In this document: in pieces, positions 1 to 64,000 of the stretch
Position numbering within the stretch: position 1 is the stretch's first letter
Layout: every line of letters starts with the position of its first letter
NCBI GenBank assembly: GCA_000381625.1
Contig: KB906767.1
Location: 4,049,304-4,113,303 of the forward strand
Origin: Bryobacterales bacterium KBS 96
GTDB lineage: Bacteria; Acidobacteriota; Terriglobia; Bryobacterales; Bryobacteraceae
Length of the DNA: 64,000 nucleotides
Reading direction: 5' to 3'
Position numbers and translations under genes: made by a program
Notes under the pieces: model-generated
What the model was told of the DNA's origin: nothing
Databases searched by the model: none
The model's input: the letters and a program-made list of their open reading frames with translations, nothing else

Positions 1-1
1 T

Positions 2-748
2 CTACTCAATCGAGGAGCCGCTCCGGATATCTTCCTAGCGGCCGCGCTCGGTGATCTCGATCTCGCCAGCAAGATGGTTTCGGAAAATCCCGGTTGCGTC
101 GCCCATCGCATCGGCCGCTTGCCGGATTTTCCACCCATTGGATACCAAGGCCGTGGCGGCACAATCTTGCAGTGGACTCTCGCTTTCAATTCCTATCCCC
201 ATCAGATAGCGCTTCTCAAGCGGCATACTCATGTCTTTGATTTTCTTTACGAAAACAGCGATCCGCAAACCCGCCTGCTCGTGTGCTGCGTTCTCGCCCG
301 CCGCCAAGATGCAGAGGTAATCGCTCGTCAGCATATCGGCATAGTCGCCAACCTGCCTGATCTCGATCTCGAACTTCTGCCGCGCTACTGCTGGGAAACC
401 AACACCAACTACGAGGCCGTCCGCCTCATGCTCGATCTCGGGTTTCCTGTCGCGCAGACGGAATCCAGCCACGGATACTCGCCCCTGCATAACGCCGCTT
501 GGTCAGGCGATGCTGCTCTCGTCGATCTGCTGATTTCACGTGGACACCCCGTCGATCTCGTTGACCCACGCTACAACTCCACTCCGCTCGGTTACGCCCT
601 CCACGACTGCCTTATCGAAAAACGTCACCCTGAAGGCGACTTCGCGCGAGTGGTCGAAGCGCTTCTTAAAGCTGGTAGTCCCTGGGATCAGTCCATGTAT
701 CCGACAGGCGATCAGCGGCTTGATGAAGTCTTCAGCCGGTTTCGCTAA
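2..748 (+). CDS. Ankyrin-repeat protein, 5' end outside the window
   Basis: The reading frame is already open at base 2 and runs to TAA at 746-748, so the gene begins upstream of the window; the ATG at 74 is internal, because the codons before it read as another ankyrin-like helix pair (AAALGDLDLASKMV). Ankyrin repeats are visible as GYSPLHNAAWSGDAALVDLL followed by ISRGHPVD, and again as NSTPLGYALHDC further on, with an earlier degenerate unit around YEAVRLMLDLGFPV. Such repeats form protein-protein interaction surfaces; no catalytic domain is seen in the visible part. No signal peptide can be judged because the N-terminus is missing. Function unknown. Confidence 0.8.
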   Translation, partial: LLNRGAAPDIFLAAALGDLDLASKMVSENPGCVAHRIGRLPDFPPIGYQGRGGTILQWTLAFNSYPHQIALLKRHTHVFDFLYENSDPQTRLLVCCVLARRQDAEVIARQHIGIVANLPDLDLELLPRYCWETNTNYEAVRLMLDLGFPVAQTESSHGYSPLHNAAWSGDAALVDLLISRGHPVDLVDPRYNSTPLGYALHDCLIEKRHPEGDFARVVEALLKAGSPWDQSMYPTGDQRLDEVFSRFR

Positions 749-1020
749 GAACTTGGTCCTAGTATGAATAAAAACATTTTTGGCTGGAATTGTTTTATTC
801 CCACATCTTGAAAACGGTCAAAGAGCTAAAGGAAAATCTGCTCACATGGCCCGACCTTGCGGTTTTACGCGCGGATGCGGATTTGCGCCTTTTGTCGGGC
901 GCGCCGCCCGGCTCCTGATCATTCAGCGAGATTCGAAGAGCGAGGCTGGGAGCCGCGCGCAGACGCAACGTTTGCCCACTCAAAGTCAGTGGCGCCGCGG
1001 TAAAACGTGCGCCCACAGAC

Positions 1021-1040
1021 AAGGAGCGCGAAAGCTCCTT
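1021..1040. terminator. Hairpin at the 3' end of the OPT transporter gene
   Basis: A perfect 7-bp inverted repeat, AAGGAGC and GCTCCTT, with a 6-nt loop overlaps the stop codon of the minus-strand transporter gene. It could fold at the end of that transcript. There is no run of T after it on either strand, so classical intrinsic termination is doubtful. The rest of 749-1020 shows no gene I can support. Confidence 0.3.
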
Positions 1041-3075
1041 ACATCATCGCTACAGGCGGCGCCGGTTCGTCGGGACTGCCGGCGCTCCGCAGCGGGATCA
1101 ATATCATGACGAGCGCCAAACCGATCATGACGGCGATGCCGATTGTGTAGAACGGATGCGCCGTCACGATTAGCGCATTCTTCCAGGCGGGCTTGAATTG
1201 CAATCCGGCCCAAGCCAGGCCGAGTAGGGCCTCGCCGGCGATCAGGCCCGATGCGGTCAATACGCCCGAGTTTTCGACTCGCGCCTTCTGCGCTTCATTC
1301 AAGCCACGCTGCTGGCACACCCGATCTGCGATCGCGCGGATGATGCCGCCGACGAAAATTGCCGAGGTTGTTTCGAGCGGCAGGTACATGCCGACCGCCA
1401 CGAGCATCGGGCTTCTCACCTGCATCATGATGATTGCGATTCCCATCAAAATACCGACCAGCACCAACGGCCACGGCATATTGCCGCCGACGATTCCTTG
1501 CGCGAGCAGGGCCATCAACCCGGCTTGCGGCGCCGGTAGAGCGCGATCGCCCAGGCCCGTGCCGCCGGCGATAATGTTGCTTTCGTGGAGCAGCACCAGC
1601 GGAAAATACATCACGGCGCTGGCGACCACGACGGCGATTAATTCCACAATCTGGATGCTGCGCGGCGTGCCGCCAAGCATGTAGCCGACCTTGAAATCCT
1701 GGAGCAATTCGCCGGCAACCGCCGACGAGACGCAGACAACCGCCGCTACGCCCAGTACTGCCGTCACTCCGCTCTTGCCGGAGACACCGAGCGCCACCAT
1801 CAGCAGCGCCGCGACCACTAGCGTGCAGATCGTGAGTCCTGAAATCGGGTTATTCGACGAGCCGATAATGCCGACCAGGTAGCCCGATACCGTGGCGAAG
1901 AAGAAACCGAGAATCAACATCACGATTGCGGCGACAATTCCTGCGATCACATTGCCGGAGAAATAAACGTACAGTGCAATCATGGCCAGGAACACGATGC
2001 CGATGAGTCCAAAAACAGCTTTCGAGCTCATGTAGCGTTCCGTTCGCACGAGTTGGGAGGCCTGTTCCTGCGTCTGTTTCAGATCCGCGACGGCGCGTCT
2101 TAATCCGCCGAGCAGGCTCGTGCGCATGCGCCACAGCGTGTGCGCCGCGCCGACAAGCATCCCGCCCACGGCAATCGGCCGTACTATGTATTTACCCACC
2201 GCCCCCGCCATGTCGACCCATGACGTATCCTGCGCGTTGGGAGGAAGAATCGCGCGCAATTGCGGTCCGAGAAAGTAAATTAGGAGAGGAACCAGGAGCC
2301 CCCAGGCGAGCACGCCGCCCGCAAATTGCAACGCCGCGAGACGCGGGCCGATGATGTAGCCCACGCCCAGATAGGCGGGGCTGACGCTGGGCGCCGCGAA
2401 ACTCGTCAGCCCGCCGGTGGCGACGATCTGATTCGTATCGGCGCCTCCCAGACTGACACGGCTGGAGCCAAGCTGGCCGATTCTGACAAGGACATCTTTA
2501 TCCGACGCAAAGAAGCCGAAGCGCCCGAGCATGTAAATCAAGCCGCCGAGTCCCATATTCCAGAACAAGTATTTGGCCGCCTGAGCGCCTCGCTGGCCGG
2601 CTTTGTGGATCTCGGAGGCCGCAACCGATTCCGGAAACGGCAGCTCCGGGTCTTCTACCATCACCCGCCGCACCAGCGACACGAACAAGACGCCTAATAC
2701 GCTGCCGACCAGCATCAGCACGGTCGATTTCCAGTACGCATCCTTGAAGCTGAACGAGGCCCAGGCATGCGAAATCAGAAATGCCGGCAGGGTGAACACC
2801 GCACCGGCGGCGACGGATTCCCCGATAGACCCGGCGGTTCGGGCGATGTTCTCTTCGAGCAGCGACCCCTTTAGTCCGCGCAGAACGGCCATGCTAATCA
2901 CGGCCGCCGGATACGTCGCGGCAATCGTCATACCGGCCCGCAATCCCAAATAGGCGTTGGCCGCCCCCAGCACTACGGTCATAATCAACCCGAGCAGCAC
3001 CGCGCGCAGCGTCAACTCGCGCATGGACACGGTTTCGGGGACGAACGGTTTATGAATTCGAGTGGACGAAGCCAT
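1039..3075 (-). CDS. OPT-family oligopeptide transporter
   Basis: A 678-residue polytopic membrane protein of the OPT superfamily, which carries oligopeptides or metal chelates with protons across the cytoplasmic membrane. The N-terminal stretch STRIHKPFVPETVSMRELTL leads into helices with the family pattern GLRAGMTIAATYPAAVISMA, and the region FLATVSGYLVGIIGSSNNPISG near residues 400-420 is the conserved OPT signature (only part quoted: SGYLVGIIGSSNNPISG). Many further hydrophobic segments run to the C-terminus. Length fits the bacterial OPT family. It stands alone between an intergenic region and a cupin gene in the same direction; the substrate cannot be read from the sequence. Confidence 0.9.
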   Translation of the reverse strand: MASSTRIHKPFVPETVSMRELTLRAVLLGLIMTVVLGAANAYLGLRAGMTIAATYPAAVISMAVLRGLKGSLLEENIARTAGSIGESVAAGAVFTLPAFLISHAWASFSFKDAYWKSTVLMLVGSVLGVLFVSLVRRVMVEDPELPFPESVAASEIHKAGQRGAQAAKYLFWNMGLGGLIYMLGRFGFFASDKDVLVRIGQLGSSRVSLGGADTNQIVATGGLTSFAAPSVSPAYLGVGYIIGPRLAALQFAGGVLAWGLLVPLLIYFLGPQLRAILPPNAQDTSWVDMAGAVGKYIVRPIAVGGMLVGAAHTLWRMRTSLLGGLRRAVADLKQTQEQASQLVRTERYMSSKAVFGLIGIVFLAMIALYVYFSGNVIAGIVAAIVMLILGFFFATVSGYLVGIIGSSNNPISGLTICTLVVAALLMVALGVSGKSGVTAVLGVAAVVCVSSAVAGELLQDFKVGYMLGGTPRSIQIVELIAVVVASAVMYFPLVLLHESNIIAGGTGLGDRALPAPQAGLMALLAQGIVGGNMPWPLVLVGILMGIAIIMMQVRSPMLVAVGMYLPLETTSAIFVGGIIRAIADRVCQQRGLNEAQKARVENSGVLTASGLIAGEALLGLAWAGLQFKPAWKNALIVTAHPFYTIGIAVMIGLALVMILIPLRSAGSPDEPAPPVAMM

Positions 3076-3146
3076 ATGCTTCTTGACTATATGATGGCGT
3101 CGCCGTGAATCACCGAAATGATCTGCCTGATATGTCGAAGTAGCTT

Positions 3147-3659
3147 CTACTCCGGAAGTGGGCCGAGTATCTCGATCTGGTGTTTCGCCGCCAAGGCCAT
3201 CAGCTTTTCCATGTCAGGTGGCCCCGTGGGCGGCAAATTGGGCTCGCCCGCCGGATCGCTCATTTCCAAGATAAAGTTCTCGAATCCGCCGCCAGGCGTG
3301 GTCACCAGCAGAACTCGCGCCGGAGCGGTCCCGTCCACGCGGAAACCATGGGGAATCCCGCGCGGACCGAAGATGTACCCGCCTGGACCCGCCTTCGATT
3401 GCCGGCCCTGGCAGAAAAAGGTTAACTCGCCCTCGATCACGTAAAACGACTCATCTTCGGCGTGGTGAACGTGAAATGGCGAGGCAAAACCGGCGGGAAT
3501 CACCTGCTCCACCAGTCCATAGGCGCCACGCGTGGTATCAGCGGTTGCCCGTACGAACGTCAGTGAGCCCAGGAACCACATTGGCGCTTCACCACGAGCC
3601 AGTACACAAGGTTGCAGTTCTTCTGAAGATATTGGCATGTTCATCATTCCTCCCGGCAA
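3147..3659 (-). CDS. Cupin-domain protein
   Basis: A 170-residue single-domain protein with a cupin beta-barrel. The first cupin motif is clear (PFHVHHAEDESFYVIEGELT), with metal-binding His, His and Glu residues, and the second motif follows as GPRGIPHGFRV with its His. Cupins of this kind bind a metal and act on small molecules or serve as sensors; the substrate is unknown. No signal peptide is present. It follows the OPT gene by about 70 bp in the same direction and precedes a GNAT gene, but the gaps do not prove a common transcript. Confidence 0.85.
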   Translation of the reverse strand: MPGGMMNMPISSEELQPCVLARGEAPMWFLGSLTFVRATADTTRGAYGLVEQVIPAGFASPFHVHHAEDESFYVIEGELTFFCQGRQSKAGPGGYIFGPRGIPHGFRVDGTAPARVLLVTTPGGGFENFILEMSDPAGEPNLPPTGPPDMEKLMALAAKHQIEILGPLPE

Positions 3660-3687
3660 GGTGGTTTTACCTATGAAAGCACATGAA

Positions 3688-4398
3688 CTACGGGTGCAAT
3701 CGTTCTAACGATTCCTTCTGCCGCCCAGCCGCGTCAAAATTTGATGGAGCTAGCCATCGTTCAAAAGACGCTTTGCGGGTGGGCCACTCTGAATCGAGCA
3801 TGGAGAACCACGCAGTATCCCGGTTGCGGCCTTTCACGACCCTGTGCTGCCGGAAGATCCCTTCGAAGGTGAAACCCAGCCGGAGAGCCGCCTCTCGCGA
3901 GCGGGTATTGAGAGAATCGCACTTCCATTCGTAGCGCCGATAACCCAAATCTTCAAAGATATAGCGCGCCAGTAGGTACATGGCTTCGGTTGCTCCGGTT
4001 GTCCGCTGGAGCCGCGAAGTGAACAGCACGTTCCCGACCTCAATACTGCGGTTTTTCAGATCAATCCGTAGAAAGGCGGCATGTCCAACGGCACGATGAG
4101 AAGCATTGTCGACAATCGTGAAGAGAAGTGGATCGGCAGAAATGGCTTTTTGCTGGAGCGCGGCATGAAAAGCGGCGCGATCGGCAAAAGGTCCGTCGGG
4201 CATATAGCGCCAGAGGCGTTCTTTGCCGGGACCGTGCGAATCTTCGTACAGCGCTTCCGCATGAGCGTTTACATCGACTGGCTCGAGCGTAACGATCTTT
4301 CCCGGTAATGTGATGCGTTCCGGCGGCTTTGCGGGAGTGCTGTCAACTGCTCTGCCGAGGATCGGCGGATCTTCTTCCTGCAACATGTGCATACCCAT
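3688..4398 (-). CDS. GNAT N-acetyltransferase, RimJ/RimL type
   Basis: A 236-residue cytoplasmic acetyltransferase. The body shows the order typical of RimJ/RimL-like GNAT proteins: LEPVDVNAHAEALYE at the start of the fold, the AcCoA-binding region with IEVGNVLFTSRLQRTTGATE, then YRRYEWKCDSLNTRSREAALRLGF (quoted here in part as WKCDSLNTRSREAALRLG) and FRQHRVVKGRNRDTAWFSML. The family acetylates N-terminal or side-chain amines using acetyl-CoA. The terminal part FERWLAPSNF matches family members annotated as GNAT acetyltransferases of unknown substrate. It ends 28 bp upstream of the cupin start, so co-transcription with it is possible. Confidence 0.85.
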   Translation of the reverse strand: MGMHMLQEEDPPILGRAVDSTPAKPPERITLPGKIVTLEPVDVNAHAEALYEDSHGPGKERLWRYMPDGPFADRAAFHAALQQKAISADPLLFTIVDNASHRAVGHAAFLRIDLKNRSIEVGNVLFTSRLQRTTGATEAMYLLARYIFEDLGYRRYEWKCDSLNTRSREAALRLGFTFEGIFRQHRVVKGRNRDTAWFSMLDSEWPTRKASFERWLAPSNFDAAGRQKESLERLHP

Positions 4399-4423
4399 GG
4401 GATTCTTATGGCGGGACGTCCGA

Positions 4424-4879
4424 TTACGGTATCCAGGCGACCAGCTCGATTTCTACGCGCTGTTCGCTCTCCGGAAACTGAACCCCGATGGCCGAGCGCG
4501 CTGGAGCATTTTTAGGAAAGTATTTAAAATAGACTTCATTCATGGCGGCCTTCTCGGTTTTCACGTCCGCCAGAAAAACGGTTACTTTGATCACGTTGTC
4601 GAGCGACGAACCCATCGCCTCCAGGTTCGCTTTGTGAGATTCTAAGGCCCGCTGGGTCTGCTCCTTGATGTCGCCGCCGAATAAGCGAGGGTTCTTTTCT
4701 GCCTCCGGCCGCATCCCGCCTAATCCGGAGCTGAAATATAAGTTCCCAACGCGTATGCCATCCCGAGCTTTCAGTTTGCCCGACTCGGCCGCTGACGCCG
4801 CTATCGGGAGCGATGCCGCGGCGCCCAATCCTACAGCCGATTGCAGGAATGCACGACGTTTTGAATTCGCTGATTTCAT
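4424..4879 (-). CDS. RidA/YjgF-family protein with Tat signal
   Basis: A 151-residue protein of the RidA (YjgF/YER057c/UK114) family, whose members hydrolyse reactive enamine/imine intermediates. I place the start at 4879 because the residues from there form a Tat signal (KRRAFLQSAVGLGAAASLPI), while the longer open frame upstream runs through an ordinary intergenic stretch. The mature part shows NLYFSSGLGGMRP, QTQRALESHKANLEAMGSSL, NVIKVTVFLADVK, and the family ending PARSAIGVQFPESEQRVEIE, which contains the catalytic-site Arg and Glu positions. Export is unusual for RidA itself and suggests a periplasmic paralogue. It is divergent from alkB across about 150 bp. Confidence 0.87.
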   Translation of the reverse strand: MKSANSKRRAFLQSAVGLGAAASLPIAASAAESGKLKARDGIRVGNLYFSSGLGGMRPEAEKNPRLFGGDIKEQTQRALESHKANLEAMGSSLDNVIKVTVFLADVKTEKAAMNEVYFKYFPKNAPARSAIGVQFPESEQRVEIELVAWIP

Positions 4880-5032
4880 ATAGTCGAGTATCGTACAGGT
4901 ATTTGCGGCCGTGAGGGTCATGCTCGTCTGGTTCTGAGTCACGGCTATACCCACATAATTGAAGTATGCAAGTCGCTGGAAGGCGGCTTGAACTAACTTT
5001 CTCGGCGCCAGGTTTACGAGGCGGACGTTGAA

Positions 5033-5680
5033 ATGGCAAATTACGAGCTCTGGCGTTCCGATCGCCAATTGACAGAGCCCCTCGCCGACGGCGCGGCGCT
5101 GCTTCGCGGTTTCGCGTCAAAAGATGCGGCTAACCTGCTCGATGCCGTGCGCGAGATCGCGGCGATCGCTCCGTTTCGTCATATGACCACACCCGGTGGA
5201 TACCGCATGTCGGTCGCTATGACCAATTGCGGCGAGCGGGGGTGGGTGTCCGACGCAAATGGCTACCGGTACGATGCGTTCGATCCTGAAACCGGTCGCC
5301 GTTGGCCCGCAATACCCGAGCTCTTTCTGACCCTCGCAACGGGCGCGGCGGCGGAAGCTGGATTCCCGAACTTCCGTCCCGATGCGTGTCTGATCAATCG
5401 CTACGAGCCGGGGGCGCGATTAACATTGCACCAGGATAGGAACGAACGGGATTTCACGCAGCCTATCGTGTCTGTATCGCTGGGATTGCCGGCGGTATTC
5501 CTGTTCGGCGGCGCGCGGCGAAAGGACAGGCCGCGCCGTATTCGAATTGAGAATGGAGACGTTGCCGTATGGGGAGGCCCGGCAAGGCTTGCCTTCCACG
5601 GCATTGCCCCGCTCGCAGCCGGCTCCGATTCTCTCGCGGGCGAGCACCGCATTAACCTCACGTTTCGAAAAGCGTGCTGA
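5033..5680 (+). CDS. alkB: AlkB-type DNA repair dioxygenase
   Basis: A 215-residue Fe(II)/2-oxoglutarate dioxygenase that removes methyl groups from 1-methyladenine and 3-methylcytosine in DNA or RNA. The signature elements are present in order: the substrate lid with GGYRMSVAMTNCGERGWV, the iron-binding HxD in LTLHQDRNE, the distal His in LAFHGIAPL, and the 2-oxoglutarate arginines in HRINLTFRK. PDACLINRYEPGARL matches the NxY motif before the HxD. Length matches E. coli AlkB. It is monocistronic here, with no Ada-like regulator in the window. Confidence 0.93.
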   Translation: MANYELWRSDRQLTEPLADGAALLRGFASKDAANLLDAVREIAAIAPFRHMTTPGGYRMSVAMTNCGERGWVSDANGYRYDAFDPETGRRWPAIPELFLTLATGAAAEAGFPNFRPDACLINRYEPGARLTLHQDRNERDFTQPIVSVSLGLPAVFLFGGARRKDRPRRIRIENGDVAVWGGPARLAFHGIAPLAAGSDSLAGEHRINLTFRKAC

Positions 5681-5879
5681 TCGGAAAGAGTTCCTCCCTC
5701 GAGGCTAATATTTAACCGTAATTCTGCGGTCATTCAGGAGAATTAAACGTGGTCTGCGTCACTATCCTGGAGGATCGCGTGTTTACGCGGAACGTCTCAA
5801 CCGCGCGGCCCGGCGTGGGTTTCGGTGTCGCCTGAACGAGGCTGGGCAGCCAAAAAAGCGGGGAGAATTCAAAAATCAT

Positions 5880-5908
5880 TTGACGTGAAAAGAATTCTAA
5901 AATACTCT
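5880..5908 (+). promoter_or_regulatory. Possible promoter for the dehydrogenase-cytochrome operon
   Basis: The 305-bp space between alkB and the operon is AT-richer just before the first gene. TTGACG at 5880-5885 resembles a -35 box; the best -10 candidates are TACTCT at 5903-5908 (17-bp spacing) or TAAAAT at 5898-5903 (spacing too short). The assignment is weak. Nothing else recognisable was seen in 5681-5985. Confidence 0.3.
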
Positions 5909-5985
5909 TAAAGCTCACAATTAATTGAGATCTTGAGGACGCGCCGGAGTAGTCTGTGTTTCCGTGCCGTGGAGGCTTTCAGTCT

Positions 5986-7374
5986 ATGCGTAGCCAGTCG
6001 AGTTCCGGTCGAACCGGCGCTTTCAAATTCGCGAGCCGTACGGTGGCGGCGGCATGCGTTGTAGGTACGGCGCTTTTCTTCGGCCACCTGAACCTGCAAT
6101 CCAAATCGAAAACTCAGGCGAATAAGCCCCATATCGTGTTATCGCCGGATTTGCCGACGCAAGTGAAATTCGGTTCCGGTTCATCCCTTGGCGATCTGCA
6201 ACAAGATTTCGATATCTTCTCATGGGATTCCTTTATCGCCGCAAACTGGCCGCCCGGTCCGAATGGCGAGGGCGATCCTTCGAAGAAGCCCGGCAAGAAC
6301 GGCGATAACCCGACTATATGGGAAAGCTGGATCGATACCCGCAGCGTATTGTTGCCGGACGGCGAGGTTCCGTCCTGGGGCAGTTCGCCAGCAGTGCCGG
6401 GAGTGTGCCGCGCCGACTATAAGCCCGGCATGAAGATCCTGCGCCAGATCGGGAAGACGCCCAATCTGCTGACGGCGCAGATTCAGCCGTTCGAGACCGG
6501 GCCACTGATCGATCAGGAGCACCAGTACGCGCGGTTCGAGATTCACGTGAACCGCAGTATGTTCGATTTCATTAAGGCGCATCAGCTTTATTCCGCGGCG
6601 GGACAACAGAAATTCTCCGGGGACGTGTCGTTTCCGTGCAGTACAGCGAACCAGCTTGGAGCCGTGATGGTGAAGGCGTCCTGGAAGATTTTGAGCGCGA
6701 GCGACAATCCGGCGCGGTTTCATACCGCCGAGGTTCTGATTTACACTCCGCCATCGACCGATCCGCCGATCGAAGAAAGTTGCGTCTCGAAGAAAGTGGG
6801 GCTGGTCGGACTGCATATCGCCCACAAAGTAAACCAGGCGCCGCAATGGATCTGGTCGACTTTCGAGCAGGTGGACAACGCGCCGGACGAGGCCGCTGTG
6901 AAAAGCGGGAAACTCGCATCGCATTACAACTTTTACAAGCCGAATTGCACGGATTGCCTGCCGGTCGACACGGCTCCTCCGCGACCCTGGAATCCGAACT
7001 TGCCGGGTCAGAAGCCGAGCCAGGTGGTGCGCCAGGACGTTCTTCCTTCGTTTGCGGTGGCGAGCGCCCAATCGAATAACCGCATCGCACAGCATATGCT
7101 GGCAAAAATCAGCAAGAAGTCCGTTTGGCAATATTATGAGCTGATCAGCACGCAGTGGCCGACGAAGCCGGGTTCGGTGGCAACGTGTACGGCGGATCCG
7201 GTCGCACGCTTCGGAAATCCGGCCCCACAGTTCCTCGCCAATTCGAGTCTTGAAACCTATGTTCAGGGCACAGTGCCCAACGTTTCTTCAAGCTGCATTT
7301 CGTGCCATGCCAATGCCGCGATGACCACCGGCAAAGCTTCGGATTTCACCTACGTTCTGCAGAGCGCAAAGTGA
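5986..7374 (+). CDS. Exported monohaem cytochrome-like protein (cassette protein 1)
   Basis: First gene of a six-gene operon. A basic N-terminus is followed by one hydrophobic segment (TVAAACVVGTALFFGHL), so it is exported or membrane-anchored. I prefer ATG 5986, with GGAGG about 11 nt upstream, over GTG 5956. The single haem motif CISCH lies about 30 residues from the C-terminus. The core contains GLVGLHIAHK and PQWIWSTFEQVDN, which recur almost unchanged in the fifth gene of the operon (10599-12053), so the two are paralogues. I recognise no catalytic domain; the family is only known to me as uncharacterised cytochrome-c-like proteins. Inference: electron acceptor or scaffold for the flavoprotein encoded two genes downstream. 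Confidence 0.75.
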   Translation: MRSQSSSGRTGAFKFASRTVAAACVVGTALFFGHLNLQSKSKTQANKPHIVLSPDLPTQVKFGSGSSLGDLQQDFDIFSWDSFIAANWPPGPNGEGDPSKKPGKNGDNPTIWESWIDTRSVLLPDGEVPSWGSSPAVPGVCRADYKPGMKILRQIGKTPNLLTAQIQPFETGPLIDQEHQYARFEIHVNRSMFDFIKAHQLYSAAGQQKFSGDVSFPCSTANQLGAVMVKASWKILSASDNPARFHTAEVLIYTPPSTDPPIEESCVSKKVGLVGLHIAHKVNQAPQWIWSTFEQVDNAPDEAAVKSGKLASHYNFYKPNCTDCLPVDTAPPRPWNPNLPGQKPSQVVRQDVLPSFAVASAQSNNRIAQHMLAKISKKSVWQYYELISTQWPTKPGSVATCTADPVARFGNPAPQFLANSSLETYVQGTVPNVSSSCISCHANAAMTTGKASDFTYVLQSAK

Positions 7375-7383
7375 GGACCCTAA

Positions 7384-7878
7384 ATGAATAGCCCAGTTGT
7401 TCAACTCGCCACGCCGGCGAGCGCTACTCGCGTGACAAATTTCGCCGCGATGTCGGCGGCGCTCACCGGCTTCTCGCTTGAGACGATCAGCCCGGATCTC
7501 GATGTGACGGATCTCAAAAGCGCCTACCTCCAGACGGCGGACCAAAACGGCCAGGCGCAAGAGGTTGACCGTCTGATCGCCCAATTTCTCGGCCTGAAGG
7601 GCAAAACGAGCCAGGAGATCGCGGACGCGCTGCTGGACGCAAGCACGCAGCCAGCGGATTTGATCGCCGCAGCGCGCCACATTCTCGAAATGTGGTATCT
7701 CGGCACGTGGAATGGAGCCGTCGTGTCGGCGAACGCCTATATCGGCGGCCTTGCCTGGCAGGCGGCCCAGGCCCATGCGATGGGTTATAGCGAGTGGGAA
7801 TTCGGCTATTGGGCTCAGGACCCCCCGCCGCTAGCAGATTTCGGCGTTCAAGTGAGCAATGGAGCAAAACGTGGATAA
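7384..7878 (+). CDS. Small subunit of FAD-dependent sugar/alcohol dehydrogenase (FAD-SLDH type)
   Basis: A 164-residue helical protein resembling the small subunit that accompanies membrane-bound FAD sorbitol and glucose dehydrogenases: FAAMSAALTGFSL at the start, a central VDRLIAQFLGLKG, and the family-like ending with ILEMWYLGTWNG, SANAYIGGLAWQAAQAHAMG and YSEWEFGYWAQDPPP. In characterised systems this subunit carries a Tat signal that exports the catalytic subunit with it. Here no twin-arginine signal is visible, which is odd. GAGGA precedes the ATG, 9 bp after the previous stop, and the 3' end overlaps the next gene by 20 bp, so translation is likely coupled. Confidence 0.8.
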   Translation: MNSPVVQLATPASATRVTNFAAMSAALTGFSLETISPDLDVTDLKSAYLQTADQNGQAQEVDRLIAQFLGLKGKTSQEIADALLDASTQPADLIAAARHILEMWYLGTWNGAVVSANAYIGGLAWQAAQAHAMGYSEWEFGYWAQDPPPLADFGVQVSNGAKRG

Positions 7879-9742
7879 CGGGCAATTCGATGTCGTCGTG
7901 ATTGGCTCAGGGTTGAGCGGCTCCATCGTCGCCGCCGAGTTGGGCAGCGCCGGTAAAAAAGTATTGGTGATTGAAGCCGGTCCGGCTGTGCCGGATAACC
8001 GCGGCGAGTACATGCAGAACTTTTACATGAACTCGTTGAAGGCGCCGGAGTCGGCGTACCCGCCGCTTACGCTCGATCCAGCGAACGAAGCCACCCCGCG
8101 CGCGACCATCGGCGGACTGATCAATTCGCAGAATCCGGCCAAGAGCTACTTAATCCAACCGCCGCCGAGCAAGATCCCGAACGCCAGCAGCCTTCCGTTC
8201 AGCAGCACCTACGAGCGTGTCGGCGGCGGCACGATGTGGCACTGGCTGGGGACGTCTCTGCGCCTGGTGCCGAACGATCTGCAGATGTATACGAAATACG
8301 GCGTATTCTCGAGCGACGCCGACTGGCCCATCGGCTACGACACGCTTTCGGGTTTGTACGAGAAAGCCGAAAGCGAGATCGGCGTATCGGCGAGCGTAGC
8401 CGAACAAGCGCCGCTGGGACCGTCAATCGGATTGAAGTACCGCCCTGGTTATCAATATCCGATGAATCCCATCCCGATGACCCTGGTAGACGAGGCAGTG
8501 AGCAAGGGATCGGAAGGCGTCGTCGTCGATTCCAAGCCGGTATTTGTCACGCCTACCCCGGCTGGCCGGAATTCACAACCCTATCAGAGCCGCCGAGTTT
8601 GTGCGGGCAACACCAATTGCATTCCCATCTGCCCGATTCAGGCCAAGTACGATCCGTCCGTTACGCTGGCGCGAGCGTTGAATACCGGCAACGTGACGGT
8701 TAGTTGGCAATCGGTCGCAACGAAGCTATTGACGGATGCGAGCGGCAAGATTTCGGGCGTTCAATACGTTACGTGGGACAAAGAATTGAACCCCACGAAA
8801 GGCGCCACTAAGACAGCACAAGGAGCGATGTATGTGCTGGCGGCCCACGCCATCGAGAACGCGAAGCTGCTGCTGCTTTCGAAATCGCCACAATTCCCGA
8901 ACGGCGTCGCCAATTTCAGCGATCAGGTCGGCCGCAACCTGATGGACCACGTGCTCTATCTCTCGTGGGCGCTGACGCCCGAAGGCCAGCCCGTGTATCC
9001 GTATCGAGGTCCGCTCGCGACAGCGGGTATCGAGAGCCTGCGCGATGGAGCGTTCCGCAGCCAGCGTGCGGCTTATCGGATCGAGATCGGCAACGAAGGC
9101 TGGAATTTTGCAATTGGCGATCCCAATACCACGGTTCTCGACTTCATCTACGGAAAAAATGAGTCGCGAACGAATCCGCCTGTTGCGCCGGGGCAGCCTG
9201 CCGGCAAGCCGGGTCCCGCTCTCGGCGGCCCCGCGCTTGCGATGGCTATCAACGACCGGCTCACACGGCAATTCCGGCTCGGCTGTCTCATCGAGCAGGC
9301 TCCCCAGGCTTCGAATTGCGTCACGCTCGATGAGAAGTATACGGACGGCCTCGGCCTGCCGCGGCCCAAAATCAACTACGGATTCGATGCGTACACGCTG
9401 GCCGGATTCAAGTCGGCGCGCCAGACTTGCAGCGCGGTCTATAAGGCGATGGGCGCTACTGAATTCACCGATTACTCGGGCAGAAAGGGGTCGCCGTCAT
9501 ACTTCGAAATTGACGGGGAAGCATACGCGTTCTTCGGGGCCGGCCACATCATAGGCACCCACCGCATGGGCAACAACAAAAAGCATTCGGTTGTCGACGC
9601 AAATCAAAAATCGCATGATCATGCGAATCTCTGGATCATGGGCAGCGGCAGTTTTCCGACCGAAGCCACCCCCAATCCCAGTCTCACCATCGCCGCTCTT
9701 GCGTTTGCAACCGCGGCGGATTTGAAATCTGCATTGAAATAA
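7859..9742 (+). CDS. GMC-family FAD dehydrogenase, catalytic subunit
   Basis: A 627-residue GMC oxidoreductase. The FAD-binding Rossmann motif VVVIGSGLSGSIVAAELG lies near residues 12-30, and the C-terminal active-site region has GAGHIIGTHRMG and later NPSLTIAALAFATAADL. Cys248, Cys254 and Cys258 (CAGNTNCIPICP) reproduce the C-x5-C-x3-C spacing of the 3Fe-4S site known from bacterial FAD-glucose dehydrogenase, so the enzyme probably passes electrons through a cluster to a cytochrome. The protein starts directly with the FAD fold and has no signal peptide. It overlaps the small-subunit gene by 20 bp. Likely substrate is a sugar, polyol or related alcohol; which one cannot be told. Confidence 0.88.
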   Translation: MEQNVDNGQFDVVVIGSGLSGSIVAAELGSAGKKVLVIEAGPAVPDNRGEYMQNFYMNSLKAPESAYPPLTLDPANEATPRATIGGLINSQNPAKSYLIQPPPSKIPNASSLPFSSTYERVGGGTMWHWLGTSLRLVPNDLQMYTKYGVFSSDADWPIGYDTLSGLYEKAESEIGVSASVAEQAPLGPSIGLKYRPGYQYPMNPIPMTLVDEAVSKGSEGVVVDSKPVFVTPTPAGRNSQPYQSRRVCAGNTNCIPICPIQAKYDPSVTLARALNTGNVTVSWQSVATKLLTDASGKISGVQYVTWDKELNPTKGATKTAQGAMYVLAAHAIENAKLLLLSKSPQFPNGVANFSDQVGRNLMDHVLYLSWALTPEGQPVYPYRGPLATAGIESLRDGAFRSQRAAYRIEIGNEGWNFAIGDPNTTVLDFIYGKNESRTNPPVAPGQPAGKPGPALGGPALAMAINDRLTRQFRLGCLIEQAPQASNCVTLDEKYTDGLGLPRPKINYGFDAYTLAGFKSARQTCSAVYKAMGATEFTDYSGRKGSPSYFEIDGEAYAFFGAGHIIGTHRMGNNKKHSVVDANQKSHDHANLWIMGSGSFPTEATPNPSLTIAALAFATAADLKSALK

Positions 9743-9756
9743 CTTCAGGAGCAAAG

Positions 9757-10581
9757 GTGCCCCAACCACTTCCTTCCATTCCGGCGGGCTTCGGCCTGCC
9801 ATTCTATTACTCGTCGCTGACTAACTTCGAAGTCTTGTATCTGGTGGATGCCGCGGCTCCGCGCAAATTTTTACAAGGCACGCATCTGGAATTAGCCACA
9901 TTCAACGGCAAGGCTTGCGTCTCGTTTAACCACCAGCTCTACACGGGACAATTTCCAACGGGCGCGGCCATCACCCAGGAAATTGAGCTGAACATCCTCG
10001 CAGTGCCAAAGGAGCTATGGCCTCTCGTCGCCGAGGTGAGTTTCGATCAATTTGTCAGCGGCGATGAACAGACCAAGTTCATGGGGAACCATCGCGTGTG
10101 GGTTCCGTGTGATGCCGATATTGCGATCAAAGCGGGTAAGGAGCTGTTCGGAGAGCCTAAATTCAAAACCAGCTTCACGATTTCAATTCCGTCGTTAAAC
10201 GATCCGAGCGTCACAACCTGGTCGGTCGTCTGCAACGATCCGGCTTCGCCCGAAACGGAAGAGTCATACATCTTTTCATGCAAGGCGGATCTTACCGGAC
10301 TTCCGGCAACGGCATCAAATCCGTCGCCTGTCACCGAATATGGGAAGCATCAGGACCGCCTGATCGGCTGCCGGTGGAACATCCTCGGAACGTTCGATAC
10401 TTACAAGCTCGATGCGAAATCGGCCCAACGCGTGAAGCTGTCGTTCGGCACAAGCTCGCATAAGATGCGTGCCGACATGCAGGAGTTAATCGGCTCGACG
10501 CCGGCGGCCTATGCACGCAGCTATCAATCCACCCCCGCGGCGATTCAGAGCAGAGCCTATTTTCCGGTGACGAAGGGATGA
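9757..10581 (+). CDS. Acetoacetate-decarboxylase-like protein
   Basis: A 274-residue cytoplasmic-looking protein starting at GTG with AGGAGC upstream. The region AGKELFGEPKFKTSF matches the acetoacetate decarboxylase family segment that holds the Schiff-base lysine; Lys135 would be that residue. In true decarboxylases a second lysine follows it, whereas here it is Phe136. Other family features are the upstream YLVDAAAPRKFL and a beta-rich C-terminal half. This family also includes members that use the lysine for aldol or dehydration chemistry rather than decarboxylation. It sits between the dehydrogenase and the second cytochrome-like gene; it could act on the keto product of the dehydrogenase. 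Function is inferred only. Confidence 0.65.
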   Translation: MPQPLPSIPAGFGLPFYYSSLTNFEVLYLVDAAAPRKFLQGTHLELATFNGKACVSFNHQLYTGQFPTGAAITQEIELNILAVPKELWPLVAEVSFDQFVSGDEQTKFMGNHRVWVPCDADIAIKAGKELFGEPKFKTSFTISIPSLNDPSVTTWSVVCNDPASPETEESYIFSCKADLTGLPATASNPSPVTEYGKHQDRLIGCRWNILGTFDTYKLDAKSAQRVKLSFGTSSHKMRADMQELIGSTPAAYARSYQSTPAAIQSRAYFPVTKG

Positions 10582-10598
10582 AAGGCCAGGGGAGACGA

Positions 10599-12053
10599 AT
10601 GAATTCACGTTTGCGCAACATCAGCTTGTTGTTGGCAGGCTCGGTGGCACTGGCAGGATCTGCGTTCGCGCAGAATACTCCCGACTACGGTCCGTTGAAG
10701 CCCGTGCTAAAGGGAGACATGCCGGGCGTTGTGCCGGCATTTCCGTTCGCGGCCGCGCCCGTCGATACCCGGCCGATGTTCGACTATTTTATGTGGCAGA
10801 ACTTCATTGCCGCGATGTGGCCCGCACAGCCTGGCAGCCATGGCCAGCCGCTCCAGCCGGATAATCCGAACATCTTCAGAAACCCTCCCGCGAACACGCA
10901 GCCTGTCTGGCTCGGTTGGAAAACCGCTTACGAACTGTTTCCGCAGAATGGCAGCGCTCCTCCGGCATGGGATCAGTCGGGCAACACGAATGTCTGCCGC
11001 GGAGTATCCGCAAGCGATACGCGGCCGGTGTTGATGATGGTTAGCAAATTCGGCACAGTTGCCGAGGAATTGAACCAGGCGTTTGCCGGACCGCTGCCGG
11101 ATCAGACCGGGTTGTTTACTCGCTATGAAGTGCGCGTGGACCGGCCTTATTACGATTATGTCCGGGCCCGCAAACTTTACAACCGGTCGAACTGGCCGAC
11201 AGGCAAGCAGCCGCCAATTGTCCTTCCGGCGAGTTCCGACTCGGCCCTTGGCTCGATCGAGGTGAAGGGGGCCTGGCGCGATCTGTCGAAAGTGCCGGAG
11301 CGTTTTCAGAAGCGATTCTACACGGAGCTTGCATTGGTCGCGGTGCCGGATACCTGCTCCATCGACCCCGGCACGCAACGCGTAGTTTGCGATTGCAGGT
11401 CGATCAAGGCGGGCCTTGTAGGCTTCCATATCGCTCATAAAACACAGCAATTCCCGCAATGGGTTTGGAGCACATTCGAACAGGTCGACAATTTGGGCGA
11501 AGACCCCACCACTCCGAAAGACATGCAGCCTTCCTATTACGATCCCGACTACTACAAGAAGTACGGCGGCCCACGCAGCAATCCGCCGGACCATCCGGGA
11601 GCGAGCCGTGTTCCAAAAGCGGATGATTTCGACCACACGCCGGTAAACGTCGTGCGCCTGTCTCAGATTCCGAGCACGCCGGCGGGTAACTCCACCATGG
11701 ATTTCAATCAACGCTATCGGGCTTTGATGAAGGGAACCGTATGGGAGAACTACGTTCTGATCGGAACGCAGTGGTCCACGCTGCCGTCCTGGCCGCCGCA
11801 AACGCCTAAGTCGGATTTCGGTTGTGAAGACGGCACGCTGCCGACCGCTGGCGGTCTGGCGTTTCCCGCCTGTGGGGTCTCGAACATCACTATGGAAACG
11901 TATCACCAGCTCGACAGTTGCCAGAACTGCCACCAAGGCGCGCAGCGATCGGGCGCCGATTTCAGTTGGATTCTCGCGAACCGCGCCTACACACCGGGTG
12001 GGACCACCAACAGCATTATTAACGGGCTGAAGACTCTTCCCGTGAAAAAGTGA
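10599..12053 (+). CDS. Exported monohaem cytochrome-like protein (cassette protein 5)
   Basis: I place the start at ATG 10599, preceded by GGGGAGA; the in-frame ATG at 10578 overlaps the previous stop but lacks this site. A clean signal peptide follows (ISLLLAGSVALAGSAFA, cleavage after AFA). The protein is a paralogue of the first gene of the operon: DYFMWQNFIAAMWP compares with DIFSWDSFIAANWP, and GLVGFHIAHK and PQWVWSTFEQVDN are shared. One haem motif, CQNCH, lies near the C-terminus (about residue 440). A second Cys-rich stretch (VVCDCRS) lies in mid-protein. No known enzymatic domain. Periplasmic electron transfer or a structural role beside the flavoprotein is an inference. Confidence 0.75.
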   Translation: MNSRLRNISLLLAGSVALAGSAFAQNTPDYGPLKPVLKGDMPGVVPAFPFAAAPVDTRPMFDYFMWQNFIAAMWPAQPGSHGQPLQPDNPNIFRNPPANTQPVWLGWKTAYELFPQNGSAPPAWDQSGNTNVCRGVSASDTRPVLMMVSKFGTVAEELNQAFAGPLPDQTGLFTRYEVRVDRPYYDYVRARKLYNRSNWPTGKQPPIVLPASSDSALGSIEVKGAWRDLSKVPERFQKRFYTELALVAVPDTCSIDPGTQRVVCDCRSIKAGLVGFHIAHKTQQFPQWVWSTFEQVDNLGEDPTTPKDMQPSYYDPDYYKKYGGPRSNPPDHPGASRVPKADDFDHTPVNVVRLSQIPSTPAGNSTMDFNQRYRALMKGTVWENYVLIGTQWSTLPSWPPQTPKSDFGCEDGTLPTAGGLAFPACGVSNITMETYHQLDSCQNCHQGAQRSGADFSWILANRAYTPGGTTNSIINGLKTLPVKK

Positions 12054-12066
12054 GGACGAAACGACG

Positions 12067-13440
12067 ATGACCTCGAAGTTATTATTAACTGCGTTGGCGG
12101 CGAGTCTGTTGTTGCCCGTTGTCCAAGCTCAGGATGCGGCAGCTCAGGACACTGCGGCGCTTGCATATCGAAATGCGGTTGAAACGCCTCCTCCGGGGTG
12201 GACCGGACCTGTATTTCGTTTGAGTCATGATTATCCAACGCAAGCTCCCGCCGCCTGTGGCGTGAAGGACTGTCCGTGGCTCGCCACAAATCCGAGCATG
12301 TTCAACCAGGCGCCGGGAAGCAGCGTTCCTGTATGGGACGCACAATGGTCGGCCTACATGAAGAAGATCTTCGACTACATAAAAGAGGGTCAGGACCCGA
12401 TGCTCTCGAATCAGAAAGGCTGGAACGTCGAGGTCGGCGGCAATACGCGCTGGTATCACGTGCCTTGGATGTCATACGATCCCACTCGCGGCCGCGAATT
12501 TGTGCATGGGCTCACCAACGAGCGCACCGCGACGATCAGCGACTTCCATAAGCCGCTGGAGCATCACTTCGGGCTCAACTCGCTGCAGGCCTCCGTAAAT
12601 CCCAACGCGAAGTTCGAGACGTGGGCTTTCGGCGTCTATAACGATTACGGCGCTTATTCGATCGGTAAGAGCTGGGATAAAAACGGTCTGCCGCAAGTTG
12701 CGTCCTACGATGGAGTGCGTACGCCCGCGGGCCTGCCTTTCCCTACCGGCACAGTTGTCGCAAAACTCCTGTTCACAACAGCAACGGAAAAAGATGCTCC
12801 GTACCTGAAAGGATCTCCGGCCTGGCAGGCGGATCGTCATGTGATGAACGGCCAGAACCCTACCTGCGAGCGCAAGGTGCAGATTGTTCACCTAGTGCAG
12901 ATGGACATCGCGGTGGTGGACCCGAATTCTCCCGGCCGCTGGATATTCGGAACTTACATTTGGGACGGCAATCGTCCGGGCAAAACGGCATGGGATCATC
13001 TGGTTCCGGTCGGTCTGCAATGGGGCGCCGATCCGTGGACATTCCCGGCCGTTCCGCGCGCGGAAAGCATTCCGGTCAGGCAGAGCGTGTTAAATCCGCG
13101 GCGACCGAACGCGCAAGCCGGATGCCAGGGTCGCCTCGCCGGGCCGGTGGACAACAAGCAGGCATCCTGCGTTTCCTGCCACGGAGGCGCGTTTGCTTCC
13201 ACTTCGAGCGCGTTGTCCGTGCCGACAGGTACGCCGCCCATCTTTGGCTTTCCCGGCCTTTGTACGCAGTATTCGCTCGAAAATGCGCAGTATTTCAACA
13301 ACGTGCAGTTTCCGCAGGGTTACACCGGCGGCCAGTATCCGGACGTGATGAACCTGGATACGTCGTTGCAGTTGCAGGTGTCGTTCTTCCAATACGCGCA
13401 GTACAAACATACGGGAAAGCCGGCAGCCTGCACTCAGTAA
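12067..13440 (+). CDS. Exported monohaem cytochrome-like protein (cassette protein 6)
   Basis: Last gene of the operon, 13 bp after the previous stop with GAGGA upstream. The N-terminus is a signal peptide (LLLTALAASLLLPVVQAQ). The 457-residue protein has one haem motif, CVSCH, around residue 360, again toward the C-terminus as in the two other haem proteins of the operon, but its body is more diverged: it has GRWIFGTYIWDGNRPGKTAW and WDHLVPVGLQWG instead of the GLVGFHIAHK block. Cysteine pairs elsewhere (CGVKDC, CERK) may form disulfides. No recognised enzymatic family. It probably belongs to the same complex or pathway as its neighbours. Confidence 0.72.
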   Translation: MTSKLLLTALAASLLLPVVQAQDAAAQDTAALAYRNAVETPPPGWTGPVFRLSHDYPTQAPAACGVKDCPWLATNPSMFNQAPGSSVPVWDAQWSAYMKKIFDYIKEGQDPMLSNQKGWNVEVGGNTRWYHVPWMSYDPTRGREFVHGLTNERTATISDFHKPLEHHFGLNSLQASVNPNAKFETWAFGVYNDYGAYSIGKSWDKNGLPQVASYDGVRTPAGLPFPTGTVVAKLLFTTATEKDAPYLKGSPAWQADRHVMNGQNPTCERKVQIVHLVQMDIAVVDPNSPGRWIFGTYIWDGNRPGKTAWDHLVPVGLQWGADPWTFPAVPRAESIPVRQSVLNPRRPNAQAGCQGRLAGPVDNKQASCVSCHGGAFASTSSALSVPTGTPPIFGFPGLCTQYSLENAQYFNNVQFPQGYTGGQYPDVMNLDTSLQLQVSFFQYAQYKHTGKPAACTQ

Positions 13441-13638
13441 TTTGCAATCCCCAAACGGAGCAGCCACATTTGCGTTCGCGGCTTGTTCGGCAGTCGAACC
13501 CGCTTGCTTGCGCAAGGCGGCTCTGAGTCGAGGCAATTTGCAAACAGAGCCGCCGCACGCCAGTGCGCGGGTTTCACGGTTGTCGAAAAATCCCGCCTAC
13601 GCATGTGTCTCCGTATGGTGGCCGTAAATCCGTGCCGC

Positions 13639-15042
13639 CTACACCGGATGATCGACGATTTCCTCTTTCGCGTTATCCCAATAGAGCCGCTTGCCCGACC
13701 ATAGCGACTGCGCCGCCATAATGCAGACAATCGCGTGCGAAAAGCCGTGGTCGACCGTGGCATTGGGCTGCTTGCGATCGCGCATGGCGTTCAGCCAATG
13801 CATCAGATGATCCACGTCGTCGTCGCTCGGACCGTTTGAATTGGGCGGCGGCGCGTTTGGCACGTGGACGATCTCGGCCTTCTCCCCTTCCGGTCCCATG
13901 CCCGGAGGGGCCGTGTAGGTCGGCATGCGCCGTTCTGCTTGCCGATTGCCGCCTTCATTAGTAAGCAGAAACAGCGAAGCGCCTTCGCCGCCGTAGTTCT
14001 CAAGCGTGCCGTCGCGGCCCTGAATGCGGCTGAAGCTGCGATAGCTGTTTGAAAACGTTGTCGAATACGTGTAGATGAAACCCTTGGGATAGAGCAGGGT
14101 AACCGTAGCGTTGTCGGGATTCTCGCGGCCGTCTTTCCAGGTAAGAACGGCGCCCGTGGCGACAGCGCTCACCGGATACGACGAGTCCGTCCACAGGTGA
14201 ACCAGATCGCTGCCGTGGCTCAACCATTGGTCGAAAATGCCGGACGAGAAATCCTTGTATAAGCGGAACTCGAGATACACATGCGGATCGAACGGGCGAT
14301 ACGGCTTTCCAAGCAGCCAGCGTTTCCAGTCGGTATCTTCTTCCTTTAGTAGGGTCGGGCTCTTGCCGTCATCGTAGTGCCGGATGTAACGCCAGCGGGG
14401 CTGGTTCACGTTCCATTCCTGCGTGATTTTGACAACGTCGCCGATCCGGCCGGATTGAATGATGTCGCGCACGGCCAGAGGATACGGTTCGCTGCGGTGC
14501 TGCGTGCCCATTTGCACGATCTGCTTTGAACCTTTTACTGTGTCGCGGGCGGCCTTCGCTTCTTCCAGTACGTTCGCGAAGGGCTTTTCGACGTAACAGT
14601 CCTTTCCGGCTTTCACCACTTCGATGCACAACTTCGCATGCTGGAAGTCGCCGGTTGCGATCATGACGCCGTCGATATCGGGCTTCGCGAGCATCTCTTC
14701 CGAATACTTGTAAGTGGCCGGAGCCGTGCCGAAGAAATCCTTCACCTGGGCGGCGCGAGCCTCGCGCGCGAGGCTCCAAATATCGCATACGGCCGTCACT
14801 TCGACAGGAGTGCGTTCCGATGCCATGTGCACCATGTGGACGTGGCCCCGGCTCCGGCCTCCGCAGCCGAGTTGACCGATACGGATGCGGTCGTTCGCGC
14901 CCGCCACACGTGCGTAAGAGCGGGCCGATAGAGCAGTTGCGGAACCCGCCAGGACAACATTGCCTGCCCGTTTCAGGAATTGCCTCCGGTCCACTTCGCC
15001 CAATTGATTTGTCGCCGTTTCTCTTTCGTTGGCCGGATCCAT
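13639..15042 (-). CDS. Gfo/Idh/MocA-family oxidoreductase, Tat-exported
   Basis: A 467-residue NAD(P)-dependent oxidoreductase. The Tat signal RRQFLKRAGNVVLAGSATA precedes the Rossmann fold (RIRIGQLGCGGRSRGH). The central motif CYVEKPFANVLEEAKA contains the EKP catalytic Lys of the family, and a second-domain region has QWLSHGSDLVHLW with a conserved His. Secreted Gfo/Idh/MocA proteins are common in acidobacteria and planctomycetes and are thought to act on sugars released outside the cell; some act as glycoside-cleaving enzymes through redox chemistry. It is transcribed alone, converging with the dehydrogenase operon across about 200 bp with no obvious terminator. Confidence 0.9.
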   Translation of the reverse strand: MDPANERETATNQLGEVDRRQFLKRAGNVVLAGSATALSARSYARVAGANDRIRIGQLGCGGRSRGHVHMVHMASERTPVEVTAVCDIWSLAREARAAQVKDFFGTAPATYKYSEEMLAKPDIDGVMIATGDFQHAKLCIEVVKAGKDCYVEKPFANVLEEAKAARDTVKGSKQIVQMGTQHRSEPYPLAVRDIIQSGRIGDVVKITQEWNVNQPRWRYIRHYDDGKSPTLLKEEDTDWKRWLLGKPYRPFDPHVYLEFRLYKDFSSGIFDQWLSHGSDLVHLWTDSSYPVSAVATGAVLTWKDGRENPDNATVTLLYPKGFIYTYSTTFSNSYRSFSRIQGRDGTLENYGGEGASLFLLTNEGGNRQAERRMPTYTAPPGMGPEGEKAEIVHVPNAPPPNSNGPSDDDVDHLMHWLNAMRDRKQPNATVDHGFSHAIVCIMAAQSLWSGKRLYWDNAKEEIVDHPV

Positions 15043-15163
15043 AAAACGTCACCTTTCCTGAAAGCTAATGCGGCTTTGCGCCGTCAACACAGGCGATTAT
15101 ATCGCCTACATGGGTTACGTTCCCGCCGGGTCGCGGCGCTGAGAGGTGCTTGATTGCACCGGC

Positions 15164-15183
15164 GGTCGAGGCGTGCCTCGACC
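15164..15183. repeat. 20-bp palindrome, GAGGC-type repeat copy 1
   Basis: GGTCGAGGC, a GT spacer, and GCCTCGACC form a perfect 9-bp inverted repeat in the gap between pgm and the Gfo/Idh gene. The core CGAGGCRTGC plus its complement also occurs at 22240-22283, so it is probably a dispersed palindromic element. It could also form a hairpin at transcript ends. Confidence 0.5.
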
Positions 15184-15212
15184 CTATAACAGGCCTGTCG
15201 ACAGCCGCTAAT

Positions 15213-16871
15213 TCATGCTGCCCCCGCCGCGCTGGCAAACGTCCGCGAGATCAGCTCCCGCGCCTCATTCTGAATGCGCCGTAGATGGTCCTCGCCGAGA
15301 AAGCTCTCCGCATAAATCTTGTAGACGTCTTCCGTACCCGACGGGCGGGCGGCGAACCAGCCGTTCTTCGTAACCACTTTCAACCCGCCGATGGGAGCAT
15401 CGTTGCCGGGCGCACGAATCAGCATGGCTTCGATCTTTTCGCCCGCGAGTTCGGTCGCCTTCACCTGCTCGGGTGAAAGCTTCTGCAGCACGGCTTTTTG
15501 CTTGGAAGTCGCAGGTGCATCGATGCGCTGGTAAACGGGCGAGCCGAATCGCTCGGTGAGCGCGCGGTAATGCTCGCCTGGATCGCGGCGCGTTGTCGCT
15601 GTGATTTCGGCGGACAGCAGGCCAAGGATCAGGCCGTCTTTATCGGTGCTCCACGGGCCGCCCTTGCGGCGCAAGAACGATGCGCCCGCGCTCTCTTCTC
15701 CTCCGAAGCCGAGCGACCCATTGAGCAAGCCATCGACAAACCATTTGAAGCCGACCGGAACTTCAACGAGGCGCCTGCCGAGGGCTCCGGCAACGCGATC
15801 GATGATGCTGCTCGATACGAGAGTCTTGCCGATGCCCGCATCGCTGCGCCATCCCGGCCGGTTCTCGAAGAGATATTGAATCGCCACGGCCAGATAGTGA
15901 TTGGGATTCAGCAACCCGGCGCCGCGCGTCACAACGCCGTGGCGGTCGTGATCCGTGTCGCAGGCGAACGCCACATCGAAGCGATCCTTCAACGCGATCA
16001 GCGCTGCCATGGCGTACGGCGAGGAACAATCCATACGAATTTTGCCGTCCCAATCGAGCGTCATAAACCGGAACGTAGGGTCGACACTCGTATTGACCAC
16101 TTCCAGATCCAGCCGGTATTGTTCGGCGATGCGCGGCCAATAGGCAACGCCGGCGCCCCCCAAAGGGTCGACGCCCAGCTTCAGCTTCGCGGCGGAAATG
16201 GAGCCCATGTCGATGACATCGCCAAGATCGTTCACATAGGTCGAGATGTAATCGTAGCGATGCACGCTGGACGCTTTAATCGCTTTCTCGTACGTTACGC
16301 GCTTCACGCCGCTTAATTTCGCGGCGATCAACTCGTTCGCACGATCCTGAATCCACTTGGTGGCGCTGGTGTCGGCCGGGCCGCCTGAAGGTGGATTGTA
16401 TTTGAAGCCGCCGTCCTCCGGTGGATTATGAGACGGCGTGATGACGATGCCATCGGCCAGCCCGTCTTTCCGATCGCGGTTGTAGGTCAGGATGGCGTGC
16501 GACAGCGACGGCGTTGGTGTATAGCCGAGGTCCTGATCGATCATCACATCGACGCCATTGGCGGCCAGCACTTCGAGTGCGGTGGCGAACGCCGGTTCGG
16601 AGAGGCCGTGCGTATCCATGCCGAGAAACAGCGGGCCTGTCGTTCCCTCCTGCTGCCGGTACGCGCAGATCGCCTGGGTAATAGCAAGAATGTGATCCTC
16701 ATTGAAACTGCCGGCAAACGACGATCCCCGGTGCCCCGAGGTGCCGAACGCGACGCGCTGCTCCCGGTTCGCCGGATCGGGATGCAGGGCATAGTAGGAC
16801 GTGATCAATCGAGGGACGTTCACCAGGCTCGCCGGATCGGCGGGTTTGCCCGCGCGTGGGTCGACACTCAT
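15213..16871 (-). CDS. pgm: Phosphoglucomutase, alpha-D-glucose-phosphate specific
   Basis: A 552-residue enzyme that interconverts glucose 1-phosphate and glucose 6-phosphate in the cytoplasm, linking glycogen, trehalose and cell-wall sugar synthesis with glycolysis. All four family loops are present: the phosphoserine loop [10 protein letters not shown], the metal-binding loop CDTDHDRHG, the sugar-binding loop [12 protein letters not shown], and the phosphate-binding loop [16 protein letters not shown]. The N-terminus ([17 protein letters not shown]) and the length match the bacterial Pgm subfamily of E. coli rather than the PgcA or ManB subfamilies. It lies 69 bp downstream of recQ in the opposite genomic order (recQ starts at 18431), both on the minus strand... 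that is, pgm is upstream in coordinate and downstream in no shared operon is certain. Confidence 0.95.
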
Positions 16872-16940
16872 GTTTGTTCTCCGAAGGACATCATGGCATG
16901 AAGCTTAATAGGCTTCTGAGATACGATCGATAATCTGGCG

Positions 16941-18431
<1,491 letters not shown>

Positions 18432-18604
18432 CCATTCATCAGAATAGTGGAAACCGGTAAATCCACTGCGATGAGCAAAAGGGGACTGGCGAGTATTCGG
18501 CGCTGTCTGCCGAATCCGACGCCGGTCTCCGTTCCCCGTGCGGCCCCGAGCATAAAGAAACGGCAGTGGCCGCCGATAGGAATAGCAGGAGCCTTAATTC
18601 AGAC

Positions 18605-19057
18605 ATGCCCCGGCGTCCCGAAACTGCGTACCTCGAAGCGGAAGTCTTGACCGCGGATTCGACGAAGCTCGTTCAGATTCTCTACGATCTGGGCGTCGAT
18701 TCAGTGCAGAATGCGCGGGAGCGCCATCGCCAGGGCGACATCGTGGGCCGGGGGCGCTTCGTCAATAAAGCGTTTGAAGTGCTCGTCGAGCTGATGAATT
18801 CCTTGAACCCGGAGCAAGGCGGCGAGATTGCGGCAAACTACGCCCGCCTGTACGATTACTGCCAGCGGCGGCTTCTCGAGGGGCATGCGCAACAGTCCGA
18901 GCCGGCGCTGGCAGAAGTGCAATCGCTGCTCGAAGATCTGAGGGAAGCCTGGCAAGCGGTGATGGCGAGCCAAAGCGCGACGCTGCTACCGCATGATGCA
19001 GCGGGGTGCGATCCGGCCGCGGTCGGCGCGGAGCCGCGTTATAGCTGTGTGGGGTAG
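18605..19057 (+). CDS. fliS: FliS-like flagellar export chaperone, orphan
   Basis: A 150-residue four-helix protein. The family pattern is clear: AYLEAEVLTADSTKLVQILYD at the N-terminus, then FEVLVELMNSLNPEQGGEIA, YARLYDYCQRRLLEGH and LLEDLREAWQAVM. FliS binds the C-terminus of flagellin in the cytoplasm and keeps it unfolded for export. I use ATG 18605 because family members begin just before the AYLE motif; an upstream in-frame ATG at 18566 would add 13 unrelated residues. The last 30 residues are not conserved. No flagellin, fliD or other flagellar gene lies in the window, so it is an orphan between recQ and uup. Confidence 0.85.
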   Translation: MPRRPETAYLEAEVLTADSTKLVQILYDLGVDSVQNARERHRQGDIVGRGRFVNKAFEVLVELMNSLNPEQGGEIAANYARLYDYCQRRLLEGHAQQSEPALAEVQSLLEDLREAWQAVMASQSATLLPHDAAGCDPAAVGAEPRYSCVG

Positions 19058-19140
19058 CGGCTGCGAGCGGGCAGGCCCTAATCCGATAACTGCACGGTTC
19101 GCCTCGAAGCGCCTGGATAGTCAGAATCAAAACCGCACCA

Positions 19141-19638
19141 TCAGTCAGGTGAGAATCCCACTTGGACTTCCCACCGCTTGTGGGCCTGTCCGGCCTGAAG
19201 ATAGTCCCACACGTCAGGCTCACGATCCGCTGAGACGTCAATCGCGATCAGTCGCTCCAGCGTAATTTCGACCTTGCAGCCAAGCGTCCGAAGTTCTTGA
19301 GCGATTTTGCCGCCGCCTTGCGCCGCTGTGTCGTCGAGCCAGATCCGAAAATTACTGTTGCCGCTTCGAGAGATGATCCGCTCAAACTTGTACCAATCCT
19401 ACTTGGTCCGCTCTGCTGAGACAATGTCGCCTAAAGCAATGTCTTTGACGAAGAACGGTGTGCTTTCCAATCGAAAGCCACCACCCTCAATTGGAGTGGC
19501 CCACAATTCCTCCCAATCTTGCGATGTTGGAAAACATTCTTCGTCCTTTTGGATCTCGAACCAGATCTCGACAGGACCCTTGGCAAATGGTGAGCTGTTT
19601 TCGCCGTCCATGACACTGAGCTTCTTATTCTTCGCCAT
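19141..19638 (-). pseudogene. DUF4265-like gene interrupted by an in-frame amber codon
   Basis: An intact reading frame from ATG 19638 to TGA 19141 would encode about 165 residues, but TAG at 19399-19401 splits it after residue 79. Both halves fit the DUF4265 family: before the stop WEELWATPIEGGGFRLES and PFFVKDIALGDIVSAE, after it DWYKFERIISRSGNSNFRIW, LRTLGCKVEITLERLIAIDV and a C-terminal LQAGQAHKRWEVQ. The frame is otherwise undisturbed, so a single base change is the simplest explanation. The gene overlaps the upstream gene by 14 bp, as in a functional operon. DUF4265 proteins often occur next to toxin or immunity-type genes; the function is unknown. Confidence 0.8.
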
Positions 19639-19987
19639 GTAAAGCGTTTAGGGAGTGGTCGGGCGCTGTCGGGAACTGCAAGCCAATTTCTTGGCCATTA
19701 AGCCAGCTAACTTTATCCTGGGAAACGTCAGCAAATAAATTTAGTTCAACCCCGATCATGGAAATTGCGACGAAAATGGCCTCAAACGCGTCTCGCCCTC
19801 TCATTGGTCGTACGATTCTGTTTACCTCATCGCTTATTTCTGCCTGACATTCGAAGTAATCATCCCCTCGCTTTGCGGGGAAGCCGATTTTAATCATTAC
19901 GTTCTTCTTTGCGTTCCGACTTTCCACCGTATAGCGACGCTCCGCCATAATCTCGTCGGTCTTGATCGCAGGATCTCGCCTTGGCAT
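19625..19987 (-). CDS. Hypothetical protein, resembles DUF6968-type proteins
   Basis: A 120-residue protein without signal peptide. The pattern AERRYTVESRNAKKNVMIKI, then FECQAEISDEVN, followed by GRDAFEAIFVAISMIGVEL and IGLQFP, resembles the small DUF6968 family as I remember it; this is tentative. Base composition is more AT-rich than the flanking recQ and uup genes, and the gene overlaps the interrupted DUF4265-like gene by 14 bp. The pair could be an acquired immunity-type module, but no toxin gene is visible. No function can be assigned. Confidence 0.6.
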   Translation of the reverse strand: MPRRDPAIKTDEIMAERRYTVESRNAKKNVMIKIGFPAKRGDDYFECQAEISDEVNRIVRPMRGRDAFEAIFVAISMIGVELNLFADVSQDKVSWLNGQEIGLQFPTAPDHSLNALHGEE

Positions 19988-20078
19988 GAAACCATTGTTA
20001 TCCTAAAATCACTGGCGACGTCACGCCCGCACATCGCGCCTCCCGTAAGCAATCAGAAGTAAGGAAGACACTCACGCA

Positions 20079-21878
20079 TTGGCGCTTTTACTGAACGTAC
20101 AAAGTCTATCGAAATCGTACGGAGCCGCTCCTGTATTCGAAGATCTTTCACTGAGCATCGGCGACGGCGACCGGCTGGGATTGATCGGGCCGAACGGCTC
20201 GGGCAAATCGACGCTGCTCGAAATCCTGGCGGGCCGCCGCGATCCGGACAGCGGAACTGTCGCCGTCCGCAAAAACGTACGGCTCAGTTATGTGGCGCAA
20301 GAATCGCAATTCCTGCCGGGGCGGACAGTTCGCCAGGTGATTCGCGAGGCGTTGGACCGTTCCTCCGTTCCGGAGCATGAACGCGCCGCGCGCGAAGCCG
20401 AAACCCTGGGCCGCGCCGGTTTCGACGATTTCGAAGCGGATGCAGCCGCTCTCTCCGGCGGATGGCGCAAGCGTCTCGCCATTGCGGAAGCTCTGGCGAC
20501 GGCGCCGGATCTTCTCTTGCTCGACGAGCCGACAAACCACCTGGATCTCGCGGGGATCGAGTGGCTGGAGAGTTTATTGCAGAGCGTCCGGTTCGCCGCG
20601 GTCGTCATCAGCCACGATCGTTATTTTCTCGAAAATGTGGCGACCGAAATGGCGGAGTTGAACCGCGTTTACCCCGAAGGCTTGCTGCGCGTCGACGGCA
20701 ACTACAGCGCATTCCTTGTCAGGAAAGATGAATTTCTTCGGGCGCAGGCGAAGCAGCAGGAATCACTCGCGAATCGAGTGCGGACCGAAATCGAGTGGCT
20801 GCGCCGCGGCCCGAAAGCGCGGGCTACCAAAGCAAAGGCGCGCATCGATCGGGCGCACGAAATGATCGCCGACCTCACGGATCGGAAGGCCCGCGGCCGG
20901 ACGGCCGCTGTCGACATCGATTTCAGCGCGACTGAACGGAAAACGAAGCGGCTGATCGAGCTGGAGCAGGTGAGCTATTCAATTGCCAATCGAACGCTAT
21001 TTTCGGAACTCGATTTCACGCTTACGGCGGGGGCGCGCGTCGGGCTGGTGGGACCGAACGGCAGCGGCAAGACAACGCTGCTTCGATTGTTGCGCGGGGA
21101 ACTCGCGCCGGGAGCCGGCGAGATTCGCCGCGCCGAGCAATTACGCATCGTCTACTTCGACCAGAACCGTGGGCTTGATCCCGATGTGACGCTGCGGCGC
21201 GCGCTGGCTCCCGATAGCGATTCCGTAACTTATCAAGACCGCACGATTCATGTCGCCTCCTGGGCGGCCCGGTTCCTCTTCACCGGTGAGCAATTGAATC
21301 AGCCGGTGGGCCGTTTATCCGGCGGCGAAAGGGCGCGTGTTCTTATCGCGAAGCTGATGCTCGAACCCGCGGACGTTCTGTTGCTGGACGAGCCCACAAA
21401 CGACCTGGATATCCCGACGCTCGAAATTCTGGAGGAGAGCCTTCTCGAATTTCGGGGAGCGCTGGTCTTGGTGACGCATGATCGCTATCTGCTCGACCGG
21501 GTATCGACGGTCGTGCTCGGTCTTGACGGACAGGGCGGCGCGGGGCAATTCGCCGATTACTCGCAATGGGAACTCTGGCAGACGGAGTGCAAGCCGCCGA
21601 AGGAAAGACTCTCGTCCCCGGTAAGCGTCGAGAGCGGGTCTGTGGCGCCACCGAAGAAAAAGCTTTCGTATCTTGAAGCGCGAGAATACGAGACTCTGGA
21701 GGAGCGGATTGCTAGGGCGGAAGAAGTTGTGAGGGAGAAACACTCCGCTCTCGTATCCCCGGACATTCTGGCGGATGGGCGGTTGTTGCAAAACACCTAT
21801 CGAGAATTCCAGGATGCGCAAACGGCAGTAGATGAACTCTACGCGCGGTGGGCGGAACTTGAAGAAAAGATCACTTGA
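20079..21878 (+). CDS. uup: ABC-F family ATPase, Uup type
   Basis: A 599-residue soluble protein with two ATP-binding cassettes and no membrane segment. The first cassette has GPNGSGKSTLLEIL, LSGGWRKRLAIAEAL and LLLDEPTNHLDLAG; the second has GPNGSGKTTLLRLL, LSGGERARVLIAKLM and LLLDEPTNDLDI. The linker and the C-terminal coiled coil (SYLEAREYETLEERIARAEE to the end) identify the Uup branch. ABC-F proteins act on the ribosome; Uup is linked to translation control and to stability of tandem repeats in DNA. The start is TTG at 20079, just before the conserved LLNVQSLSKSYG. Confidence 0.92.
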   Translation: MALLLNVQSLSKSYGAAPVFEDLSLSIGDGDRLGLIGPNGSGKSTLLEILAGRRDPDSGTVAVRKNVRLSYVAQESQFLPGRTVRQVIREALDRSSVPEHERAAREAETLGRAGFDDFEADAAALSGGWRKRLAIAEALATAPDLLLLDEPTNHLDLAGIEWLESLLQSVRFAAVVISHDRYFLENVATEMAELNRVYPEGLLRVDGNYSAFLVRKDEFLRAQAKQQESLANRVRTEIEWLRRGPKARATKAKARIDRAHEMIADLTDRKARGRTAAVDIDFSATERKTKRLIELEQVSYSIANRTLFSELDFTLTAGARVGLVGPNGSGKTTLLRLLRGELAPGAGEIRRAEQLRIVYFDQNRGLDPDVTLRRALAPDSDSVTYQDRTIHVASWAARFLFTGEQLNQPVGRLSGGERARVLIAKLMLEPADVLLLDEPTNDLDIPTLEILEESLLEFRGALVLVTHDRYLLDRVSTVVLGLDGQGGAGQFADYSQWELWQTECKPPKERLSSPVSVESGSVAPPKKKLSYLEAREYETLEERIARAEEVVREKHSALVSPDILADGRLLQNTYREFQDAQTAVDELYARWAELEEKIT

Positions 21879-21932
21879 GATACGAGGCGGGCCGGAACGC
21901 CCGACCCGCGGTTCTCGAAAACGGAACGACTA

Positions 21933-22091
21933 TTATCGAGCGGCCGTGGTGGTTGCGCACGCAGGGTGGCCGCAACCGCACTCGATGTCGGGCTTTGTCC
22001 CCGCTCCTTCACAGTAGGTGCTGCAGTAGTTGCTCCCCTCCCGCGCCTTGCATTGGCAGGAAGGATGAGCGCATTTCTTTGGTTCGGCCAT
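21933..22091 (-). CDS. Bacterial metallothionein, 52 residues
   Basis: A small cysteine-rich protein on the minus strand. The cysteines are at positions 7, 12, 14, 23, 27, 38, 40 and 45, with histidines 9 and 42, giving CxHxxCxC near the N-terminus, YCSxYC in the middle and CxCxHxxC at the end. This is the pattern of SmtA/BmtA-type metallothioneins, which chelate Zn, Cd or Cu in the cytoplasm through eight cysteines and two histidines. GGAGG lies 9 nt before the ATG. The gene converges with uup across about 55 bp. It has no neighbouring SmtB-type regulator. Confidence 0.88.
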   Translation of the reverse strand: MAEPKKCAHPSCQCKAREGSNYCSTYCEGAGTKPDIECGCGHPACATTTAAR

Positions 22092-22239
22092 TTCCACACC
22101 TCCGCTTAGTGCGACGACTAAATGTGCATTCTAGTGACAGATGCAGGTTACTGGTGGATTTTCTAGGAAAGTGACAACCCGTTGTTCTTGCGCGGCTCTG
22201 GCATGCCGGCTCCTTACGGAAGTTCGTAATCTGTTGTAG

Positions 22240-22283
22240 GGGCGAGGCATGCTGGATGGTCTCATAACATGCGTGCCTCGCCC
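22240..22283. repeat. Imperfect inverted repeat, GAGGC-type repeat copy 2
   Basis: GGGCGAGGCATGC at 22240-22252 and GCGTGCCTCGCCC at 22271-22283 pair with one mismatch over 13 bp around an 18-nt loop. The core is shared with the palindrome at 15164-15183. It lies between the metallothionein gene and a small open reading frame. Confidence 0.5.
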
Positions 22284-22348
22284 GCTCCAATGATTCCATC
22301 GCCTTCGGTATGCGATAGGAGTAGCTTCGAAGTGAGGAGGAAATCCTT

Positions 22349-22582
22349 ATGACCGCGTCCACATTCTTTCCAGGTATCATCTCGACGCCCGCTGAGCCTG
22401 CGATTCCGATTGTCTATGAAGACTCCGCAACCGACGAGAAGTCCCTTCGCATCCACGCCGCGATACAGTTGCGCGTGCCAAATTCCGGCATACCTTGGCT
22501 CGATCGGATGATCCGCGAATCGCGGCGCCTCGATGCTAAGGCGCGAGGCGCCGCGCCTTCAGGCATTACGCACGACGACTAA
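22349..22582 (+). CDS. Small hypothetical protein, 77 residues
   Basis: A 77-residue open frame with a strong ribosome-binding site (GAGGAGG, 8 nt before ATG), which is the main reason to believe it. The sequence has no signal peptide or membrane segment and matches no family I know; the middle part SLRIHAAIQLRVPNSGIPWL is the most structured-looking portion. The gene is not overlapped by a better candidate on the other strand. It ends 20 bp before the convergent stop of the outer-membrane protein gene. It may be a real small protein; no function is assigned. Confidence 0.4.
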   Translation: MTASTFFPGIISTPAEPAIPIVYEDSATDEKSLRIHAAIQLRVPNSGIPWLDRMIRESRRLDAKARGAAPSGITHDD

Positions 22583-22602
22583 TTGCCGAAAACCGGTTGA
22601 CC

Positions 22603-23418
22603 TTACCGAAATTTCGGCGGCCGCAGAAATCCCTGTTGCGAGCCGCCCTTTTCGGCTCCCCAAGTCCAATACAATCCCAGATAAGCAATGGTCTCCGGCT
22701 GCCCGGCCACACTATGCCCGGCAAGAAACAGCACCTGAAAGCCGGGCTTGCGAATGTAATAGTATCCGCCGAAGTCCACCAGCGCCGAGGATTCCGTGCT
22801 CAGCGCGGCTTCGCCTTCCGCGCCGTGTGCGAATATTTCTGTGCCCAGCGTCCACTTCTTGCCTAAATCGCGCTGAAGCAGCCATCCACCAAACGGGTAG
22901 TTGCGCATGCCGGGCGCCCAGTTCAGCACCTCGCCGCCTCCGCCATACGTAGTCCACGGTCCAACACTTTTCTGCACCCAGAGCGGCAGCCGGTACCATG
23001 TTCGCCCATTACCGAGTCCGGCGCTGGCGCTGCCGGTCGGCAGTTCCGCAAACGGAAAAATGCCGAATTCCGGACGGTGTTTCGTCTCGTGAATGAAGCG
23101 GAGCTTCACTCCCAGCTCCGTATCTCCGATGCCGAATGCGCCCGGTCCCTCTTTGGGGATGAATCCCGACGCCGGAACGACCAAATGGAGTTGAACATCC
23201 GGAACCACGCCCCAATTCATCTCGAAGGCCGGTCCCTGGCTGGCGCTGCCGATCTTCGTGCCATCGTAAGTCGAAAACACGTATGCTTCGAAGTGTTGGT
23301 AGTCGACGGGTTCGGGATCGTCCGTTTGAAAAGGAGGACCAGCCAGAGCGGGCAGCCATCCCGAGAACGACAGTGCCAGGCTGATGGTCACCGCACGTAT
23401 TGCCAGCATCGCCCGCAT
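22603..23418 (-). CDS. Predicted outer-membrane beta-barrel protein
   Basis: A 271-residue exported protein. I place the start at 23418, where a basic N-terminus and hydrophobic core form a signal peptide (MLAIRAVTISLALSFSGW, cleavage near ALAGPP). The mature protein begins with PPFQTDDPEPVDYQHFEAYV, a pattern I know from uncharacterised outer-membrane proteins of the transporter/MetA-pathway barrel type, and alternates amphipathic strands such as LHLVVPASGFIP, LGVKLRFIHE and FEMNWGVVPDVQ to a C-terminal aromatic strand IAYLGLYWTWG. The role is unknown. It lies 55 bp downstream of the dehydratase gene on the same strand and may be co-transcribed with it. Confidence 0.72.
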   Translation of the reverse strand: MRAMLAIRAVTISLALSFSGWLPALAGPPFQTDDPEPVDYQHFEAYVFSTYDGTKIGSASQGPAFEMNWGVVPDVQLHLVVPASGFIPKEGPGAFGIGDTELGVKLRFIHETKHRPEFGIFPFAELPTGSASAGLGNGRTWYRLPLWVQKSVGPWTTYGGGGEVLNWAPGMRNYPFGGWLLQRDLGKKWTLGTEIFAHGAEGEAALSTESSALVDFGGYYYIRKPGFQVLFLAGHSVAGQPETIAYLGLYWTWGAEKGGSQQGFLRPPKFR

Positions 23419-23473
23419 TCTATCGGAACGTGAATAGCGCCCAGAGTCGATACGGCAATAACGGGCAAGCCCT

Positions 23474-25183
23474 TTACGAAGGCGAAGGTGCGGCCTTTCG
23501 CAGAAATCCGAAGTCACAGCCTTCATTGGCCTGCAACACGTTTTCGATAAACAGCCGTCCGTAGCCGCGCTCGAAATGTGCCGGTTCGCTCTTTCGTTCG
23601 GCTAATCGCTTTTCGATTTGATCCGCCGGCACAAGCAGCGAGAGAGAACGATTCGGAACGTTCAACTCGATCGGGTCGCCGGTTTGGACGGCCGCAAGCG
23701 GCCCTCCGATGGCCGATTCCGGAGCGATATGCAGCACCACGGTGCCGAAGCTCGTTCCACTCATGCGTGCGTCGCTGATACGCACGACGTCTTTGACGCC
23801 CTGCTTCAGCAACACGCGCGGCATCGGGATTTGTCCCCATTCCGGGAAACCGGGACCGCCCTTTGGCCCGGCATTCTTCAGAACCAGAACAGTTTCGGGA
23901 GTTACGGGCAAATCATCGCGATCGATCTCACGATGCATTTGCTCGTGGCTCTCGAAGACGTACGCGGGACCGCGGTGCTTCAATAATTCCGGTGAAGCAG
24001 CGGTCTGCTTCAGAACGGCTCCGTCCGGGGCAAGGTTCCCGCGCAGGACGATCGTGCCGCCTTCCGGATAGAGCGGCTGCGAGGTTGGCAGAATTACCTC
24101 GCGGCGGAAGCATTCCGCATCCGCAACATTTTCAGCCAGCGTCCTTCCGTTCACAGTGAGCGCATCGCCTTGCAGCAGCGGAAGGATGTCTCGTATCACC
24201 GCCGTCACGCCGCCAGCCTGAAAGAAATCTTCCATCAGATACTCACCCGAGGGCTTCACGTTGGCGATGCACGGAGTGCGCCGCGAGATCTCGTCGAATT
24301 TCTCCAACGGCAATTCGATGCCGAGGCGTCCGGCGATCGCAATCAGATGCACAACCGCATTGGTGGAGCCTCCAATCGCCATGTCCACGGTAATTGCGTT
24401 GTCGAAGGCTTCACGATTGAGAATCCGCGATGGCCGCAAATCCTCCCGCGCCATCTCCACCGCGCGGCGGCCGCTGAGTTCTGCCATGGTGTAGCGCCGC
24501 GAATCGACCGCCGGAATGTTCGCGCAGCCCGGCAGCGTCATGCCGAGCGCCTCGGCAAGGCTCGTCATCGTGGAAGCCGTGCCCATTACCGTACAGTGAC
24601 CGGCGCTACGCGCGATTCCCCCTTCGACCTCGCTCCATTCTTCTTCGGTGAGTTTCCCGGCACGAAAGAGATCGAACAGCTTACGGCCATCGGTGCCGGC
24701 GCCGAGTTTGCGATCCCGCCACTGGCCGCTCAACATGGGGCCGCCGGGGACAACGATTGCCGGAATATCCGCGCTGGCCGCTCCCATCAGTTGAGCCGGA
24801 GTGGTTTTGTCGCAGCCGCACAATAGCACGACCGCATCGATGGGGTTCGCACGAATGGATTCCTCGACATCCATCGCCATCAGGTTGCGAAACATCATGG
24901 CGGTGGGCCGCATGAACATCTCGCCGAGAGAAATCGTAGGGAACTCGAGCGGGAATCCTCCGGCCGTCCAAACGCCGCGCTTTACGGCTTCCGCAACCGC
25001 GCGAAGATGCACGTTGCAGTTGTTCAATTCGCTCCACGAATTGCAGATTCCGATGACTGGCTTGCCGTCGAAAGCGTCCGCGACGAAGCCTTCCGACCGG
25101 AGCCAAGCACGGCGGGAATAGCTGTAATAGTCGGTCCGGTTCCACCACTCCTGGCTTCGAAGCTTACGGTTTTCGCCGGACAT
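23474..25183 (-). CDS. IlvD/Edd-family dehydratase, probably acting on a sugar acid
   Basis: A 569-residue Fe-S dehydratase. The three cluster cysteines lie in ICNSWSELNNCN, LLCGCDKTTPAQLMGA and AGHCTVMGTASTM. The N-terminus (RSQEWWNRTDYYSYSRRAWL) resembles sugar-acid dehydratases such as L-arabinonate and D-xylonate dehydratase more than biosynthetic IlvD, which lacks that start. The enzyme would convert an aldonic acid to its 2-keto-3-deoxy form in the cytoplasm. No aldolase or sugar dehydrogenase adjoins it, so the exact substrate is open. The outer-membrane protein gene follows at 55 bp on the same strand. Confidence 0.87.
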   Translation of the reverse strand: MSGENRKLRSQEWWNRTDYYSYSRRAWLRSEGFVADAFDGKPVIGICNSWSELNNCNVHLRAVAEAVKRGVWTAGGFPLEFPTISLGEMFMRPTAMMFRNLMAMDVEESIRANPIDAVVLLCGCDKTTPAQLMGAASADIPAIVVPGGPMLSGQWRDRKLGAGTDGRKLFDLFRAGKLTEEEWSEVEGGIARSAGHCTVMGTASTMTSLAEALGMTLPGCANIPAVDSRRYTMAELSGRRAVEMAREDLRPSRILNREAFDNAITVDMAIGGSTNAVVHLIAIAGRLGIELPLEKFDEISRRTPCIANVKPSGEYLMEDFFQAGGVTAVIRDILPLLQGDALTVNGRTLAENVADAECFRREVILPTSQPLYPEGGTIVLRGNLAPDGAVLKQTAASPELLKHRGPAYVFESHEQMHREIDRDDLPVTPETVLVLKNAGPKGGPGFPEWGQIPMPRVLLKQGVKDVVRISDARMSGTSFGTVVLHIAPESAIGGPLAAVQTGDPIELNVPNRSLSLLVPADQIEKRLAERKSEPAHFERGYGRLFIENVLQANEGCDFGFLRKAAPSPS

Positions 25184-25416
25184 AAGGAATCATTAGATCA
25201 TGGGGCCGGCAACGGAATTGTCAAAGCCGTCAAAGCGCTATCAGTTATGCCAACCCGCTTGAAAAAGAGGCCGACACGTGGCGGAGACTGGTCACGGCCG
25301 TGGGTCAAATCCTGGAAACTGCGTAGAGGGGCCGTCGGCGGAAGCGCCTGCGGTTACAACCCTGCGCTCTCGGTAGAGGCGAGCATCCGAACCCGAGCGC
25401 TCCTATGCGCCAAAGG

Positions 25417-25437
25417 CCACTTGCGTTTTGCAAGTGG
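25417..25437. promoter_or_regulatory. Perfect inverted repeat upstream of hxlR, likely operator
   Basis: CCACTTGC and GCAAGTGG flank a 5-nt centre GTTTT, ending 19 bp before the HxlR start codon. ACTTGC/GCAAGT half-sites in front of HxlR-type genes are a pattern I have seen for this family, so this is a good candidate for the autoregulatory site of the operon 25457-27347. Confidence 0.65.
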
Positions 25438-25456
25438 TGTTGGTAGTCTCTCAAAT

Positions 25457-25942
25457 GTGCCAGGGAAGCCGAAGTCAAGGCGCCGATCCGGTTGCCCGGT
25501 GAGTATCGCCCTCGAGAAATTTGGGGATCGCTGGTCGCTGCTGATCATCCGCGATCTGATGGTTCGCGGGTTCCAGACGTTTAAGGAATTTCAGGGATCG
25601 GGCGAGGGGATCGCCACAAACATTTTGGCGGACCGACTGCGGAAATTGGAAGCGGCGGAGATCATCACGGCAGAGCAGGCGGAGACCGACGGGCGCAGGG
25701 TGAATTACCGGCTAACGGAGAAGGGAATCGACCTGGCGCCGGTGTTGTTGGAGTTGTTGATTTGGGCGGCACGGCACGAAAAGACCGGGGCGCCTTGTGC
25801 GCTCATCACGAAAATGGATAAAACCCGCGAAGAAGTCCTCGCAGAGGTGCGCCGGCGATGGCGGGAACGGGATTCGACTCCACTGATACCAAGGTTTGAT
25901 GACGACGGCATTGGCCGCAATTTGAAAAGGAGCAAGCGATGA
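25457..25942 (+). CDS. HxlR-family transcriptional regulator
   Basis: A 161-residue winged-helix regulator. The family signature [20 protein letters not shown], then [20 protein letters not shown] and [12 protein letters not shown], is complete. I use GTG 25457 because it lies 9 residues before the conserved Cys-Pro; the longer frame upstream runs through the inverted repeat and intergenic DNA. HxlR proteins respond to redox or small reactive compounds, often through that N-terminal cysteine. The stop overlaps the next start by 4 bp (ATGA), so it forms an operon with the BNR-repeat and MoaD-like genes. Confidence 0.9.
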
Positions 25943-27054
25943 GCGAGGTACGAGTATTGGTTGGCACGCGCAAAGGCGCGTTCGTCCTGACCTCCGATGC
26001 TAAACGTGAGCAGTGGGACGTCAGCGGTCCGCATTTTGCAGGTTGGGAAATTTATCACTTTAAGGGGTCGCCCGCGGACCCGAGCCGGCTGTATGTCTCC
26101 CAATCCACCGGCTGGTTCGGACAGTTGATCCAGCGCTCGAATGACGGCGGTAAAACGTGGGAACCGATGGGCAACCAGTTCAAGTACGATGGCGTTCCAG
26201 GCACTCACCAGTGGTACGACGGCACGCCGCACGCTTGGGAATTCAAACGAGTCTGGCATCTTGAACCGTCGCTCACCGATCCGGACACGGTCTACGCCGG
26301 GGTTGAGGATGCCGCCTTGTTCCGCTCAAATGATGGTGCGCAAACTTGGCAGGAACTTGCCGGATTGCGGGGTCACGGATCGGGACCTCGCTGGCAGCCG
26401 GGCGCGGGTGGCATGTGCCTGCATACTATTATTCTGGATCCGGACAATCCCCAGCGCATCTTCATCGCCATCTCGGCCGCGGGCGCGTTCCGGACCGACG
26501 ATGGCGGCGAAACGTGGCGGCCGATCAATCGTGGACTAAAGTCGCAATACATCCCCGACCCGGATGCAGAGGTTGGCCATTGCGTTCACCACATCGCCAT
26601 GCACCCGTCGCGTCCGAATACGTTGTTTATGCAAAAGCATTGGGACGTCATGCGTAGCGACGACTCGGGCGATTCCTGGCAGGAAGTCAGCGGCAATTTG
26701 CCGACCGACTTTGGGTTTGCGATCGATGTCCACGCGCACGAGCCCGAAACTATCTACGTTGTGCCGATCAAGAGCGACTCGGAGCACTTTCCGCCGGATG
26801 GAAAATTACGGGTGTTCCGCAGCCGTACTGGCGGAAACGAGTGGGAGCCGCTCACCAAGGGCTTGCCGCAAAGTGACTGCTACGTGAATGTGTTGCGCGA
26901 CGCGATGGCGATCGATTCGCTCGATTCATGTGGTATTTATTTTGGCACCACCGGCGGTCAGGTATACGCATCGGCTAATGCCGGGGAGAACTGGGCGCCG
27001 ATCGTCCGGGATCTTCCGGCCGTGCTTTCTGTCGAGGTTCAGACGCTGCCATGA
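25939..27054 (+). CDS. BNR/Asp-box repeat beta-propeller protein
   Basis: A 371-residue protein without signal peptide that contains at least five Asp-box motifs: [44 protein letters not shown] and [11 protein letters not shown]. Such motifs mark the blades of sialidase- or VPS10-like beta-propellers. The conserved ARTKGAF-like start here reads [15 protein letters not shown]. Catalytic arginines of true sialidases are not apparent, so it is more likely a binding or scaffold propeller than a glycosidase. It overlaps both neighbours by 4 bp, which indicates tight coupling with the HxlR regulator and the MoaD/ThiS-like protein. Confidence 0.85.
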
Positions 27055-27347
27055 TCCGAGTGGTGCTTCCGGCACACCTGCGGACGCTCGCGCATGTCAA
27101 GGGCGACGTGGTGCTGGAGGTCGACGGCGAAGTCACGCAGCGCTCGGTACTCGATGCACTGGAGGCGAGCTATCCGATGCTACGTGGGACGATCCGTGAC
27201 CATGACACCCAGCAGCGCCGTGGGTTTGTAAGGTTTTTCGCCTGCGAGCAGGACCTCTCGCATGAGTCGCCGGATACACCCCTGCCCGAGGCGGTCGCGA
27301 CAGGTGCGGAGCCTTTTTTTGTAATCGGAGCCATTGCCGGCGGTTAG
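27051..27347 (+). CDS. MoaD/ThiS-family ubiquitin-like protein
   Basis: A 98-residue beta-grasp protein that ends in Gly-Gly (AIAGG), the hallmark of sulfur carriers of the MoaD/ThiS family: the C-terminal glycine is adenylated by an E1-like enzyme and then carries a thiocarboxylate. The start [20 protein letters not shown] and the strand [12 protein letters not shown] fit the family. No E1-like MoeB/ThiF, moaE or thiG gene is near. It is translationally coupled (4-bp overlap) to the BNR-repeat gene. The pairing with a BNR protein rather than a cofactor-synthesis gene suggests a role other than molybdopterin or thiamine synthesis. Confidence 0.87.
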
Positions 27348-27359
27348 GTAACAGGCCGG

Positions 27360-28127
27360 CTATGTTCGGTAAGACGGATCTTTGCGATCTATCAGCCGCA
27401 GCAGCGCAGCAAACTCGGGGTTTGCCTCGCGGCTATATCCGCGATTTCCCTCGACGGCAAGAAAGTCGTCACTTCGCTCCGCGCTAAGCGCGCAAATGTC
27501 CGGAGGAGGAACAGCAAGCGGACCGCCGGTGCTCTGCGCCGCCAGTTGCACCTGGCAAGCACGCTCCAGGCGATACATTCTTACGAAGGCTTGGGCAATA
27601 GTCTGCCCGCAAGTGAGCAGGCCATGATTCCTGAGGATCAGCACATTATTCTGGCGCAAACTGGCAGCCAATCGTCGGCGTTCGCCCAAATCGAGACTCG
27701 GTCCCTCAAAATCGTGATAGGAAACCTGGCCGTGGTAACCCAGGGCATACATGCTGATTGGCAGCAGTCCGTCTTGCAGCGCGGCGACGGCCATGCCCGC
27801 GACCGTGTGCGTGTGCATGACGCACTGCGCGTCGGGACGGGACATGTGGATGGCGCTATGAATGACGAAGCCGGCCGGATTGATCTCCTGTGTTTGGTCG
27901 CCAATGACGTTGCCGCCCATATCGATTTTGACCAGATTCGAGGCGCGCACCTCGTCGAATCTGAAACCGTAGGGATTGATTAAAAAGTGATGCTCGGGGC
28001 CGGGGATACGGACCGTGGTGTGTGTCCAAATAAGCTCAGACCAGCCCAGGTGGTCGATGATGCGGTAGGCCCCCGCAAGCAAAACCCGGAGTTCCCATTC
28101 TTGAGTCGAAACCGATGCCGCTGCCAT
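27360..28127 (-). CDS. Class II aldolase/adducin-family protein
   Basis: A 255-residue cytoplasmic protein. Zinc-ligand histidines of the class II aldolase fold are seen in VMHTHTVAGMAV and ILRNHGLLTCG, and the N-terminal part has LGWSELIWTHTTVRIPGPEH, with a substrate-side glycine-rich turn. The family includes fuculose-phosphate aldolase and non-catalytic relatives; the NPYGFRFDEV segment is typical of the uncharacterised bacterial branch. It converges with the moaD-like gene across 12 bp and is transcribed alone. Substrate unknown. Confidence 0.85.
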   Translation of the reverse strand: MAAASVSTQEWELRVLLAGAYRIIDHLGWSELIWTHTTVRIPGPEHHFLINPYGFRFDEVRASNLVKIDMGGNVIGDQTQEINPAGFVIHSAIHMSRPDAQCVMHTHTVAGMAVAALQDGLLPISMYALGYHGQVSYHDFEGPSLDLGERRRLAASLRQNNVLILRNHGLLTCGQTIAQAFVRMYRLERACQVQLAAQSTGGPLAVPPPDICALSAERSDDFLAVEGNRGYSREANPEFAALLRLIDRKDPSYRT

Positions 28128-28289
28128 TGGCGAGTTTGTTAAGCCTCGTATTCAAATTACCAGCACGAGCAACCGAGCGCGCTTTGGCGTACCGGTCGCA
28201 CGAGCGCCGACCCCGCTTATGTCGACGGAGCCAAACAGCCGACCAGTCGCGCGTATCCTGGTATAGAAGACACTTTGGGGTAGTGGATG

Positions 28290-28305
28290 CTTCTTTAGAA
28301 AGAAG
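28290..28305. promoter_or_regulatory. Inverted repeat just before nsrR
   Basis: CTTCTTT and AAAGAAG with a 2-nt centre end 5 bp before the GTG start of nsrR. It covers the presumed ribosome-binding site, so it could be an operator, a translation-blocking hairpin, or chance. The half-site differs from the palindrome at 28996-29020. Confidence 0.35.
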
Positions 28306-28310
28306 TTCCC

Positions 28311-28796
28311 GTGCGTCTCACTGTTTACACGGACTACACGATCCGCCTTTTGATTCACCTTGCGGTGCAGGGAGACCGTGCCGCCACTATCCAAGAGGTC
28401 GCCCAACGCTATAACATCTCACGTAACCATCTCATGAAAGTGGCAAGCCGAGCCGTTCAGGCTGGCTACATTGAAAGCACGCGAGGCCGGGGCGGCGGGC
28501 TGCGGCTGGCTCGCCCCGCGTCACAGATTCGCCTGGGCGAGGTGCTCCGAGTCACCGAAGACGATTGGGACCTGGTGGAATGTTTCGACCCCACCAAGGA
28601 TCGGTGCACCATAACGAAGGCCTGTGGCCTGCGTCCTATACTGGCCGAGGCCCTGGACGCCTATTTTGCCGTGCTGGACCGCTACACATTGGCGGACGCC
28701 GTCAGCCAGCGAAAGCCACTGGTTCAACTGCTCGGGCTTAATGGCACGGGTCGGAACTCCTCACTTTTGGCCGCAACGGCAAGAGCGCAAAGATAA
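28311..28796 (+). CDS. nsrR: NsrR-type Rrf2-family nitric-oxide-sensing regulator
   Basis: A 161-residue winged-helix regulator starting at GTG. The N-terminus (RLTVYTDYTIRLLIHLAVQ) and ISRNHLMKVASRAVQAGYIE followed by RGRGGGLRLARPA closely follow E. coli NsrR. Cys91, Cys99 and Cys105 lie in the loop DLVECFDPTKDRCTITKAC, matching the Fe-S ligands that react with NO. The ending LDRYTLADAV is also NsrR-like. NsrR represses NO-detoxification and nitrite/NO reductase genes until NO damages its cluster. The downstream genes include a copper nitrite reductase, which supports this assignment over iron-responsive or IscR-type Rrf2 proteins. Confidence 0.88.
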   Translation: MRLTVYTDYTIRLLIHLAVQGDRAATIQEVAQRYNISRNHLMKVASRAVQAGYIESTRGRGGGLRLARPASQIRLGEVLRVTEDDWDLVECFDPTKDRCTITKACGLRPILAEALDAYFAVLDRYTLADAVSQRKPLVQLLGLNGTGRNSSLLAATARAQR

Positions 28797-28995
28797 GGAA
28801 ATCCGCAAAACGAATCCATTATGAACTGCCAGGATGCGATGCGGCCGCCTAAAAATGTTTCGCTGCATTGCGCGGCGCCGTCAATGCCGTAGCGGACTCC
28901 GAAGTTTTCATCGCGTGAATTGTTCAGCTCATTTCTTAACAATTCAGCGCCTTATATCGACCATTTGCTGATTACCTTTGGACGGCCTTCGCCTT

Positions 28996-29020
28996 AAACA
29001 TGCATTCTAGGTGCATGTTT
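28996..29020. promoter_or_regulatory. Palindrome with NsrR-like geometry before the copper oxidase operon
   Basis: AAACATGCA (28996-29004) and TGCATGTTT (29012-29020) form perfect 9-bp arms around a 7-nt centre. Read as 11-1-11 half-sites it resembles the NsrR consensus of enterobacteria, whose half-site is AAGATGCATTT. It lies about 200 bp downstream of the nsrR gene, and the candidate start codons of the oxidase gene (29000 and 29015) fall inside it. Confidence 0.6.
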
Positions 29021-30097
29021 CAAGGCAGAGATAAAGCCGCTCAAGCGAGAGAGGTTGTTCCGCTCAAACCCCGCTCCCGATCTCGCGGGTTGGTGCTGTT
29101 CCTCCTCGCAGCCGGCTTACCGATGATTGGCCGGGCCGAGAAGCGGGTATTCGACATGACGATCGAGGATACGAAAATAACACTCGTCGAACAGCAAGGA
29201 TTTCACACTTTCGCATTTGACGGACAGGTCCCCGGGCCGTTGATCCACGTAAAAGAAGGAGACGAGGTTACTGTCAATGTCAATAACTTAACAACCTTGC
29301 CACACACCATCCACTGGCACGGAATACTCCAGCGGGGTACATGGAAAAGCGACGGCGTCCCGGATGTAACTCAGGCTGCAATCCAGCCAGGGGATACATA
29401 CACCTACAAATTCGTTGCCGAGCCATCCGGCACCCTCTGGTATCACTGCCATGTCAATGTCAACGAGCATGTCGCCATGCGAGGCATGTGGGGCCCTCTC
29501 ATCATAGATCCCAAAACCCCGCTACCTATCGAAAAAACGGTAACTCGGGATTACATCATGATGTTGAGCACCTGGGTCTCAAAGTGGGCGTTCAAGCCGG
29601 GGTATGGAGGCGTTCCCGGAGACGAACCGGACTATTTCACAATGAACGGAAAAGCCTATCCGGACACGCAGCCTCTTCGCGTTAACCCGGGAGATGTAAT
29701 ACGCATTCGGCTGATCGGAGCCGGGGATGCGTTCCATTCCATCCACATACACGGCCACATATTCAAAATCGTATTTAAAGACGGGCGGCCCTTGGCAAAT
29801 CCCATCTTAGCCGACACGGTTGTCATTGGACCCGGCGAGAGAAAAGACCTATTTATAACATGCGATAACCCAGGGCGTTGGATGGTTCACGACCACGTCG
29901 ATGCCCATACCGTTAATGGTGAAAAACCGATGGGCGGCATCATGACCGTAATTGAATACAACAACGTCGAGCGCACCGACAGCTTTTACATCTGGCGGAA
30001 TAAGCAGTTCATTCCAGATTTCTTTTACGAAGAATCGATGAAAAAACCCTACGGAAAACATGACGCGCCGGCATTCAAAGGTAAGGCAATCCAATAG
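29015..30097 (+). CDS. Two-domain multicopper oxidase
   Basis: A 360-residue exported enzyme. Starts at 29000 or 29015 are possible; 29015 is preferred because the basic residues before the hydrophobic segment GLVLFLLAAGLPMIGRA suffice for a signal peptide. Domain 1 has HTIHWHG and YHCHVNVNEHVAMRGM, holding type 1 (Cys145, His152, Met) and type 2/3 ligands; domain 2 has HSIHIHGH and VHDHVDAH but no Cys, so the only type 1 copper is in domain 1. All four His-x-His groups of a trinuclear site are present, unlike NirK. Substrate unknown. It heads the cytochrome-NirK-Cus gene run, with 11 bp to the next gene. Confidence 0.87.
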   Translation: MFQGRDKAAQAREVVPLKPRSRSRGLVLFLLAAGLPMIGRAEKRVFDMTIEDTKITLVEQQGFHTFAFDGQVPGPLIHVKEGDEVTVNVNNLTTLPHTIHWHGILQRGTWKSDGVPDVTQAAIQPGDTYTYKFVAEPSGTLWYHCHVNVNEHVAMRGMWGPLIIDPKTPLPIEKTVTRDYIMMLSTWVSKWAFKPGYGGVPGDEPDYFTMNGKAYPDTQPLRVNPGDVIRIRLIGAGDAFHSIHIHGHIFKIVFKDGRPLANPILADTVVIGPGERKDLFITCDNPGRWMVHDHVDAHTVNGEKPMGGIMTVIEYNNVERTDSFYIWRNKQFIPDFFYEESMKKPYGKHDAPAFKGKAIQ

Positions 30098-30108
30098 CGA
30101 GCAGGTTA

Positions 30109-30804
30109 ATGACTACGAAATACATATTATACGTATGTGCCGGCCTGATGCTGGGGCAAGGGCTGGCCAAGCCAGCGGATGTAGCCGCGGCGATGCAGAC
30201 CCAATGTGCCCAATGCCACGCGCTGAAGGCTCCAGCGCCGGCGGAGCTTACTATCGATCGGCTTTGGCAACGCAAGGGACCCGATCTCTACTACGCGGGC
30301 AGCAAATATAACGAGGCCTGGCTAGTGAAGTGGTTGCAAGATCCGAAACGCATTCGGCCTGCCGGCGAATTTTATTTCAAACACGTAAAGACAGGGGCCA
30401 AGGAAGATGTCGTCGATGAATCGACTCTCACTCCCCACGTCAAGCTCTCAAAGGATGATGCGACCGCGTACGCAGCCGCTCTCATGCAGCTAAAGGGGGC
30501 GCCTGACTTGGTTGAAAAGGGTTCCTATAAGCAGCAACCGGGAAGGGCCGCCATGGCTGCCATGTTCTTTAACAAGCTGCGCGGCTGCTCCGCCTGTCAT
30601 CAAAGCGCGTCGGGCGCCGGCGGACTTTCCGGCCCGGAGCTCTACACCGGAGGCGAGCGATTGCAGCCGGATTACATCCACGACTACATTAAAGATCCGC
30701 AAAAGTTCGATCCGCATATTTGGATGCCAAAGCTTGGGTTAAATGAGGCCGATCTCCAGAGGCTCACGGGCTATATCGTGGGGCTCAGTGCGGCAAAACG
30801 ATAG
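30109..30804 (+). CDS. Dihaem c-type cytochrome
   Basis: A 231-residue periplasmic protein with a short signal peptide (YILYVCAGLMLGQGLA) and two haem-binding motifs, CAQCH near residue 30 and CSACH near residue 162. Met ligands are plausible in WMPKLGLNEADLQRLTGYI at the end, a typical class I cytochrome c tail. It would carry electrons in the periplasm, likely toward the oxidase or NirK encoded on either side. It begins 11 bp after the oxidase stop and ends 8 bp before the next cytochrome gene. Confidence 0.88.
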   Translation: MTTKYILYVCAGLMLGQGLAKPADVAAAMQTQCAQCHALKAPAPAELTIDRLWQRKGPDLYYAGSKYNEAWLVKWLQDPKRIRPAGEFYFKHVKTGAKEDVVDESTLTPHVKLSKDDATAYAAALMQLKGAPDLVEKGSYKQQPGRAAMAAMFFNKLRGCSACHQSASGAGGLSGPELYTGGERLQPDYIHDYIKDPQKFDPHIWMPKLGLNEADLQRLTGYIVGLSAAKR

Positions 30805-30812
30805 GAATAGAC

Positions 30813-31208
30813 ATGTTCAAGAAAGTACGAATCCCGCTTAAGTTATCGCTAGCTGCGTTCTTCTTAGCCGGTACGACCTATGCATTTCAAAATGAGGCGA
30901 CGGTCAAGCTCTATAACACCTATTGCGTACAGTGCCACGGCCTGAATCGAAACGGCAAAGGCGTCAATACGCATGATATAGCGGTTCAGCCCCGTGATCA
31001 TACGGACCCCAAGGGCATGGGCGATATGCCCGACGACGAGCTGACCAAAGCCATTACAGAGGGCGGATTGTCGGTAAATAAGTCGGTCATCATGCCGAGA
31101 TGGGGGCTGACGTTGAGCACCGATCAGGTTAAAGATCTTGTGAGCTATCTTCGTGTGGTCTGTAAATGCGGACCCAAGAAAGAAGGAAGTACTAATGTTG
31201 GTAACTAG
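30813..31208 (+). CDS. Monohaem class I cytochrome c
   Basis: A 131-residue periplasmic protein. The signal peptide is IPLKLSLAAFFLAGTTYAF, and the haem motif CVQCHGLNRNGKGVNTHDIA is followed by a Met ligand candidate in SVIMPRWGLTLS and the closing helix QVKDLVSYLRVV. This is a small soluble class I cytochrome, a plausible direct electron donor to the NirK protein encoded next. The nirK start lies inside its 3' end (14-bp overlap), so the two are probably translationally coupled. Confidence 0.9.
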   Translation: MFKKVRIPLKLSLAAFFLAGTTYAFQNEATVKLYNTYCVQCHGLNRNGKGVNTHDIAVQPRDHTDPKGMGDMPDDELTKAITEGGLSVNKSVIMPRWGLTLSTDQVKDLVSYLRVVCKCGPKKEGSTNVGN

Positions 31209-32139
31209 AGCACGGTTTCGGGTCGCGACCACCGCTTATATGTCGGCTTTGTTTCTCATTTCGGCTGGTGTGATGCAGGCAAAAACTGTCACCGTTACGT
31301 TGCATGCCAAGGAAGTCGATTTGCCAATCGACAATAAGGGAACCATGTATAAAGCATGGACCTATGACGGGGAAATGCCTGGCCCATTGGTGCGCGCCAC
31401 GGAAGGAGATACGGTCGATTTTACGCTGGTCAACGACAGTAATAATAAGAACTCGCACGCGATCGACTTTCACGCCGCTCAACTCGACGTTGTCAAGGAT
31501 TTTGGCCCCGTTAAGCCGGGTGAGTCGAAGCACTTCATATTCACCGCGAATTACCCAGGGATATTTTATTATCACTGCGGCGCGGACCCCATGATTCAGC
31601 ATATCGCCCGAGGGATGTTTGGAGCGATTATCGTCGATCCGAAAGATCCAAACGCGATGCCTAAAGCGGATCGTGAATATGTCCTGATTCAATCCGAGTT
31701 GTATCCTAATCCCGACAATAAGAACGACATGATGCAGGACAAATGGTCTAACGTCATGTTCAACGGTGGCATTTTTAAATACGACCCGGTGCATGATCCC
31801 AATGCAACGCGCTGGCTGCAGGCTAAGCCCGGTGAGCGCGTCCGGATTTACTTTGTCAACGCCGGTCCGAATGAATTTTCCTCTTTCCATCCAATTGCCG
31901 GCATTTGGGACCGCGTATATCAAAGCGGGAACCCAAAGAACGTTCACGTAGGGATGCAGAGCCTCGTAGTTGGGCCAGGAGATGCGGACACTTTCGATAT
32001 TATCTCGCCGGTGGAAGGCGCTAACGCGATTGTGACGCACTCCCTGAGAGGCGCCCTTTCCGGCGCGATTGCGATTATTATGTACAGCAAAGACGCCGAT
32101 CCCAAGATGGGCCATGGCGATGAGATTCTAGTCCGGTAA
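31195..32139 (+). CDS. nirK: Copper-containing nitrite reductase, NirK type
   Basis: A 314-residue exported copper enzyme that reduces nitrite to nitric oxide in the periplasm. From ATG 31195 (AAGGAAG upstream), the type 1 ligands are His88, Cys128, His136 and Met141 and the type 2 ligands His93, His127 and His282; the catalytic Asp91 and His232 are also present (SHAIDFHAA, FYYHCGADPMIQHIARGM, SSFHPIAG, VTHSLRGALSGA). This distinguishes it from the laccase-like protein upstream. It is placed behind two cytochromes and an NsrR-type regulator. No NO reductase gene lies in the window, so the fate of the NO is not seen. Confidence 0.88.
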   Translation: MLVTRARFRVATTAYMSALFLISAGVMQAKTVTVTLHAKEVDLPIDNKGTMYKAWTYDGEMPGPLVRATEGDTVDFTLVNDSNNKNSHAIDFHAAQLDVVKDFGPVKPGESKHFIFTANYPGIFYYHCGADPMIQHIARGMFGAIIVDPKDPNAMPKADREYVLIQSELYPNPDNKNDMMQDKWSNVMFNGGIFKYDPVHDPNATRWLQAKPGERVRIYFVNAGPNEFSSFHPIAGIWDRVYQSGNPKNVHVGMQSLVVGPGDADTFDIISPVEGANAIVTHSLRGALSGAIAIIMYSKDADPKMGHGDEILVR

Positions 32140-32146
32140 TCGCTAG

Positions 32147-33463
32147 ATGGGCCTCTGGCAGCATCTGTTCCATTCTTACCGTCGGAGGCTCAACCTGCTC
32201 CGTATATCGATAGCAGGAGCGATTGTTGTGCTGGTTTGCGGTGTGGCGTTCGCGGCTCTGAGGTTCGAACGAACCATGAACCAAACGGCCGGTCGGAGAT
32301 CGGCGCCGGGGTTACCATTATCTGCCGGGGTGTGGACCTGTCCCATGCACTCCTTTGTACGAGAGCAGCATTCTGGGCATTGCCCGATTTGCGGAATGGC
32401 GCTCGTGTCTCGTTCTCCGGAAACTCCAGCGGCTTCGGCGGCAAGGAGTTCAGTTGACGATTCGCCGCTGATCCGCCACTTGGGCCTCCGCCTTGCTGCG
32501 GTAACCACGGCTACTCTGACTCGAAATATTCACACGTATGGAATTGTCACTCCGGCCACCGACAGTGCATTTAACCTGAGTCCGAAAACGGAGGGTTGGG
32601 TCAAGCGCCTGTTTGTATCGTCGGTCGGGCAGCGAGTGCGCAAGGACCAGCCACTCTACGAGTTTTACTCCAGCGAACTGATTGCAAAGCAGCGAGAGTA
32701 CATCGAGTTGCTCAACCGAAAGGACCAAATCGCCGAGAGTGCGAGTGAAATCTCGAATCAAACCGCCCAAGTGTTAGCCAGCTTGGCGCGGGAGCGGATT
32801 AGAGTTCGCGAAAAGCTTCTTCAGGCGGACATGAGTGAATCGGCTCTTCAATTTATTGACGAAAAGCATCGCACGGTAGACATCGTGACCATATTGGCGC
32901 CGCAAGACGGGGTAGTGACGCAAATTGGAGCTCGTGCGGGATCTTATGTCACGCCGATGATCGACGTTTTGTCATTGGCGAGCGCCAGCGCAGTTTGGGT
33001 TGACGTGTCTCTTTACCCGGACCAATTGGCTTGGGTCCGCGATGGCGATTGGACAACGGTGACTTACCAGCATCACGCGGTTCGATGCCGCATCAGCTTA
33101 CGGAGTGCGGTATCGGACGCTGGGACACGCGCGCTGCACGGCCGGATTGTGTTGCCCGCCGACCCGGCATCGCTTTACTCCGGTGAGTTTAGCGACGTCG
33201 TGATTCACACGCAGGAGCATCAAGCTCTCGTCGTTCCTACGTCGGCGATTGTGCGTCGTGGCTCGAAACAGTTCGTCATGCAGTTCGAAGCAGAGCAGTC
33301 TTTCCGCATGACGCCGGTGAAGCCGGGAGTGGCAGATTCGGAGCTAACTGAGATTGTCTCCGGGCTGACGGAAGCCGATAAAGTCGCCGTTAACGGACAA
33401 TTCCTTTTGGATGCCGACGCCCCGCTGCCTACGAATGGCCAGGATCCATCACCCAATGAATGA
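32147..33463 (+). CDS. cusB: Copper RND efflux adaptor, CusB type, with heavy-metal-binding domain
   Basis: A 438-residue periplasmic adaptor. One N-terminal membrane anchor (AIVVLVCGVAFAALRF) is followed by a heavy-metal-binding domain WTCPMHSFVREQHSGHCPIC with two Cys-Pro-x motifs, then the barrel-sandwich and coiled-coil regions (LYEFYSSELIAKQREYIELL). The C-terminal part contains the membrane-proximal domain (PVKPGVADSELTEIVSGLTE). CusB links the inner-membrane pump to an outer-membrane channel and receives copper from CusF. It starts 7 bp after nirK and overlaps cusA by 8 bp, so copper export is co-expressed with the two copper oxidases. Confidence 0.88.
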   Translation: MGLWQHLFHSYRRRLNLLRISIAGAIVVLVCGVAFAALRFERTMNQTAGRRSAPGLPLSAGVWTCPMHSFVREQHSGHCPICGMALVSRSPETPAASAARSSVDDSPLIRHLGLRLAAVTTATLTRNIHTYGIVTPATDSAFNLSPKTEGWVKRLFVSSVGQRVRKDQPLYEFYSSELIAKQREYIELLNRKDQIAESASEISNQTAQVLASLARERIRVREKLLQADMSESALQFIDEKHRTVDIVTILAPQDGVVTQIGARAGSYVTPMIDVLSLASASAVWVDVSLYPDQLAWVRDGDWTTVTYQHHAVRCRISLRSAVSDAGTRALHGRIVLPADPASLYSGEFSDVVIHTQEHQALVVPTSAIVRRGSKQFVMQFEAEQSFRMTPVKPGVADSELTEIVSGLTEADKVAVNGQFLLDADAPLPTNGQDPSPNE

Positions 33464-36400
33464 TCCTGCAATGAACCATCGATTGAGGCTGACAGAGCGC
33501 GTTATCGCCTGGTCATTGAACAATCGCTTCCTTGTTCTGGCCGGCGCCATCTGCATTCTGGCATTTGGCCTGTACTCCCTCGATCGCCTATCCCTGGACG
33601 CAATCCCCGATGTTTCCGACGTACAAGTCATCATCAGGACTTCGTACGCAGGGCAATCTCCGCAAACAGTCGAGGATCAGGTCACATACCCTCTAACGTC
33701 GGTGCTTCTCTCCGTGCCACGGTCGACGGCGGTGCGCGGATTCTCGATGTTTGGCGATTCCTATATATACGTAATATTCGAAGATGGAACGGATCCCTAT
33801 TGGGCTCGCGCACGCGTGCTTGAATATTTGAATCAAGCGACGTCGCGCCTCCCTCCCGGCTTATCGCCGGTGCTCGGGCCGGATGCATCCGGCGTGGGAT
33901 GGATTTACGAATATGCGCTGGTGGATCGCCATCATCGCTACGATCCGGATGAAATCAGAGCCGTTCAGGATTTCTACCTGAAGTACGAACTACAGAGCGT
34001 TGCGGGAGTCGCCGAGGTAGCAAGCGTTGGCGGGATGGTGCGCCAATATCAGGTCGAAGTGGATCCGAATCGGCTGGCGGCGTATAACGTCAGCCTCGAT
34101 CGTGTCGGCCAGGCGATTCGCGACGCCAACATGGACGGCGGCGGGTCCGCGATTTCAATAGGCGGATCGGAATTTATGATCCGTTCGAGAGGCCTTCTCC
34201 GAAGCCTTACAGATTTCGAGAATATCGACGTCGGCATGGATGCTCGCGCAGTTCCAATCCGGCTCACGGACGTCGCGCGGTTGCAACTAGGACCTGAAAT
34301 GCGGCGTGGCATCGCTGAACTGAACGGCGATGGTGAAGTCACCGGCGGAATAGTCGTCATGCGCCAGGGACAAAATGCGTTGAGCACGATTCAGGCGGTG
34401 AAGTCTCGAATACAAGAGCTTAAGCGCGGGCTGCCCAGCGGTCTCGAAATGGTGCCGGTGTACGACCGATCGGAGTTGATTAACAATGCCGTTCACAGCC
34501 TGAGCGGAAAGCTTATCGAAGAGTCCATCGCCGTCACATTTGTCTGCATGATTTTTCTGCTGCATTTGCGATCGTCTGCGGTTGTCTTCATCGTACTGCC
34601 GGTTGCCATTCTGCTGGCGCTGACGGTCATGCGACTACAAGGAGTAACCGCCAACATCATGTCGCTTGGGGGGATCGCGATTGCCGTGGGCGCCTTGGTG
34701 GATGCCGCGATCGTCATGATCGAGAACATGCACAAACACCTGGAAAAGGAAGGTTCGAACCCGGATTACGTGCAAATTGCGCGACGAAGCGCTCTGGAGG
34801 TAGGGCCAGCGCTGTTTTTCTCGCTTCTGATCATAACGGTTTCGTTTTTCCCGATATTTGGTTTGAATGGGCAGGAGGGCAAGCTATTCACGCCCTTGGC
34901 GCTTACTAAGTCATATGCGATGGCCGCCGGCGCGCTTCTGGCGATTACGCTTGCTCCTGTCCTGATGACATTCCTGATCCGTGGGCGGATCTTGCCCGAA
35001 TCCAGAAATCCGATCAATCGTTTTTTGCAAGCCCTGTATCGCCCCGTTCTTGCATTTGCGCTGAATCATCGCGCTGTGACGGTGGGGATCGCCGGTTGCA
35101 TTCTTCTCTCTTCTCTCTGGCCGCTACTGAAAACCGGTTCCGAGTTTATGCCGCCGCTCTATGAGGGCGACATTCTCTACATGCCCACCGCTCGGGCCGA
35201 TATTCCGGCGTCCGAAGCCAGCAAACTTTTGCAATACGCCGATCAACTCATTCGAGGCTTGCCGGAAGTAAATCGGGTTTTTGGGAAGGCGGGCCGCGCC
35301 GATTCCGCCACCGATCCAGCGCCCCTCTCCATGTTCGAGACAACCATCTCTCTGAAGCCGCGAGAAGCCTGGCCCCCTGGAGAAACTGTCGAAGATTTCA
35401 TCAAAAAGCTGGATCGCACGGTGCGCGTGCCAGGTCTTACGAATTCGTGGGGATATCCCATTCGAACCCGCATCGATATGTTGTCCACCGGCGTCAGAAG
35501 CGCAGTGGCTGTTCGCGTCACTGGCCAGGATCTGGCTGGCATCAACCAGATGGCTCAACAAATTGCCGCGGCGCTCAAAGGAGTTCCGGGCACGCGGTCT
35601 GCTTTCGCGGACCGGGGCGACGGCGGGCGGTATTTGGATATCACGACGGACCGGCTGAAGGCGGCTCAGTTTGGCCTCAATGTCGCCGACGTGCAACGGG
35701 TGGTTCAGAGCGCCATTGGCGGCGGTATGGTGAGCACGCTTCTGAACGGCAGGGAGACGTTCCCGATCAGCGTACGTTATCCCAGGGAATACCGCGATTC
35801 TCTTCAAGCTGTTGGCGATTGCCGTCTGGCAACGCCTTCGGGCGGTCAAGTCTCCTTGCGCGATGTGGCGGAAATCGCCTTCAAAGACGGCCCGATGGAG
35901 ATTCGAAGTGAGAATGGCCGTCTTGCGACGTTTGTGTATGCGGATGTCGAAGCTCGAGACCTTGGCGGCTACGTTATCGCCGCGAAGGAAGCGGTCTCCC
36001 GCATGGTTCCCGCAAAGCCGGGCTACGACACTGTTTGGACGGGCCAGTATGAGAATCTCGAACATGCAAGGCAGCATCTGGCATGGGCAATGCCCTTGAC
36101 GCTAGGCGTCGTTGCGCTATTACTGTATTTTCAATCGGGCCAGATTCAGAAAGTTCTGCTGATTCTCCTTTGCCTTCCCTTCTCAATAGCGGGGGGACTG
36201 TGGGTCACCTATTTACTCGGCTACAACTTCTCTGTTGCAGTCGCTGTAGGCTTCATTGCGTTGGCCGGCGTAAGCGCCGAATTTGGTGTCGTCATGTTGA
36301 TCTACCTCGATCTCGGCATCGATGAGGCAACGAATTTCAGGCTGCTATTGACGCCCGCGGCCATTAGGGAAGGAATCGTTAAGGGCGCGCTTCTTCGTCT

Positions 36401-36629
36401 CCGGCCGAAAAGTATGACGGTGGCCGTGATTCTAGCCGGATTGCTGCCGATGTTTTTTAGCCAAGGCGCCGGCGTCGATGTCATGCGCCGCATCGCCGCT
36501 CCTCTTGTCGGCGGCATGATCACCGCGCCGCTGCTTTCGCTCGTCGTGATCCCGGTCCTTTATGATTGGCTGCAATGCCGTCGCACTCCTGCTTCCACGC
36601 TGGAGTTAGCTTCGGAGGAAACGGCCTAA
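33456..36629 (+). CDS. cusA: Heavy-metal RND efflux pump, CusA/CzcA type
   Basis: About 1057 residues, an inner-membrane proton-driven pump with twelve predicted helices. The start is ATG 33456, overlapping cusB, or ATG 33471; the longer frame from 33411 reads into cusB. Family features: SLDAIPDVSDVQVIIRT at the N-terminus, AIAVGALVDAAIVMIENMHK in the helix-4 region that holds the proton-relay Asp, and a second half beginning SGQIQKVLLILLCLPFSIAG. The Cu/Ag branch is inferred from the Cus-type adaptor with a metal-binding domain. No outer-membrane factor (CusC) gene follows; the next gene is a glycosidase. Confidence 0.92.
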   Translation: MNDPAMNHRLRLTERVIAWSLNNRFLVLAGAICILAFGLYSLDRLSLDAIPDVSDVQVIIRTSYAGQSPQTVEDQVTYPLTSVLLSVPRSTAVRGFSMFGDSYIYVIFEDGTDPYWARARVLEYLNQATSRLPPGLSPVLGPDASGVGWIYEYALVDRHHRYDPDEIRAVQDFYLKYELQSVAGVAEVASVGGMVRQYQVEVDPNRLAAYNVSLDRVGQAIRDANMDGGGSAISIGGSEFMIRSRGLLRSLTDFENIDVGMDARAVPIRLTDVARLQLGPEMRRGIAELNGDGEVTGGIVVMRQGQNALSTIQAVKSRIQELKRGLPSGLEMVPVYDRSELINNAVHSLSGKLIEESIAVTFVCMIFLLHLRSSAVVFIVLPVAILLALTVMRLQGVTANIMSLGGIAIAVGALVDAAIVMIENMHKHLEKEGSNPDYVQIARRSALEVGPALFFSLLIITVSFFPIFGLNGQEGKLFTPLALTKSYAMAAGALLAITLAPVLMTFLIRGRILPESRNPINRFLQALYRPVLAFALNHRAVTVGIAGCILLSSLWPLLKTGSEFMPPLYEGDILYMPTARADIPASEASKLLQYADQLIRGLPEVNRVFGKAGRADSATDPAPLSMFETTISLKPREAWPPGETVEDFIKKLDRTVRVPGLTNSWGYPIRTRIDMLSTGVRSAVAVRVTGQDLAGINQMAQQIAAALKGVPGTRSAFADRGDGGRYLDITTDRLKAAQFGLNVADVQRVVQSAIGGGMVSTLLNGRETFPISVRYPREYRDSLQAVGDCRLATPSGGQVSLRDVAEIAFKDGPMEIRSENGRLATFVYADVEARDLGGYVIAAKEAVSRMVPAKPGYDTVWTGQYENLEHARQHLAWAMPLTLGVVALLLYFQSGQIQKVLLILLCLPFSIAGGLWVTYLLGYNFSVAVAVGFIALAGVSAEFGVVMLIYLDLGIDEATNFRLLLTPAAIREGIVKGALLRLRPKSMTVAVILAGLLPMFFSQGAGVDVMRRIAAPLVGGMITAPLLSLVVIPVLYDWLQCRRTPASTLELASEETA

Positions 36630-36649
36630 GGCCTCTGCATGCGACCTAC

Positions 36650-36665
36650 AGCATGACATCATGAT
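36650..36665. promoter_or_regulatory. GntR-type operator half match, site A
   Basis: Fourteen of 16 positions match ATCATGACGTCATGAT, with the core ATGACATCATGAT intact but one base off at the centre. It lies 92 bp upstream (centre to centre) of the perfect copy at 36742-36757, so the two sites could work together on the glycosidase promoter. Confidence 0.5.
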
Positions 36666-36733
36666 CTATTACGTTCAAGCACAATATTAATAGACATCGC
36701 TCTTCCGGAACTGGAGAAGGCGATCCACGTCCA

Positions 36734-36762
36734 TTGATTTCATCATGACGTCATGATATATT
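36734..36762 (+). promoter_or_regulatory. Promoter with operator in its spacer, glycosidase gene
   Basis: TTGATT (-35, 36734-36739) and TATATT (-10, 36757-36762) are 17 bp apart. The perfect 16-bp palindrome ATCATGACGTCATGAT occupies 36742-36757, so a bound repressor would exclude RNA polymerase. The start codon GTG at 36769 is only 7 bp past the -10 box, so the transcript would have almost no leader. Confidence 0.7.
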
Positions 36763-36768
36763 TCTGCG

Positions 36769-39090
36769 GTGACCATACTGGATCGTCGCAGTTTTGTTCG
36801 GCTTTCGGCCGGGGCGCTATTCGCCTCCTATTCCTCGAGACTTCAAGCTCAAAGCGATCCGCCGGAGATCTCGAATCAGGAGGAATCCGTACATGTCACG
36901 GGCGCAAACTACTCTTGGGAATACTCGCAAAAAGACGACCAGTTCCAGCTTTTTGACGCGAAAAAACGGCTGATAGTGGCCGGTGTGCTGCAACCGGCGA
37001 TTCTGGTGTCGGTGGCTGGAGACGCCACGGCGAAGCAGTGTATCCCCGGAAAACTGGCCCGCCACAACAGCGCAGACGGGCGGGTGACTTTTGAATACGA
37101 AGGCGTCAACGGAGCAGGCCGGCTTTCGGTGGCATGGCGTTTCGACAAACACGGCATCTGGACTGAGCCCGTTGTGTACGAGACGTCCTCGGCGGAGGAC
37201 GTGGTCAGCCTCCATTACTTCACGGATGTGAAGGGAAATACTAGAGTCCCCTCGCTGCAAGCTTCTTTTTTAGTCGTACCTGGAATCAGCGAAGGCTCCA
37301 GTATCAGTCCCATCCTCGGAAGCGACGTGCGGCTGAACGAAACGGTTTGGCTCGGGCGCGGTAGCCCCGTACCCGGCCTATTGCAGCAATGGGGCTTGCC
37401 GGTGCATTATTTCGGCGGGTTTAGCGTCAAAGGTGAACACGCTCGCAATTCGTACATCGACCAGAAATCCGACTCTTTCATCTGTGGCTTAGCGGATCTG
37501 CCGAATGGCGATCTCTTCCTGGACCTTCACGAGGGCCGTTCCAGCATGTGGCTGGATTACCGCAGCGATATCTGGAAACACATGCGGGGGCCTGGGCGCC
37601 TGACCCTTGGAGCAACGCTGTTCTGGACCGTTGGCGGCGACTATTACGATGCCATCGGCAAATACTACGGTGGTCTGGTGAATTCGGGAATCGTCAAAAA
37701 AAAGCAGAATTCTCCACGAAAAACGGCGATTGCACTAACTCCGCAATTCTGTACTTGGGGCGCTCAAGTCGCCAGGGGAAAGGCCAGCGAGCACCTGGAC
37801 GAAGCGTTTCTCTCCGAGATCTACAAAGAGCTCAGAGCCTCCGGGATGAAGGCCGGAATGTTCTCGATCGACGATAAATGGGAGGGGAGCTACGGCAAGC
37901 TCGAGCACTCGGCTGAGAGACTTCCTCACTTCGAACAGTTCCTCAACCAGGTTCGCGCGGATGGGAACCGCATTGGCCTGTGGGCCGCGCTCATGCGTTG
38001 CGAGAAGCCGTCCGAGATTGGTCTGACGGAGGACCACATGCTCAAAAAGGCGGATGGAACTCCGGTCGTGTCGGGTGGCGAGACTAAATACTTCATCCTC
38101 GACTTTACCCAGCCTGAAGTAGCGAAAGTGTTGAGCGAGCTTGCCCGCAAGTTCATCCGGCGATACAAACCAGATCTGGTGAAGTTCGATTTTGGCTATG
38201 AGCTTCCGGCCGTTTCGCAGGCTGCGCCGAAAGACAAGCACTGGGCCGGCGAGCGCATGATGTGGAAAGGGCTTGACGTCGTAATTACGGCAATGCGCGA
38301 GGAGAACCCCGATCTGGTTGTCATGTACTACCAACTGTCGCCGCTCTTCCTCGAATACTTCGATCTGCATAGCCCCGACGACCTCTTTTTAAACTCGGGT
38401 GAGTATGATATCGAAGCGAACAGACGCTTTTTTTTCAGCAGCCTTCTTGGGGAACTCGGTGTGCCGACCTACGGTTCATCCGGTTACGATTGGCAAACCG
38501 CGCCGAATATCTGGTTTGATTCGTCGGTTGTGGGGACGCTCGGATCCTTGAACGATTTTGGCGGGGACGAGCGAGGCGAGAAAAGCTCTCCTCAACTGAT
38601 CGCAAAGTATAACGGGCTTACACAAGCCTTAAGATCTTCCAATTTCTTTAAGGTTGTCCCGTTGGACGGCGTGACCGAGGCGCAGACACGGAGCGCGCAC
38701 TCGCATTCGTGGGCGCGATTGGAAGACGACAAAGTTGTGCTTCTGGCGATTCGCCCCGATATGCCGCACATCGACAGCGTGCCGATTATGGATCGAGCAG
38801 CGATTTCCAGATTGCGCGGAATGGTTCGCGCACCTGTGCCAGTAGTCGTTGCCTCTCGGACCAAGGAAGATATCGCACACACCGGCAGGCTTGCGGTCGT
38901 GCCCTATGGAGACGGTCAGATCTCGATTCACACAGAGAAGGGCCACAAAGCGGATGTCTTCACGCATCATTTTGGAGGCGCCGTAACGCAAGCGCACATC
39001 GCGATCGCCAACGGGCGGTTAAATTTGCCGGTAGCGCAGCGCGGCGTGAAGAACGATCTTATCGAGTGGATTGACGTTCACGTTTCTTGA
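36769..39090 (+). CDS. Tat-exported clan GH-D glycosidase, alpha-galactosidase-like (enzyme 1)
   Basis: A 773-residue protein starting at GTG, with a twin-arginine signal LDRRSFVRLSAGALFASYSS. The N-terminal part is a beta-sandwich, followed by a TIM barrel with the clan GH-D nucleophile motif LVKFDFGYELPA (Asp474). The later region has GSSGYDWQTAPNIWFDSSVVG, shared with enzyme 2 at 47944-50193, so the two are paralogues. GH-D enzymes are retaining and release alpha-galactosyl or related residues from oligosaccharides, here probably in the periplasm. No promoter other than the one with the operator palindrome was seen. Substrate remains to be shown. Confidence 0.82.
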   Translation: MTILDRRSFVRLSAGALFASYSSRLQAQSDPPEISNQEESVHVTGANYSWEYSQKDDQFQLFDAKKRLIVAGVLQPAILVSVAGDATAKQCIPGKLARHNSADGRVTFEYEGVNGAGRLSVAWRFDKHGIWTEPVVYETSSAEDVVSLHYFTDVKGNTRVPSLQASFLVVPGISEGSSISPILGSDVRLNETVWLGRGSPVPGLLQQWGLPVHYFGGFSVKGEHARNSYIDQKSDSFICGLADLPNGDLFLDLHEGRSSMWLDYRSDIWKHMRGPGRLTLGATLFWTVGGDYYDAIGKYYGGLVNSGIVKKKQNSPRKTAIALTPQFCTWGAQVARGKASEHLDEAFLSEIYKELRASGMKAGMFSIDDKWEGSYGKLEHSAERLPHFEQFLNQVRADGNRIGLWAALMRCEKPSEIGLTEDHMLKKADGTPVVSGGETKYFILDFTQPEVAKVLSELARKFIRRYKPDLVKFDFGYELPAVSQAAPKDKHWAGERMMWKGLDVVITAMREENPDLVVMYYQLSPLFLEYFDLHSPDDLFLNSGEYDIEANRRFFFSSLLGELGVPTYGSSGYDWQTAPNIWFDSSVVGTLGSLNDFGGDERGEKSSPQLIAKYNGLTQALRSSNFFKVVPLDGVTEAQTRSAHSHSWARLEDDKVVLLAIRPDMPHIDSVPIMDRAAISRLRGMVRAPVPVVVASRTKEDIAHTGRLAVVPYGDGQISIHTEKGHKADVFTHHFGGAVTQAHIAIANGRLNLPVAQRGVKNDLIEWIDVHVS

Positions 39091-39120
39091 ACCGCGACTT
39101 TATCTGTCACGAGATGTGGC

Positions 39121-39157
39121 GCACGATTTATCGTGCCGACGGGCAGTTCACTGCCCG
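39121..39157. repeat. Two tandem hairpins downstream of glycosidase gene 1
   Basis: GCACGAT-TT-ATCGTGC (39121-39136) and CGGGCAG-TTCA-CTGCCCG (39140-39157) are two perfect 7-bp inverted repeats in a row, 30 bp after the stop. They could end or protect the transcript; there is no T run after them. Confidence 0.4.
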
Positions 39158-39265
39158 CGCTTTCCGGCGAACTAAGTTCGCCGCTGCAAGCTGAAGCTCG
39201 CGCTAACGAAATGAAGCCACATTGCCGTAAGCCGTGCACTACGCCCTAGGAGGTCCAGGCGATTA

Positions 39266-40300
39266 ATGAACACTGCGGTCGGAAGCGGAATTCTTTTAGG
39301 AATTGTTTCAGGCGCTTTACTCGGCGTCTTTGCGCTTCCGATGAAAGCTGTCCTGCGATGGCGATGGGAAAACACATGGCTCATGTATTGCGTCTGGAGC
39401 TTATTAATCCTTCCTTGGGGGTTAGCGTTTCTCACGGTGCCGGGAATCACAAGCGTATTAGGATCGGTCTCCTCAAGTTCGCTGGCGGGGGTCTTTCTCT
39501 TTGGCTTCGGATGGGGCATCGGCTGCGTTCTATTCGGCCTCGGGCTTAAGTTAGTAGGACTGGCCCTCGGAACCGCCATTGTCCTTGGCTTAAACAATGC
39601 CTTGGGCGCGATTCTGCCGCTGTTCTTATCTCATGAGCCAGTGATCGTGACTGCTGGCGTTCAAGCTCTCATCGCGGGAGTATTTGTCATGCTCGTCGGC
39701 GTCGTCTTGTGTTCCTGGGCGGGGGTTCAGAAGGAACGCGAGTCAGCCGGGAAAACGGCGGATACAGTGACGTCCACGAATTCCACTAGGCGAGCACGGG
39801 GGATACTTATCTGCGTCGGCGGCGGCATCATCGGAACTTGCTTCAATCTGGCTCTTGTGTTTGGGGGCGACTTGAACGCCGCTACCCTCAAAGCGGGCGC
39901 CAGTGAGTTGAACGCCAATAATGCGGTCTGGTGTATCTCGCTCCTGGGCGGATTCATACCAAATGTTGCGTACTGCTCCTATCTGCTTACCAGGAACTCG
40001 GGTTGGAAATTGTTTACCCCACGAAAATCGCAGCTCGACTGGTTCCTCGCCTTCGCAATGGGGCTTATGTGGCTGAGCGGAGTCGCCATTTACGGCATGT
40101 CGGTCCAACGACTTGGGAAATTGGGAGCTTCAATCGGCTGGGCTCTCATCCAAAGCACGGCAATCATCGCCGGGAACATATCCGGCGTGGTGACGGGTGA
40201 ATGGAGGGGAACCACCGCGAAGGCTAAAGCGACCATGGCATGGGGCCTATTTGTCCTGATTCTGGGAATTGCCGTTGTTGGTTGGTCCGCCGCGCTGTAG
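39266..40300 (+). CDS. RhaT-like sugar-proton symporter
   Basis: A 344-residue membrane protein with about ten hydrophobic segments and the L-rhamnose-proton symporter pattern: LLGIVSGALLGVFALPMKAV at the N-terminus, WENTWLMYCVWSLLILPW, the glycine-rich FGFGWGIGCVLFGLGL, and GASELNANNAVWCISLLGG. The family imports deoxy or neutral sugars using the proton gradient. Here it sits in a galactosidase-like locus, so the imported sugar may not be rhamnose. It is preceded by 175 bp holding the hairpins; no operator palindrome was found directly before it. Confidence 0.85.
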   Translation: MNTAVGSGILLGIVSGALLGVFALPMKAVLRWRWENTWLMYCVWSLLILPWGLAFLTVPGITSVLGSVSSSSLAGVFLFGFGWGIGCVLFGLGLKLVGLALGTAIVLGLNNALGAILPLFLSHEPVIVTAGVQALIAGVFVMLVGVVLCSWAGVQKERESAGKTADTVTSTNSTRRARGILICVGGGIIGTCFNLALVFGGDLNAATLKAGASELNANNAVWCISLLGGFIPNVAYCSYLLTRNSGWKLFTPRKSQLDWFLAFAMGLMWLSGVAIYGMSVQRLGKLGASIGWALIQSTAIIAGNISGVVTGEWRGTTAKAKATMAWGLFVLILGIAVVGWSAAL

Positions 40301-40394
40301 GCAGCAGTATTTTCCTCGTTCGAGCCTTATATCGAAAGCAACCGCCCGGTTGCGCCTTATCGTTGGACCTGTTGATCTGTAACCAGGGGGTTGC

Positions 40395-40884
40395 ATGAAC
40401 ACGGATTGCATCGAGAAAAAGATTCTATTGCGGGCGCAGCGGAAACGAGTCTGGCGCGCGATTTCCGGCTCCACCGAGTTCGGAAGCTGGTTTGGGATGA
40501 AGTTCGATGGTCCGTTCGTTTCCCGGCGCCTGCATGCGCGGAGTCATTGTGCCGACAACGGTCGATGCCGAGGTCGCCGATGCTCAGAAGAAGCACGAAG
40601 GTATGCCATTTGAAATTACCATCGAGCAAATGGAGTCCGAGCGGCTGTTCTCTTTCCGATAGCATCCGTTCGCCGTTGAGCCTGGCGTCGATTACTCCAG
40701 CGAGCCGACTACACTCATCGTCTTTTCGCTGGAGGATGCGGAGAACGGTGTTATGCTGACCGCCACTGGATCCGGCTTCGATCAAATTCCTCTTGCGCGC
40801 CGCGCTAAGGCGTTCACGGCAAACGAAGGTGGTTGGGGCAAGATGATGAAACTGATCGAAAAGTATCTCGTCCATGCGCTGTAG
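40395..40884 (+). pseudogene. Decayed SRPBCC/AHSA1-type gene (frameshift plus nonsense)
   Basis: From ATG 40395 the first 43 codons read as an SRPBCC protein (IEKKILLRAQRKRVWRAISG). A one-base insertion near 40519-40522 (GTTTCCC) shifts the frame; the continuation GACMRGVIVPTTVDAEVADA is then in the next frame. A TAG at 40660-40662 replaces what family members have as Trp (FSFR*HPFAVEPG). After it the frame is again good to LIEKYLVHAL and TAG 40882. SRPBCC proteins of this class bind hydrophobic ligands and are usually co-transcribed with an ArsR regulator, as here. Two independent lesions indicate a pseudogene. Confidence 0.87.
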
Positions 40885-41172
40885 CTCGAAGGTTGCGGCG
40901 GGGCCCAGGAGTTCGGCGTCCCTTTTGCGGCACTGGGTGACAAGACCCGTTTACGAATTGTGTCCCGCCTCTGTAATGACGGACCGTTGTCCATCACCAG
41001 ACTCACCGCCGGTTCCAAAGTCACCCGTCAAGCGATCACGAAACATCTTCACTTCATGGAACAGGCGCGGCTAGTGCGTAGCTTGCGGCATGGGCGCGAG
41101 AGCGTTTGGCGGCTGGACCACCGGCGTCTGGAAGACGCGCGCCGCTACCTCGACCAGATCTCCAGGCAGTAA
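40885..41172 (+). pseudogene. ArsR-family regulator, lacking a start and C-terminus
   Basis: Directly after the SRPBCC stop and in the same frame, the sequence reads FAALGDKTRLRIVSRLCN, ITRLTAGSKVTRQAITKHLH and GRESVWRLDHRRLEDARRYL, a winged-helix ArsR domain. No ATG, GTG or TTG precedes the conserved FAALGD segment in frame, and the TAA at 41170 cuts the domain where homologues continue with about 20 more residues. GTG 40960 would start inside the DNA-binding domain. So the regulator is probably dead together with its SRPBCC partner. Confidence 0.7.
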
Positions 41173-41419
41173 CCTCCCACGGAAGTGACATTTGAGATCG
41201 GTCCTCCGGCCTCGCAGGTTGCGCCAAATGAGCAGGTTGTGCGGTTAGCAGTTAGCAGTTACACAGCATGGATTCGTAGTCAACAGCAAAATAGTTCCTG
41301 GCTGTGTGCGAGCGTGGTCGGAAATATTCAGTAGCATCAAAACCTATCTGGAGACTGGGCGTCCGCTTCGGTTCGCGTGGAAACATTAGCTGCCGGCCGT
41401 CGGCTTTTGTGATTTACCT

Positions 41420-42214
41420 TCAGGCCAATTGCCATCCGGCATCGACCGTTAGCACTTCGCCCGTAACGGCGCGGGAGGCATCGGTGAGCAAATAAACGCA
41501 TGCTGGCGCCACGTCTTCAACGGCGATGACGTCCTCCACGAGCGGTTGCTTGCTCTTCATGAAGTCCAGAATGACCCGGTCCTCAGATGCGCGGGCGCTC
41601 ATCGGAGTCCGCACGAGGGCCGGTGCAATGACATTCACTCGAATCTTCGCGCGAGCGTAGGAGGCTGCCATTGTCCGGCTAAGCGCGATGATCGCGCCTT
41701 TGCTGGCTGCATAAGCAACGGTGTCAAAGTGTTTGGGCTCCGGGTGAATTCCAAGAATGCTCGCCATGTTGAGAATCACGCCACGCTGGCCGTCATCACC
41801 GGGAGATTGGGCGAGCATCACGCGCACTGCTTCGCGGCAGACGCGGTATTGGGTGGTGGCGTTAGTGTTCATCGTGATTTCCCAGCCTTCTTCCGTACAC
41901 TCGTGAACGGGCCCATCGCCATAGCGGCGACCGCTGATGCCGGCGACGTTGAAGACGCCATCGAGACGCCCAAATCGAGCGATCACCGAAGCTACGAGCA
42001 GCGGAGCGAAAGACGCGTCGGTCAAATCGCCAATTATGTATTCAGCGGTTGCCCCAAGCGAGCGAAGTTCCCGCACCAGCGTTTGGCACTTCGCTTCGGT
42101 GCGAGCCGCCACGAATAGCTGAATGCCATCCGAATGCTGTGAGCCACGCGCCAGCATTCTGGCGGTTTCGGCGCCTATCCCGGAAGCGGCCGTAATCAAG
42201 TAAGTCCTGGGCAT
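41420..42214 (-). CDS. Short-chain dehydrogenase/reductase
   Basis: A 264-residue NAD(P)-dependent oxidoreductase, last gene of the minus-strand sugar operon. The nucleotide motif is a variant TAASGIGAET near the N-terminus. The catalytic Tyr-x3-Lys is YAASKGAIIALSRTMAASYA, with the serine in LNMASILGIHP, and NVAGISGRRYG corresponds to the NAG motif. The C-terminus VTGEVLTVDAGWQLA is typical. It would oxidise or reduce a sugar or polyol in the pathway fed by the galactosidase-like enzymes. The SIS-protein gene lies 9 bp upstream. Confidence 0.9.
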   Translation of the reverse strand: MPRTYLITAASGIGAETARMLARGSQHSDGIQLFVAARTEAKCQTLVRELRSLGATAEYIIGDLTDASFAPLLVASVIARFGRLDGVFNVAGISGRRYGDGPVHECTEEGWEITMNTNATTQYRVCREAVRVMLAQSPGDDGQRGVILNMASILGIHPEPKHFDTVAYAASKGAIIALSRTMAASYARAKIRVNVIAPALVRTPMSARASEDRVILDFMKSKQPLVEDVIAVEDVAPACVYLLTDASRAVTGEVLTVDAGWQLA

Positions 42215-42223
42215 TGCCTACTC

Positions 42224-43030
42224 TCACCCGAGAATTGGTTCGAGCCGATTGGGATTTGAGAGAGCCCGCGCGTAGCGGCGCCGCTGGTCGGCAAGCCATT
42301 CGTCGTAGTTCACTTGTGTCTGACCAAGGTGCATGTTTTGCAGAACATAATGCTTGATGCCGCGCGAGTCGAGTTCCTGAATTGTGAGTTCGTTCAGCGA
42401 ATGCACGAGTGTGAGTGCGCCGATGTTCGACAGCGGACAAACGCGATAGTTCTCATTGCCTTCGACCATGATCGAAACGTCGCCCATTGGCATACAATTG
42501 TCGAGCAGAAAACCGCGCTTCGCTTCTGTCACAACATGGTAAAGCGTTTTTCCCGATGAGTGTTTCGGAGAAGCCTCTCGTGATTGCCGCAGTGAGCTGA
42601 TCGCAATCAGCGGATTATTGGGATAGCGTTTATTGAATTCGATCGCGATGTCAACCGCTGCTTGCGTTTGCCCGGTCGCCGATACAACGATTAACGGCTC
42701 GTCTGGCGCAAATTCAAACTCGTCGAGTATCTTTGCTCCTAGCCCTTCAACTCGTTCAATCGCCTGATTGAGTCGCAGGCTATCCGCTCCGACCACATCC
42801 GTAAAGTTCGCGAGCGCGTGCGAAAGAAGCGGGTGAAACCCCGTCAAGGCGCCCATGCGAACGCACATCTCTTCAACAGTGACTCGTGAATGTCCGTTTG
42901 CGTAAACATGCACCAGGCCTCCGGCGGCGATCGCATCCGCAAAGCATTTCGCCACGGCGATCAGCGTGGCTTCCTGGGCTAATACTCCATCGCGAATGCG
43001 ATTGAGTTGCAAGGGAAATGTAAGGTTCAT
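42224..43030 (-). CDS. SIS-domain sugar isomerase/binding protein
   Basis: A 268-residue cytoplasmic protein. The start is ATG 43030, which overlaps the stop of the oxidoreductase gene (ATGA); the longer frame upstream is that gene's other frame. An SIS domain is visible from GGLVHVYANGHSRVTVEEMC, with LIVVSATGQTQAAVDIAIEF and NPLIAISSLRQSREA, and PMGDVSIMVEGNENYRVCPL follows. SIS domains bind or isomerise phosphosugars. The family member class is described only as sugar-isomerase domain-containing protein. Inference: it acts on a phosphorylated intermediate made by the adjacent FGGY kinase. Confidence 0.82.
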   Translation of the reverse strand: MNLTFPLQLNRIRDGVLAQEATLIAVAKCFADAIAAGGLVHVYANGHSRVTVEEMCVRMGALTGFHPLLSHALANFTDVVGADSLRLNQAIERVEGLGAKILDEFEFAPDEPLIVVSATGQTQAAVDIAIEFNKRYPNNPLIAISSLRQSREASPKHSSGKTLYHVVTEAKRGFLLDNCMPMGDVSIMVEGNENYRVCPLSNIGALTLVHSLNELTIQELDSRGIKHYVLQNMHLGQTQVNYDEWLADQRRRYARALSNPNRLEPILG

Positions 43031-44367
43031 TGGCTCTCGTGGGCTTCCGGCGTTTCCAGAATCGCGCCTGTTTTGCGCAGCTTGTCCTGAAGCTGCCGGA
43101 CGTTCAGGTCCCGCGGTTGGTTGTTGCGAATAATGCACAACGCCGCCGCCGTTCCTGCCGCCTGCCCCATGGCCATGCACTGTGCCATGCTGCGTACGGA
43201 GGCATGTGCATCGTGCGTCGCCGAAAAGCAACGGCCTGCGACATAAAGGTTCTCAATCTTCTGCGGAACCAGCGTTCGATATGGAATATCCACCGTGGCG
43301 CCGTCAGGCAGGTACAGCCATTTCGTGCTCGCTCCGGCGTGGTGATCTTCTATAGGCGCGCCGCACAGCCCAACCACGTCGTCAAACTTCCGGGCGCCGA
43401 GCACGTCCTCCCGGGTCAGCCGGTATTCGCCATACACCCGGCGCGTCTCGCGTACACCGATTTGGGTGCTGAACGTGACCAGGCGCGCCGCTTCATAGCC
43501 GGGAATATAGTCACGGAGAAATCGCTCGTATTCGAGAGCTTGACGCCGCCCTTCGATTTCCGCCGAGGTCAAGTCGCGAGGGGTAGTCGGATCGGCGACT
43601 TCAAGCCGGGTCATAATCGTGGCCATTACTCCTTCGATTGGCGTAATGTGGACGCTTCCTTCGCGACGAGGCAGATCGTACTTGCCGGAATCGGCCGCTT
43701 CTCCCATACGTGCCAGAAAATCGGCTCGCGGAAATTTTCGGGCCTCTGCAACGTTGACATTGGCAAGCTTAAAAGTGGTGGTTAGCGTCTGCGCCGGATC
43801 GATGTCTCCCGCCTTCTCAAATGGAACTTGAGCCAGAGCGCACACATCGGCATCGCCGGAACCATCGATGATCACTTTCGGGCGAATCAGGCCTAGCCCC
43901 GATTTGCCGTCCACGATAATTCCCGTAATCCGGTCGCCTTCGAGTACGACGTCCGTGACGAAAGTGTGCAGTAACAGATCTACACCGGCCCGCTGCGCGA
44001 GGCGCTCCCAGGCAACCTTCAGATATTCCGGATTGTACGTCACGCCAGTGCCGGCGCCGAAAGTGTTCGGCCGTTCAATTACGCGATCCAATTTCCGTAG
44101 TTCCGCCACGACGTCGTCGGGAATTCCAGATACTACTTTTTTCGAAATCGTTCCTGGAGTGTAAAAGCCGTAGAATGTGTCGAGCACCGCCGTGCTGGTT
44201 CCTCCGAGGAAACCATATCGCTCAACGAGCAGCACCTTGGCTTGGGGATTACCGCCTTGCAATTCCCGCGCAGCGGCGATCGCGGCGGTCGATCCGGCCG
44301 AACCGGATCCGGCGATGAACACGTCCGGCTCGGCGATAACGGGGATTGTTTTGCTATACGTGTACAT
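43027..44367 (-). CDS. FAD-dependent oxidoreductase
   Basis: A 446-residue flavoprotein. I place the start at ATG 44367, giving YTYSKTIPVIAEPDVFIAGS with the FAD motif AGSGSAGSTAAIAAAREL; the longer frame is the other frame of the kinase gene. Later motifs are VIIDGSGDADVCALA and, near the C-terminus, NLYVAGRCFSATHDAHASVR, as in the FAD_oxidored family (Pfam PF12831-like). The natural substrate is unknown, although several family members act on sugars or xylitol-like compounds. It overlaps the kinase gene by 14 bp and the SIS gene by 4 bp. Confidence 0.85.
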   Translation of the reverse strand: MYTYSKTIPVIAEPDVFIAGSGSAGSTAAIAAARELQGGNPQAKVLLVERYGFLGGTSTAVLDTFYGFYTPGTISKKVVSGIPDDVVAELRKLDRVIERPNTFGAGTGVTYNPEYLKVAWERLAQRAGVDLLLHTFVTDVVLEGDRITGIIVDGKSGLGLIRPKVIIDGSGDADVCALAQVPFEKAGDIDPAQTLTTTFKLANVNVAEARKFPRADFLARMGEAADSGKYDLPRREGSVHITPIEGVMATIMTRLEVADPTTPRDLTSAEIEGRRQALEYERFLRDYIPGYEAARLVTFSTQIGVRETRRVYGEYRLTREDVLGARKFDDVVGLCGAPIEDHHAGASTKWLYLPDGATVDIPYRTLVPQKIENLYVAGRCFSATHDAHASVRSMAQCMAMGQAAGTAAALCIIRNNQPRDLNVRQLQDKLRKTGAILETPEAHESQ

Positions 44368-45904
44368 TTTTCGCAATCTCCCCTTTCGGCTCCTCAGGCA
44401 AGAGCTTGGGGAAGAGATCCTGCAATCGCGGATAGAGCTCTCGATAGATGGCAAAGAGCCGTTGGTATTCCTTGTAGGATTCCCGATCGGGCATGAAGCT
44501 TTTGCGGAGCTTCGCGTGCGCGCGTTGCATGACGAGCGGGTCGGCAAAAAGCTGCGCGCCCATGCCGGCGAGGATGGCATCTCCCAAAGCGGCTCCGCCT
44601 CGATCCTCCATTGTGTGCAGGGGCATGCCGGTGACATCGGCGATGATCTGACACCAGAGATCGTTCTTGGTAGGGCCGCCGACGGCAAGTATTTGTTGAG
44701 GAGACCCGCCCCACTCGCGAGCGAGGCTCAGGTTGTGAGCGATTGCAAATGCGGTTCCTTCGAGCACCGCTCGAAATAGATGCGCTTTCGCCGTCTGTAA
44801 ACCCAGGCCAAAGAAGACGCCTCGCGCGAAGCCGTCATTCACGGGTTGCAGTTCACCGGCCAAATAAGGAAGAAAGATCAATCCGTGTGATCCCGGTTGG
44901 ACCTGGGCAGCTTGGGTAGTCAGGGCATGCAAGGCTTCCGATTTTGAATCCGGCGTTACCAGCGTGTCGTTTAGAGCCTTGAGAAGCCAGTCGGCTGCTA
45001 GTCCGCCGGCGACCATCGAGCCGCCGAGCAACGTGAATCCGTCTACAACGTGGGGGAAAGCCAAAAGCCGTGGATCGGAAACCGGCCGGCCAAGAGGAAC
45101 GTATACCGTGCTAGCCGATCCCATTGAGAGTTGCACGTCGTTCTCCGATACCACGCCCATGGCCAACCCGGCGCTGCTTGTGTCTTCGCCGCCCGCGACC
45201 ACGGGCAAACCAGAAGGGAGCCCTGTTTGGGCCGCTGCTTCCGGCGTGATTTCTCCAATCACTTCATGACAGGCAGCAAGGTCGCAGAAGATACTTCGCG
45301 GCAGATCCATGCACGCGAGCGCCTCGTCCGACCAGCGACGCTTGTTCAGATCGTATGAGAGAAGAATGCCCGCATCCGAGTGATTCATCACGGCCTGTCC
45401 GGTGAGCCGGAACGTGACATACCCCGTGGTGGTCATGACTTTCCAGATGCCGTTCCAGGTAGCCGGCTCATGTTGCCGCAGCCATAACAGCTTCGGCTCG
45501 ACATTGTAAGCGGCGGGCGTCTTCCCGCTAATCGCGGCGATTCTGTCACCATGCGATTCGTACAGTTGAGATGCCTGGGGAGCGCCGCGCGTATCCAGCC
45601 AGAGGATCGCATTCCGCAGGGCTTTGCGATCCCGTCCCAGGATTACGGCGGCAACACCCTGTCCGCTGATTCCTACCGCGCGCAAGCGGGAACGTATTTC
45701 CGGATGTGTGGAGAGGAGTTCCTGGGCAAGGGAACAAACCGCGGTCCACCAATCTTCCGGGTCCTGCTCAGCTTGGCGGTGCTCCGGCGTTATATAGCTG
45801 TACGAACGTGTTGCTGATGCGAAGAAATTTCCGCCGGGATCTGCGACGACCGCTTTGGCTGAGCTTGTTCCGACGTCGATGCCGAGCGTGAGAGGACATG
45901 ACAA
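44354..45904 (-). CDS. FGGY-family carbohydrate kinase
   Basis: A 516-residue sugar kinase. ATP-binding and sugar-binding features include LTLGIDVGTSSAKAVVAD at the N-terminus, DTRGAPQASQLYE after it, VVAGGEDTSSAGLAMGVV in the middle, and ILAVGGPTKNDLWCQIIADV near the ATP site. The family includes xylulokinase and gluconokinase; the sequence resembles xylulokinase-like members but the substrate cannot be assigned with certainty. It lies between the lactonase-like gene (18 bp) and the FAD oxidoreductase gene (14-bp overlap), so it is part of the operon. Confidence 0.87.
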   Translation of the reverse strand: MSCPLTLGIDVGTSSAKAVVADPGGNFFASATRSYSYITPEHRQAEQDPEDWWTAVCSLAQELLSTHPEIRSRLRAVGISGQGVAAVILGRDRKALRNAILWLDTRGAPQASQLYESHGDRIAAISGKTPAAYNVEPKLLWLRQHEPATWNGIWKVMTTTGYVTFRLTGQAVMNHSDAGILLSYDLNKRRWSDEALACMDLPRSIFCDLAACHEVIGEITPEAAAQTGLPSGLPVVAGGEDTSSAGLAMGVVSENDVQLSMGSASTVYVPLGRPVSDPRLLAFPHVVDGFTLLGGSMVAGGLAADWLLKALNDTLVTPDSKSEALHALTTQAAQVQPGSHGLIFLPYLAGELQPVNDGFARGVFFGLGLQTAKAHLFRAVLEGTAFAIAHNLSLAREWGGSPQQILAVGGPTKNDLWCQIIADVTGMPLHTMEDRGGAALGDAILAGMGAQLFADPLVMQRAHAKLRKSFMPDRESYKEYQRLFAIYRELYPRLQDLFPKLLPEEPKGEIAKNVHV

Positions 45905-45921
45905 GGCGGTGTCTCCGAGCT

Positions 45922-46896
45922 TTACTTTTTCGATTGCCGATCGTCGCGAAACGCGAATGCGCGCACGGGATTGCCAATCAGCATCGCGTCGATCTGTTGC
46001 GCGGGAAAGCCTTCTTTTCGCAGCCGGGGAATGAACTGCTCGAGAACGTAGGCAATCCCCGTCGAGCCGCCGTTAGCCTTCCAATAAGAACGGCGCGCCG
46101 TATCTCCGCCCAGAAGGATTTGGCTGCCCAATCCTAACTCGAACATCTTGGAGATCAGGTCCATGACGGCATTTTCCGGAAGATACTTAATACGTCCGGG
46201 TCCGTCGTATTCGAGAAAAGCTCCGGTTTGTGCTAAGTCCCGATGCAACATCCAGTCGGGATTTCTGTCCATGTGCGACAACACAACATGATCCGGTGAG
46301 GCGCCGTGCTTTGCAAGGAGCGCAAGCTGCTGATGCGCCATTGTCCCCATCTCGGTGTGCGTCAGAATGGGGGCTCCGGTCTGCGCATGCGCCAAGGCGG
46401 CTGCTTCAAACCCGGTGCGAATGGCCGGCGTAAAGTTTTGATAATCGGACGCCGCCTTGATTACTCCCGCGCGTGCTGAAGTCGTCTTCCGAAAAGGCGC
46501 TTCAAACCCATAGGCGTCCATGCCTATCTCAATCTCTTCGACGAAAAGCTGCGCGATCTGTTCGGCGCAGAGGCGATTGCGCCAATGAGAATCGAGGTAA
46601 TATCGCGGCTTATGGAATCCTGTCGCGGCGACGACATGCACTCCAGTCGCTCGAGATACGGACGCCAGTCCTTCAGGATCGCGGCCGACGCCGAGCGGCG
46701 AAGTGTCTACAATCGCCTGGCCTCCGTGAGAGCGGAAATCGTTGACCTCCGAGACGGCATTCGCTTCGGAATCGAGGCGAAAATCCGGTTCAAGGATCAG
46801 AATCAGTCCGTTCCGGATGAACAGATGTTCGTGTGCATTGGTATTGCCAAGAACCGAGGGGTCGATATCGCCGAGAACTGTTCGAACAATTGCCAT
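45922..46896 (-). CDS. Phosphotriesterase-family (PTE-like lactonase) protein
   Basis: A 324-residue zinc-dependent hydrolase of the amidohydrolase fold. The metal-binding HxH is in NTNAHEHLFIRNG, further histidines are in ILTHTEMGTMAHQQLALLAK and VVLSHMDRNPDWM, and the Asp ligand may be in LLGGDTARRSYW. Members hydrolyse lactones or phosphoesters. In this operon it likely opens a sugar lactone made by the oxidoreductase, which is inference from position. It lies about 95 bp downstream of the GntR regulator and 18 bp upstream of the kinase. Confidence 0.84.
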   Translation of the reverse strand: MAIVRTVLGDIDPSVLGNTNAHEHLFIRNGLILILEPDFRLDSEANAVSEVNDFRSHGGQAIVDTSPLGVGRDPEGLASVSRATGVHVVAATGFHKPRYYLDSHWRNRLCAEQIAQLFVEEIEIGMDAYGFEAPFRKTTSARAGVIKAASDYQNFTPAIRTGFEAAALAHAQTGAPILTHTEMGTMAHQQLALLAKHGASPDHVVLSHMDRNPDWMLHRDLAQTGAFLEYDGPGRIKYLPENAVMDLISKMFELGLGSQILLGGDTARRSYWKANGGSTGIAYVLEQFIPRLRKEGFPAQQIDAMLIGNPVRAFAFRDDRQSKK

Positions 46897-46991
46897 ATAT
46901 TCGTGAAGGCTATCCCCGAGAGGCTCATTCCGCGCGCAATTGCGTTCGCGAATCGATCAACAACCGTTGCTTTGTCTCTCGGCCACCCGGG

Positions 46992-47822
46992 CTACTCCGC
47001 CAGTCCGTTCCGATCGACACGCGCCCGGCCATGCAAAGTGACCCGATATTGATAGCGATCACCCCGCGATATAGCGGTCGCCAATTCAAGCGGAGAACCG
47101 TCTCCGAGGAAACTCAGCCGGGTCACTACGAGGATAGGAGACCACGGCTCAATGCACAGCGTTTCCGCCTCCTCGTCTGTCGCCGATCTCGTTTCGACGG
47201 TATCGACGGCCCGTTCCGGAACCAGGCTATAACGCCGCTCAAGGAATTCATAAAGCGATTCGGCGGCCTCGGATTCCTGGATGAAGTTAGGCACAAGGCG
47301 GCTTGGGATGTAATTTGTCATCAGCGAGAGCGGTTCCGCCCCCACGAGGCGTGTTCGGCGCAGCATCACGACTTTTTCGGCCGGTTCCAGGTCTAGTGCG
47401 TGCGCCACCCGGCGCGGAGGCGAAATTTCGTTGCAGATCCGTTGCGCGGTTCGTGGATTGTAGCCGAGGGCGCGAAGTTGTTCCGTCCAACTGCTAATTG
47501 CGTTCAACTCGTGCGTCAATTTAGGGACGCTTGTAAATGTGCCCTTTCCCTGGCGCCGTTCGAGCAAACCATCCACAACCAGATCGTCGACGGCTTTACG
47601 CAAAGTGATTCTGCTGACGCCAAATCGCTCGATCAATTCCAACTCTGTGGGGATCGCCGTCCTTGGCGGCAACTGGCTGTATTCGCCTCGTAAAGTCTCA
47701 CGTACTTGGACATAAAGGGGAACTCCGCTTGTTTTGCGCACCATCGAAGACAATGATTCCTTTAATTCAAGGTTGCCATTCCCTCGTCGCGGTTTGCGGA
47801 TCTTGCGGTGTGAGATGTGCAT
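46992..47822 (-). CDS. GntR-family regulator, HutC/UTRA type
   Basis: A 276-residue regulator. The winged helix runs through PLYVQVRETLRGEYSQLPPR, IPTELELIERFGVSRITLRK and AVDDLVVDGLLERRQGKGTF. The C-terminal effector-binding UTRA domain begins with ISSWTEQLRALGYNPRTAQR and ends in LSFLGDGSPLELATAISRGD. The start may be 47822 or ATG 47744; both keep the whole domain. Members of this subfamily bind a sugar phosphate or similar effector and usually bind a palindrome that covers a promoter. Palindromes ATCATGAYGTCAT lie 63 bp upstream of this gene and at the two divergently arranged promoters of the locus, so it is the best candidate for their repressor. Confidence 0.88.
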   Translation of the reverse strand: MHISHRKIRKPRRGNGNLELKESLSSMVRKTSGVPLYVQVRETLRGEYSQLPPRTAIPTELELIERFGVSRITLRKAVDDLVVDGLLERRQGKGTFTSVPKLTHELNAISSWTEQLRALGYNPRTAQRICNEISPPRRVAHALDLEPAEKVVMLRRTRLVGAEPLSLMTNYIPSRLVPNFIQESEAAESLYEFLERRYSLVPERAVDTVETRSATDEEAETLCIEPWSPILVVTRLSFLGDGSPLELATAISRGDRYQYRVTLHGRARVDRNGLAE

Positions 47823-47884
47823 TGTTGCTGCTCGCTAAGGAAGCAAATGCCACCAGACGTGAGTGGGCCCACGCTCCGAAAGAG

Positions 47885-47900
47885 ATCATGATGTCATATT
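47885..47900. promoter_or_regulatory. GntR-type operator, site C, upstream of the regulator
   Basis: ATCATGATGTCATATT matches the palindrome ATCATGACGTCATGAT at 13 of 16 positions. It lies 63 bp before the GntR start and 44 bp after the glycosidase stop (that gene ends at 47944 on the same strand), so it is well placed for autoregulation. Confidence 0.55.
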
Positions 47901-47943
47901 CTTTAAAGAGCCGCAAGCCCTTTAATTTCGGCGCGCTAGCTTT

Positions 47944-50193
47944 TCACGCGACAATCAAGAATCCGAGCAGTTCATCCGAGCTGTTTTGAGCACGGAGAGT
48001 TAACGTTCCCGCGGCCCAGGTCCAATTAGACCAATCAGCTTCGGAGGCGCGGCTCACCGCAGTGATACGATCCGGGCGGTATGGCCGTGGGATTTGGAGC
48101 GCCGTGCCGTCGATCGGCAGGCAGGCAAGACGGCGCGATTGAAAGATATCCAAATCGTCCTGCGAAAGAATGGCCCAGGAACCCTGCCAGGTCATCCCGT
48201 TGAGAGCATCCTTTGGCAGCAACTGCTTGTCTTTTTCGCGGAGTACGAGGGCGGTCAGCCGATTCTCTCCATCGATGTTCTCAATCCGGCCAAAACATCG
48301 CATCAGCGGGTCGTGCATGTACCCTCCTGGTGACGAATTGAGCCAGAGCGGGGACCAGTTGTTTCTTCGCCGATACCATCGATTCAGTGCCATGCGCCGG
48401 TTCAGAAATCTGGCGGGTACCGGCGAGCCGTCTTCCATTGTTCTCGACAGTACGGCGCCGGGCACGCCAATCACGGCCGAATCTAAAACCACTTCGGCAT
48501 CTGCGTTCCAATCGTAACCGCTCGAAGCCATGATGTTGGATTTGCTACCGCCGAGCGCGGACCAGATACTCCACTGCCTGTGCCCTAGCGCTTCTTCGTT
48601 GCCCGCATCGCCCAAATCGTCGAGCGCGATCACGTCGGCGATCGCGCGAACCTGAGGATGGAGGCTGTAGTACTCAATGGCGACATCCCGATTGATCGAG
48701 CGAGCGGCTTCGGCAATGATTTCGAGAAGGCGCAGACTATATCGCTCTCCACGCAGACTCGGATCGGCCGGCACGCCTGTATTCGGAGACGGAAGACCAT
48801 AGCCGAAGTCCAGTTTGAGGAGCACTGGCCGGTACTTCTCCATGAGATTGATGGTTCGCCGGCGCAAGAACTGAACGGCGTTGGGCGAACTCGGATCGAG
48901 GCAATAGTGACTACGGCTCCGCGGGTTTGTGTCCCAGGCGGCGCGTCTCGGCTCGCCGTCCATTCCCACGACCAGATCCTGACGGGAAAGTCCGACTTTT
49001 TCGGGATGATCTACCCAGCCGACTGGCTGCCAGAACCCTATGCTAAGCCCCTTTGCTTTGATGTAACTGATGTCTTCATCGAACTGAGGAAATCGTTTTC
49101 GATCCGGCTCGCCGCTCCCCACAAAGCTTTCCCAGCGATCGTCGAGGCCCAGGATCTCCGCGCCCATGGTATGAGTCCAATCCGCAAGAGCGCGAAGATC
49201 GTAGATGTTTTTCCTGAAGTCTCCCCAACTGTTCCATTGCGGTTTAAGAGGCGCACTTCGGACAACGCGGCGCGAGTCGAACGAGCTAAATAATTTCTGG
49301 TACGCGCGCCAGGGATCGCGAGCCCACGCTACTCTCAGCGGCATCTCCCAGACACGGCGTTTCGGCTTGGGTGCTCCCCATAAATCTTCGCGGTAAAGCA
49401 CATGGAAACAGGCCGAAGACGATTGGATCGTCAGCGATAACGCTCCGTCCGTTACGGCGCCGGAGCCCAGGCAGACCCAACCGTCCTGGTTTCCCATTGC
49501 GCCTGCGTACAACGGACGTGGATATGCCGCCGCGTATGGTGTGCCGAGCGCCGGCCCAAAACTGCCCAACGGGAGATTCGCGCCGCCCAAATCCCAGCGC
49601 CGGAAAACGCTTTGAAGCGGCGCTCCTTTTGCGCCTGGAACACAGAAACAGGCGGAATCCCAATTCGGCCAGAAAGATTGATCGAGAGTTGGCGCCGCCA
49701 GTTTCTCAGTTTCCGACAACGGCGCAGTTCCAAAATAGAGACCGACGATCGGTAATGGTTCAGATATCCAATCGATGTGAAACTGCGTAAAGCCAAGGCC
49801 GTAGTCCGTCGCCTCGAAGATCAACTCGCCGCTCGCAAGCGATCCTGTCTTCAAAGCTAACTTGCCGCCTGATGAATCAATTGAGCTGCTTTTGAGATCG
49901 GCGCTGGCTTTTACGTAGGTGAGACTCTTGTCCCGGTTCGCTAACACGAAGGCCGGTAAAAGGCCTCCCGTCCAGAGAGGAGTTTCAATGTGTTCGGGCC
50001 GGACGCTTGCTTCATCGCTCTCGATGTTCCATGCGAACGTGTAACCTCCGGAACTGACCGCCCATGTTGCCGGGCCCGGCGCGGGCGCCGCAATGGTCCT
50101 GCCGCCTGCCCATAACAGGGCGCTCGTCCCAGCCGTGGCGAGAACATCTCTTCGGGTTGGCGGGCGAGGATCGTGCGAGTCATTTATCGGCAC
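47944..50193 (-). CDS. Tat-exported clan GH-D glycosidase, alpha-galactosidase-like (enzyme 2)
   Basis: About 749 residues. I use GTG 50193, which has AAAGGA 6 nt upstream; a TTG at 50235 would add 14 residues. A twin-arginine signal is present (PPTRRDVLATAGTSALLWAG). The TIM barrel has LGLDDRWESF, the nucleophile motif VLLKLDFGYGLPSP (Asp462) and MASSGYDWNADAEVVLDSAV, shared with enzyme 1 at 36769-39090. The enzyme is retained GH-D type and would cleave alpha-galactosyl-like residues in the periplasm. It is divergent from the TonB receptor gene; the shared 225-bp region contains the operator-carrying promoter of the receptor. Confidence 0.82.
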   Translation of the reverse strand: MPINDSHDPRPPTRRDVLATAGTSALLWAGGRTIAAPAPGPATWAVSSGGYTFAWNIESDEASVRPEHIETPLWTGGLLPAFVLANRDKSLTYVKASADLKSSSIDSSGGKLALKTGSLASGELIFEATDYGLGFTQFHIDWISEPLPIVGLYFGTAPLSETEKLAAPTLDQSFWPNWDSACFCVPGAKGAPLQSVFRRWDLGGANLPLGSFGPALGTPYAAAYPRPLYAGAMGNQDGWVCLGSGAVTDGALSLTIQSSSACFHVLYREDLWGAPKPKRRVWEMPLRVAWARDPWRAYQKLFSSFDSRRVVRSAPLKPQWNSWGDFRKNIYDLRALADWTHTMGAEILGLDDRWESFVGSGEPDRKRFPQFDEDISYIKAKGLSIGFWQPVGWVDHPEKVGLSRQDLVVGMDGEPRRAAWDTNPRSRSHYCLDPSSPNAVQFLRRRTINLMEKYRPVLLKLDFGYGLPSPNTGVPADPSLRGERYSLRLLEIIAEAARSINRDVAIEYYSLHPQVRAIADVIALDDLGDAGNEEALGHRQWSIWSALGGSKSNIMASSGYDWNADAEVVLDSAVIGVPGAVLSRTMEDGSPVPARFLNRRMALNRWYRRRNNWSPLWLNSSPGGYMHDPLMRCFGRIENIDGENRLTALVLREKDKQLLPKDALNGMTWQGSWAILSQDDLDIFQSRRLACLPIDGTALQIPRPYRPDRITAVSRASEADWSNWTWAAGTLTLRAQNSSDELLGFLIVA

Positions 50194-50333
50194 TGGGGTC
50201 CTTTGAGCGAATTGAGCGAATTCAAAAAGCGCCAAAACCTATTTATCGGGCAATTTATATGGTCTGCCTCACAAAGGCAAGAGCGTCAAATCGCCTCGTG
50301 TGCTGTGCGAAACGATTTATACCACAAAAACTG

Positions 50334-50361
50334 TTGACATCATAACGTCATGATGTATACT
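50334..50361 (+). promoter_or_regulatory. Promoter with operator in its spacer, TonB receptor gene
   Basis: TTGACA (50334-50339) and TATACT (50356-50361) have a 16-bp spacer and near-consensus boxes. The palindrome ATCATAACGTCATGAT (50339-50354, 15 of 16 match) fills the spacer. The start codon is at 50419 with AAGGAGAGG before it, leaving a leader of about 50 nt. The remaining intergenic bases show nothing further that I can support. Confidence 0.75.
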
Positions 50362-50418
50362 GGCCCCTGAGTTCTCGCAGCCCCTTTGAGAATATTCCTT
50401 TTCTAAGGAGAGGGACCA

Positions 50419-53400
50419 ATGAAATTTCGTATTTCCCCAGCTGTCGTCGGAGTGGTTTTGGCCGGTCTGCTGTTCGTTCCGGTCGCCCTACTGGGGCAGA
50501 GTTCCAATGCAACCATTAGCGGAGTTGTGACCGATAGTTCGGGCGCGACAGTCGCCGGCGCGGACCTGACCCTCAATGCGATCGATTCGGCAAAGGTGTC
50601 GAAAGTGACGAGCGGAGTGGATGGGCTATTTTCTTTTCCGAACTTGCCGGGAGGAAATTATGAATTAAAAGTCTCGGCAAAAGGGTTCAAGGACTTCGTT
50701 CAAACGGGAATCGTCCTTCATCTGAACGACTCGGTAACCCTGCCGGTCTCTCTGCACGTGGGCGAGGCATCCCAAACAATTGAGGTGAACGCCAACGCAT
50801 CGCCCCTAAATTTCGAAAACGCAGAGGTGAAGGGGACCATTACGAAGCGGGAAATCCTTGCTCTTCCGTTGCAGGTAGCAGGCGGACAGCGCTCCGCGGC
50901 CAGTTTTGTCGCCCTGTTGCCCGGCGTGAACACCGGCAATGCTCCGTCCAGCACGGCGACCGCTCGATTCAACGGAGGACAGGAACGCTCCGACGAGGCT
51001 ACTTTGGATGGCATCACGATGGAAGAAGGGCTGCTCAGTCAAAGCGGAATGACAGCCATTCAAGCCGACTTTCCGATCTCTCCGGAAGCAGTTGGTGAAA
51101 TTAGCGTCTTGACTTCCAACTACGACGTGCAATACGGGGCATCGGGGGCGGCGGTAATCGTCGCAAGCACCAAAGAGGGAACCAATGAACTTCATGGCGG
51201 GGCCTATGAGTTTCAGCGAAACAATTTCTTCAATGCCCGTCCCTGGGGCGCCCTGACAACGCCGCGCGATTTAGAAAACGACTACGGCGGTTACGTGGGT
51301 GGTCCCGGAAAACTGCCGGGCTTGTGGACAAGCTTCAACAAGACATATTTCTTTGTGAATTATGAGCAGTATCGATCCGTAGGCGCGACCACGCAGCCGG
51401 TGCTTACGGTTCCGACGGCAAAGATGCGCGCCGGCGATTTTAGCGAGTGGCCGCAACCGATCTATGATCCCGCCACGACTGCCGCCAATCCCAACTATAA
51501 TCCGAATGCGGCAATCGGGCCGGCTAATCTGCCCTACACGCGCCAGCAGTTCATGGGCTGCGATGGCCAACATCCCAATGTGATTTGCGGCAGCGATCCC
51601 CGCCTTGCGAGTTCACTAGCCCAGCAATGGTTGAAGCTGGTGCCGGCGCCGAATCGACCAGGCCTCCAGAACAACTACGTCTCTCCAAATGGCCTTGCCA
51701 ACTCTCTCAATGCGAACACGAACCAATGGGACACCCGCGCCGACGAGTACTTTGGCGAAAAAGATCACCTCTTCGGGACTTACCATTACCGTGGAACCTT
51801 GCCCTACACACAGAGCGCATTTCCCGCCGTTATCGATACGAATAACACCCGGATTCCTAACTACAGCCATATCGTTCGCGTCAACTACGATCATATTTTC
51901 TCGCCCACTTTGGTGAACCATTTTGCCTGGGGCTATCTTGATCTCAGGACCGCTGAATACAATGCAAGCGATTGCTGCGTGGATCAGGTTCCGCAGATCG
52001 CCGGTGTGTACAGTCATACTCATGTTCCGGTTTTGAATTTCGACAATTTCAGTTCGTATGGCGGCAATGCCGATCTGCTCAGTACGCGTCCAACCTACGT
52101 GACTACGGACACCCTCACCTGGGTCAAAGGAAAGCACACGTTGCATTTCGGCGGCGAGTACCGCAGCCTGGCCTACCCGACGGCGCAACAGCCAAATGCC
52201 TCCGGCACATTCAATTTCACGAATGCGAACACGGGGTTGCTTGGAATTACGAGCGGCAATTCGATGGCGAGTTTCCTCCTGGGCGAGGTTGGATCGGGCA
52301 GCGCCGGATTCTATACGCTTCCCAAATTCAATCCGAAGGCCAGCGCATACGGCTTCTTTGCCGGAGACACGTGGAAAGCGACTCAGAAATTGAGCGTAAC
52401 CCTTGGCCTGCGATGGGATGTGTTTACGCCGTCGGTTGAAGCCGACAACCAAACGTCGTTCTTCGATCCCACCGGCGCCAATCCTGGAGCCGGCGGCCGG
52501 CCTGGCAGGCTTGCCTTCGCGGGCACGAAATGGGGAGCCGCCAGTTACGGCTCCGACGCGCCGGAAAAGACTTATTACAAGGCCTTTGGTCCACGTGTCG
52601 GCCTTGCCTATGCTTTGACGCCCGAAACGGTTGTCCGCGCGGGTTACGGAATCTTCTATGAGCAGGCCTACTATCCCGGCTGGAACGGGGGAATTGCGAC
52701 CGACGGATTTAACGAAACGGTTACGTTTAATAGCACGCTCGGTGGAATTCAACCTGCATTTCTTTTACAGAATGGCCTTCCGCAAAACTTTACGAAACCA
52801 CCATTCATCGACTCGTCGTTCCTAAACGGTCAAAATGCCCCCAACTACCGCCCGATAGACGCAAACCGCCGGCCTTATACGCAGCAGTGGAATTTCACAA
52901 TCGAACGCCAGGTCGGCAAAAACGTTCGAGTCACTGCGGCTTATATTGGCAACAAAGGCACACGATTGTTGTCGCAGGTGAATGCGATCAATGCTCTCAA
53001 TCCTTCTTTGCTCTCCATGGGGAACCGGTTGAACGACCAGTTCGCCCCCGGACAAACGACGCTAGATGGCGTATCGATTCCGTACGCCGGTTGGGTTCAG
53101 CAGATGACGGGTTGTGCTCCCACGGTTGCACAGGCGTTACTGCCATATCCACAATATTGCGGAAACATCTTTGGCCAAAACGAAAGCGATGGAAACTCGA
53201 CTTATCATGCTTTGCAGCTAAGCGCGGAGAAGCGATTCTCCAGCGGCCTCTATTTCATGGGCTCGTATACCTTTTCCAAAACTCTGACCGATGCAGATTA
53301 CTCGCAGTCGAGCCAAGGTCCCACCTACGCCATATCGCCCTTTGAGCAGAACCGGCAAAAGGCGCTGTCCATCCAGGACACGCCCAATATGGTGACGATT

Positions 53401-53949
53401 TCCAGCAGTTACGAGCTTTCAATCGGTAGAGGCAAGCCATTTGTCAATTCCAGCGGTCCGATTTTGAACTTTTTATATTCCGGTTGGCAGGTAAATGGCA
53501 TTTTCCGCGCCAACTCGGGGCAGCCCCTTGCGTTCCGGTCCAGCTATTGTAATGTCCCTTCGCAATTTGCCGCTGCCTGCATTCCAAGCGCTTTGCCGGG
53601 CGCCGATCCATACGCTCAGGATCGCGGAAATTTCAATCCGAACCTGCCGTTGTTTAGCGCCAGTGCGTTTCAGCCGGAGGATTCGTTTAATTTCTACTAC
53701 GGCGATGGCCCGCGAGTTTCAAACCTCCGCGGTTTCGGCTTTACAAACCTGGATTTTGGAATCACTAAGAATTTCACTATTAAGGAACGCTGGAACATTC
53801 AGATTCGCGGCGAAGCGTTCAACGTGTTTAACTCTCATTCATTTTTGAATAATTTCGTGACCGATATCCAGAACCCAAGTTTTGGCTCCTGGAACGGGTC
53901 CGCCACGGCTCCTCGCAATCTGCAACTGGGAGGTAAGATTACGTTTTAG
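50419..53949 (+). CDS. Oar-like TonB-dependent outer-membrane receptor
   Basis: A 1176-residue protein. A signal peptide (AVVGVVLAGLLFVPVALLGQ) leads into a carboxypeptidase regulatory-like domain (SNATISGVVTDSSGATVAGA and FPNLPGGNYELKVSAKGFKD), then a plug domain (ATLDGITMEEG, AVGEISVLTSNYDVQYGASG) and a large beta-barrel ending in PRNLQLGGKITF with a C-terminal aromatic residue. This architecture is common in acidobacteria, where SusD partners are absent. It probably imports oligosaccharides released outside the cell. It is followed by the TPR protein and enzyme 3, on the same strand, and is controlled by the operator in its promoter. Confidence 0.92.
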   Translation: MKFRISPAVVGVVLAGLLFVPVALLGQSSNATISGVVTDSSGATVAGADLTLNAIDSAKVSKVTSGVDGLFSFPNLPGGNYELKVSAKGFKDFVQTGIVLHLNDSVTLPVSLHVGEASQTIEVNANASPLNFENAEVKGTITKREILALPLQVAGGQRSAASFVALLPGVNTGNAPSSTATARFNGGQERSDEATLDGITMEEGLLSQSGMTAIQADFPISPEAVGEISVLTSNYDVQYGASGAAVIVASTKEGTNELHGGAYEFQRNNFFNARPWGALTTPRDLENDYGGYVGGPGKLPGLWTSFNKTYFFVNYEQYRSVGATTQPVLTVPTAKMRAGDFSEWPQPIYDPATTAANPNYNPNAAIGPANLPYTRQQFMGCDGQHPNVICGSDPRLASSLAQQWLKLVPAPNRPGLQNNYVSPNGLANSLNANTNQWDTRADEYFGEKDHLFGTYHYRGTLPYTQSAFPAVIDTNNTRIPNYSHIVRVNYDHIFSPTLVNHFAWGYLDLRTAEYNASDCCVDQVPQIAGVYSHTHVPVLNFDNFSSYGGNADLLSTRPTYVTTDTLTWVKGKHTLHFGGEYRSLAYPTAQQPNASGTFNFTNANTGLLGITSGNSMASFLLGEVGSGSAGFYTLPKFNPKASAYGFFAGDTWKATQKLSVTLGLRWDVFTPSVEADNQTSFFDPTGANPGAGGRPGRLAFAGTKWGAASYGSDAPEKTYYKAFGPRVGLAYALTPETVVRAGYGIFYEQAYYPGWNGGIATDGFNETVTFNSTLGGIQPAFLLQNGLPQNFTKPPFIDSSFLNGQNAPNYRPIDANRRPYTQQWNFTIERQVGKNVRVTAAYIGNKGTRLLSQVNAINALNPSLLSMGNRLNDQFAPGQTTLDGVSIPYAGWVQQMTGCAPTVAQALLPYPQYCGNIFGQNESDGNSTYHALQLSAEKRFSSGLYFMGSYTFSKTLTDADYSQSSQGPTYAISPFEQNRQKALSIQDTPNMVTISSSYELSIGRGKPFVNSSGPILNFLYSGWQVNGIFRANSGQPLAFRSSYCNVPSQFAAACIPSALPGADPYAQDRGNFNPNLPLFSASAFQPEDSFNFYYGDGPRVSNLRGFGFTNLDFGITKNFTIKERWNIQIRGEAFNVFNSHSFLNNFVTDIQNPSFGSWNGSATAPRNLQLGGKITF

Positions 53950-53992
53950 CTGGAAAGGCATTGCCGCATGGGAATGCGGGCCGTCCGCGCAC

Positions 53993-55558
53993 ATGAAGAG
54001 AGAGTGCCTGCTTTGTATTCTGTCGCTTTGCCTATGCTGGTTTCCTGCGCGCGCCGCAAGCCCGGAACCCATTATTCTGCGCATTCAGGCGTATATACAG
54101 GATGGAAATTTGGATGCCGCGAAGCAGGCGATTGCGGCTGCCCTGAAGAATGCGCCAAATGACGGCGGTATCTATAATCTGCGCGGAATCGTCCACGCAG
54201 ATCGTAATGAATTGAAGGCAGCGGAAGCGGATTTCACTCGTGCGATTCAATTGAGTCCCGATCTGGTGGGGGCCTATCTTAACCTGGGCCGGACTTGCGA
54301 AATGTTGAGTGCAACGGATGCAGACGCCATCAATCGCGCCATTGTGCAATATCGCCATTTGCTAAAGTTACAACCCGCGGCAAGCGCGGTCGGACTTCAG
54401 CTCGCGAAACTGCTCGAACAGCAGAAAGAATACGCGGCCTCTCTCAAAGAACTAGATAGTTTACCGGCAGCCGACCGCAAAAGAGCGCTCGCTACTTCGT
54501 TACGATGCGCCGATCTGGCAAGTCTGGGCCATGGCCGGGAGGCCGAGCAAACCGCCGAGTCTTTACGGAAGGCGCAGGACCTTGATGAGCAGGTCGTTGA
54601 TGCAGTTCTTCCCGCTCTCGTGAAGAGCAAGGCGGATTCGATCGTGATTCTGATGCTCGATCTTATTGATCAACGCGAGCAACTTTCGTATCGTAGTCTG
54701 CGGCAGCTAGCGGCCGCATATGAACGCCGTGGTGAACTATCTGAGGCGCGTTCCACGCTCGAAAGGATGGTTTCGGCGGATCCCGCGAACCCAGCCCCAC
54801 TGATGGAACTGGCGCGCATCGCCGAAAAGCAGAACGATCTGAAGGGCGCGCTAGGATATCTGGCGCATGCCCGCGACCTGAATCCGAACTATGCGCCTGT
54901 GCATTTCTTTTTTGGGATCGTGTGTATCGAACTGAATCTCCCGCTCGAAGCGAAGAAATCGCTTCAAAAGGCGCTCGATCTCGATCCGGAAAATGCAATT
55001 TACAATTACGCGAGAGGCTCGGTGGAATTGCAAGGCAGGTCTGCGTGGCAGGCGATCCCCTATTTCAAAAGGTTCGTCGCGGCCAAGCCGGACGATCCGC
55101 GGGGCCATTTCGCTTTGGGGGCCGCCGAGTTTGCCAGCCACGATTACGAAGCCGCGGCAAAAGAGATGAACTCGGTTGCCAATAGCAAAGAAACCGCGGC
55201 CGGAGCCGAATACTTTCTCGGCCGAATTGCAAAGGCAGAAAGCGACTGGGCAAATGCGTCCGTGCACTTTCAGAAATCGATCGATGCGGATCCCAATTAC
55301 GCCGATTCTCATGCCGAGCTCGGACTTGCGAGAATGCATTTGAACGATCTGGCCGGAGCACGCAAAGAGCTAAATCGCGCGCTTGCCTTGAATCCCAATA
55401 GCTACATCGCGAACGGCAATCTTCTCGCCTTGCTTCAGCGGACAAAAGATCCGCTCGTCGAATCCCAGGAACAAAAGCTGCGCGCGCTGGACGTGAGGCG
55501 TTCGGAAAAGCAGGAATTGATGCTTCGAACAATCAAAGTGCGCCCGTTCGGAAACTAG
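53993..55558 (+). CDS. Exported TPR-repeat protein
   Basis: About 521 residues. I place the start at ATG 53993, where a signal peptide begins (LLCILSLCLCWFPARAAS); the longer frame from 53882 overlaps the receptor gene. The body is made of tetratricopeptide repeats, such as GIYNLRGIVHADRNELKAAE, APLMELARIAEKQNDLKGAL and ADSHAELGLARMHLNDLAGA. Acidobacterial receptor genes often have such a TPR protein next to them; it may bind the receptor or the sugar enzymes in the periplasm. It ends 9 bp before enzyme 3 and belongs to the same transcription unit by spacing. Confidence 0.87.
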   Translation: MKRECLLCILSLCLCWFPARAASPEPIILRIQAYIQDGNLDAAKQAIAAALKNAPNDGGIYNLRGIVHADRNELKAAEADFTRAIQLSPDLVGAYLNLGRTCEMLSATDADAINRAIVQYRHLLKLQPAASAVGLQLAKLLEQQKEYAASLKELDSLPAADRKRALATSLRCADLASLGHGREAEQTAESLRKAQDLDEQVVDAVLPALVKSKADSIVILMLDLIDQREQLSYRSLRQLAAAYERRGELSEARSTLERMVSADPANPAPLMELARIAEKQNDLKGALGYLAHARDLNPNYAPVHFFFGIVCIELNLPLEAKKSLQKALDLDPENAIYNYARGSVELQGRSAWQAIPYFKRFVAAKPDDPRGHFALGAAEFASHDYEAAAKEMNSVANSKETAAGAEYFLGRIAKAESDWANASVHFQKSIDADPNYADSHAELGLARMHLNDLAGARKELNRALALNPNSYIANGNLLALLQRTKDPLVESQEQKLRALDVRRSEKQELMLRTIKVRPFGN

Positions 55559-55567
55559 CTGAGTCTA

Positions 55568-57724
55568 ATGGATCGAAGATCATTTTTGCTCTCGGCCGGA
55601 AGTCTTCCAGCCGCTCCCTATTTGAAACGCCTGTCCGGTCTTTCCGCTCCCGAACAGGTATACATTCGTTTTGACAACAGCGGCCGGCTTTGGACAATTG
55701 GCAACCGGCTCGTTGAGCGCACGGTCTGTTTCGACACGCAAGGACTAGCGACCCGAAGCTGGAAACACAAGGTCACCGGAACGGATTTTATGCGCCAGCC
55801 GTTTACGGGAGAGCCAAATGAGAAATATGAATCAGGCGACGAATTTTCATTTCAAGCGAATGACTTGAAAGTTTCCGGCCATTCCGCACGAGATCGGACG
55901 CAGTTACAGTTGTTGGATTCAACGACGAAAGCAGCGGCGCCGGAAGGCAAGACTCTACAGATCCTGCTGAGAATGACCGCCTTGCCGCTCGATATTTCGG
56001 TTTCTTACAGCGTGTATGCGAATCATCCTGTAATTCGCAAGGCGCTTGCTATCCGGAATCGGGGCTCTCAAGCCGTTGTCCTTTCCCATATGGTGATCGA
56101 AGATCTTCCCATTCGCGCGGGTCCTCCCAAAGATCAGGTCGTGTTTGCATCTTACGGTGTTCTTCCACGCGAGATCTTCTTCACCGGGCGGGCGGAAGAC
56201 TGCTTGATTGTCCAGAAGAATGCAAAGACCAGCGAAGGAATGGCTATCTTAAACGAAGCTCCAGGCTGGACAAAGCGTACCGACCTGACTGGTTGGGGGA
56301 AAGGCATTTCGGTGGGCTATGACACCGACATATTCCCCTTCGAACGAAAACTCAATCCAGGCGAAGCCTTCACGACCGCCGGAAGCAGCGTTGCGTTTTT
56401 CATCCAGGACGACGGGTTCCACGATCCTCATTGGGTAATTCCCACTTACGCTTCTGAAGTGTTGCAGAAGAAAGGAGGCGGCTTCCGCTCGCCATGGTTC
56501 GGAAATACCTGGGAGCCGTTCTTCCAAAACTATGATGAGCGGGACGTGGCTAAGGTTCTTCCGATCGCCGCCGGTCTCGGCCTGGATATCTTCACGCTCG
56601 ACACCGGTTGGAGCAACGACTACGCAGAAAACGAACTGAATCCGGAAAAGTTTCGAGCGGGCTTTGCGGGCATTCGCTCGCAATTCGATAAGAACCATAT
56701 GGGACTTGGTTTATGGGCTCCACTCGTCGTGGTTAGTCAGGAAAGTAAGGTCTACAAAGAGCATCCCGAATGGACGGTGCACGATTACGAAGGAAAAGAA
56801 AAGACGGCGGAGTTTCCAGGCCCGCACGATCGGGTTATGTGCCTGGATTCACCCTACCGTCAAGTTGCCGCCGATCGGCTCAACGACCTAATCGAAAGGC
56901 AAAATGCGAAGTACCTCAAGATCGACCTCACCACCGTATTCAATGCCTATGGCGAGGCGCCCGGTTGCCACGCGAAGGGACACTATCACGATAATTGGGC
57001 TCAATCGCTGATAGGCATCTACGAAGGGATTCGATTCGTAACCGGCGAGATTTACGCAAAACACCCGGATGTGCTTCTCGACCTAACCTTCGAACTTTGG
57101 GGGCAGAAACACATCATCGATTACGGATTGTTAGCGGCCGGGGACCTGGATTGGATGAGCAACGTTGACGATCAATCGAACTACTCCGCGGGCCCCCTTC
57201 AGGCGCGGACATTGCTTTATCAGCGAGCTATGGCAATACCGGCGGATACGATGTTGATCGGTAATCTGCGAGCGACTACTCCGAATATTGAGGAGCACTT
57301 TGCAACCGCGATGGCCTCCGCGCCCGTGCTCCTTGGCGACTTGCGAAAGCTCACACCCGGCCAGGTCCATTGGTACCGGACAAAGATTGACTGGTTCAAG
57401 GATTTGAGGTCGGTCGTACCTCTGAACCAGGGATTTTTCACACTTGGATCATGGCGGCAGCCAAACAGAAGCGATTGGGACGGATACGCTCGTCTCAGCC
57501 GGGCCGGCGAAGGCGTTTTGGTCCTTTTCAGAAACCAATGTTCTTTAGAACGCGCACATGTGGTGTTGCCGGCATTTCCTTCCGGTGTTTTTTCGTTACG
57601 CTCCGTGTTGATCGATAGGCCTGTGAGGCAGGTTCATGGTTCGGAAATCATGCAAGGTACGGATTTTGAATTCGAGAACCTGCACGCGGTACAGATTTTC
57701 GAAATTCGAAAAGCCGGCGCTTAA
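55568..57724 (+). CDS. GH36-type alpha-galactosidase, exported (enzyme 3)
   Basis: A 718-residue protein. The N-terminus MDRRSFLLSAGSLPAAPYLK has a Tat-type signal. The GH36 layout is clear: a beta-sandwich (LSVSYSVYANHPVIRKAL-like strands), then a TIM barrel with LDTGWSNDYAENELNPEKF, GLWAPLVVVSQES and the nucleophile motif YLKIDLTTVFNAYGEAPGCH (Asp453), followed by DLDWMSNVDDQSNYSAGPLQ, which supplies the acid/base Asp. This is the closest of the three GH-D enzymes to classical alpha-galactosidase. It would release galactose from raffinose-type or galactomannan oligosaccharides. No further gene follows in the unit. Confidence 0.85.
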   Translation: MDRRSFLLSAGSLPAAPYLKRLSGLSAPEQVYIRFDNSGRLWTIGNRLVERTVCFDTQGLATRSWKHKVTGTDFMRQPFTGEPNEKYESGDEFSFQANDLKVSGHSARDRTQLQLLDSTTKAAAPEGKTLQILLRMTALPLDISVSYSVYANHPVIRKALAIRNRGSQAVVLSHMVIEDLPIRAGPPKDQVVFASYGVLPREIFFTGRAEDCLIVQKNAKTSEGMAILNEAPGWTKRTDLTGWGKGISVGYDTDIFPFERKLNPGEAFTTAGSSVAFFIQDDGFHDPHWVIPTYASEVLQKKGGGFRSPWFGNTWEPFFQNYDERDVAKVLPIAAGLGLDIFTLDTGWSNDYAENELNPEKFRAGFAGIRSQFDKNHMGLGLWAPLVVVSQESKVYKEHPEWTVHDYEGKEKTAEFPGPHDRVMCLDSPYRQVAADRLNDLIERQNAKYLKIDLTTVFNAYGEAPGCHAKGHYHDNWAQSLIGIYEGIRFVTGEIYAKHPDVLLDLTFELWGQKHIIDYGLLAAGDLDWMSNVDDQSNYSAGPLQARTLLYQRAMAIPADTMLIGNLRATTPNIEEHFATAMASAPVLLGDLRKLTPGQVHWYRTKIDWFKDLRSVVPLNQGFFTLGSWRQPNRSDWDGYARLSRAGEGVLVLFRNQCSLERAHVVLPAFPSGVFSLRSVLIDRPVRQVHGSEIMQGTDFEFENLHAVQIFEIRKAGA

Positions 57725-58051
57725 CCGACCATAGTTACGCAAGACCCAGGGCGATCATGGGCGACGTCGAAGGAGCGAGTTGCGGCCTTGAAGAGTCGCG
57801 CGGATTGCCGGACCCTAACTGTATGACAATCGGTCCGGCGCTTCACGGCGCTGTTAGAAACCGGACATGTAGCCCCCGCTGATTGCGTCAACACGCTATT
57901 CTCTTAACTGGGGTGATAGCACAAGCGATTGCCCGGTCTGGTAAATTCTGCATCCGTGCTTTCATTTCTCGCAATTTCGGCTTCGATTCGCCGGCGGCAT
58001 ACGTGGTTCGACTGTTTTGCCGCAGCGCCTCTAGGCGCCATTCCATTCAAA
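57725..58051. other. Intergenic stretch without a supported gene
   Basis: Between enzyme 3 and the next exported protein there are 327 bp. I see no palindrome, promoter pair or open frame with a ribosome-binding site that I would defend. The upstream extension of the next gene's frame through this stretch looks like chance. Confidence 0.4.
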
Positions 58052-58627
58052 ATGCAAAGTCCGATCCGGGTTCGGCGGTATGCGGCCGCGCTTTTCGTCC
58101 TTTGCGCGCTCGCGTGGGCATCCGTACCTGCCAGTCCTGCGACAACGCCGATGCCCGCCTGTCCCGCCGAGCGAGGAGCTTACTACCTGAAAGACGGCTC
58201 CTGGGATGCTTTAAAGCCTGTCAGCGTGAAAACCGCTCGGGCCAGCGGCATCCGGCGTATGCTGCTGACATACTCATCGAAAGCTGTGGCCGTCTATCAG
58301 AATGCGAAAGCGCCGGTGACCCTGGGCAGCCAACCGGAATTTTGTATTTCCGGGTTTGGGTCGTCTATTAAGGGAGTGACGATCGTAAAGCTCGATCAAA
58401 AAAACGATCGCCGCGAAATGCAGTTCGTCACCAAACGGCTATTCCGGAAGCCGAAGGTGCAGTACAACAGTCACGACATTCAGCCTGTGAAGCTGATTTC
58501 GTCGGATAGCACTCACGTCATTGTAGCGACCAAACGGCCCCTCGATTCTGGCCAGTACATCCTGTTTCCGCCGTCGAGAGTCGACTCGACCGGCAATCCG
58601 AATGGCTACGACTTTGGTGTGAACTGA
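58052..58627 (+). CDS. Exported hypothetical protein
   Basis: A 191-residue protein. The start is ATG 58052, which directly precedes a signal peptide (YAAALFVLCALAWASVPASP). The mature part is short and beta-rich (GAYYLKDGSWDALKPVSVKT, MQFVTKRLFRKPKVQYNSHD, HVIVATKRPLDSGQYILFPP) and ends in a hydrophilic tail. I recognise no family with certainty; it has the look of small acidobacterial periplasmic proteins of unknown function. It may be co-oriented with the following exported protein, but the 150-bp gap between them argues against strong coupling. Confidence 0.65.
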   Translation: MQSPIRVRRYAAALFVLCALAWASVPASPATTPMPACPAERGAYYLKDGSWDALKPVSVKTARASGIRRMLLTYSSKAVAVYQNAKAPVTLGSQPEFCISGFGSSIKGVTIVKLDQKNDRREMQFVTKRLFRKPKVQYNSHDIQPVKLISSDSTHVIVATKRPLDSGQYILFPPSRVDSTGNPNGYDFGVN

Positions 58628-58778
58628 TACAGCCGTTAGGTTGTCGCAACTCTGGCTTAGGGCTCTCGCATCTACTATTTAGGGATAAGGAGCGCCGGCC
58701 GATTTGCTACTATCGGGTAACAGGTTCGAGGCCCGGTCGGCCGCTCGCCGGAGTTGGCTGGAACCCGGGACATCCGTC

Positions 58779-59546
58779 TTGCGATCCATAGTTATCCTCT
58801 TACTGGCCTGCGGTTTTCTGGCTGTGGCTTCCACACGTGCGTTTGCCTACAGCGATAACGATCATCCACAAGGCCTGGATTCCGACGAAATCCTAAATCG
58901 ATATTTTGCCGCAAAAGCGCGCCAGATTGGTTTACGCGGCGCATCGATGGATGTCGACATCGACGCCAGTGTTCCTAAGCTGAAGAAACAAGGCCGCCTG
59001 CGGGCGCTGCGCAAAATCTCTGAACTAGGCAAGGTTACCTATAAGGTGCTTGGCTTTCAGGGTGATAATACCGTGAAGAATGAAGTGATTGCGCGATATC
59101 TTGAGGCCGAGCAGCAGGGCGGCGAAGATCGGCAAAAATACGAAATCAATAAGGCGAATTACAAATTCAAGTACAAAGGCGATCACACCCTCACCACTGG
59201 CAAAAGAATTTATATTTTCTTCTTGACTCCGCGGCACAAAGAAGTGGGCTTATTCAAGGGCGAGCTGTGGCTGGATGCGCAAAGCTATTTGCCGGTTATG
59301 GAGAAAGGAAGACTCGTTAAGAATCCGAGCATCTTCTTTAAACGAGTGGAATTTGTCAGAGACTACAAGATCGAGGATGGCACGGCCGTGCCTCAGCATA
59401 TGGACAGCACGATTACGACTCGTATCGTGGGTAAAGTGAATCTTAGCATCGACTACTCAAATTTTGCGCCGGATCATAATGGCCCAGGAAGTCAGAGAAT
59501 CAGCGGCGGTGGTGGAGCAAGTTCGCTTTCATCGCTGGTGAAGTGA
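58779..59546 (+). CDS. Exported protein, possibly lipoprotein-sorting-like
   Basis: A 255-residue protein. I use TTG 58779, which places a signal peptide at the start (SIVILLLACGFLAVASTRAF, cleavage near AFA); the frame upstream from 58704 lacks support. The mature part has beta-strand pattern with YIFFLTPRHKEVGLFKGELW, DAQSYLPVMEKGRLVKNPSI and IFFKRVEFVRDYKIEDGTAV, which resembles the LolA/outer-membrane lipoprotein-sorting fold, where an inner-membrane-derived lipoprotein is carried across the periplasm. This is an inference from pattern only. The C-terminal tail is glycine-rich and probably disordered. Confidence 0.6.
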   Translation: MRSIVILLLACGFLAVASTRAFAYSDNDHPQGLDSDEILNRYFAAKARQIGLRGASMDVDIDASVPKLKKQGRLRALRKISELGKVTYKVLGFQGDNTVKNEVIARYLEAEQQGGEDRQKYEINKANYKFKYKGDHTLTTGKRIYIFFLTPRHKEVGLFKGELWLDAQSYLPVMEKGRLVKNPSIFFKRVEFVRDYKIEDGTAVPQHMDSTITTRIVGKVNLSIDYSNFAPDHNGPGSQRISGGGGASSLSSLVK

Positions 59547-59731
59547 GCAGTTTAAATTATTTACGGATGTTCTCGCACCTAAACCGGGGGGGTGCTTCGT
59601 CTCATTCGTAGGGTGGTGTGGGATTTCGACCGGGTGAGGGCGCGGCTTTGGCGCCTGAACCGATTAAAGTCGCACTTCGGTTGCAGGTGCTTGAATTTAC
59701 GGGAGAAAAGTCAGTACGCTAAAGGGAGTCC

Positions 59732-61192
59732 ATGAGAACGTTATTCTTAAACCCTCCTTCTTTTGAAGGGTTTGATGGCGGAGCCGGTTCGCGCTGGCCT
59801 GCATCGCGCGAAATCGAGTCCTACTGGTATCCGGTCTGGCTCTGCTACCCAGCGGGCATGCTTCCGGACAGCAAAGTTGTCGATGCGCCGCCCCATAAGA
59901 TCTCGATCGAACAGACGGTGGAGATGGCTCGCGACTTCGAGTTGCTGGTGTTATTTACTTCGACGCCGGGTTTCCATGTCGACGTGAAGATCGCCGAAAT
60001 GATGAAGGATTCGAACCCCGGGTTGAAGGTCGCCTTCGTCGGACCCCCTGTAACCGTTGAACCCGAGAAGAGCCTGCGAGCTTCCATGGCGATCGACTTT
60101 GTCGTCAAGCGGGAATTCGATCACGCAATTGTCGATTTCGCAAACGGCAAACCTCTAGATGAAATTCCGGGCGTCGTTTTCCGAAAAGATGGGGGATTTC
60201 AGCACAATCCCGAAGCGCCTCCCATCGAAAATCTGGATTCGCTTCCCTGGGTCTCCAAAACTTACAAACGCGACCTCGACTTCCGGCGCTACAACGTTCC
60301 GTTTCTGCTGCATCCGTTTCTGTCGCTCTACACGAGCCGGGGTTGTCCGGCCATGTGTACGTTTTGTTTGTGGCCGCAAACGCACTCAGGGCACAGATGG
60401 CGGCTACGCTCGACGGATGATATCGTCAACGAGTGCCGGTATGTGCAAGAGAATTTCCCGGGCCTCAAAGAGATCTTCTTCGACGACGACACGTTCAATT
60501 ACCAGAAGGCGCGCACGATCGAGCTTTGCGGCAAGCTGAAGTCGCTGAAAATGACCTGGAGTTGCACGTCGCGCGTCACTACCGATTACGACACGCTCAA
60601 AGCGATGAAGGAAGCCGGTTGCCGCCTTTTGATTGTCGGCTATGAATCCGGCGATCAGCAGATACTGAAGAACATCAAAAAGGGCGCAACCATCGACATG
60701 GCCCGGCGCTTCACCGCCAACTGCAAAAAGCTGGGCTTGGTTGTGCACGGCGATTTCATTGTCGGTCTGCCCGGCGAGAGTAGGGAATCCATCCGCAAGA
60801 GTATCGATTTTGCAAAGGAGCTCGACGTCGAAACGATCCAGGTTTCGATCGCGCATCCGTATCCCGGCACCGAGTTTTACGATCACGCCACAAAGAATGG
60901 ATTGATCACGATCGACGCCATGACCGACGAACAAGGGCACCAGCTTCCGAACGTGATTTATCCGGGCCTTGACCGTGGGGAGTTGGTCAATTGGGTGGAG
61001 CGGTTCTACGACGAATATTATTTCCGCCCCAAAGTCGCGTTTCGTCTGGTTCGCAAAGCGATGTTCAACGGAAGCGAGCGGAAACGTTTATACAAAGAAG
61101 CTCGCGAATACCTCGCTCTGCGATCGAAGCGCAAGGTTTTCGTTAAGACTGAGAAACAGCAATCTTCGGCTGTTCTCAGTTCCGGCGACTAA
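59732..61192 (+). CDS. hpnJ: Radical SAM enzyme HpnJ, hopanoid side-chain modification
   Basis: A 486-residue enzyme. The N-terminal half has a B12-binding-like domain (TLFLNPPSFEGFDGG, LLVLFTSTPGFHVDVKIAEM), then the radical SAM motif CxxxCxxC in YTSRGCPAMCTFCLWPQT. The motif set IFFDDDTFN, LIVGYESGDQQILKNIKKGA and FIVGLPGESRESIRKSIDF follows. HpnJ is proposed to contract the sugar of bacteriohopanetetrol glycosides to form the cyclitol ether. GGGAG precedes the ATG. Two small membrane proteins and hpnI follow in the same direction with short gaps, so the operon is a hopanoid-modification unit. Confidence 0.88.
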   Translation: MRTLFLNPPSFEGFDGGAGSRWPASREIESYWYPVWLCYPAGMLPDSKVVDAPPHKISIEQTVEMARDFELLVLFTSTPGFHVDVKIAEMMKDSNPGLKVAFVGPPVTVEPEKSLRASMAIDFVVKREFDHAIVDFANGKPLDEIPGVVFRKDGGFQHNPEAPPIENLDSLPWVSKTYKRDLDFRRYNVPFLLHPFLSLYTSRGCPAMCTFCLWPQTHSGHRWRLRSTDDIVNECRYVQENFPGLKEIFFDDDTFNYQKARTIELCGKLKSLKMTWSCTSRVTTDYDTLKAMKEAGCRLLIVGYESGDQQILKNIKKGATIDMARRFTANCKKLGLVVHGDFIVGLPGESRESIRKSIDFAKELDVETIQVSIAHPYPGTEFYDHATKNGLITIDAMTDEQGHQLPNVIYPGLDRGELVNWVERFYDEYYFRPKVAFRLVRKAMFNGSERKRLYKEAREYLALRSKRKVFVKTEKQQSSAVLSSGD

Positions 61193-61208
61193 ACGCGAGA
61201 GGCAGATT

Positions 61209-61676
61209 TTGGCTCCTGTAGAGTTGGCCGACGCTCCCTGCGAAATCACTTCGCCGCCAATGATTGGCCACCGCACCCGTACACAAACGCTGCTGCTGTC
61301 GGTGATCGTCATTGCGTTGAACGGTCTCGGCAATCTTTCACTAACGTGGGGCTTGCGCCATGCGCCCGATCCCTTGGGACTTCACCCGCTGCGCTATCTT
61401 CGCGCAATGATCGACCCATTCGTAGCCATTGGAATCGCTCTCCTGATCCTTTGGCTGTTGACGCGGATGGCGCTGATGAGCTGGGCGGATTTGACCTTCG
61501 TGCTTCCGGTTACATCGATCGGATACGTACTTTCCGCGGTGTTGGGCTGCGTGTTTCTTCAAGAGGTCGTCTCCATTGAACGGTGGGCGGGGACTTTCCT
61601 TATATTTATTGGCGCGATGCTGGTCGGCGTGACAACGCATCACCGTACCGGGCGCGCTCCTGAGGAGCCAAAATGA
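61209..61676 (+). CDS. Small multi-helix transporter subunit (EamA/SMR-like), first copy
   Basis: About 155 residues. The start is TTG 61209 with GAGAGG about 7 nt before it; ATG 61260 is an alternative. Four hydrophobic segments are seen (LLLSVIVIALNGLGNLSLTW, PFVAIGIALLILWLLTRMAL, LTFVLPVTSIGYVLSAVLGC, WAGTFLIFIGAMLVGVTTHH). This is the size and pattern of EmrE/ArnE-type proteins that act as dimers. It lies 16 bp after hpnJ and overlaps the next small transporter gene by 4 bp, so the pair probably forms a heterodimer that moves a hopanoid glycolipid or its precursor across the membrane. Confidence 0.75.
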   Translation: MAPVELADAPCEITSPPMIGHRTRTQTLLLSVIVIALNGLGNLSLTWGLRHAPDPLGLHPLRYLRAMIDPFVAIGIALLILWLLTRMALMSWADLTFVLPVTSIGYVLSAVLGCVFLQEVVSIERWAGTFLIFIGAMLVGVTTHHRTGRAPEEPK

Positions 61677-62032
61677 TTTGGCTTCTCCTGGGAATCATGG
61701 TCATCGCGACGGTCTTCGGCGACTTGTTGCAGAGTCACGAAATGAAGCGCAGCGGGGCGCAAAGCGTGAATGCGCGAGGGCTGCTGGCGCTACTGAAACA
61801 GATTGGAAATCGTCTTTACCTGATATTGGCGATTGTCTGCATGGCAATCTCGTTCTTTGCGTTTATGGCGCTGCTGCAGCGCGCGCCAATGAGTTTCGCC
61901 GTCCCGGCATCTGCCGCCACCGTGATTCTAGAGACCATTCTGGCGAAGTTGTTTCTCCACGAACGCGTTGGTAAGCGGCGTTGGGCGGGAGCCGTGTTGG
62001 TGGCGGCCGGCGTGGTTCTGCTTGCTCATTAG
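61673..62032 (+). CDS. Small multi-helix transporter subunit (EamA/SMR-like), second copy
   Basis: A 119-residue protein with four hydrophobic segments, the first directly at the N-terminus (MIWLLLGIMVIATVFGDLLQ) followed by YLILAIVCMAISFFAFMALL, PMSFAVPASAATVILETILA and WAGAVLVAAGVVLLA. The ARM of the SMR family (a Glu in the first helix) is not obvious, so it may be a flippase-type rather than drug-type subunit. Its start overlaps the previous gene by 4 bp, and hpnI starts 12 bp after its stop. Position between hpnJ and hpnI suggests a role in moving the sugar-bearing hopanoid. Confidence 0.78.
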   Translation: MIWLLLGIMVIATVFGDLLQSHEMKRSGAQSVNARGLLALLKQIGNRLYLILAIVCMAISFFAFMALLQRAPMSFAVPASAATVILETILAKLFLHERVGKRRWAGAVLVAAGVVLLAH

Positions 62033-62044
62033 CGGGGACCGCCG

Positions 62045-63157
62045 TTGACGCTTTGTTGGCTCATCCTTCTGCCCGCGTTTGTCTACCAGGTTCTTTCGAT
62101 TGCGGCTTCGCTCCGTCAGTTCTTGCGCCAGCCGCCATTATCCGGTTTTCAACCGCCGGTCTCGATATTCAAGCCCATACGCGGACTCGATCCGGACATG
62201 TACGAAGCGCTGGTCTCGCATGCCAGCCAGAATTATCCGGAGTTCGAGATTCTATTTGGCGTTTACGATGAAAGCGACCCGTCGGTGCCGTACATCCACC
62301 AGCTCCAGCGCGAATTCCCCGATGTCGCGATTTCATTAATCGTCGGAGCGAAGCCAGCCGCCAACGGCAAAGTCGGCACGCTTTGCGCTCTCGCCCGGCA
62401 CGCGCGGCACCCTGTCTGGCTAGTGAACGACAGTGATATTCGAGTGACTGGCGCCTATTTGAGTGAGATCGTCGCGCCGCTCGCGGACGATTCGGTCGGA
62501 TTGGTTACCTGTCTCTATCGGGCTGTTCCGCACAGCTTGCCTGGGTACTGGGAAGCACTCGGTATTTCGATTGATTTCATGCCGAGCACACTGGTTGCTC
62601 CGCTGGTCGGTGTTCGAGAATTTGCACTGGGATCGACATTGTGTTTCCGTTCCGCGGATTTGCTGAAGGCCGGAGGATTCGAAGCGCTGACCGATTACAT
62701 TGCGGACGATTTTCAATTGGCGCGCCGGGTCCTACGCAGTGGAACGCGAGCGCATCTCTCGACGCACGTAGTGGAAACTTCGCTGAGCGATACGAGCTGG
62801 TCCGGAGCGTGGCAGCACCAGCTCCGCTGGGCCCGTACCATCCGCTTTTCGAAGGGATGGGGTTATCTCGGCCTACCGATTACTCACGCCGGGGTTTGGG
62901 CGCTTGCCGGATTTGCCTTGCACATTTGGCCCGCGGCGTTGATCCTGCTGCTTGCTCGTATTGCCGCGGCTGTTGTATCCGGGTGGCTGGTGCTGCGCAT
63001 CAGAAGGCCGCTGTGGGAGGCATTGCTTGCGCCGCTCTGGGATTTGTATGCATTTTCCGTCTGGGTCGCGAGTTACCTGTCGAACGAAGTGCAGTGGAGA
63101 GACCAGCGCCTCCGGATTTTACGAGATGGCCGGGTAGAAGCAATCCCCAGGCGCTAG
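62045..63157 (+). CDS. hpnI: Hopanoid glycosyltransferase HpnI (ceramide-glucosyltransferase-like)
   Basis: A 370-residue membrane-bound family 2 glycosyltransferase starting at TTG. The N-terminal helix (LCWLILLPAFVYQVLSIAAS) is followed by VSIFKPIRGLDPDMYEALVS, SQNYPEFEILFGVYDESDPS, a DxD-like WLVNDSDIRVTGAYLSEIVA, and the QxxRW-type motif HQLRWARTIRFSKGWGYLGL. C-terminal hydrophobic segments anchor it. HpnI adds N-acetylglucosamine to bacteriohopanetetrol, which HpnK then deacetylates and HpnJ rearranges. No hpnK gene lies in the window, so the pathway is incomplete here. Confidence 0.88.
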   Translation: MTLCWLILLPAFVYQVLSIAASLRQFLRQPPLSGFQPPVSIFKPIRGLDPDMYEALVSHASQNYPEFEILFGVYDESDPSVPYIHQLQREFPDVAISLIVGAKPAANGKVGTLCALARHARHPVWLVNDSDIRVTGAYLSEIVAPLADDSVGLVTCLYRAVPHSLPGYWEALGISIDFMPSTLVAPLVGVREFALGSTLCFRSADLLKAGGFEALTDYIADDFQLARRVLRSGTRAHLSTHVVETSLSDTSWSGAWQHQLRWARTIRFSKGWGYLGLPITHAGVWALAGFALHIWPAALILLLARIAAAVVSGWLVLRIRRPLWEALLAPLWDLYAFSVWVASYLSNEVQWRDQRLRILRDGRVEAIPRR

Positions 63158-63593
63158 CATGCTGGTACTAAGAAGTACAGAACATTTTGCCCAGAGAGAC
63201 CGCGGTCGATCAAAGTACCGGTATCAAAACTGAAACATGCAGGACGGTGTATGTCCTTGTTTGCGCTTCCTGCCTTCGGCATAATCGCCGTAGTCGTGGC
63301 TATCGAGGCGGAGTCATTCATTGCGCTTCGGTGGGCCGCTTTCCATTCGTTTACTCCTTTAGCTCGAGGGAGTTCCGCGAGTAAATCTCGTCGGGGCTCC
63401 CCGTTTTCTAATTCACGGCTCCGATGGTCCTTTTTGCGTGTGCGCTGTTGCTGATTTCGATTGTTGCCGGGAGGCGTTTGCGCGATCGCCAAAGCGTATG
63501 CCTGCCTGCTCCGGACTGGCGGCATAAAGCACGTCGGCCGAGGCTTCAGCAGCCGGTGGAGCGGCCCTCCCGCTTGGTATACTACTAACTGTT
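63158..63593. other. Intergenic stretch before the tRNA gene
   Basis: These 436 bp hold several short open frames, none with a ribosome-binding site or family resemblance. The only regulatory element I would note is TATACT at 63578-63583, a good -10 box 10 bp before the tRNA gene; no clear -35 box accompanies it. Confidence 0.4.
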
Positions 63594-63670
63594 GCGCCCG
63601 TAGCTCAGTTGGATAGAGCGTCTGGCTACGAACCAGAAGGTCGGCAGTTCGAATCTGTCCGGGCGCACCA
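63594..63670 (+). tRNA. tRNA-Arg (anticodon ACG)
   Basis: A 77-nt cloverleaf. The acceptor arms GCGCCCG and CGGGCGC pair perfectly and the CCA end is encoded. The D-arm is AGCTCAGTTGGATAGAGC, the anticodon stem TCTGG/CCAGA encloses CTACGAA with anticodon ACG, and the T-arm contains GTTCGAATC. The A at position 34 would be deaminated to inosine and read CGU, CGC and CGA. Confidence 0.97.
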
Positions 63671-63707
63671 TAGAATCAATCAGTTAGGGCTTTTGGCTAG
63701 ATCAACC

Positions 63708-63989
63708 TCATCCGGCTCCCCCAATCAAAACCCCATCACTTATTTCGAGAGCCAACATTCTTTCGGGCTCGAGAACGTCCTTGCGGAGTACGGCATCCCA
63801 GCTCTCGGCAGTGGCGATTAGGTTGGCGTCGAGCTTCTGCTGGTAGTGCTTCAGTGTGGTTTCGACCTCTGTATGCGGAATCTCTGTCGATTCAAAATAC
63901 TATTGAATGAATCGAAACAGCAACAATGCAAGCGAGCGTGTCAGCCACGTCTCGTACTTCTCCGGTGGCCACCGGCGCTCTGTCACCAT
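63708..63989 (-). pseudogene. Broken reading frame beside the tRNA gene
   Basis: From the right-hand side of the window a minus-strand frame runs from ATG 63987-63989 (or earlier, outside the window) to TGA at 63708, but TAG at 63900-63902 interrupts it. The part after the stop reads IPHTEVETTLKHYQQKLDAN and ATAESWDAVLRKDVLEPERM. I do not recognise the family; the helical end beside a tRNA 3' end is compatible with the tail of an integrase, but that is speculation. The frame may continue upstream beyond base 64000. Confidence 0.35.
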
Positions 63990-64000
63990 TAAGCGATAGT

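Follow-up and report, generated by a model that had tools for sequence, protein, structure and literature searches.

The six-gene operon at positions 5986-13440 of the window (the whole stretch of 64,000 nucleotides analysed, from Bryobacterales bacterium KBS 96, a soil bacterium) encodes a flavoenzyme together with three exported single-haem proteins, which are placed firmly, at the level of sequence profiles, as giant (~460 amino acids) and diverged members of the cytochrome P460/c'-beta superfamily. We propose that the operon specifies a two-compartment oxidative pathway whose flavoenzyme side is cytoplasmic and whose haem side is periplasmic, a reading to which we give about an even chance. 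In the cytoplasm, a gamma-GMC enzyme (FAD/[3Fe-4S], of the FAD-glucose dehydrogenase [FAD-GDH] kind, its Tat signal lost) would oxidise a hydroxyl group of the substrate, and an acetoacetate decarboxylase (ADC)-like protein would process the keto product by means of a conserved Schiff-base-type lysine. In the periplasm, the three giant P460-superfamily c-haem proteins would act on a related substrate or on a small ligand, protein 3 with both P460 active-site positions retained (Lys and Asp) and proteins 1 and 2 with the lysine and an invariant histidine in place of the distal carboxylate. The superfamily relationship, the invariant columns, the gene linkage and the absence of signals on which this proposal draws were computed.

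Operon layout and the flavoenzyme subunits

All six open reading frames listed in the first-pass annotation were found where it had placed them, on the plus strand, to which all coordinates below refer. Their order is haem protein 1, gamma (FAD-SLDH-type), GMC flavoprotein, ADC-like protein, haem protein 2 and haem protein 3, and the successive gaps of 9, -20, 14, -4 and 13 bases indicate that the six genes are read as one operon. Scans for promoters and terminators returned nothing better than shuffled sequences did. Elsewhere in the window, at 28311-36629, an Rrf2-type regulator, two multicopper-oxidase-like proteins, two small cytochromes c and a CusB/AcrB-type efflux pair are encoded consecutively, by appearance a copper- or nitrite-related cluster.

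The GMC flavoprotein (alpha subunit, 627 aa, 7859-9742) matched FAD-glucose dehydrogenase (6a2u/8hdd) with an E value of 4e-80 and fructose dehydrogenase (7w2j) with 2e-61 in phmmer searches and is, judged by its sequence, the catalytic subunit of the FAD-GDH/FDH branch. The C248-x5-C254-x3-C258 motif reported for it was confirmed (8600-8632); the three cysteines, invariant in 18 relatives, are the predicted ligands of a predicted 3Fe-4S cluster. A small gamma gene (164 aa, 7384-7878) does precede it as claimed, although its assignment as FAD-SLDH-type rests on a weak Pfam match (E 7e-5, 23.6 bits, just below the cut-off of 24.2), and 6a2u_A was reached at E 0.33-0.41 with LDTFMTLSESLTG aligned. 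The inserted ADC-like gene (274 aa, 9757-10581) is likewise present, but its family match was again weak: neither the protein itself (E 0.017) nor a relative (E 0.006) matched the acetoacetate decarboxylase family of Pfam significantly, both falling below the cut-off. Its K135, invariant in five relatives, is a possible Schiff-base lysine.

Haem protein 1 (P0001, 462 aa, 5986-7374), haem protein 2 (P0005, 491 aa, 10578-12053) and haem protein 3 (P0006, 457 aa, 12067-13440) each carry exactly one CxxCH, near the C terminus: C437ISCH (a haem c motif by pattern, 7294-7308), C448QNCH and C368VSCH, respectively. The description of three exported proteins with a single C-terminal haem motif each, and of an operon devoid of a multihaem cytochrome c subunit, thus stood, the canonical control operons having mostly three CxxCH motifs in theirs. 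A canonical FAD-GDH complex was not found elsewhere either, the genome search returning no second FAD-SLDH gamma.

Relationship of the haem proteins to cytochrome P460

The haem proteins had been called an unrecognised family, which is correct as far as annotation goes, since no curated family names them and none of the three, searched singly, reached a Pfam or NCBIfam family above its cut-off. It no longer holds at the superfamily level. The P460 relationship emerged only when alignments were used, Pfam Cytochrome_P460 appearing below cut-off in 12 of 59 members of the protein-1/2 family and in 7 of 15 members of the protein-3 family. When 19 cytochrome P460 domains were compared by hhalign with the protein-1/2 family, the score was 37.2, against a mean of 14.0 for 100 column shuffles (sd 2.5, maximum 21.5); with the protein-3 family it was 39.7, against 14.5 (sd 2.7, maximum 24.5). 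Both families therefore exceed the shuffles by about 9 standard deviations, and three unrelated profiles scored 12.6-17.3, although the hhalign probabilities against P460 were just 47-65%. The two haem families are also related to each other by this profile comparison (70.3; shuffles 16.8, sd 2.8). Searched against all PDB sequences, the protein-1/2 profile gave only two distinct matches, both cytochrome P460 (E 0.02-0.03), collinear at the GAIMVK strand and at the CxxCH end. Class I cytochrome c was dropped as an affiliation on account of a single weak Cytochrome_CBB3 match (E 0.13) and of the near-C-terminal position of the CxxCH, which is followed by ~20-40 residues in proteins 1 and 2.

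In the PDB match, K230 of haem protein 1 (codon 6673-6675) falls over position 78 of 6hiu, and Lys78 is the haem-crosslink lysine of Methylococcus capsulatus P460 (PMC6427953). The crosslink-lysine column separates P460 from c'-beta, and the haem proteins carry lysine there: K230 and its equivalent in protein 2 are invariant in 59 sequences and K233 of protein 3 in 15, which makes these residues candidates for crosslinking the haem. The distal carboxylate of P460 is Glu96/Asp102 (residue roles in PMC11928373, Table 2). In that column the protein-1/2 family has an invariant histidine (H277, codon 6814-6816, in protein 1 and H284 in protein 2; n = 59), whereas the protein-3 family has an invariant aspartate (D280; n = 15), so that the carboxylate, a trait of NH2OH-oxidising P460 only, is kept in protein 3 and replaced in proteins 1 and 2. 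The register of the columns was checked by hand, and the P460-family control L109 reproduced exactly the 21-residue spacing from Phe61 to Gly82 of McCP-beta (PMC11928373). W288, W290, F293 and E294 of the protein-1/2 family were excluded as evidence because the collection scan described below used that pattern.

At the fold level, the result was split. The model of protein 3 had cytochrome P460 (2je2) as its top PDB match (E 0.022, probability 0.75), with many more P460/c'-beta entries ranking lower. The model of protein 1 was confident (pLDDT 83, pTM 0.85), but Foldseek found no solved relative for it in the PDB, P460 included (best E 0.39). P460-type haems are usually catalytic or ligand binding, and the haem proteins are thus probably catalytic or gas binding rather than the usual electron-carrying subunit, which makes it doubtful that they stand, as had been claimed, in place of the multihaem subunit.

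Export signals and gene neighbourhoods

The gamma protein of the window lacks a Tat signal peptide and starts at the mature N terminus, a few residues ahead of a conserved FxxLSxxLTG that marks the start of mature BcGDH gamma, the signal of which comprises 47 residues (PMC6719666). An alternative upstream start that would add a Tat signal was rejected, as stop codons lie just upstream. A Tat signal was found in 1 of 53 gamma relatives, compared to all six canonical gammas of the plasmid collection (one of the six escaped the pattern search but was obvious on inspection); four of these six canonical operons carry a 3-CxxCH cytochrome. The exception among the 53 is the Bradyrhizobium quebecense triad (L138), where the signal is clear, indicating that flavoenzyme and haem protein are both periplasmic there. 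The GMC and ADC-like proteins begin directly at their folds, without signals; their N termini were read by eye, the hydrophobicity score being useless for GMC because it flags the Rossmann core. By contrast, 87 of 107 haem proteins had Sec-type signals by a crude score. With signals absent from gamma, GMC and ADC-like protein and present on the haem proteins, split compartments are likely: gamma-GMC probably stays in the cytoplasm, and the haem proteins probably reach the periplasm. Such a split argues against simple replacement of the multihaem subunit, and so does the occurrence of gamma-GMC relatives without any haem protein of this kind.

In 84,980 species genomes scanned, the protein-1/2 family had at least 564 relatives, and the gene context was read in the best 80 of these loci and in plasmid records. 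Where co-occurrence of all six genes had been envisaged, two stable and separable modules appeared. Module one consists of haem protein 1, gamma and GMC in constant order and occurs in Pseudomonas, Lysobacter, Halomonas, Acidisphaera, Shimia, Azospirillum, Acidobacteriota and Verrucomicrobiota. Module two consists of haem proteins 2 and 3, adjoining or close to each other. It lies near a xanthine-dehydrogenase-type Mo enzyme in Methylobacterium, Albitalea and Rhizobacter and near a nucleoside hydrolase in Nitrosovibrio, Cellvibrio, Vibrio and Ferrimonas; in Alkalimonas it has neither. Gene orders that recur in several phyla place the association far beyond chance. In a tree of 85 proteins, module one formed a single clade (support 91) in which all 23 rows, from three phyla, adjoin gamma-GMC, while the protein-2/3 pair formed a separate clade of 11 rows (support 100), mostly without any GMC; the GMC label changed twice on the tree, compared to a shuffle mean of 21. 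The first-pass annotation had regarded wide occurrence of the haem proteins without the dehydrogenase genes as telling against its proposal, and this is what was found for proteins 2 and 3 but not for protein 1. Its GLVGxHIAHK and PQWxWSTFEQVDN motifs, shared by proteins 1 and 2, are real; a recent duplication of the two was rejected, since the tree places them in anciently separate clades.

The window joins both modules and the ADC-like gene, as does, probably, another acidobacterial contig (L027). A verrucomicrobial locus (L098) carries five of the genes consecutively, namely, those for protein 3, protein 1, gamma, GMC and ADC, and an ADC-like gene adjoins gamma-GMC in Verrucomicrobiota, Rhodobacterales, Aurantimonas and other Acidobacteriota. 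On plasmids of Rhizobium, Ruegeria, Methylobacterium and Pseudoalteromonas, a ferritin-like protein (PF12902 confirmed in that of Ruegeria, L143) replaces the haem protein beside gamma-GMC, showing that the haem protein can be dispensed with.

Several loci encountered in this survey deserve mention in their own right. The loci with ferritin-like proteins (L141-L146), which in Rhizobium and Pseudoalteromonas also hold GH15 and iolE-like genes, look like an undescribed cluster for sugar or cyclitol oxidation. Elsewhere (L023, L147, L070, L038-L055, L062, L065 and L024), genes of the P460-like family adjoin tyrosinases, a Rieske protein with BNR repeats, PQQ-type propellers with MntP, GH31 enzymes and a SagB/TOMM peptide cluster. 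On a Skermanella plasmid (L158:1861-5735), the genes for a canonical Tat-type gamma-GMC precede one for a multicopper oxidase, which takes the position of the cytochrome, and on a Cupriavidus plasmid (L140) the GMC gene is broken over several reading frames, possibly a pseudogene, next to an ADC-like protein 50% identical to ours.

Candidate roles and comparison with known systems

For the two-compartment pathway, we infer the compartments, the lysine-haem crosslink, the catalysis, the substrate and the view that the dehydrogenase does not use the haem proteins as its electron acceptor. Against this pathway stand the missing Foldseek match of protein 1, the modest hhalign probabilities, the unbroken association of protein 1 with gamma-GMC and the Tat signal of the B. 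quebecense gamma. The last two keep alive a model in which gamma-GMC is exported by an unseen route and the haem proteins, chiefly protein 1, replace the multihaem cytochrome in taking electrons from the 3Fe-4S cluster. The invariable haem-gamma-GMC order throughout the protein-1 clade and a genome in which no other FAD-SLDH gamma was found are also in its favor. We nonetheless consider this model unlikely, given that 52 of 53 gamma relatives and every GMC lack an export signal, that gamma-GMC relatives persist without the haem protein and that the measured potentials of P460-type haems are very low (-340 to -428 mV, with -205 mV for c'-beta; PMC11928373, Table 3), which would make them poor acceptors for a ketone-making flavoenzyme.

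Alternatively, gamma, GMC and ADC-like protein might form a self-sufficient unit in the cytoplasm, with oxygen, a quinone or a ferritin-like diiron protein as acceptor, and the haem proteins would be linked to it only to protect or to bind gas (NO, peroxide or hydroxylamine). The plasmids with the ferritin-like protein fit this view, as do two acidobacterial loci (L153 and L154) with the order ADC-gamma-GMC and no haem gene directly upstream, and NO binders are known in the P460 superfamily. However, the fact that protein 1 invariably adjoins gamma-GMC in three phyla suggests something beyond general protection, and we hold the idea to be improbable. We give still less credence to the haem proteins being a separate new fold that converged on P460-like motifs. 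The lack of a Foldseek match in the PDB for the protein-1 model and a size about three times that of P460 could be so explained, but not readily the collinear matches at the lysine strand, the next strand, the invariant Trp and the CxxCH, the shuffle controls or the agreement of independent sequence and structure searches on P460.

P460 haems, with their rare lysine crosslink, are known from a handful of small proteins, those of ammonia and methane oxidisers being the best studied. More tentatively than the two-compartment pathway, and with considerable doubt, we suggest that the relatives counted here form a widespread, unnamed giant P460-type branch, with a haem-crosslinking lysine and a distal histidine, that acts as dedicated exported partner of varied oxidoreductases, including GMC-gamma, PQQ-propeller proteins, Mo hydroxylases and tyrosinases. 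If so, P460-type haem chemistry would operate outside nitrogen metabolism, and across the membrane from a flavoenzyme without an export signal; if hundreds of larger soil-bacterial proteins share the P460 center beside sugar- or alcohol-type dehydrogenases, its chemistry and biology would be far wider than thought. Loss of the Tat signal from gamma, the 'hitchhiker' subunit, amounts to a clean natural experiment on the role of gamma beyond export. New partners for FAD-GDH-type enzymes are also of practical interest, since glucose sensors make use of these enzymes. No link between P460 and GMC dehydrogenases was found in the literature searched.

Compared to the acetoacetate decarboxylase family, the ADC-like protein shares the weak Pfam match and the conserved lysine in a GEPK-type motif but stays below the cut-off and has not conserved the neighboring second lysine, to which we presume a role in that family. 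With the FAD-glucose, fructose and sorbitol dehydrogenases (BcGDH gamma-alpha-beta), the operon shares a GMC alpha with a cysteine cluster for 3Fe-4S and, directly upstream of it, a small gamma gene whose product resembles FAD-SLDH weakly; it differs in the missing Tat signal of gamma, the absent multihaem beta and the added ADC-like and P460-like genes. With cytochrome P460/c'-beta (NeP460, McP460 and McCP-beta), the haem proteins share a C-terminal CxxCH after a putative beta-sheet core, an invariant Trp, a GxxxVK strand with the crosslink-lysine column and a next strand with the distal residue. They differ from these in size (~460 versus ~160 aa), in the distal histidine of proteins 1 and 2, in missing all curated cut-offs and in the location of their genes, which lie with dehydrogenases rather than with nitrogen metabolism.

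Follow-up and report, generated by a model that had tools for sequence, protein, structure and literature searches.

A predicted acidobacterial sugar regulon with palindromic operators for a local HutC-type GntR repressor

The 64-kb window analysed here, the whole stretch C1:4049304-4113303 of a 6.69-Mb source genome (G000), carries four copies of a 16-bp palindrome that are very likely the operators of a locally encoded HutC-type GntR repressor, forming one catabolic regulon that would be released by a sugar phosphate. By this reading, genes for sugar uptake and breakdown are most likely switched together by one local regulator. The first-pass annotation had proposed a single regulon centred on the GntR gene, and this is well supported by strong sites specific to the locus, by their conservation together with promoters in a congener (G001) and by the HutC/UTRA nature of the encoded protein. 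Binding of GntR to the sites, repression and the identity of the ligand are what we infer from these observations.

Results

Palindromic sites in the window

The window was searched with the palindrome ATCATGACGTCATGAT, tolerating up to three mismatches, and exactly four matches were found. In 100 dinucleotide shuffles of the window the mean was 0.18 matches, and none of the 100 reached four. All four positions and mismatch counts given by the first-pass annotation were recovered:

S1, 36742-36757, + strand: perfect operator palindrome, 0 mismatches; fills a promoter spacer
S2, 50339-50354, + strand: ATCATAACGTCATGAT, 1 mismatch; in a promoter spacer; identical in G001
S3, 36650-36665, + strand: AGCATGACATCATGAT, 2 mismatches; candidate auxiliary operator
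S4, 47885-47900, - strand: AATATGACATCATGAT (- strand), 3 mismatches; predicted operator before gntR

S3 is 92 bp upstream of S1 and 21 bp past the end of an AcrB-type ORF. The distance from S4 to the gntR ATG at 47822 is 63 bp, provided that this ATG is the true start; with that proviso, both the 92-bp and the 63-bp offsets claimed earlier are correct.

Across the eight sites of G000 and G001 the right arm, TCATGAT, never varies (8/8), with a looser left arm. Both arms of the palindrome include the short dyad TCATGA, and the 16-bp word can be read either as a single dyad or as a pair of degenerate TCATGA dyads that overlap at an offset of 8 bp. A GT-N4-AC core is absent from all eight 16-mers.

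Promoters around the sites

Two of the sites coincide with predicted promoters:

36734-36762, + strand: promoter TTGATT-17-TATATT of the GH31-like gene; 9/12 consensus positions; 28/29 bases the same in G001
50334-50361, + strand: promoter TTGACA-16-TATACT of the TonB receptor gene; 11/12 consensus positions; 28/28 bases the same in G001
50316-50321, - strand: candidate -10 box TATAAA of the divergent second glycosidase gene; hexamer identical in G001

The earlier proposal that the sites fill the spacers between -35 and -10 boxes stands for S1 and S2, hexamers and spacer lengths included, and does not extend to S3 and S4. S3 lies in no recognised promoter, the scan of its region giving 36734-36762 only, and the scan around S4 returned no sigma-70-like promoter. 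As consensus matches the two promoters are within chance (one per region, against shuffle means of 0.4 and 0.3), and their conservation in G001 is the better support for them. Spacer placement fits repression, with the direction of control unproven by location.

The candidate TATAAA is 18 bp from a poor -35 box (TTATGA) inside S2 and was not picked up by the promoter scan; it is possible that S2 overlies the -35 position of a promoter for the divergent second glycosidase gene. At S1, 6 bp separate the end of the -10 box from the GTG start in G000 and G001 alike (window 36757-36771), so the transcript of the GH31-like gene is probably leaderless. A literature search for leaderless genes together with Acidobacteria gave PMC3160421.

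The GntR regulator

The gene that S4 precedes encodes a two-domain regulator:

46992-47822, - strand: GntR regulator, HutC subfamily (GntR + UTRA); start codon uncertain

The N-terminal GntR winged helix (PF00392) was matched with E 1.2e-13 and 51.0 bits against a cut-off of 27, and the C-terminal UTRA domain (PF07702) with E 2.5e-33 and 115.3 bits against a cut-off of 23.8. In G001 the internal Met at residue 27 is not retained, and this speaks for the upstream ATG as the start of gntR. The closest solved structures by sequence are YvoA/NagR (E 1e-37) and DasR (E about 1.6e-33).

According to PMC4333415, Arg38 of NagR reads G-5, Arg48 reads G-4 and Gly69 anchors the wing; in the present protein the equivalents of Arg48 and Gly69 are kept, and Arg38 is replaced by Leu. 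The same source assigns the phosphate of the NagR ligand to Thr90, Ser165, Ile166, Tyr167, Arg133 and Arg135, of which five of six are identical here, with Ile166 replaced by Leu. Ser88, Arg211, Glu222 and Ala224 of NagR are kept, and the sugar-contacting Phe89, Glu145, Tyr228, Ser226 and Ile209 become Trp, Met, Ser, Ala and Val. Since the amino-sugar contacts of a GlcNAc repressor of the NagR/DasR type (Phe89, Glu145, Tyr228) are lacking in this protein, it was not filed as a NagR or DasR ortholog. From these residues we infer a phosphorylated ligand other than GlcNAc-6-P.

HutC operators mostly follow GT-N4-AC; NagQ, FarR and SdhR are listed as exceptions in PMC4494728, so the missing core does not remove the protein from the subfamily. 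For several HutC groups the same source also describes extra half-sites at 7-12 nt from the centre. Further GntR-type proteins are encoded in G000, with five more matched stretches at four places.

Genes of the locus

Around the sites, the following genes were assigned from domain, family and structure matches:

36769-39090, + strand: GH31-like glycosidase; GTG start; Pfam GH31 E 2.8e-5; PDB GH31 alpha-galactosidase E 2.3e-6
39266-40300, + strand: RhaT-type sugar permease, downstream of the GH31-like gene; Pfam RhaT E 1.9e-32
41420-42214, - strand: SDR oxidoreductase; domain match
42224-43231, - strand: SIS-domain sugar isomerase; domain match
43027-44688, - strand: FAD-dependent oxidoreductase (PF12831); domain begins at residue 122
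44354-45904, - strand: FGGY carbohydrate kinase, XylB-like; XylB 367.6 bits, cut-off 380.25
45922-46896, - strand: PTE-family lactonase-like enzyme; Pfam PTE
47944-50235, - strand: second glycosidase-like gene; PDB GH36 alpha-galactosidase, weak, E 0.0096
50419-53949, + strand: TonB-dependent-receptor-like outer membrane protein; domain search
53882-55558, + strand: TPR protein; domain search
55568-57724, + strand: GH36/melibiase-like glycosidase; Pfam Melibiase E 1.7e-16

The true start of the FAD-dependent oxidoreductase is probably downstream of its ORF start. For the lactonase-like enzyme the best NCBIfam match was phospho-furanose lactonase, at 220 bits and below the cut-off of 630. The second glycosidase (47944-50235), for which a start at the GTG at 50193 seems likely, matched no Pfam or NCBIfam family, and its predicted fold, from five aligned sequences, has a mean pLDDT of 39.1. 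It is related to the GH31-like protein (36769-39090), the two being divergent and 24% identical in alignment. The RhaT permease was not found in the G001, G003 and CADDZJ stretches searched.

The gntR, lactonase, kinase, FAD, SIS and SDR genes would share one transcript. The first-pass annotation had placed two promoters and the regulator itself under common control; these stand, and the set of controlled units is probably wider, comprising the GH31-like gene, gntR-lactonase-kinase-FAD-SIS-SDR, TonB receptor-TPR-GH36 and perhaps the divergent second glycosidase gene. As to the substrate, an alpha-galactoside or related glycan would be our guess, from the weak GH31 and GH36 alpha-galactosidase matches; a pathway search gave no result. 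N-acetylglucosamine control of the NagQ kind was considered and rejected: NagQ sites are listed as direct or tandem repeats, and no nagA or nagB family match was obtained here (20 proteins scanned against Pfam, 10 of these against NCBIfam).

Conservation in the congener

Proteins of the locus are 88% (GH31-like), 93% and 83% (divergent receptor and glycosidase) and 91-92% (gntR) identical between G000 and G001, and the GH31-like gene, the receptor/glycosidase pair and gntR all retain their sites in G001. S1 differs there by one base, S4 is identical at 16/16 bases, and promoter and operator together match at 28/29 (S1) and 28/28 (S2) bases, whereas the remaining aligned bases of the same S1, S2 and S4 regions, gap columns set aside, are identical at 48/79, 138/192 and 64/93. 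In G001, S3 has a weaker equivalent, GACATAACATCATGAT, which precedes the S1 site of that genome by 96 bp; it is 13/16 identical to S3 ungapped and four mismatches from the pattern. With just two close species compared, the eight sites do not count as independent events.

Immediately upstream of the GH31-like gene, G001 has a stretch corresponding to window 25417-28756, which means that the copper-type block at about 28.8-36.7 kb is missing there; downstream of the gene nothing aligns to the window (20-kb stretch compared). S1 and the S3 counterpart are thus kept amid changed neighbours, and the sites stay with the GH31-like gene.

The block itself (window 28757-36732) contains multicopper oxidase, cytochrome c, HlyD and AcrB-type genes, and its flanks are almost adjacent in G001 (L074 5077 and 5202). 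It represents either a gain in G000 or a loss in G001, with its edge just before S3. Separately, a conserved noncoding block, CAATTTATAT.GTCTGCCTCACAAA at window 50252-50276, was seen upstream of the second glycosidase gene, with 24/25 bases the same in G001; the operator does not account for its conservation.

Specificity within and across genomes

A genome-wide search for the palindrome with up to three mismatches had been proposed by the first-pass annotation, and when it was carried out the strong sites clustered at this locus. At 0-1 mismatch there are two places in the 6.69-Mb G000, both here, and at 0-2 mismatches five, of which three are here. With up to three mismatches, 23 places were found in G000 against 5 for the pattern read backwards, 21 against 9 in G001 and 12 against 2 in G003, another genome with a gntR ortholog. 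Given 23 such places in G000, a lone three-mismatch match is background; the surroundings of gntR in G003, without a site at up to four mismatches, likewise indicate that the three-mismatch class is mostly background. Among 237 family genomes, nine have a place with 0-1 mismatch, and two such places occur only in G000 and G001; in the other seven the single place is inside a mechanically called ORF of at least 100 aa. The one 1-mismatch place in G003 is on a different contig from gntR, also inside an ORF of at least 100 aa.

Outside the locus, 19 places with up to three mismatches remain in G000, 18 inside mechanical ORFs of at least 100 aa and one intergenic (C1:4048708, before a protein that is ankyrin-like by eye). 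The mechanical ORF test over-calls: two of the 18 places are within 20 bp of a mechanical ORF start and could lie upstream of the true start. It was run on 22 of the 23 places, the 23rd being S4, which was placed from its window coordinates. By the same test S4 falls inside a 108-codon TTG ORF (47663-47989), which runs into both gntR and the end of the glycosidase gene; this ORF was judged spurious as a gene.

A consensus, YATRAYRTCATGAT, was drawn from the eight G000 and G001 sites, which therefore match it by construction. Each of these two genomes has four exact matches, every one at this regulon, and G003 has none; the informative part of the search is that nothing beyond the eight sites matches in G000 or G001. 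In the literature text searched, the 16-mer was not found, and its 14-base core appeared only in two liver-regeneration papers.

Elsewhere in G001, a three-mismatch intergenic site (C61:10280-10295) precedes another TonB receptor ORF by about 120 bp and is a possible extra member of the regulon in that species. A four-mismatch site at L071:12705 is inside a histidine kinase ORF.

More distant orthologs

Orthologs of GntR were sought in scans of 61, 237 and 396 genomes, G000 included, the 396 being an even draw from the phylum, and in a species-genome collection for which short exact peptide matches were required, such that some orthologs may be missed. Only G001, G003 (68%) and CADDZJ010000005.1 (62%) yielded proteins with more than 60% identity. 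The first-pass annotation would have taken loss of the palindrome from orthologous loci that retain gntR as a refutation, and this applies in part: the palindrome persists in G001, but in G003 no site with up to four mismatches occurs in 18 kb around gntR, although two GTCATRAC boxes, which carry GT-N4-AC, stand beside the gene. The exact palindrome is absent beside gntR in both G003 and CADDZJ; the exact 16-bp word is, from these comparisons, genus-specific.

In G003 the 170-bp stretch between gntR and the divergent gene contains TTGTCATAACAAT and TTGTCATGACATT. GTCATRAC is counted three times in this stretch (the palindromic one on both strands); shuffles averaged 0.02, and 0/2000 reached three. 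The 13-base TTGTCATRACAWT has no other exact match in G003 and none in G000 or G001. The core TCATRA is common to the G003 boxes and the arms of the palindrome.

CADDZJ has a weak four-mismatch candidate, located 137 bp before the matched part of gntR. With a score matrix built from six distinct site sequences, the best match upstream of gntR was weak in CADDZJ (equalled in 7/1000 shuffles of 300 bp and 26/1000 of the whole 1225 bp) and in G003 (15/1000 shuffles of 220 bp); these matches are suggestive only. The residue equivalent to NagR Arg38, which reads G-5 in NagR, also varies: G000 and G001 both have Leu, G003 has Gln and the CADDZJ ortholog has Pro.

A tentative reading, which we regard as possible though on balance doubtful, is that the orthologous regulators switched operator form between genera, with single canonical GTCATRAC dyads in G003 and two overlapping degenerate copies in G000 and G001. 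The overlapping copies, NYATRAY and RTCATGAT with centres 8 bp apart, would form the 16-bp palindrome and might be bound by two dimers or by a single dimer in a new register. That close orthologs differ in operator form is the most interesting loose end of this analysis.

Discussion

Proposed mechanism

Without ligand, a GntR dimer would sit on S1 and S2 in the -35/-10 spacers and obstruct RNA polymerase at the promoters of the GH31-like and TonB receptor genes. The start of the second, divergent glycosidase gene may be covered by S2 as well, S4 would provide autoregulation of gntR and control of the co-directional catabolic genes, and S3 would serve as an auxiliary site for S1. Once substrate is taken in and phosphorylated, with the FGGY kinase of the operon as the probable enzyme, the sugar phosphate would bind the UTRA domain and the dimer would let go of its operators, so that uptake, hydrolysis and catabolism are induced together. 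Control of this kind is textbook; the DNA word is slightly unusual.

Alternative explanations

The alternative that survives best, although we consider it unlikely, is that the sites are operators of another transcription factor encoded elsewhere and that the GntR neighbour is coincidental. It would accommodate 16-mers without the usual HutC core, the presence of further GntR-type proteins in G000 and the retention of a gntR ortholog without the palindrome in G003. Set against this, S4 precedes gntR and is identical in G001; of the 237 family genomes, two 0-1 mismatch sites occur only in the two genomes where the gntR ortholog is more than 90% identical; and the core TCATRA recurs in the boxes next to gntR in G003. 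More improbable still is that GntR binds but activates, or works in both directions, at some sites: S3 precedes the S1 promoter by about 90 bp, a position that an activator could use too, but S1 and S2 fill promoter spacers, and the closest solved relatives are named repressors. That the palindromes are chance occurrences or a general repeat without regulatory meaning was rejected as next to impossible, for although three-mismatch matches are common (23 in G000, 21 in G001, 12 in G003), the shuffle test, the specificity for this locus and the conservation in G001 against diverged flanks contradict it.

Repression by the local GntR protein, as preferred here, would give a small, testable regulon of operators, promoters and regulator in a Bryobacteraceae-like acidobacterium. 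It would also link an uncharacterised sugar pathway to an inducer predicted to be phosphorylated, and allow close orthologs to be compared for how their operators have changed. Among the papers listed from a literature search, judged by title and opening of the abstract, none describes such an acidobacterial GntR/TonB-dependent regulon.

Comparison with known systems

NagR (YvoA) of Bacillus subtilis, acting at dre-sites, resembles the present system in its GntR + UTRA architecture, palindromic operators and repression of sugar genes, and its ligand is a sugar phosphate, the phosphate-pocket residues being mostly kept here (PMC4333415). The two differ in operator word, in genes, in the sugar-contacting residues and in the replacement of Arg38 by Leu (PMC4333415); in addition, no nagA or nagB family was found among the proteins scanned here. 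DasR of Streptomyces coelicolor belongs to the same subfamily and has a ligand pocket of the same type, but it is reported to be a global regulator (PMC4918961), whereas the four sites described here are at one regulon.

NagQ, FarR and SdhR, as listed in PMC4494728, use other words and serve other pathways, and the sites of NagQ and FarR are given as direct repeats, unlike those found here. Their operators nonetheless depart from GT-N4-AC, as the present ones do, and for SdhR the same source lists additional symmetry, which may be compared with the TCATGA dyad in each arm of the palindrome (PMC4494728).
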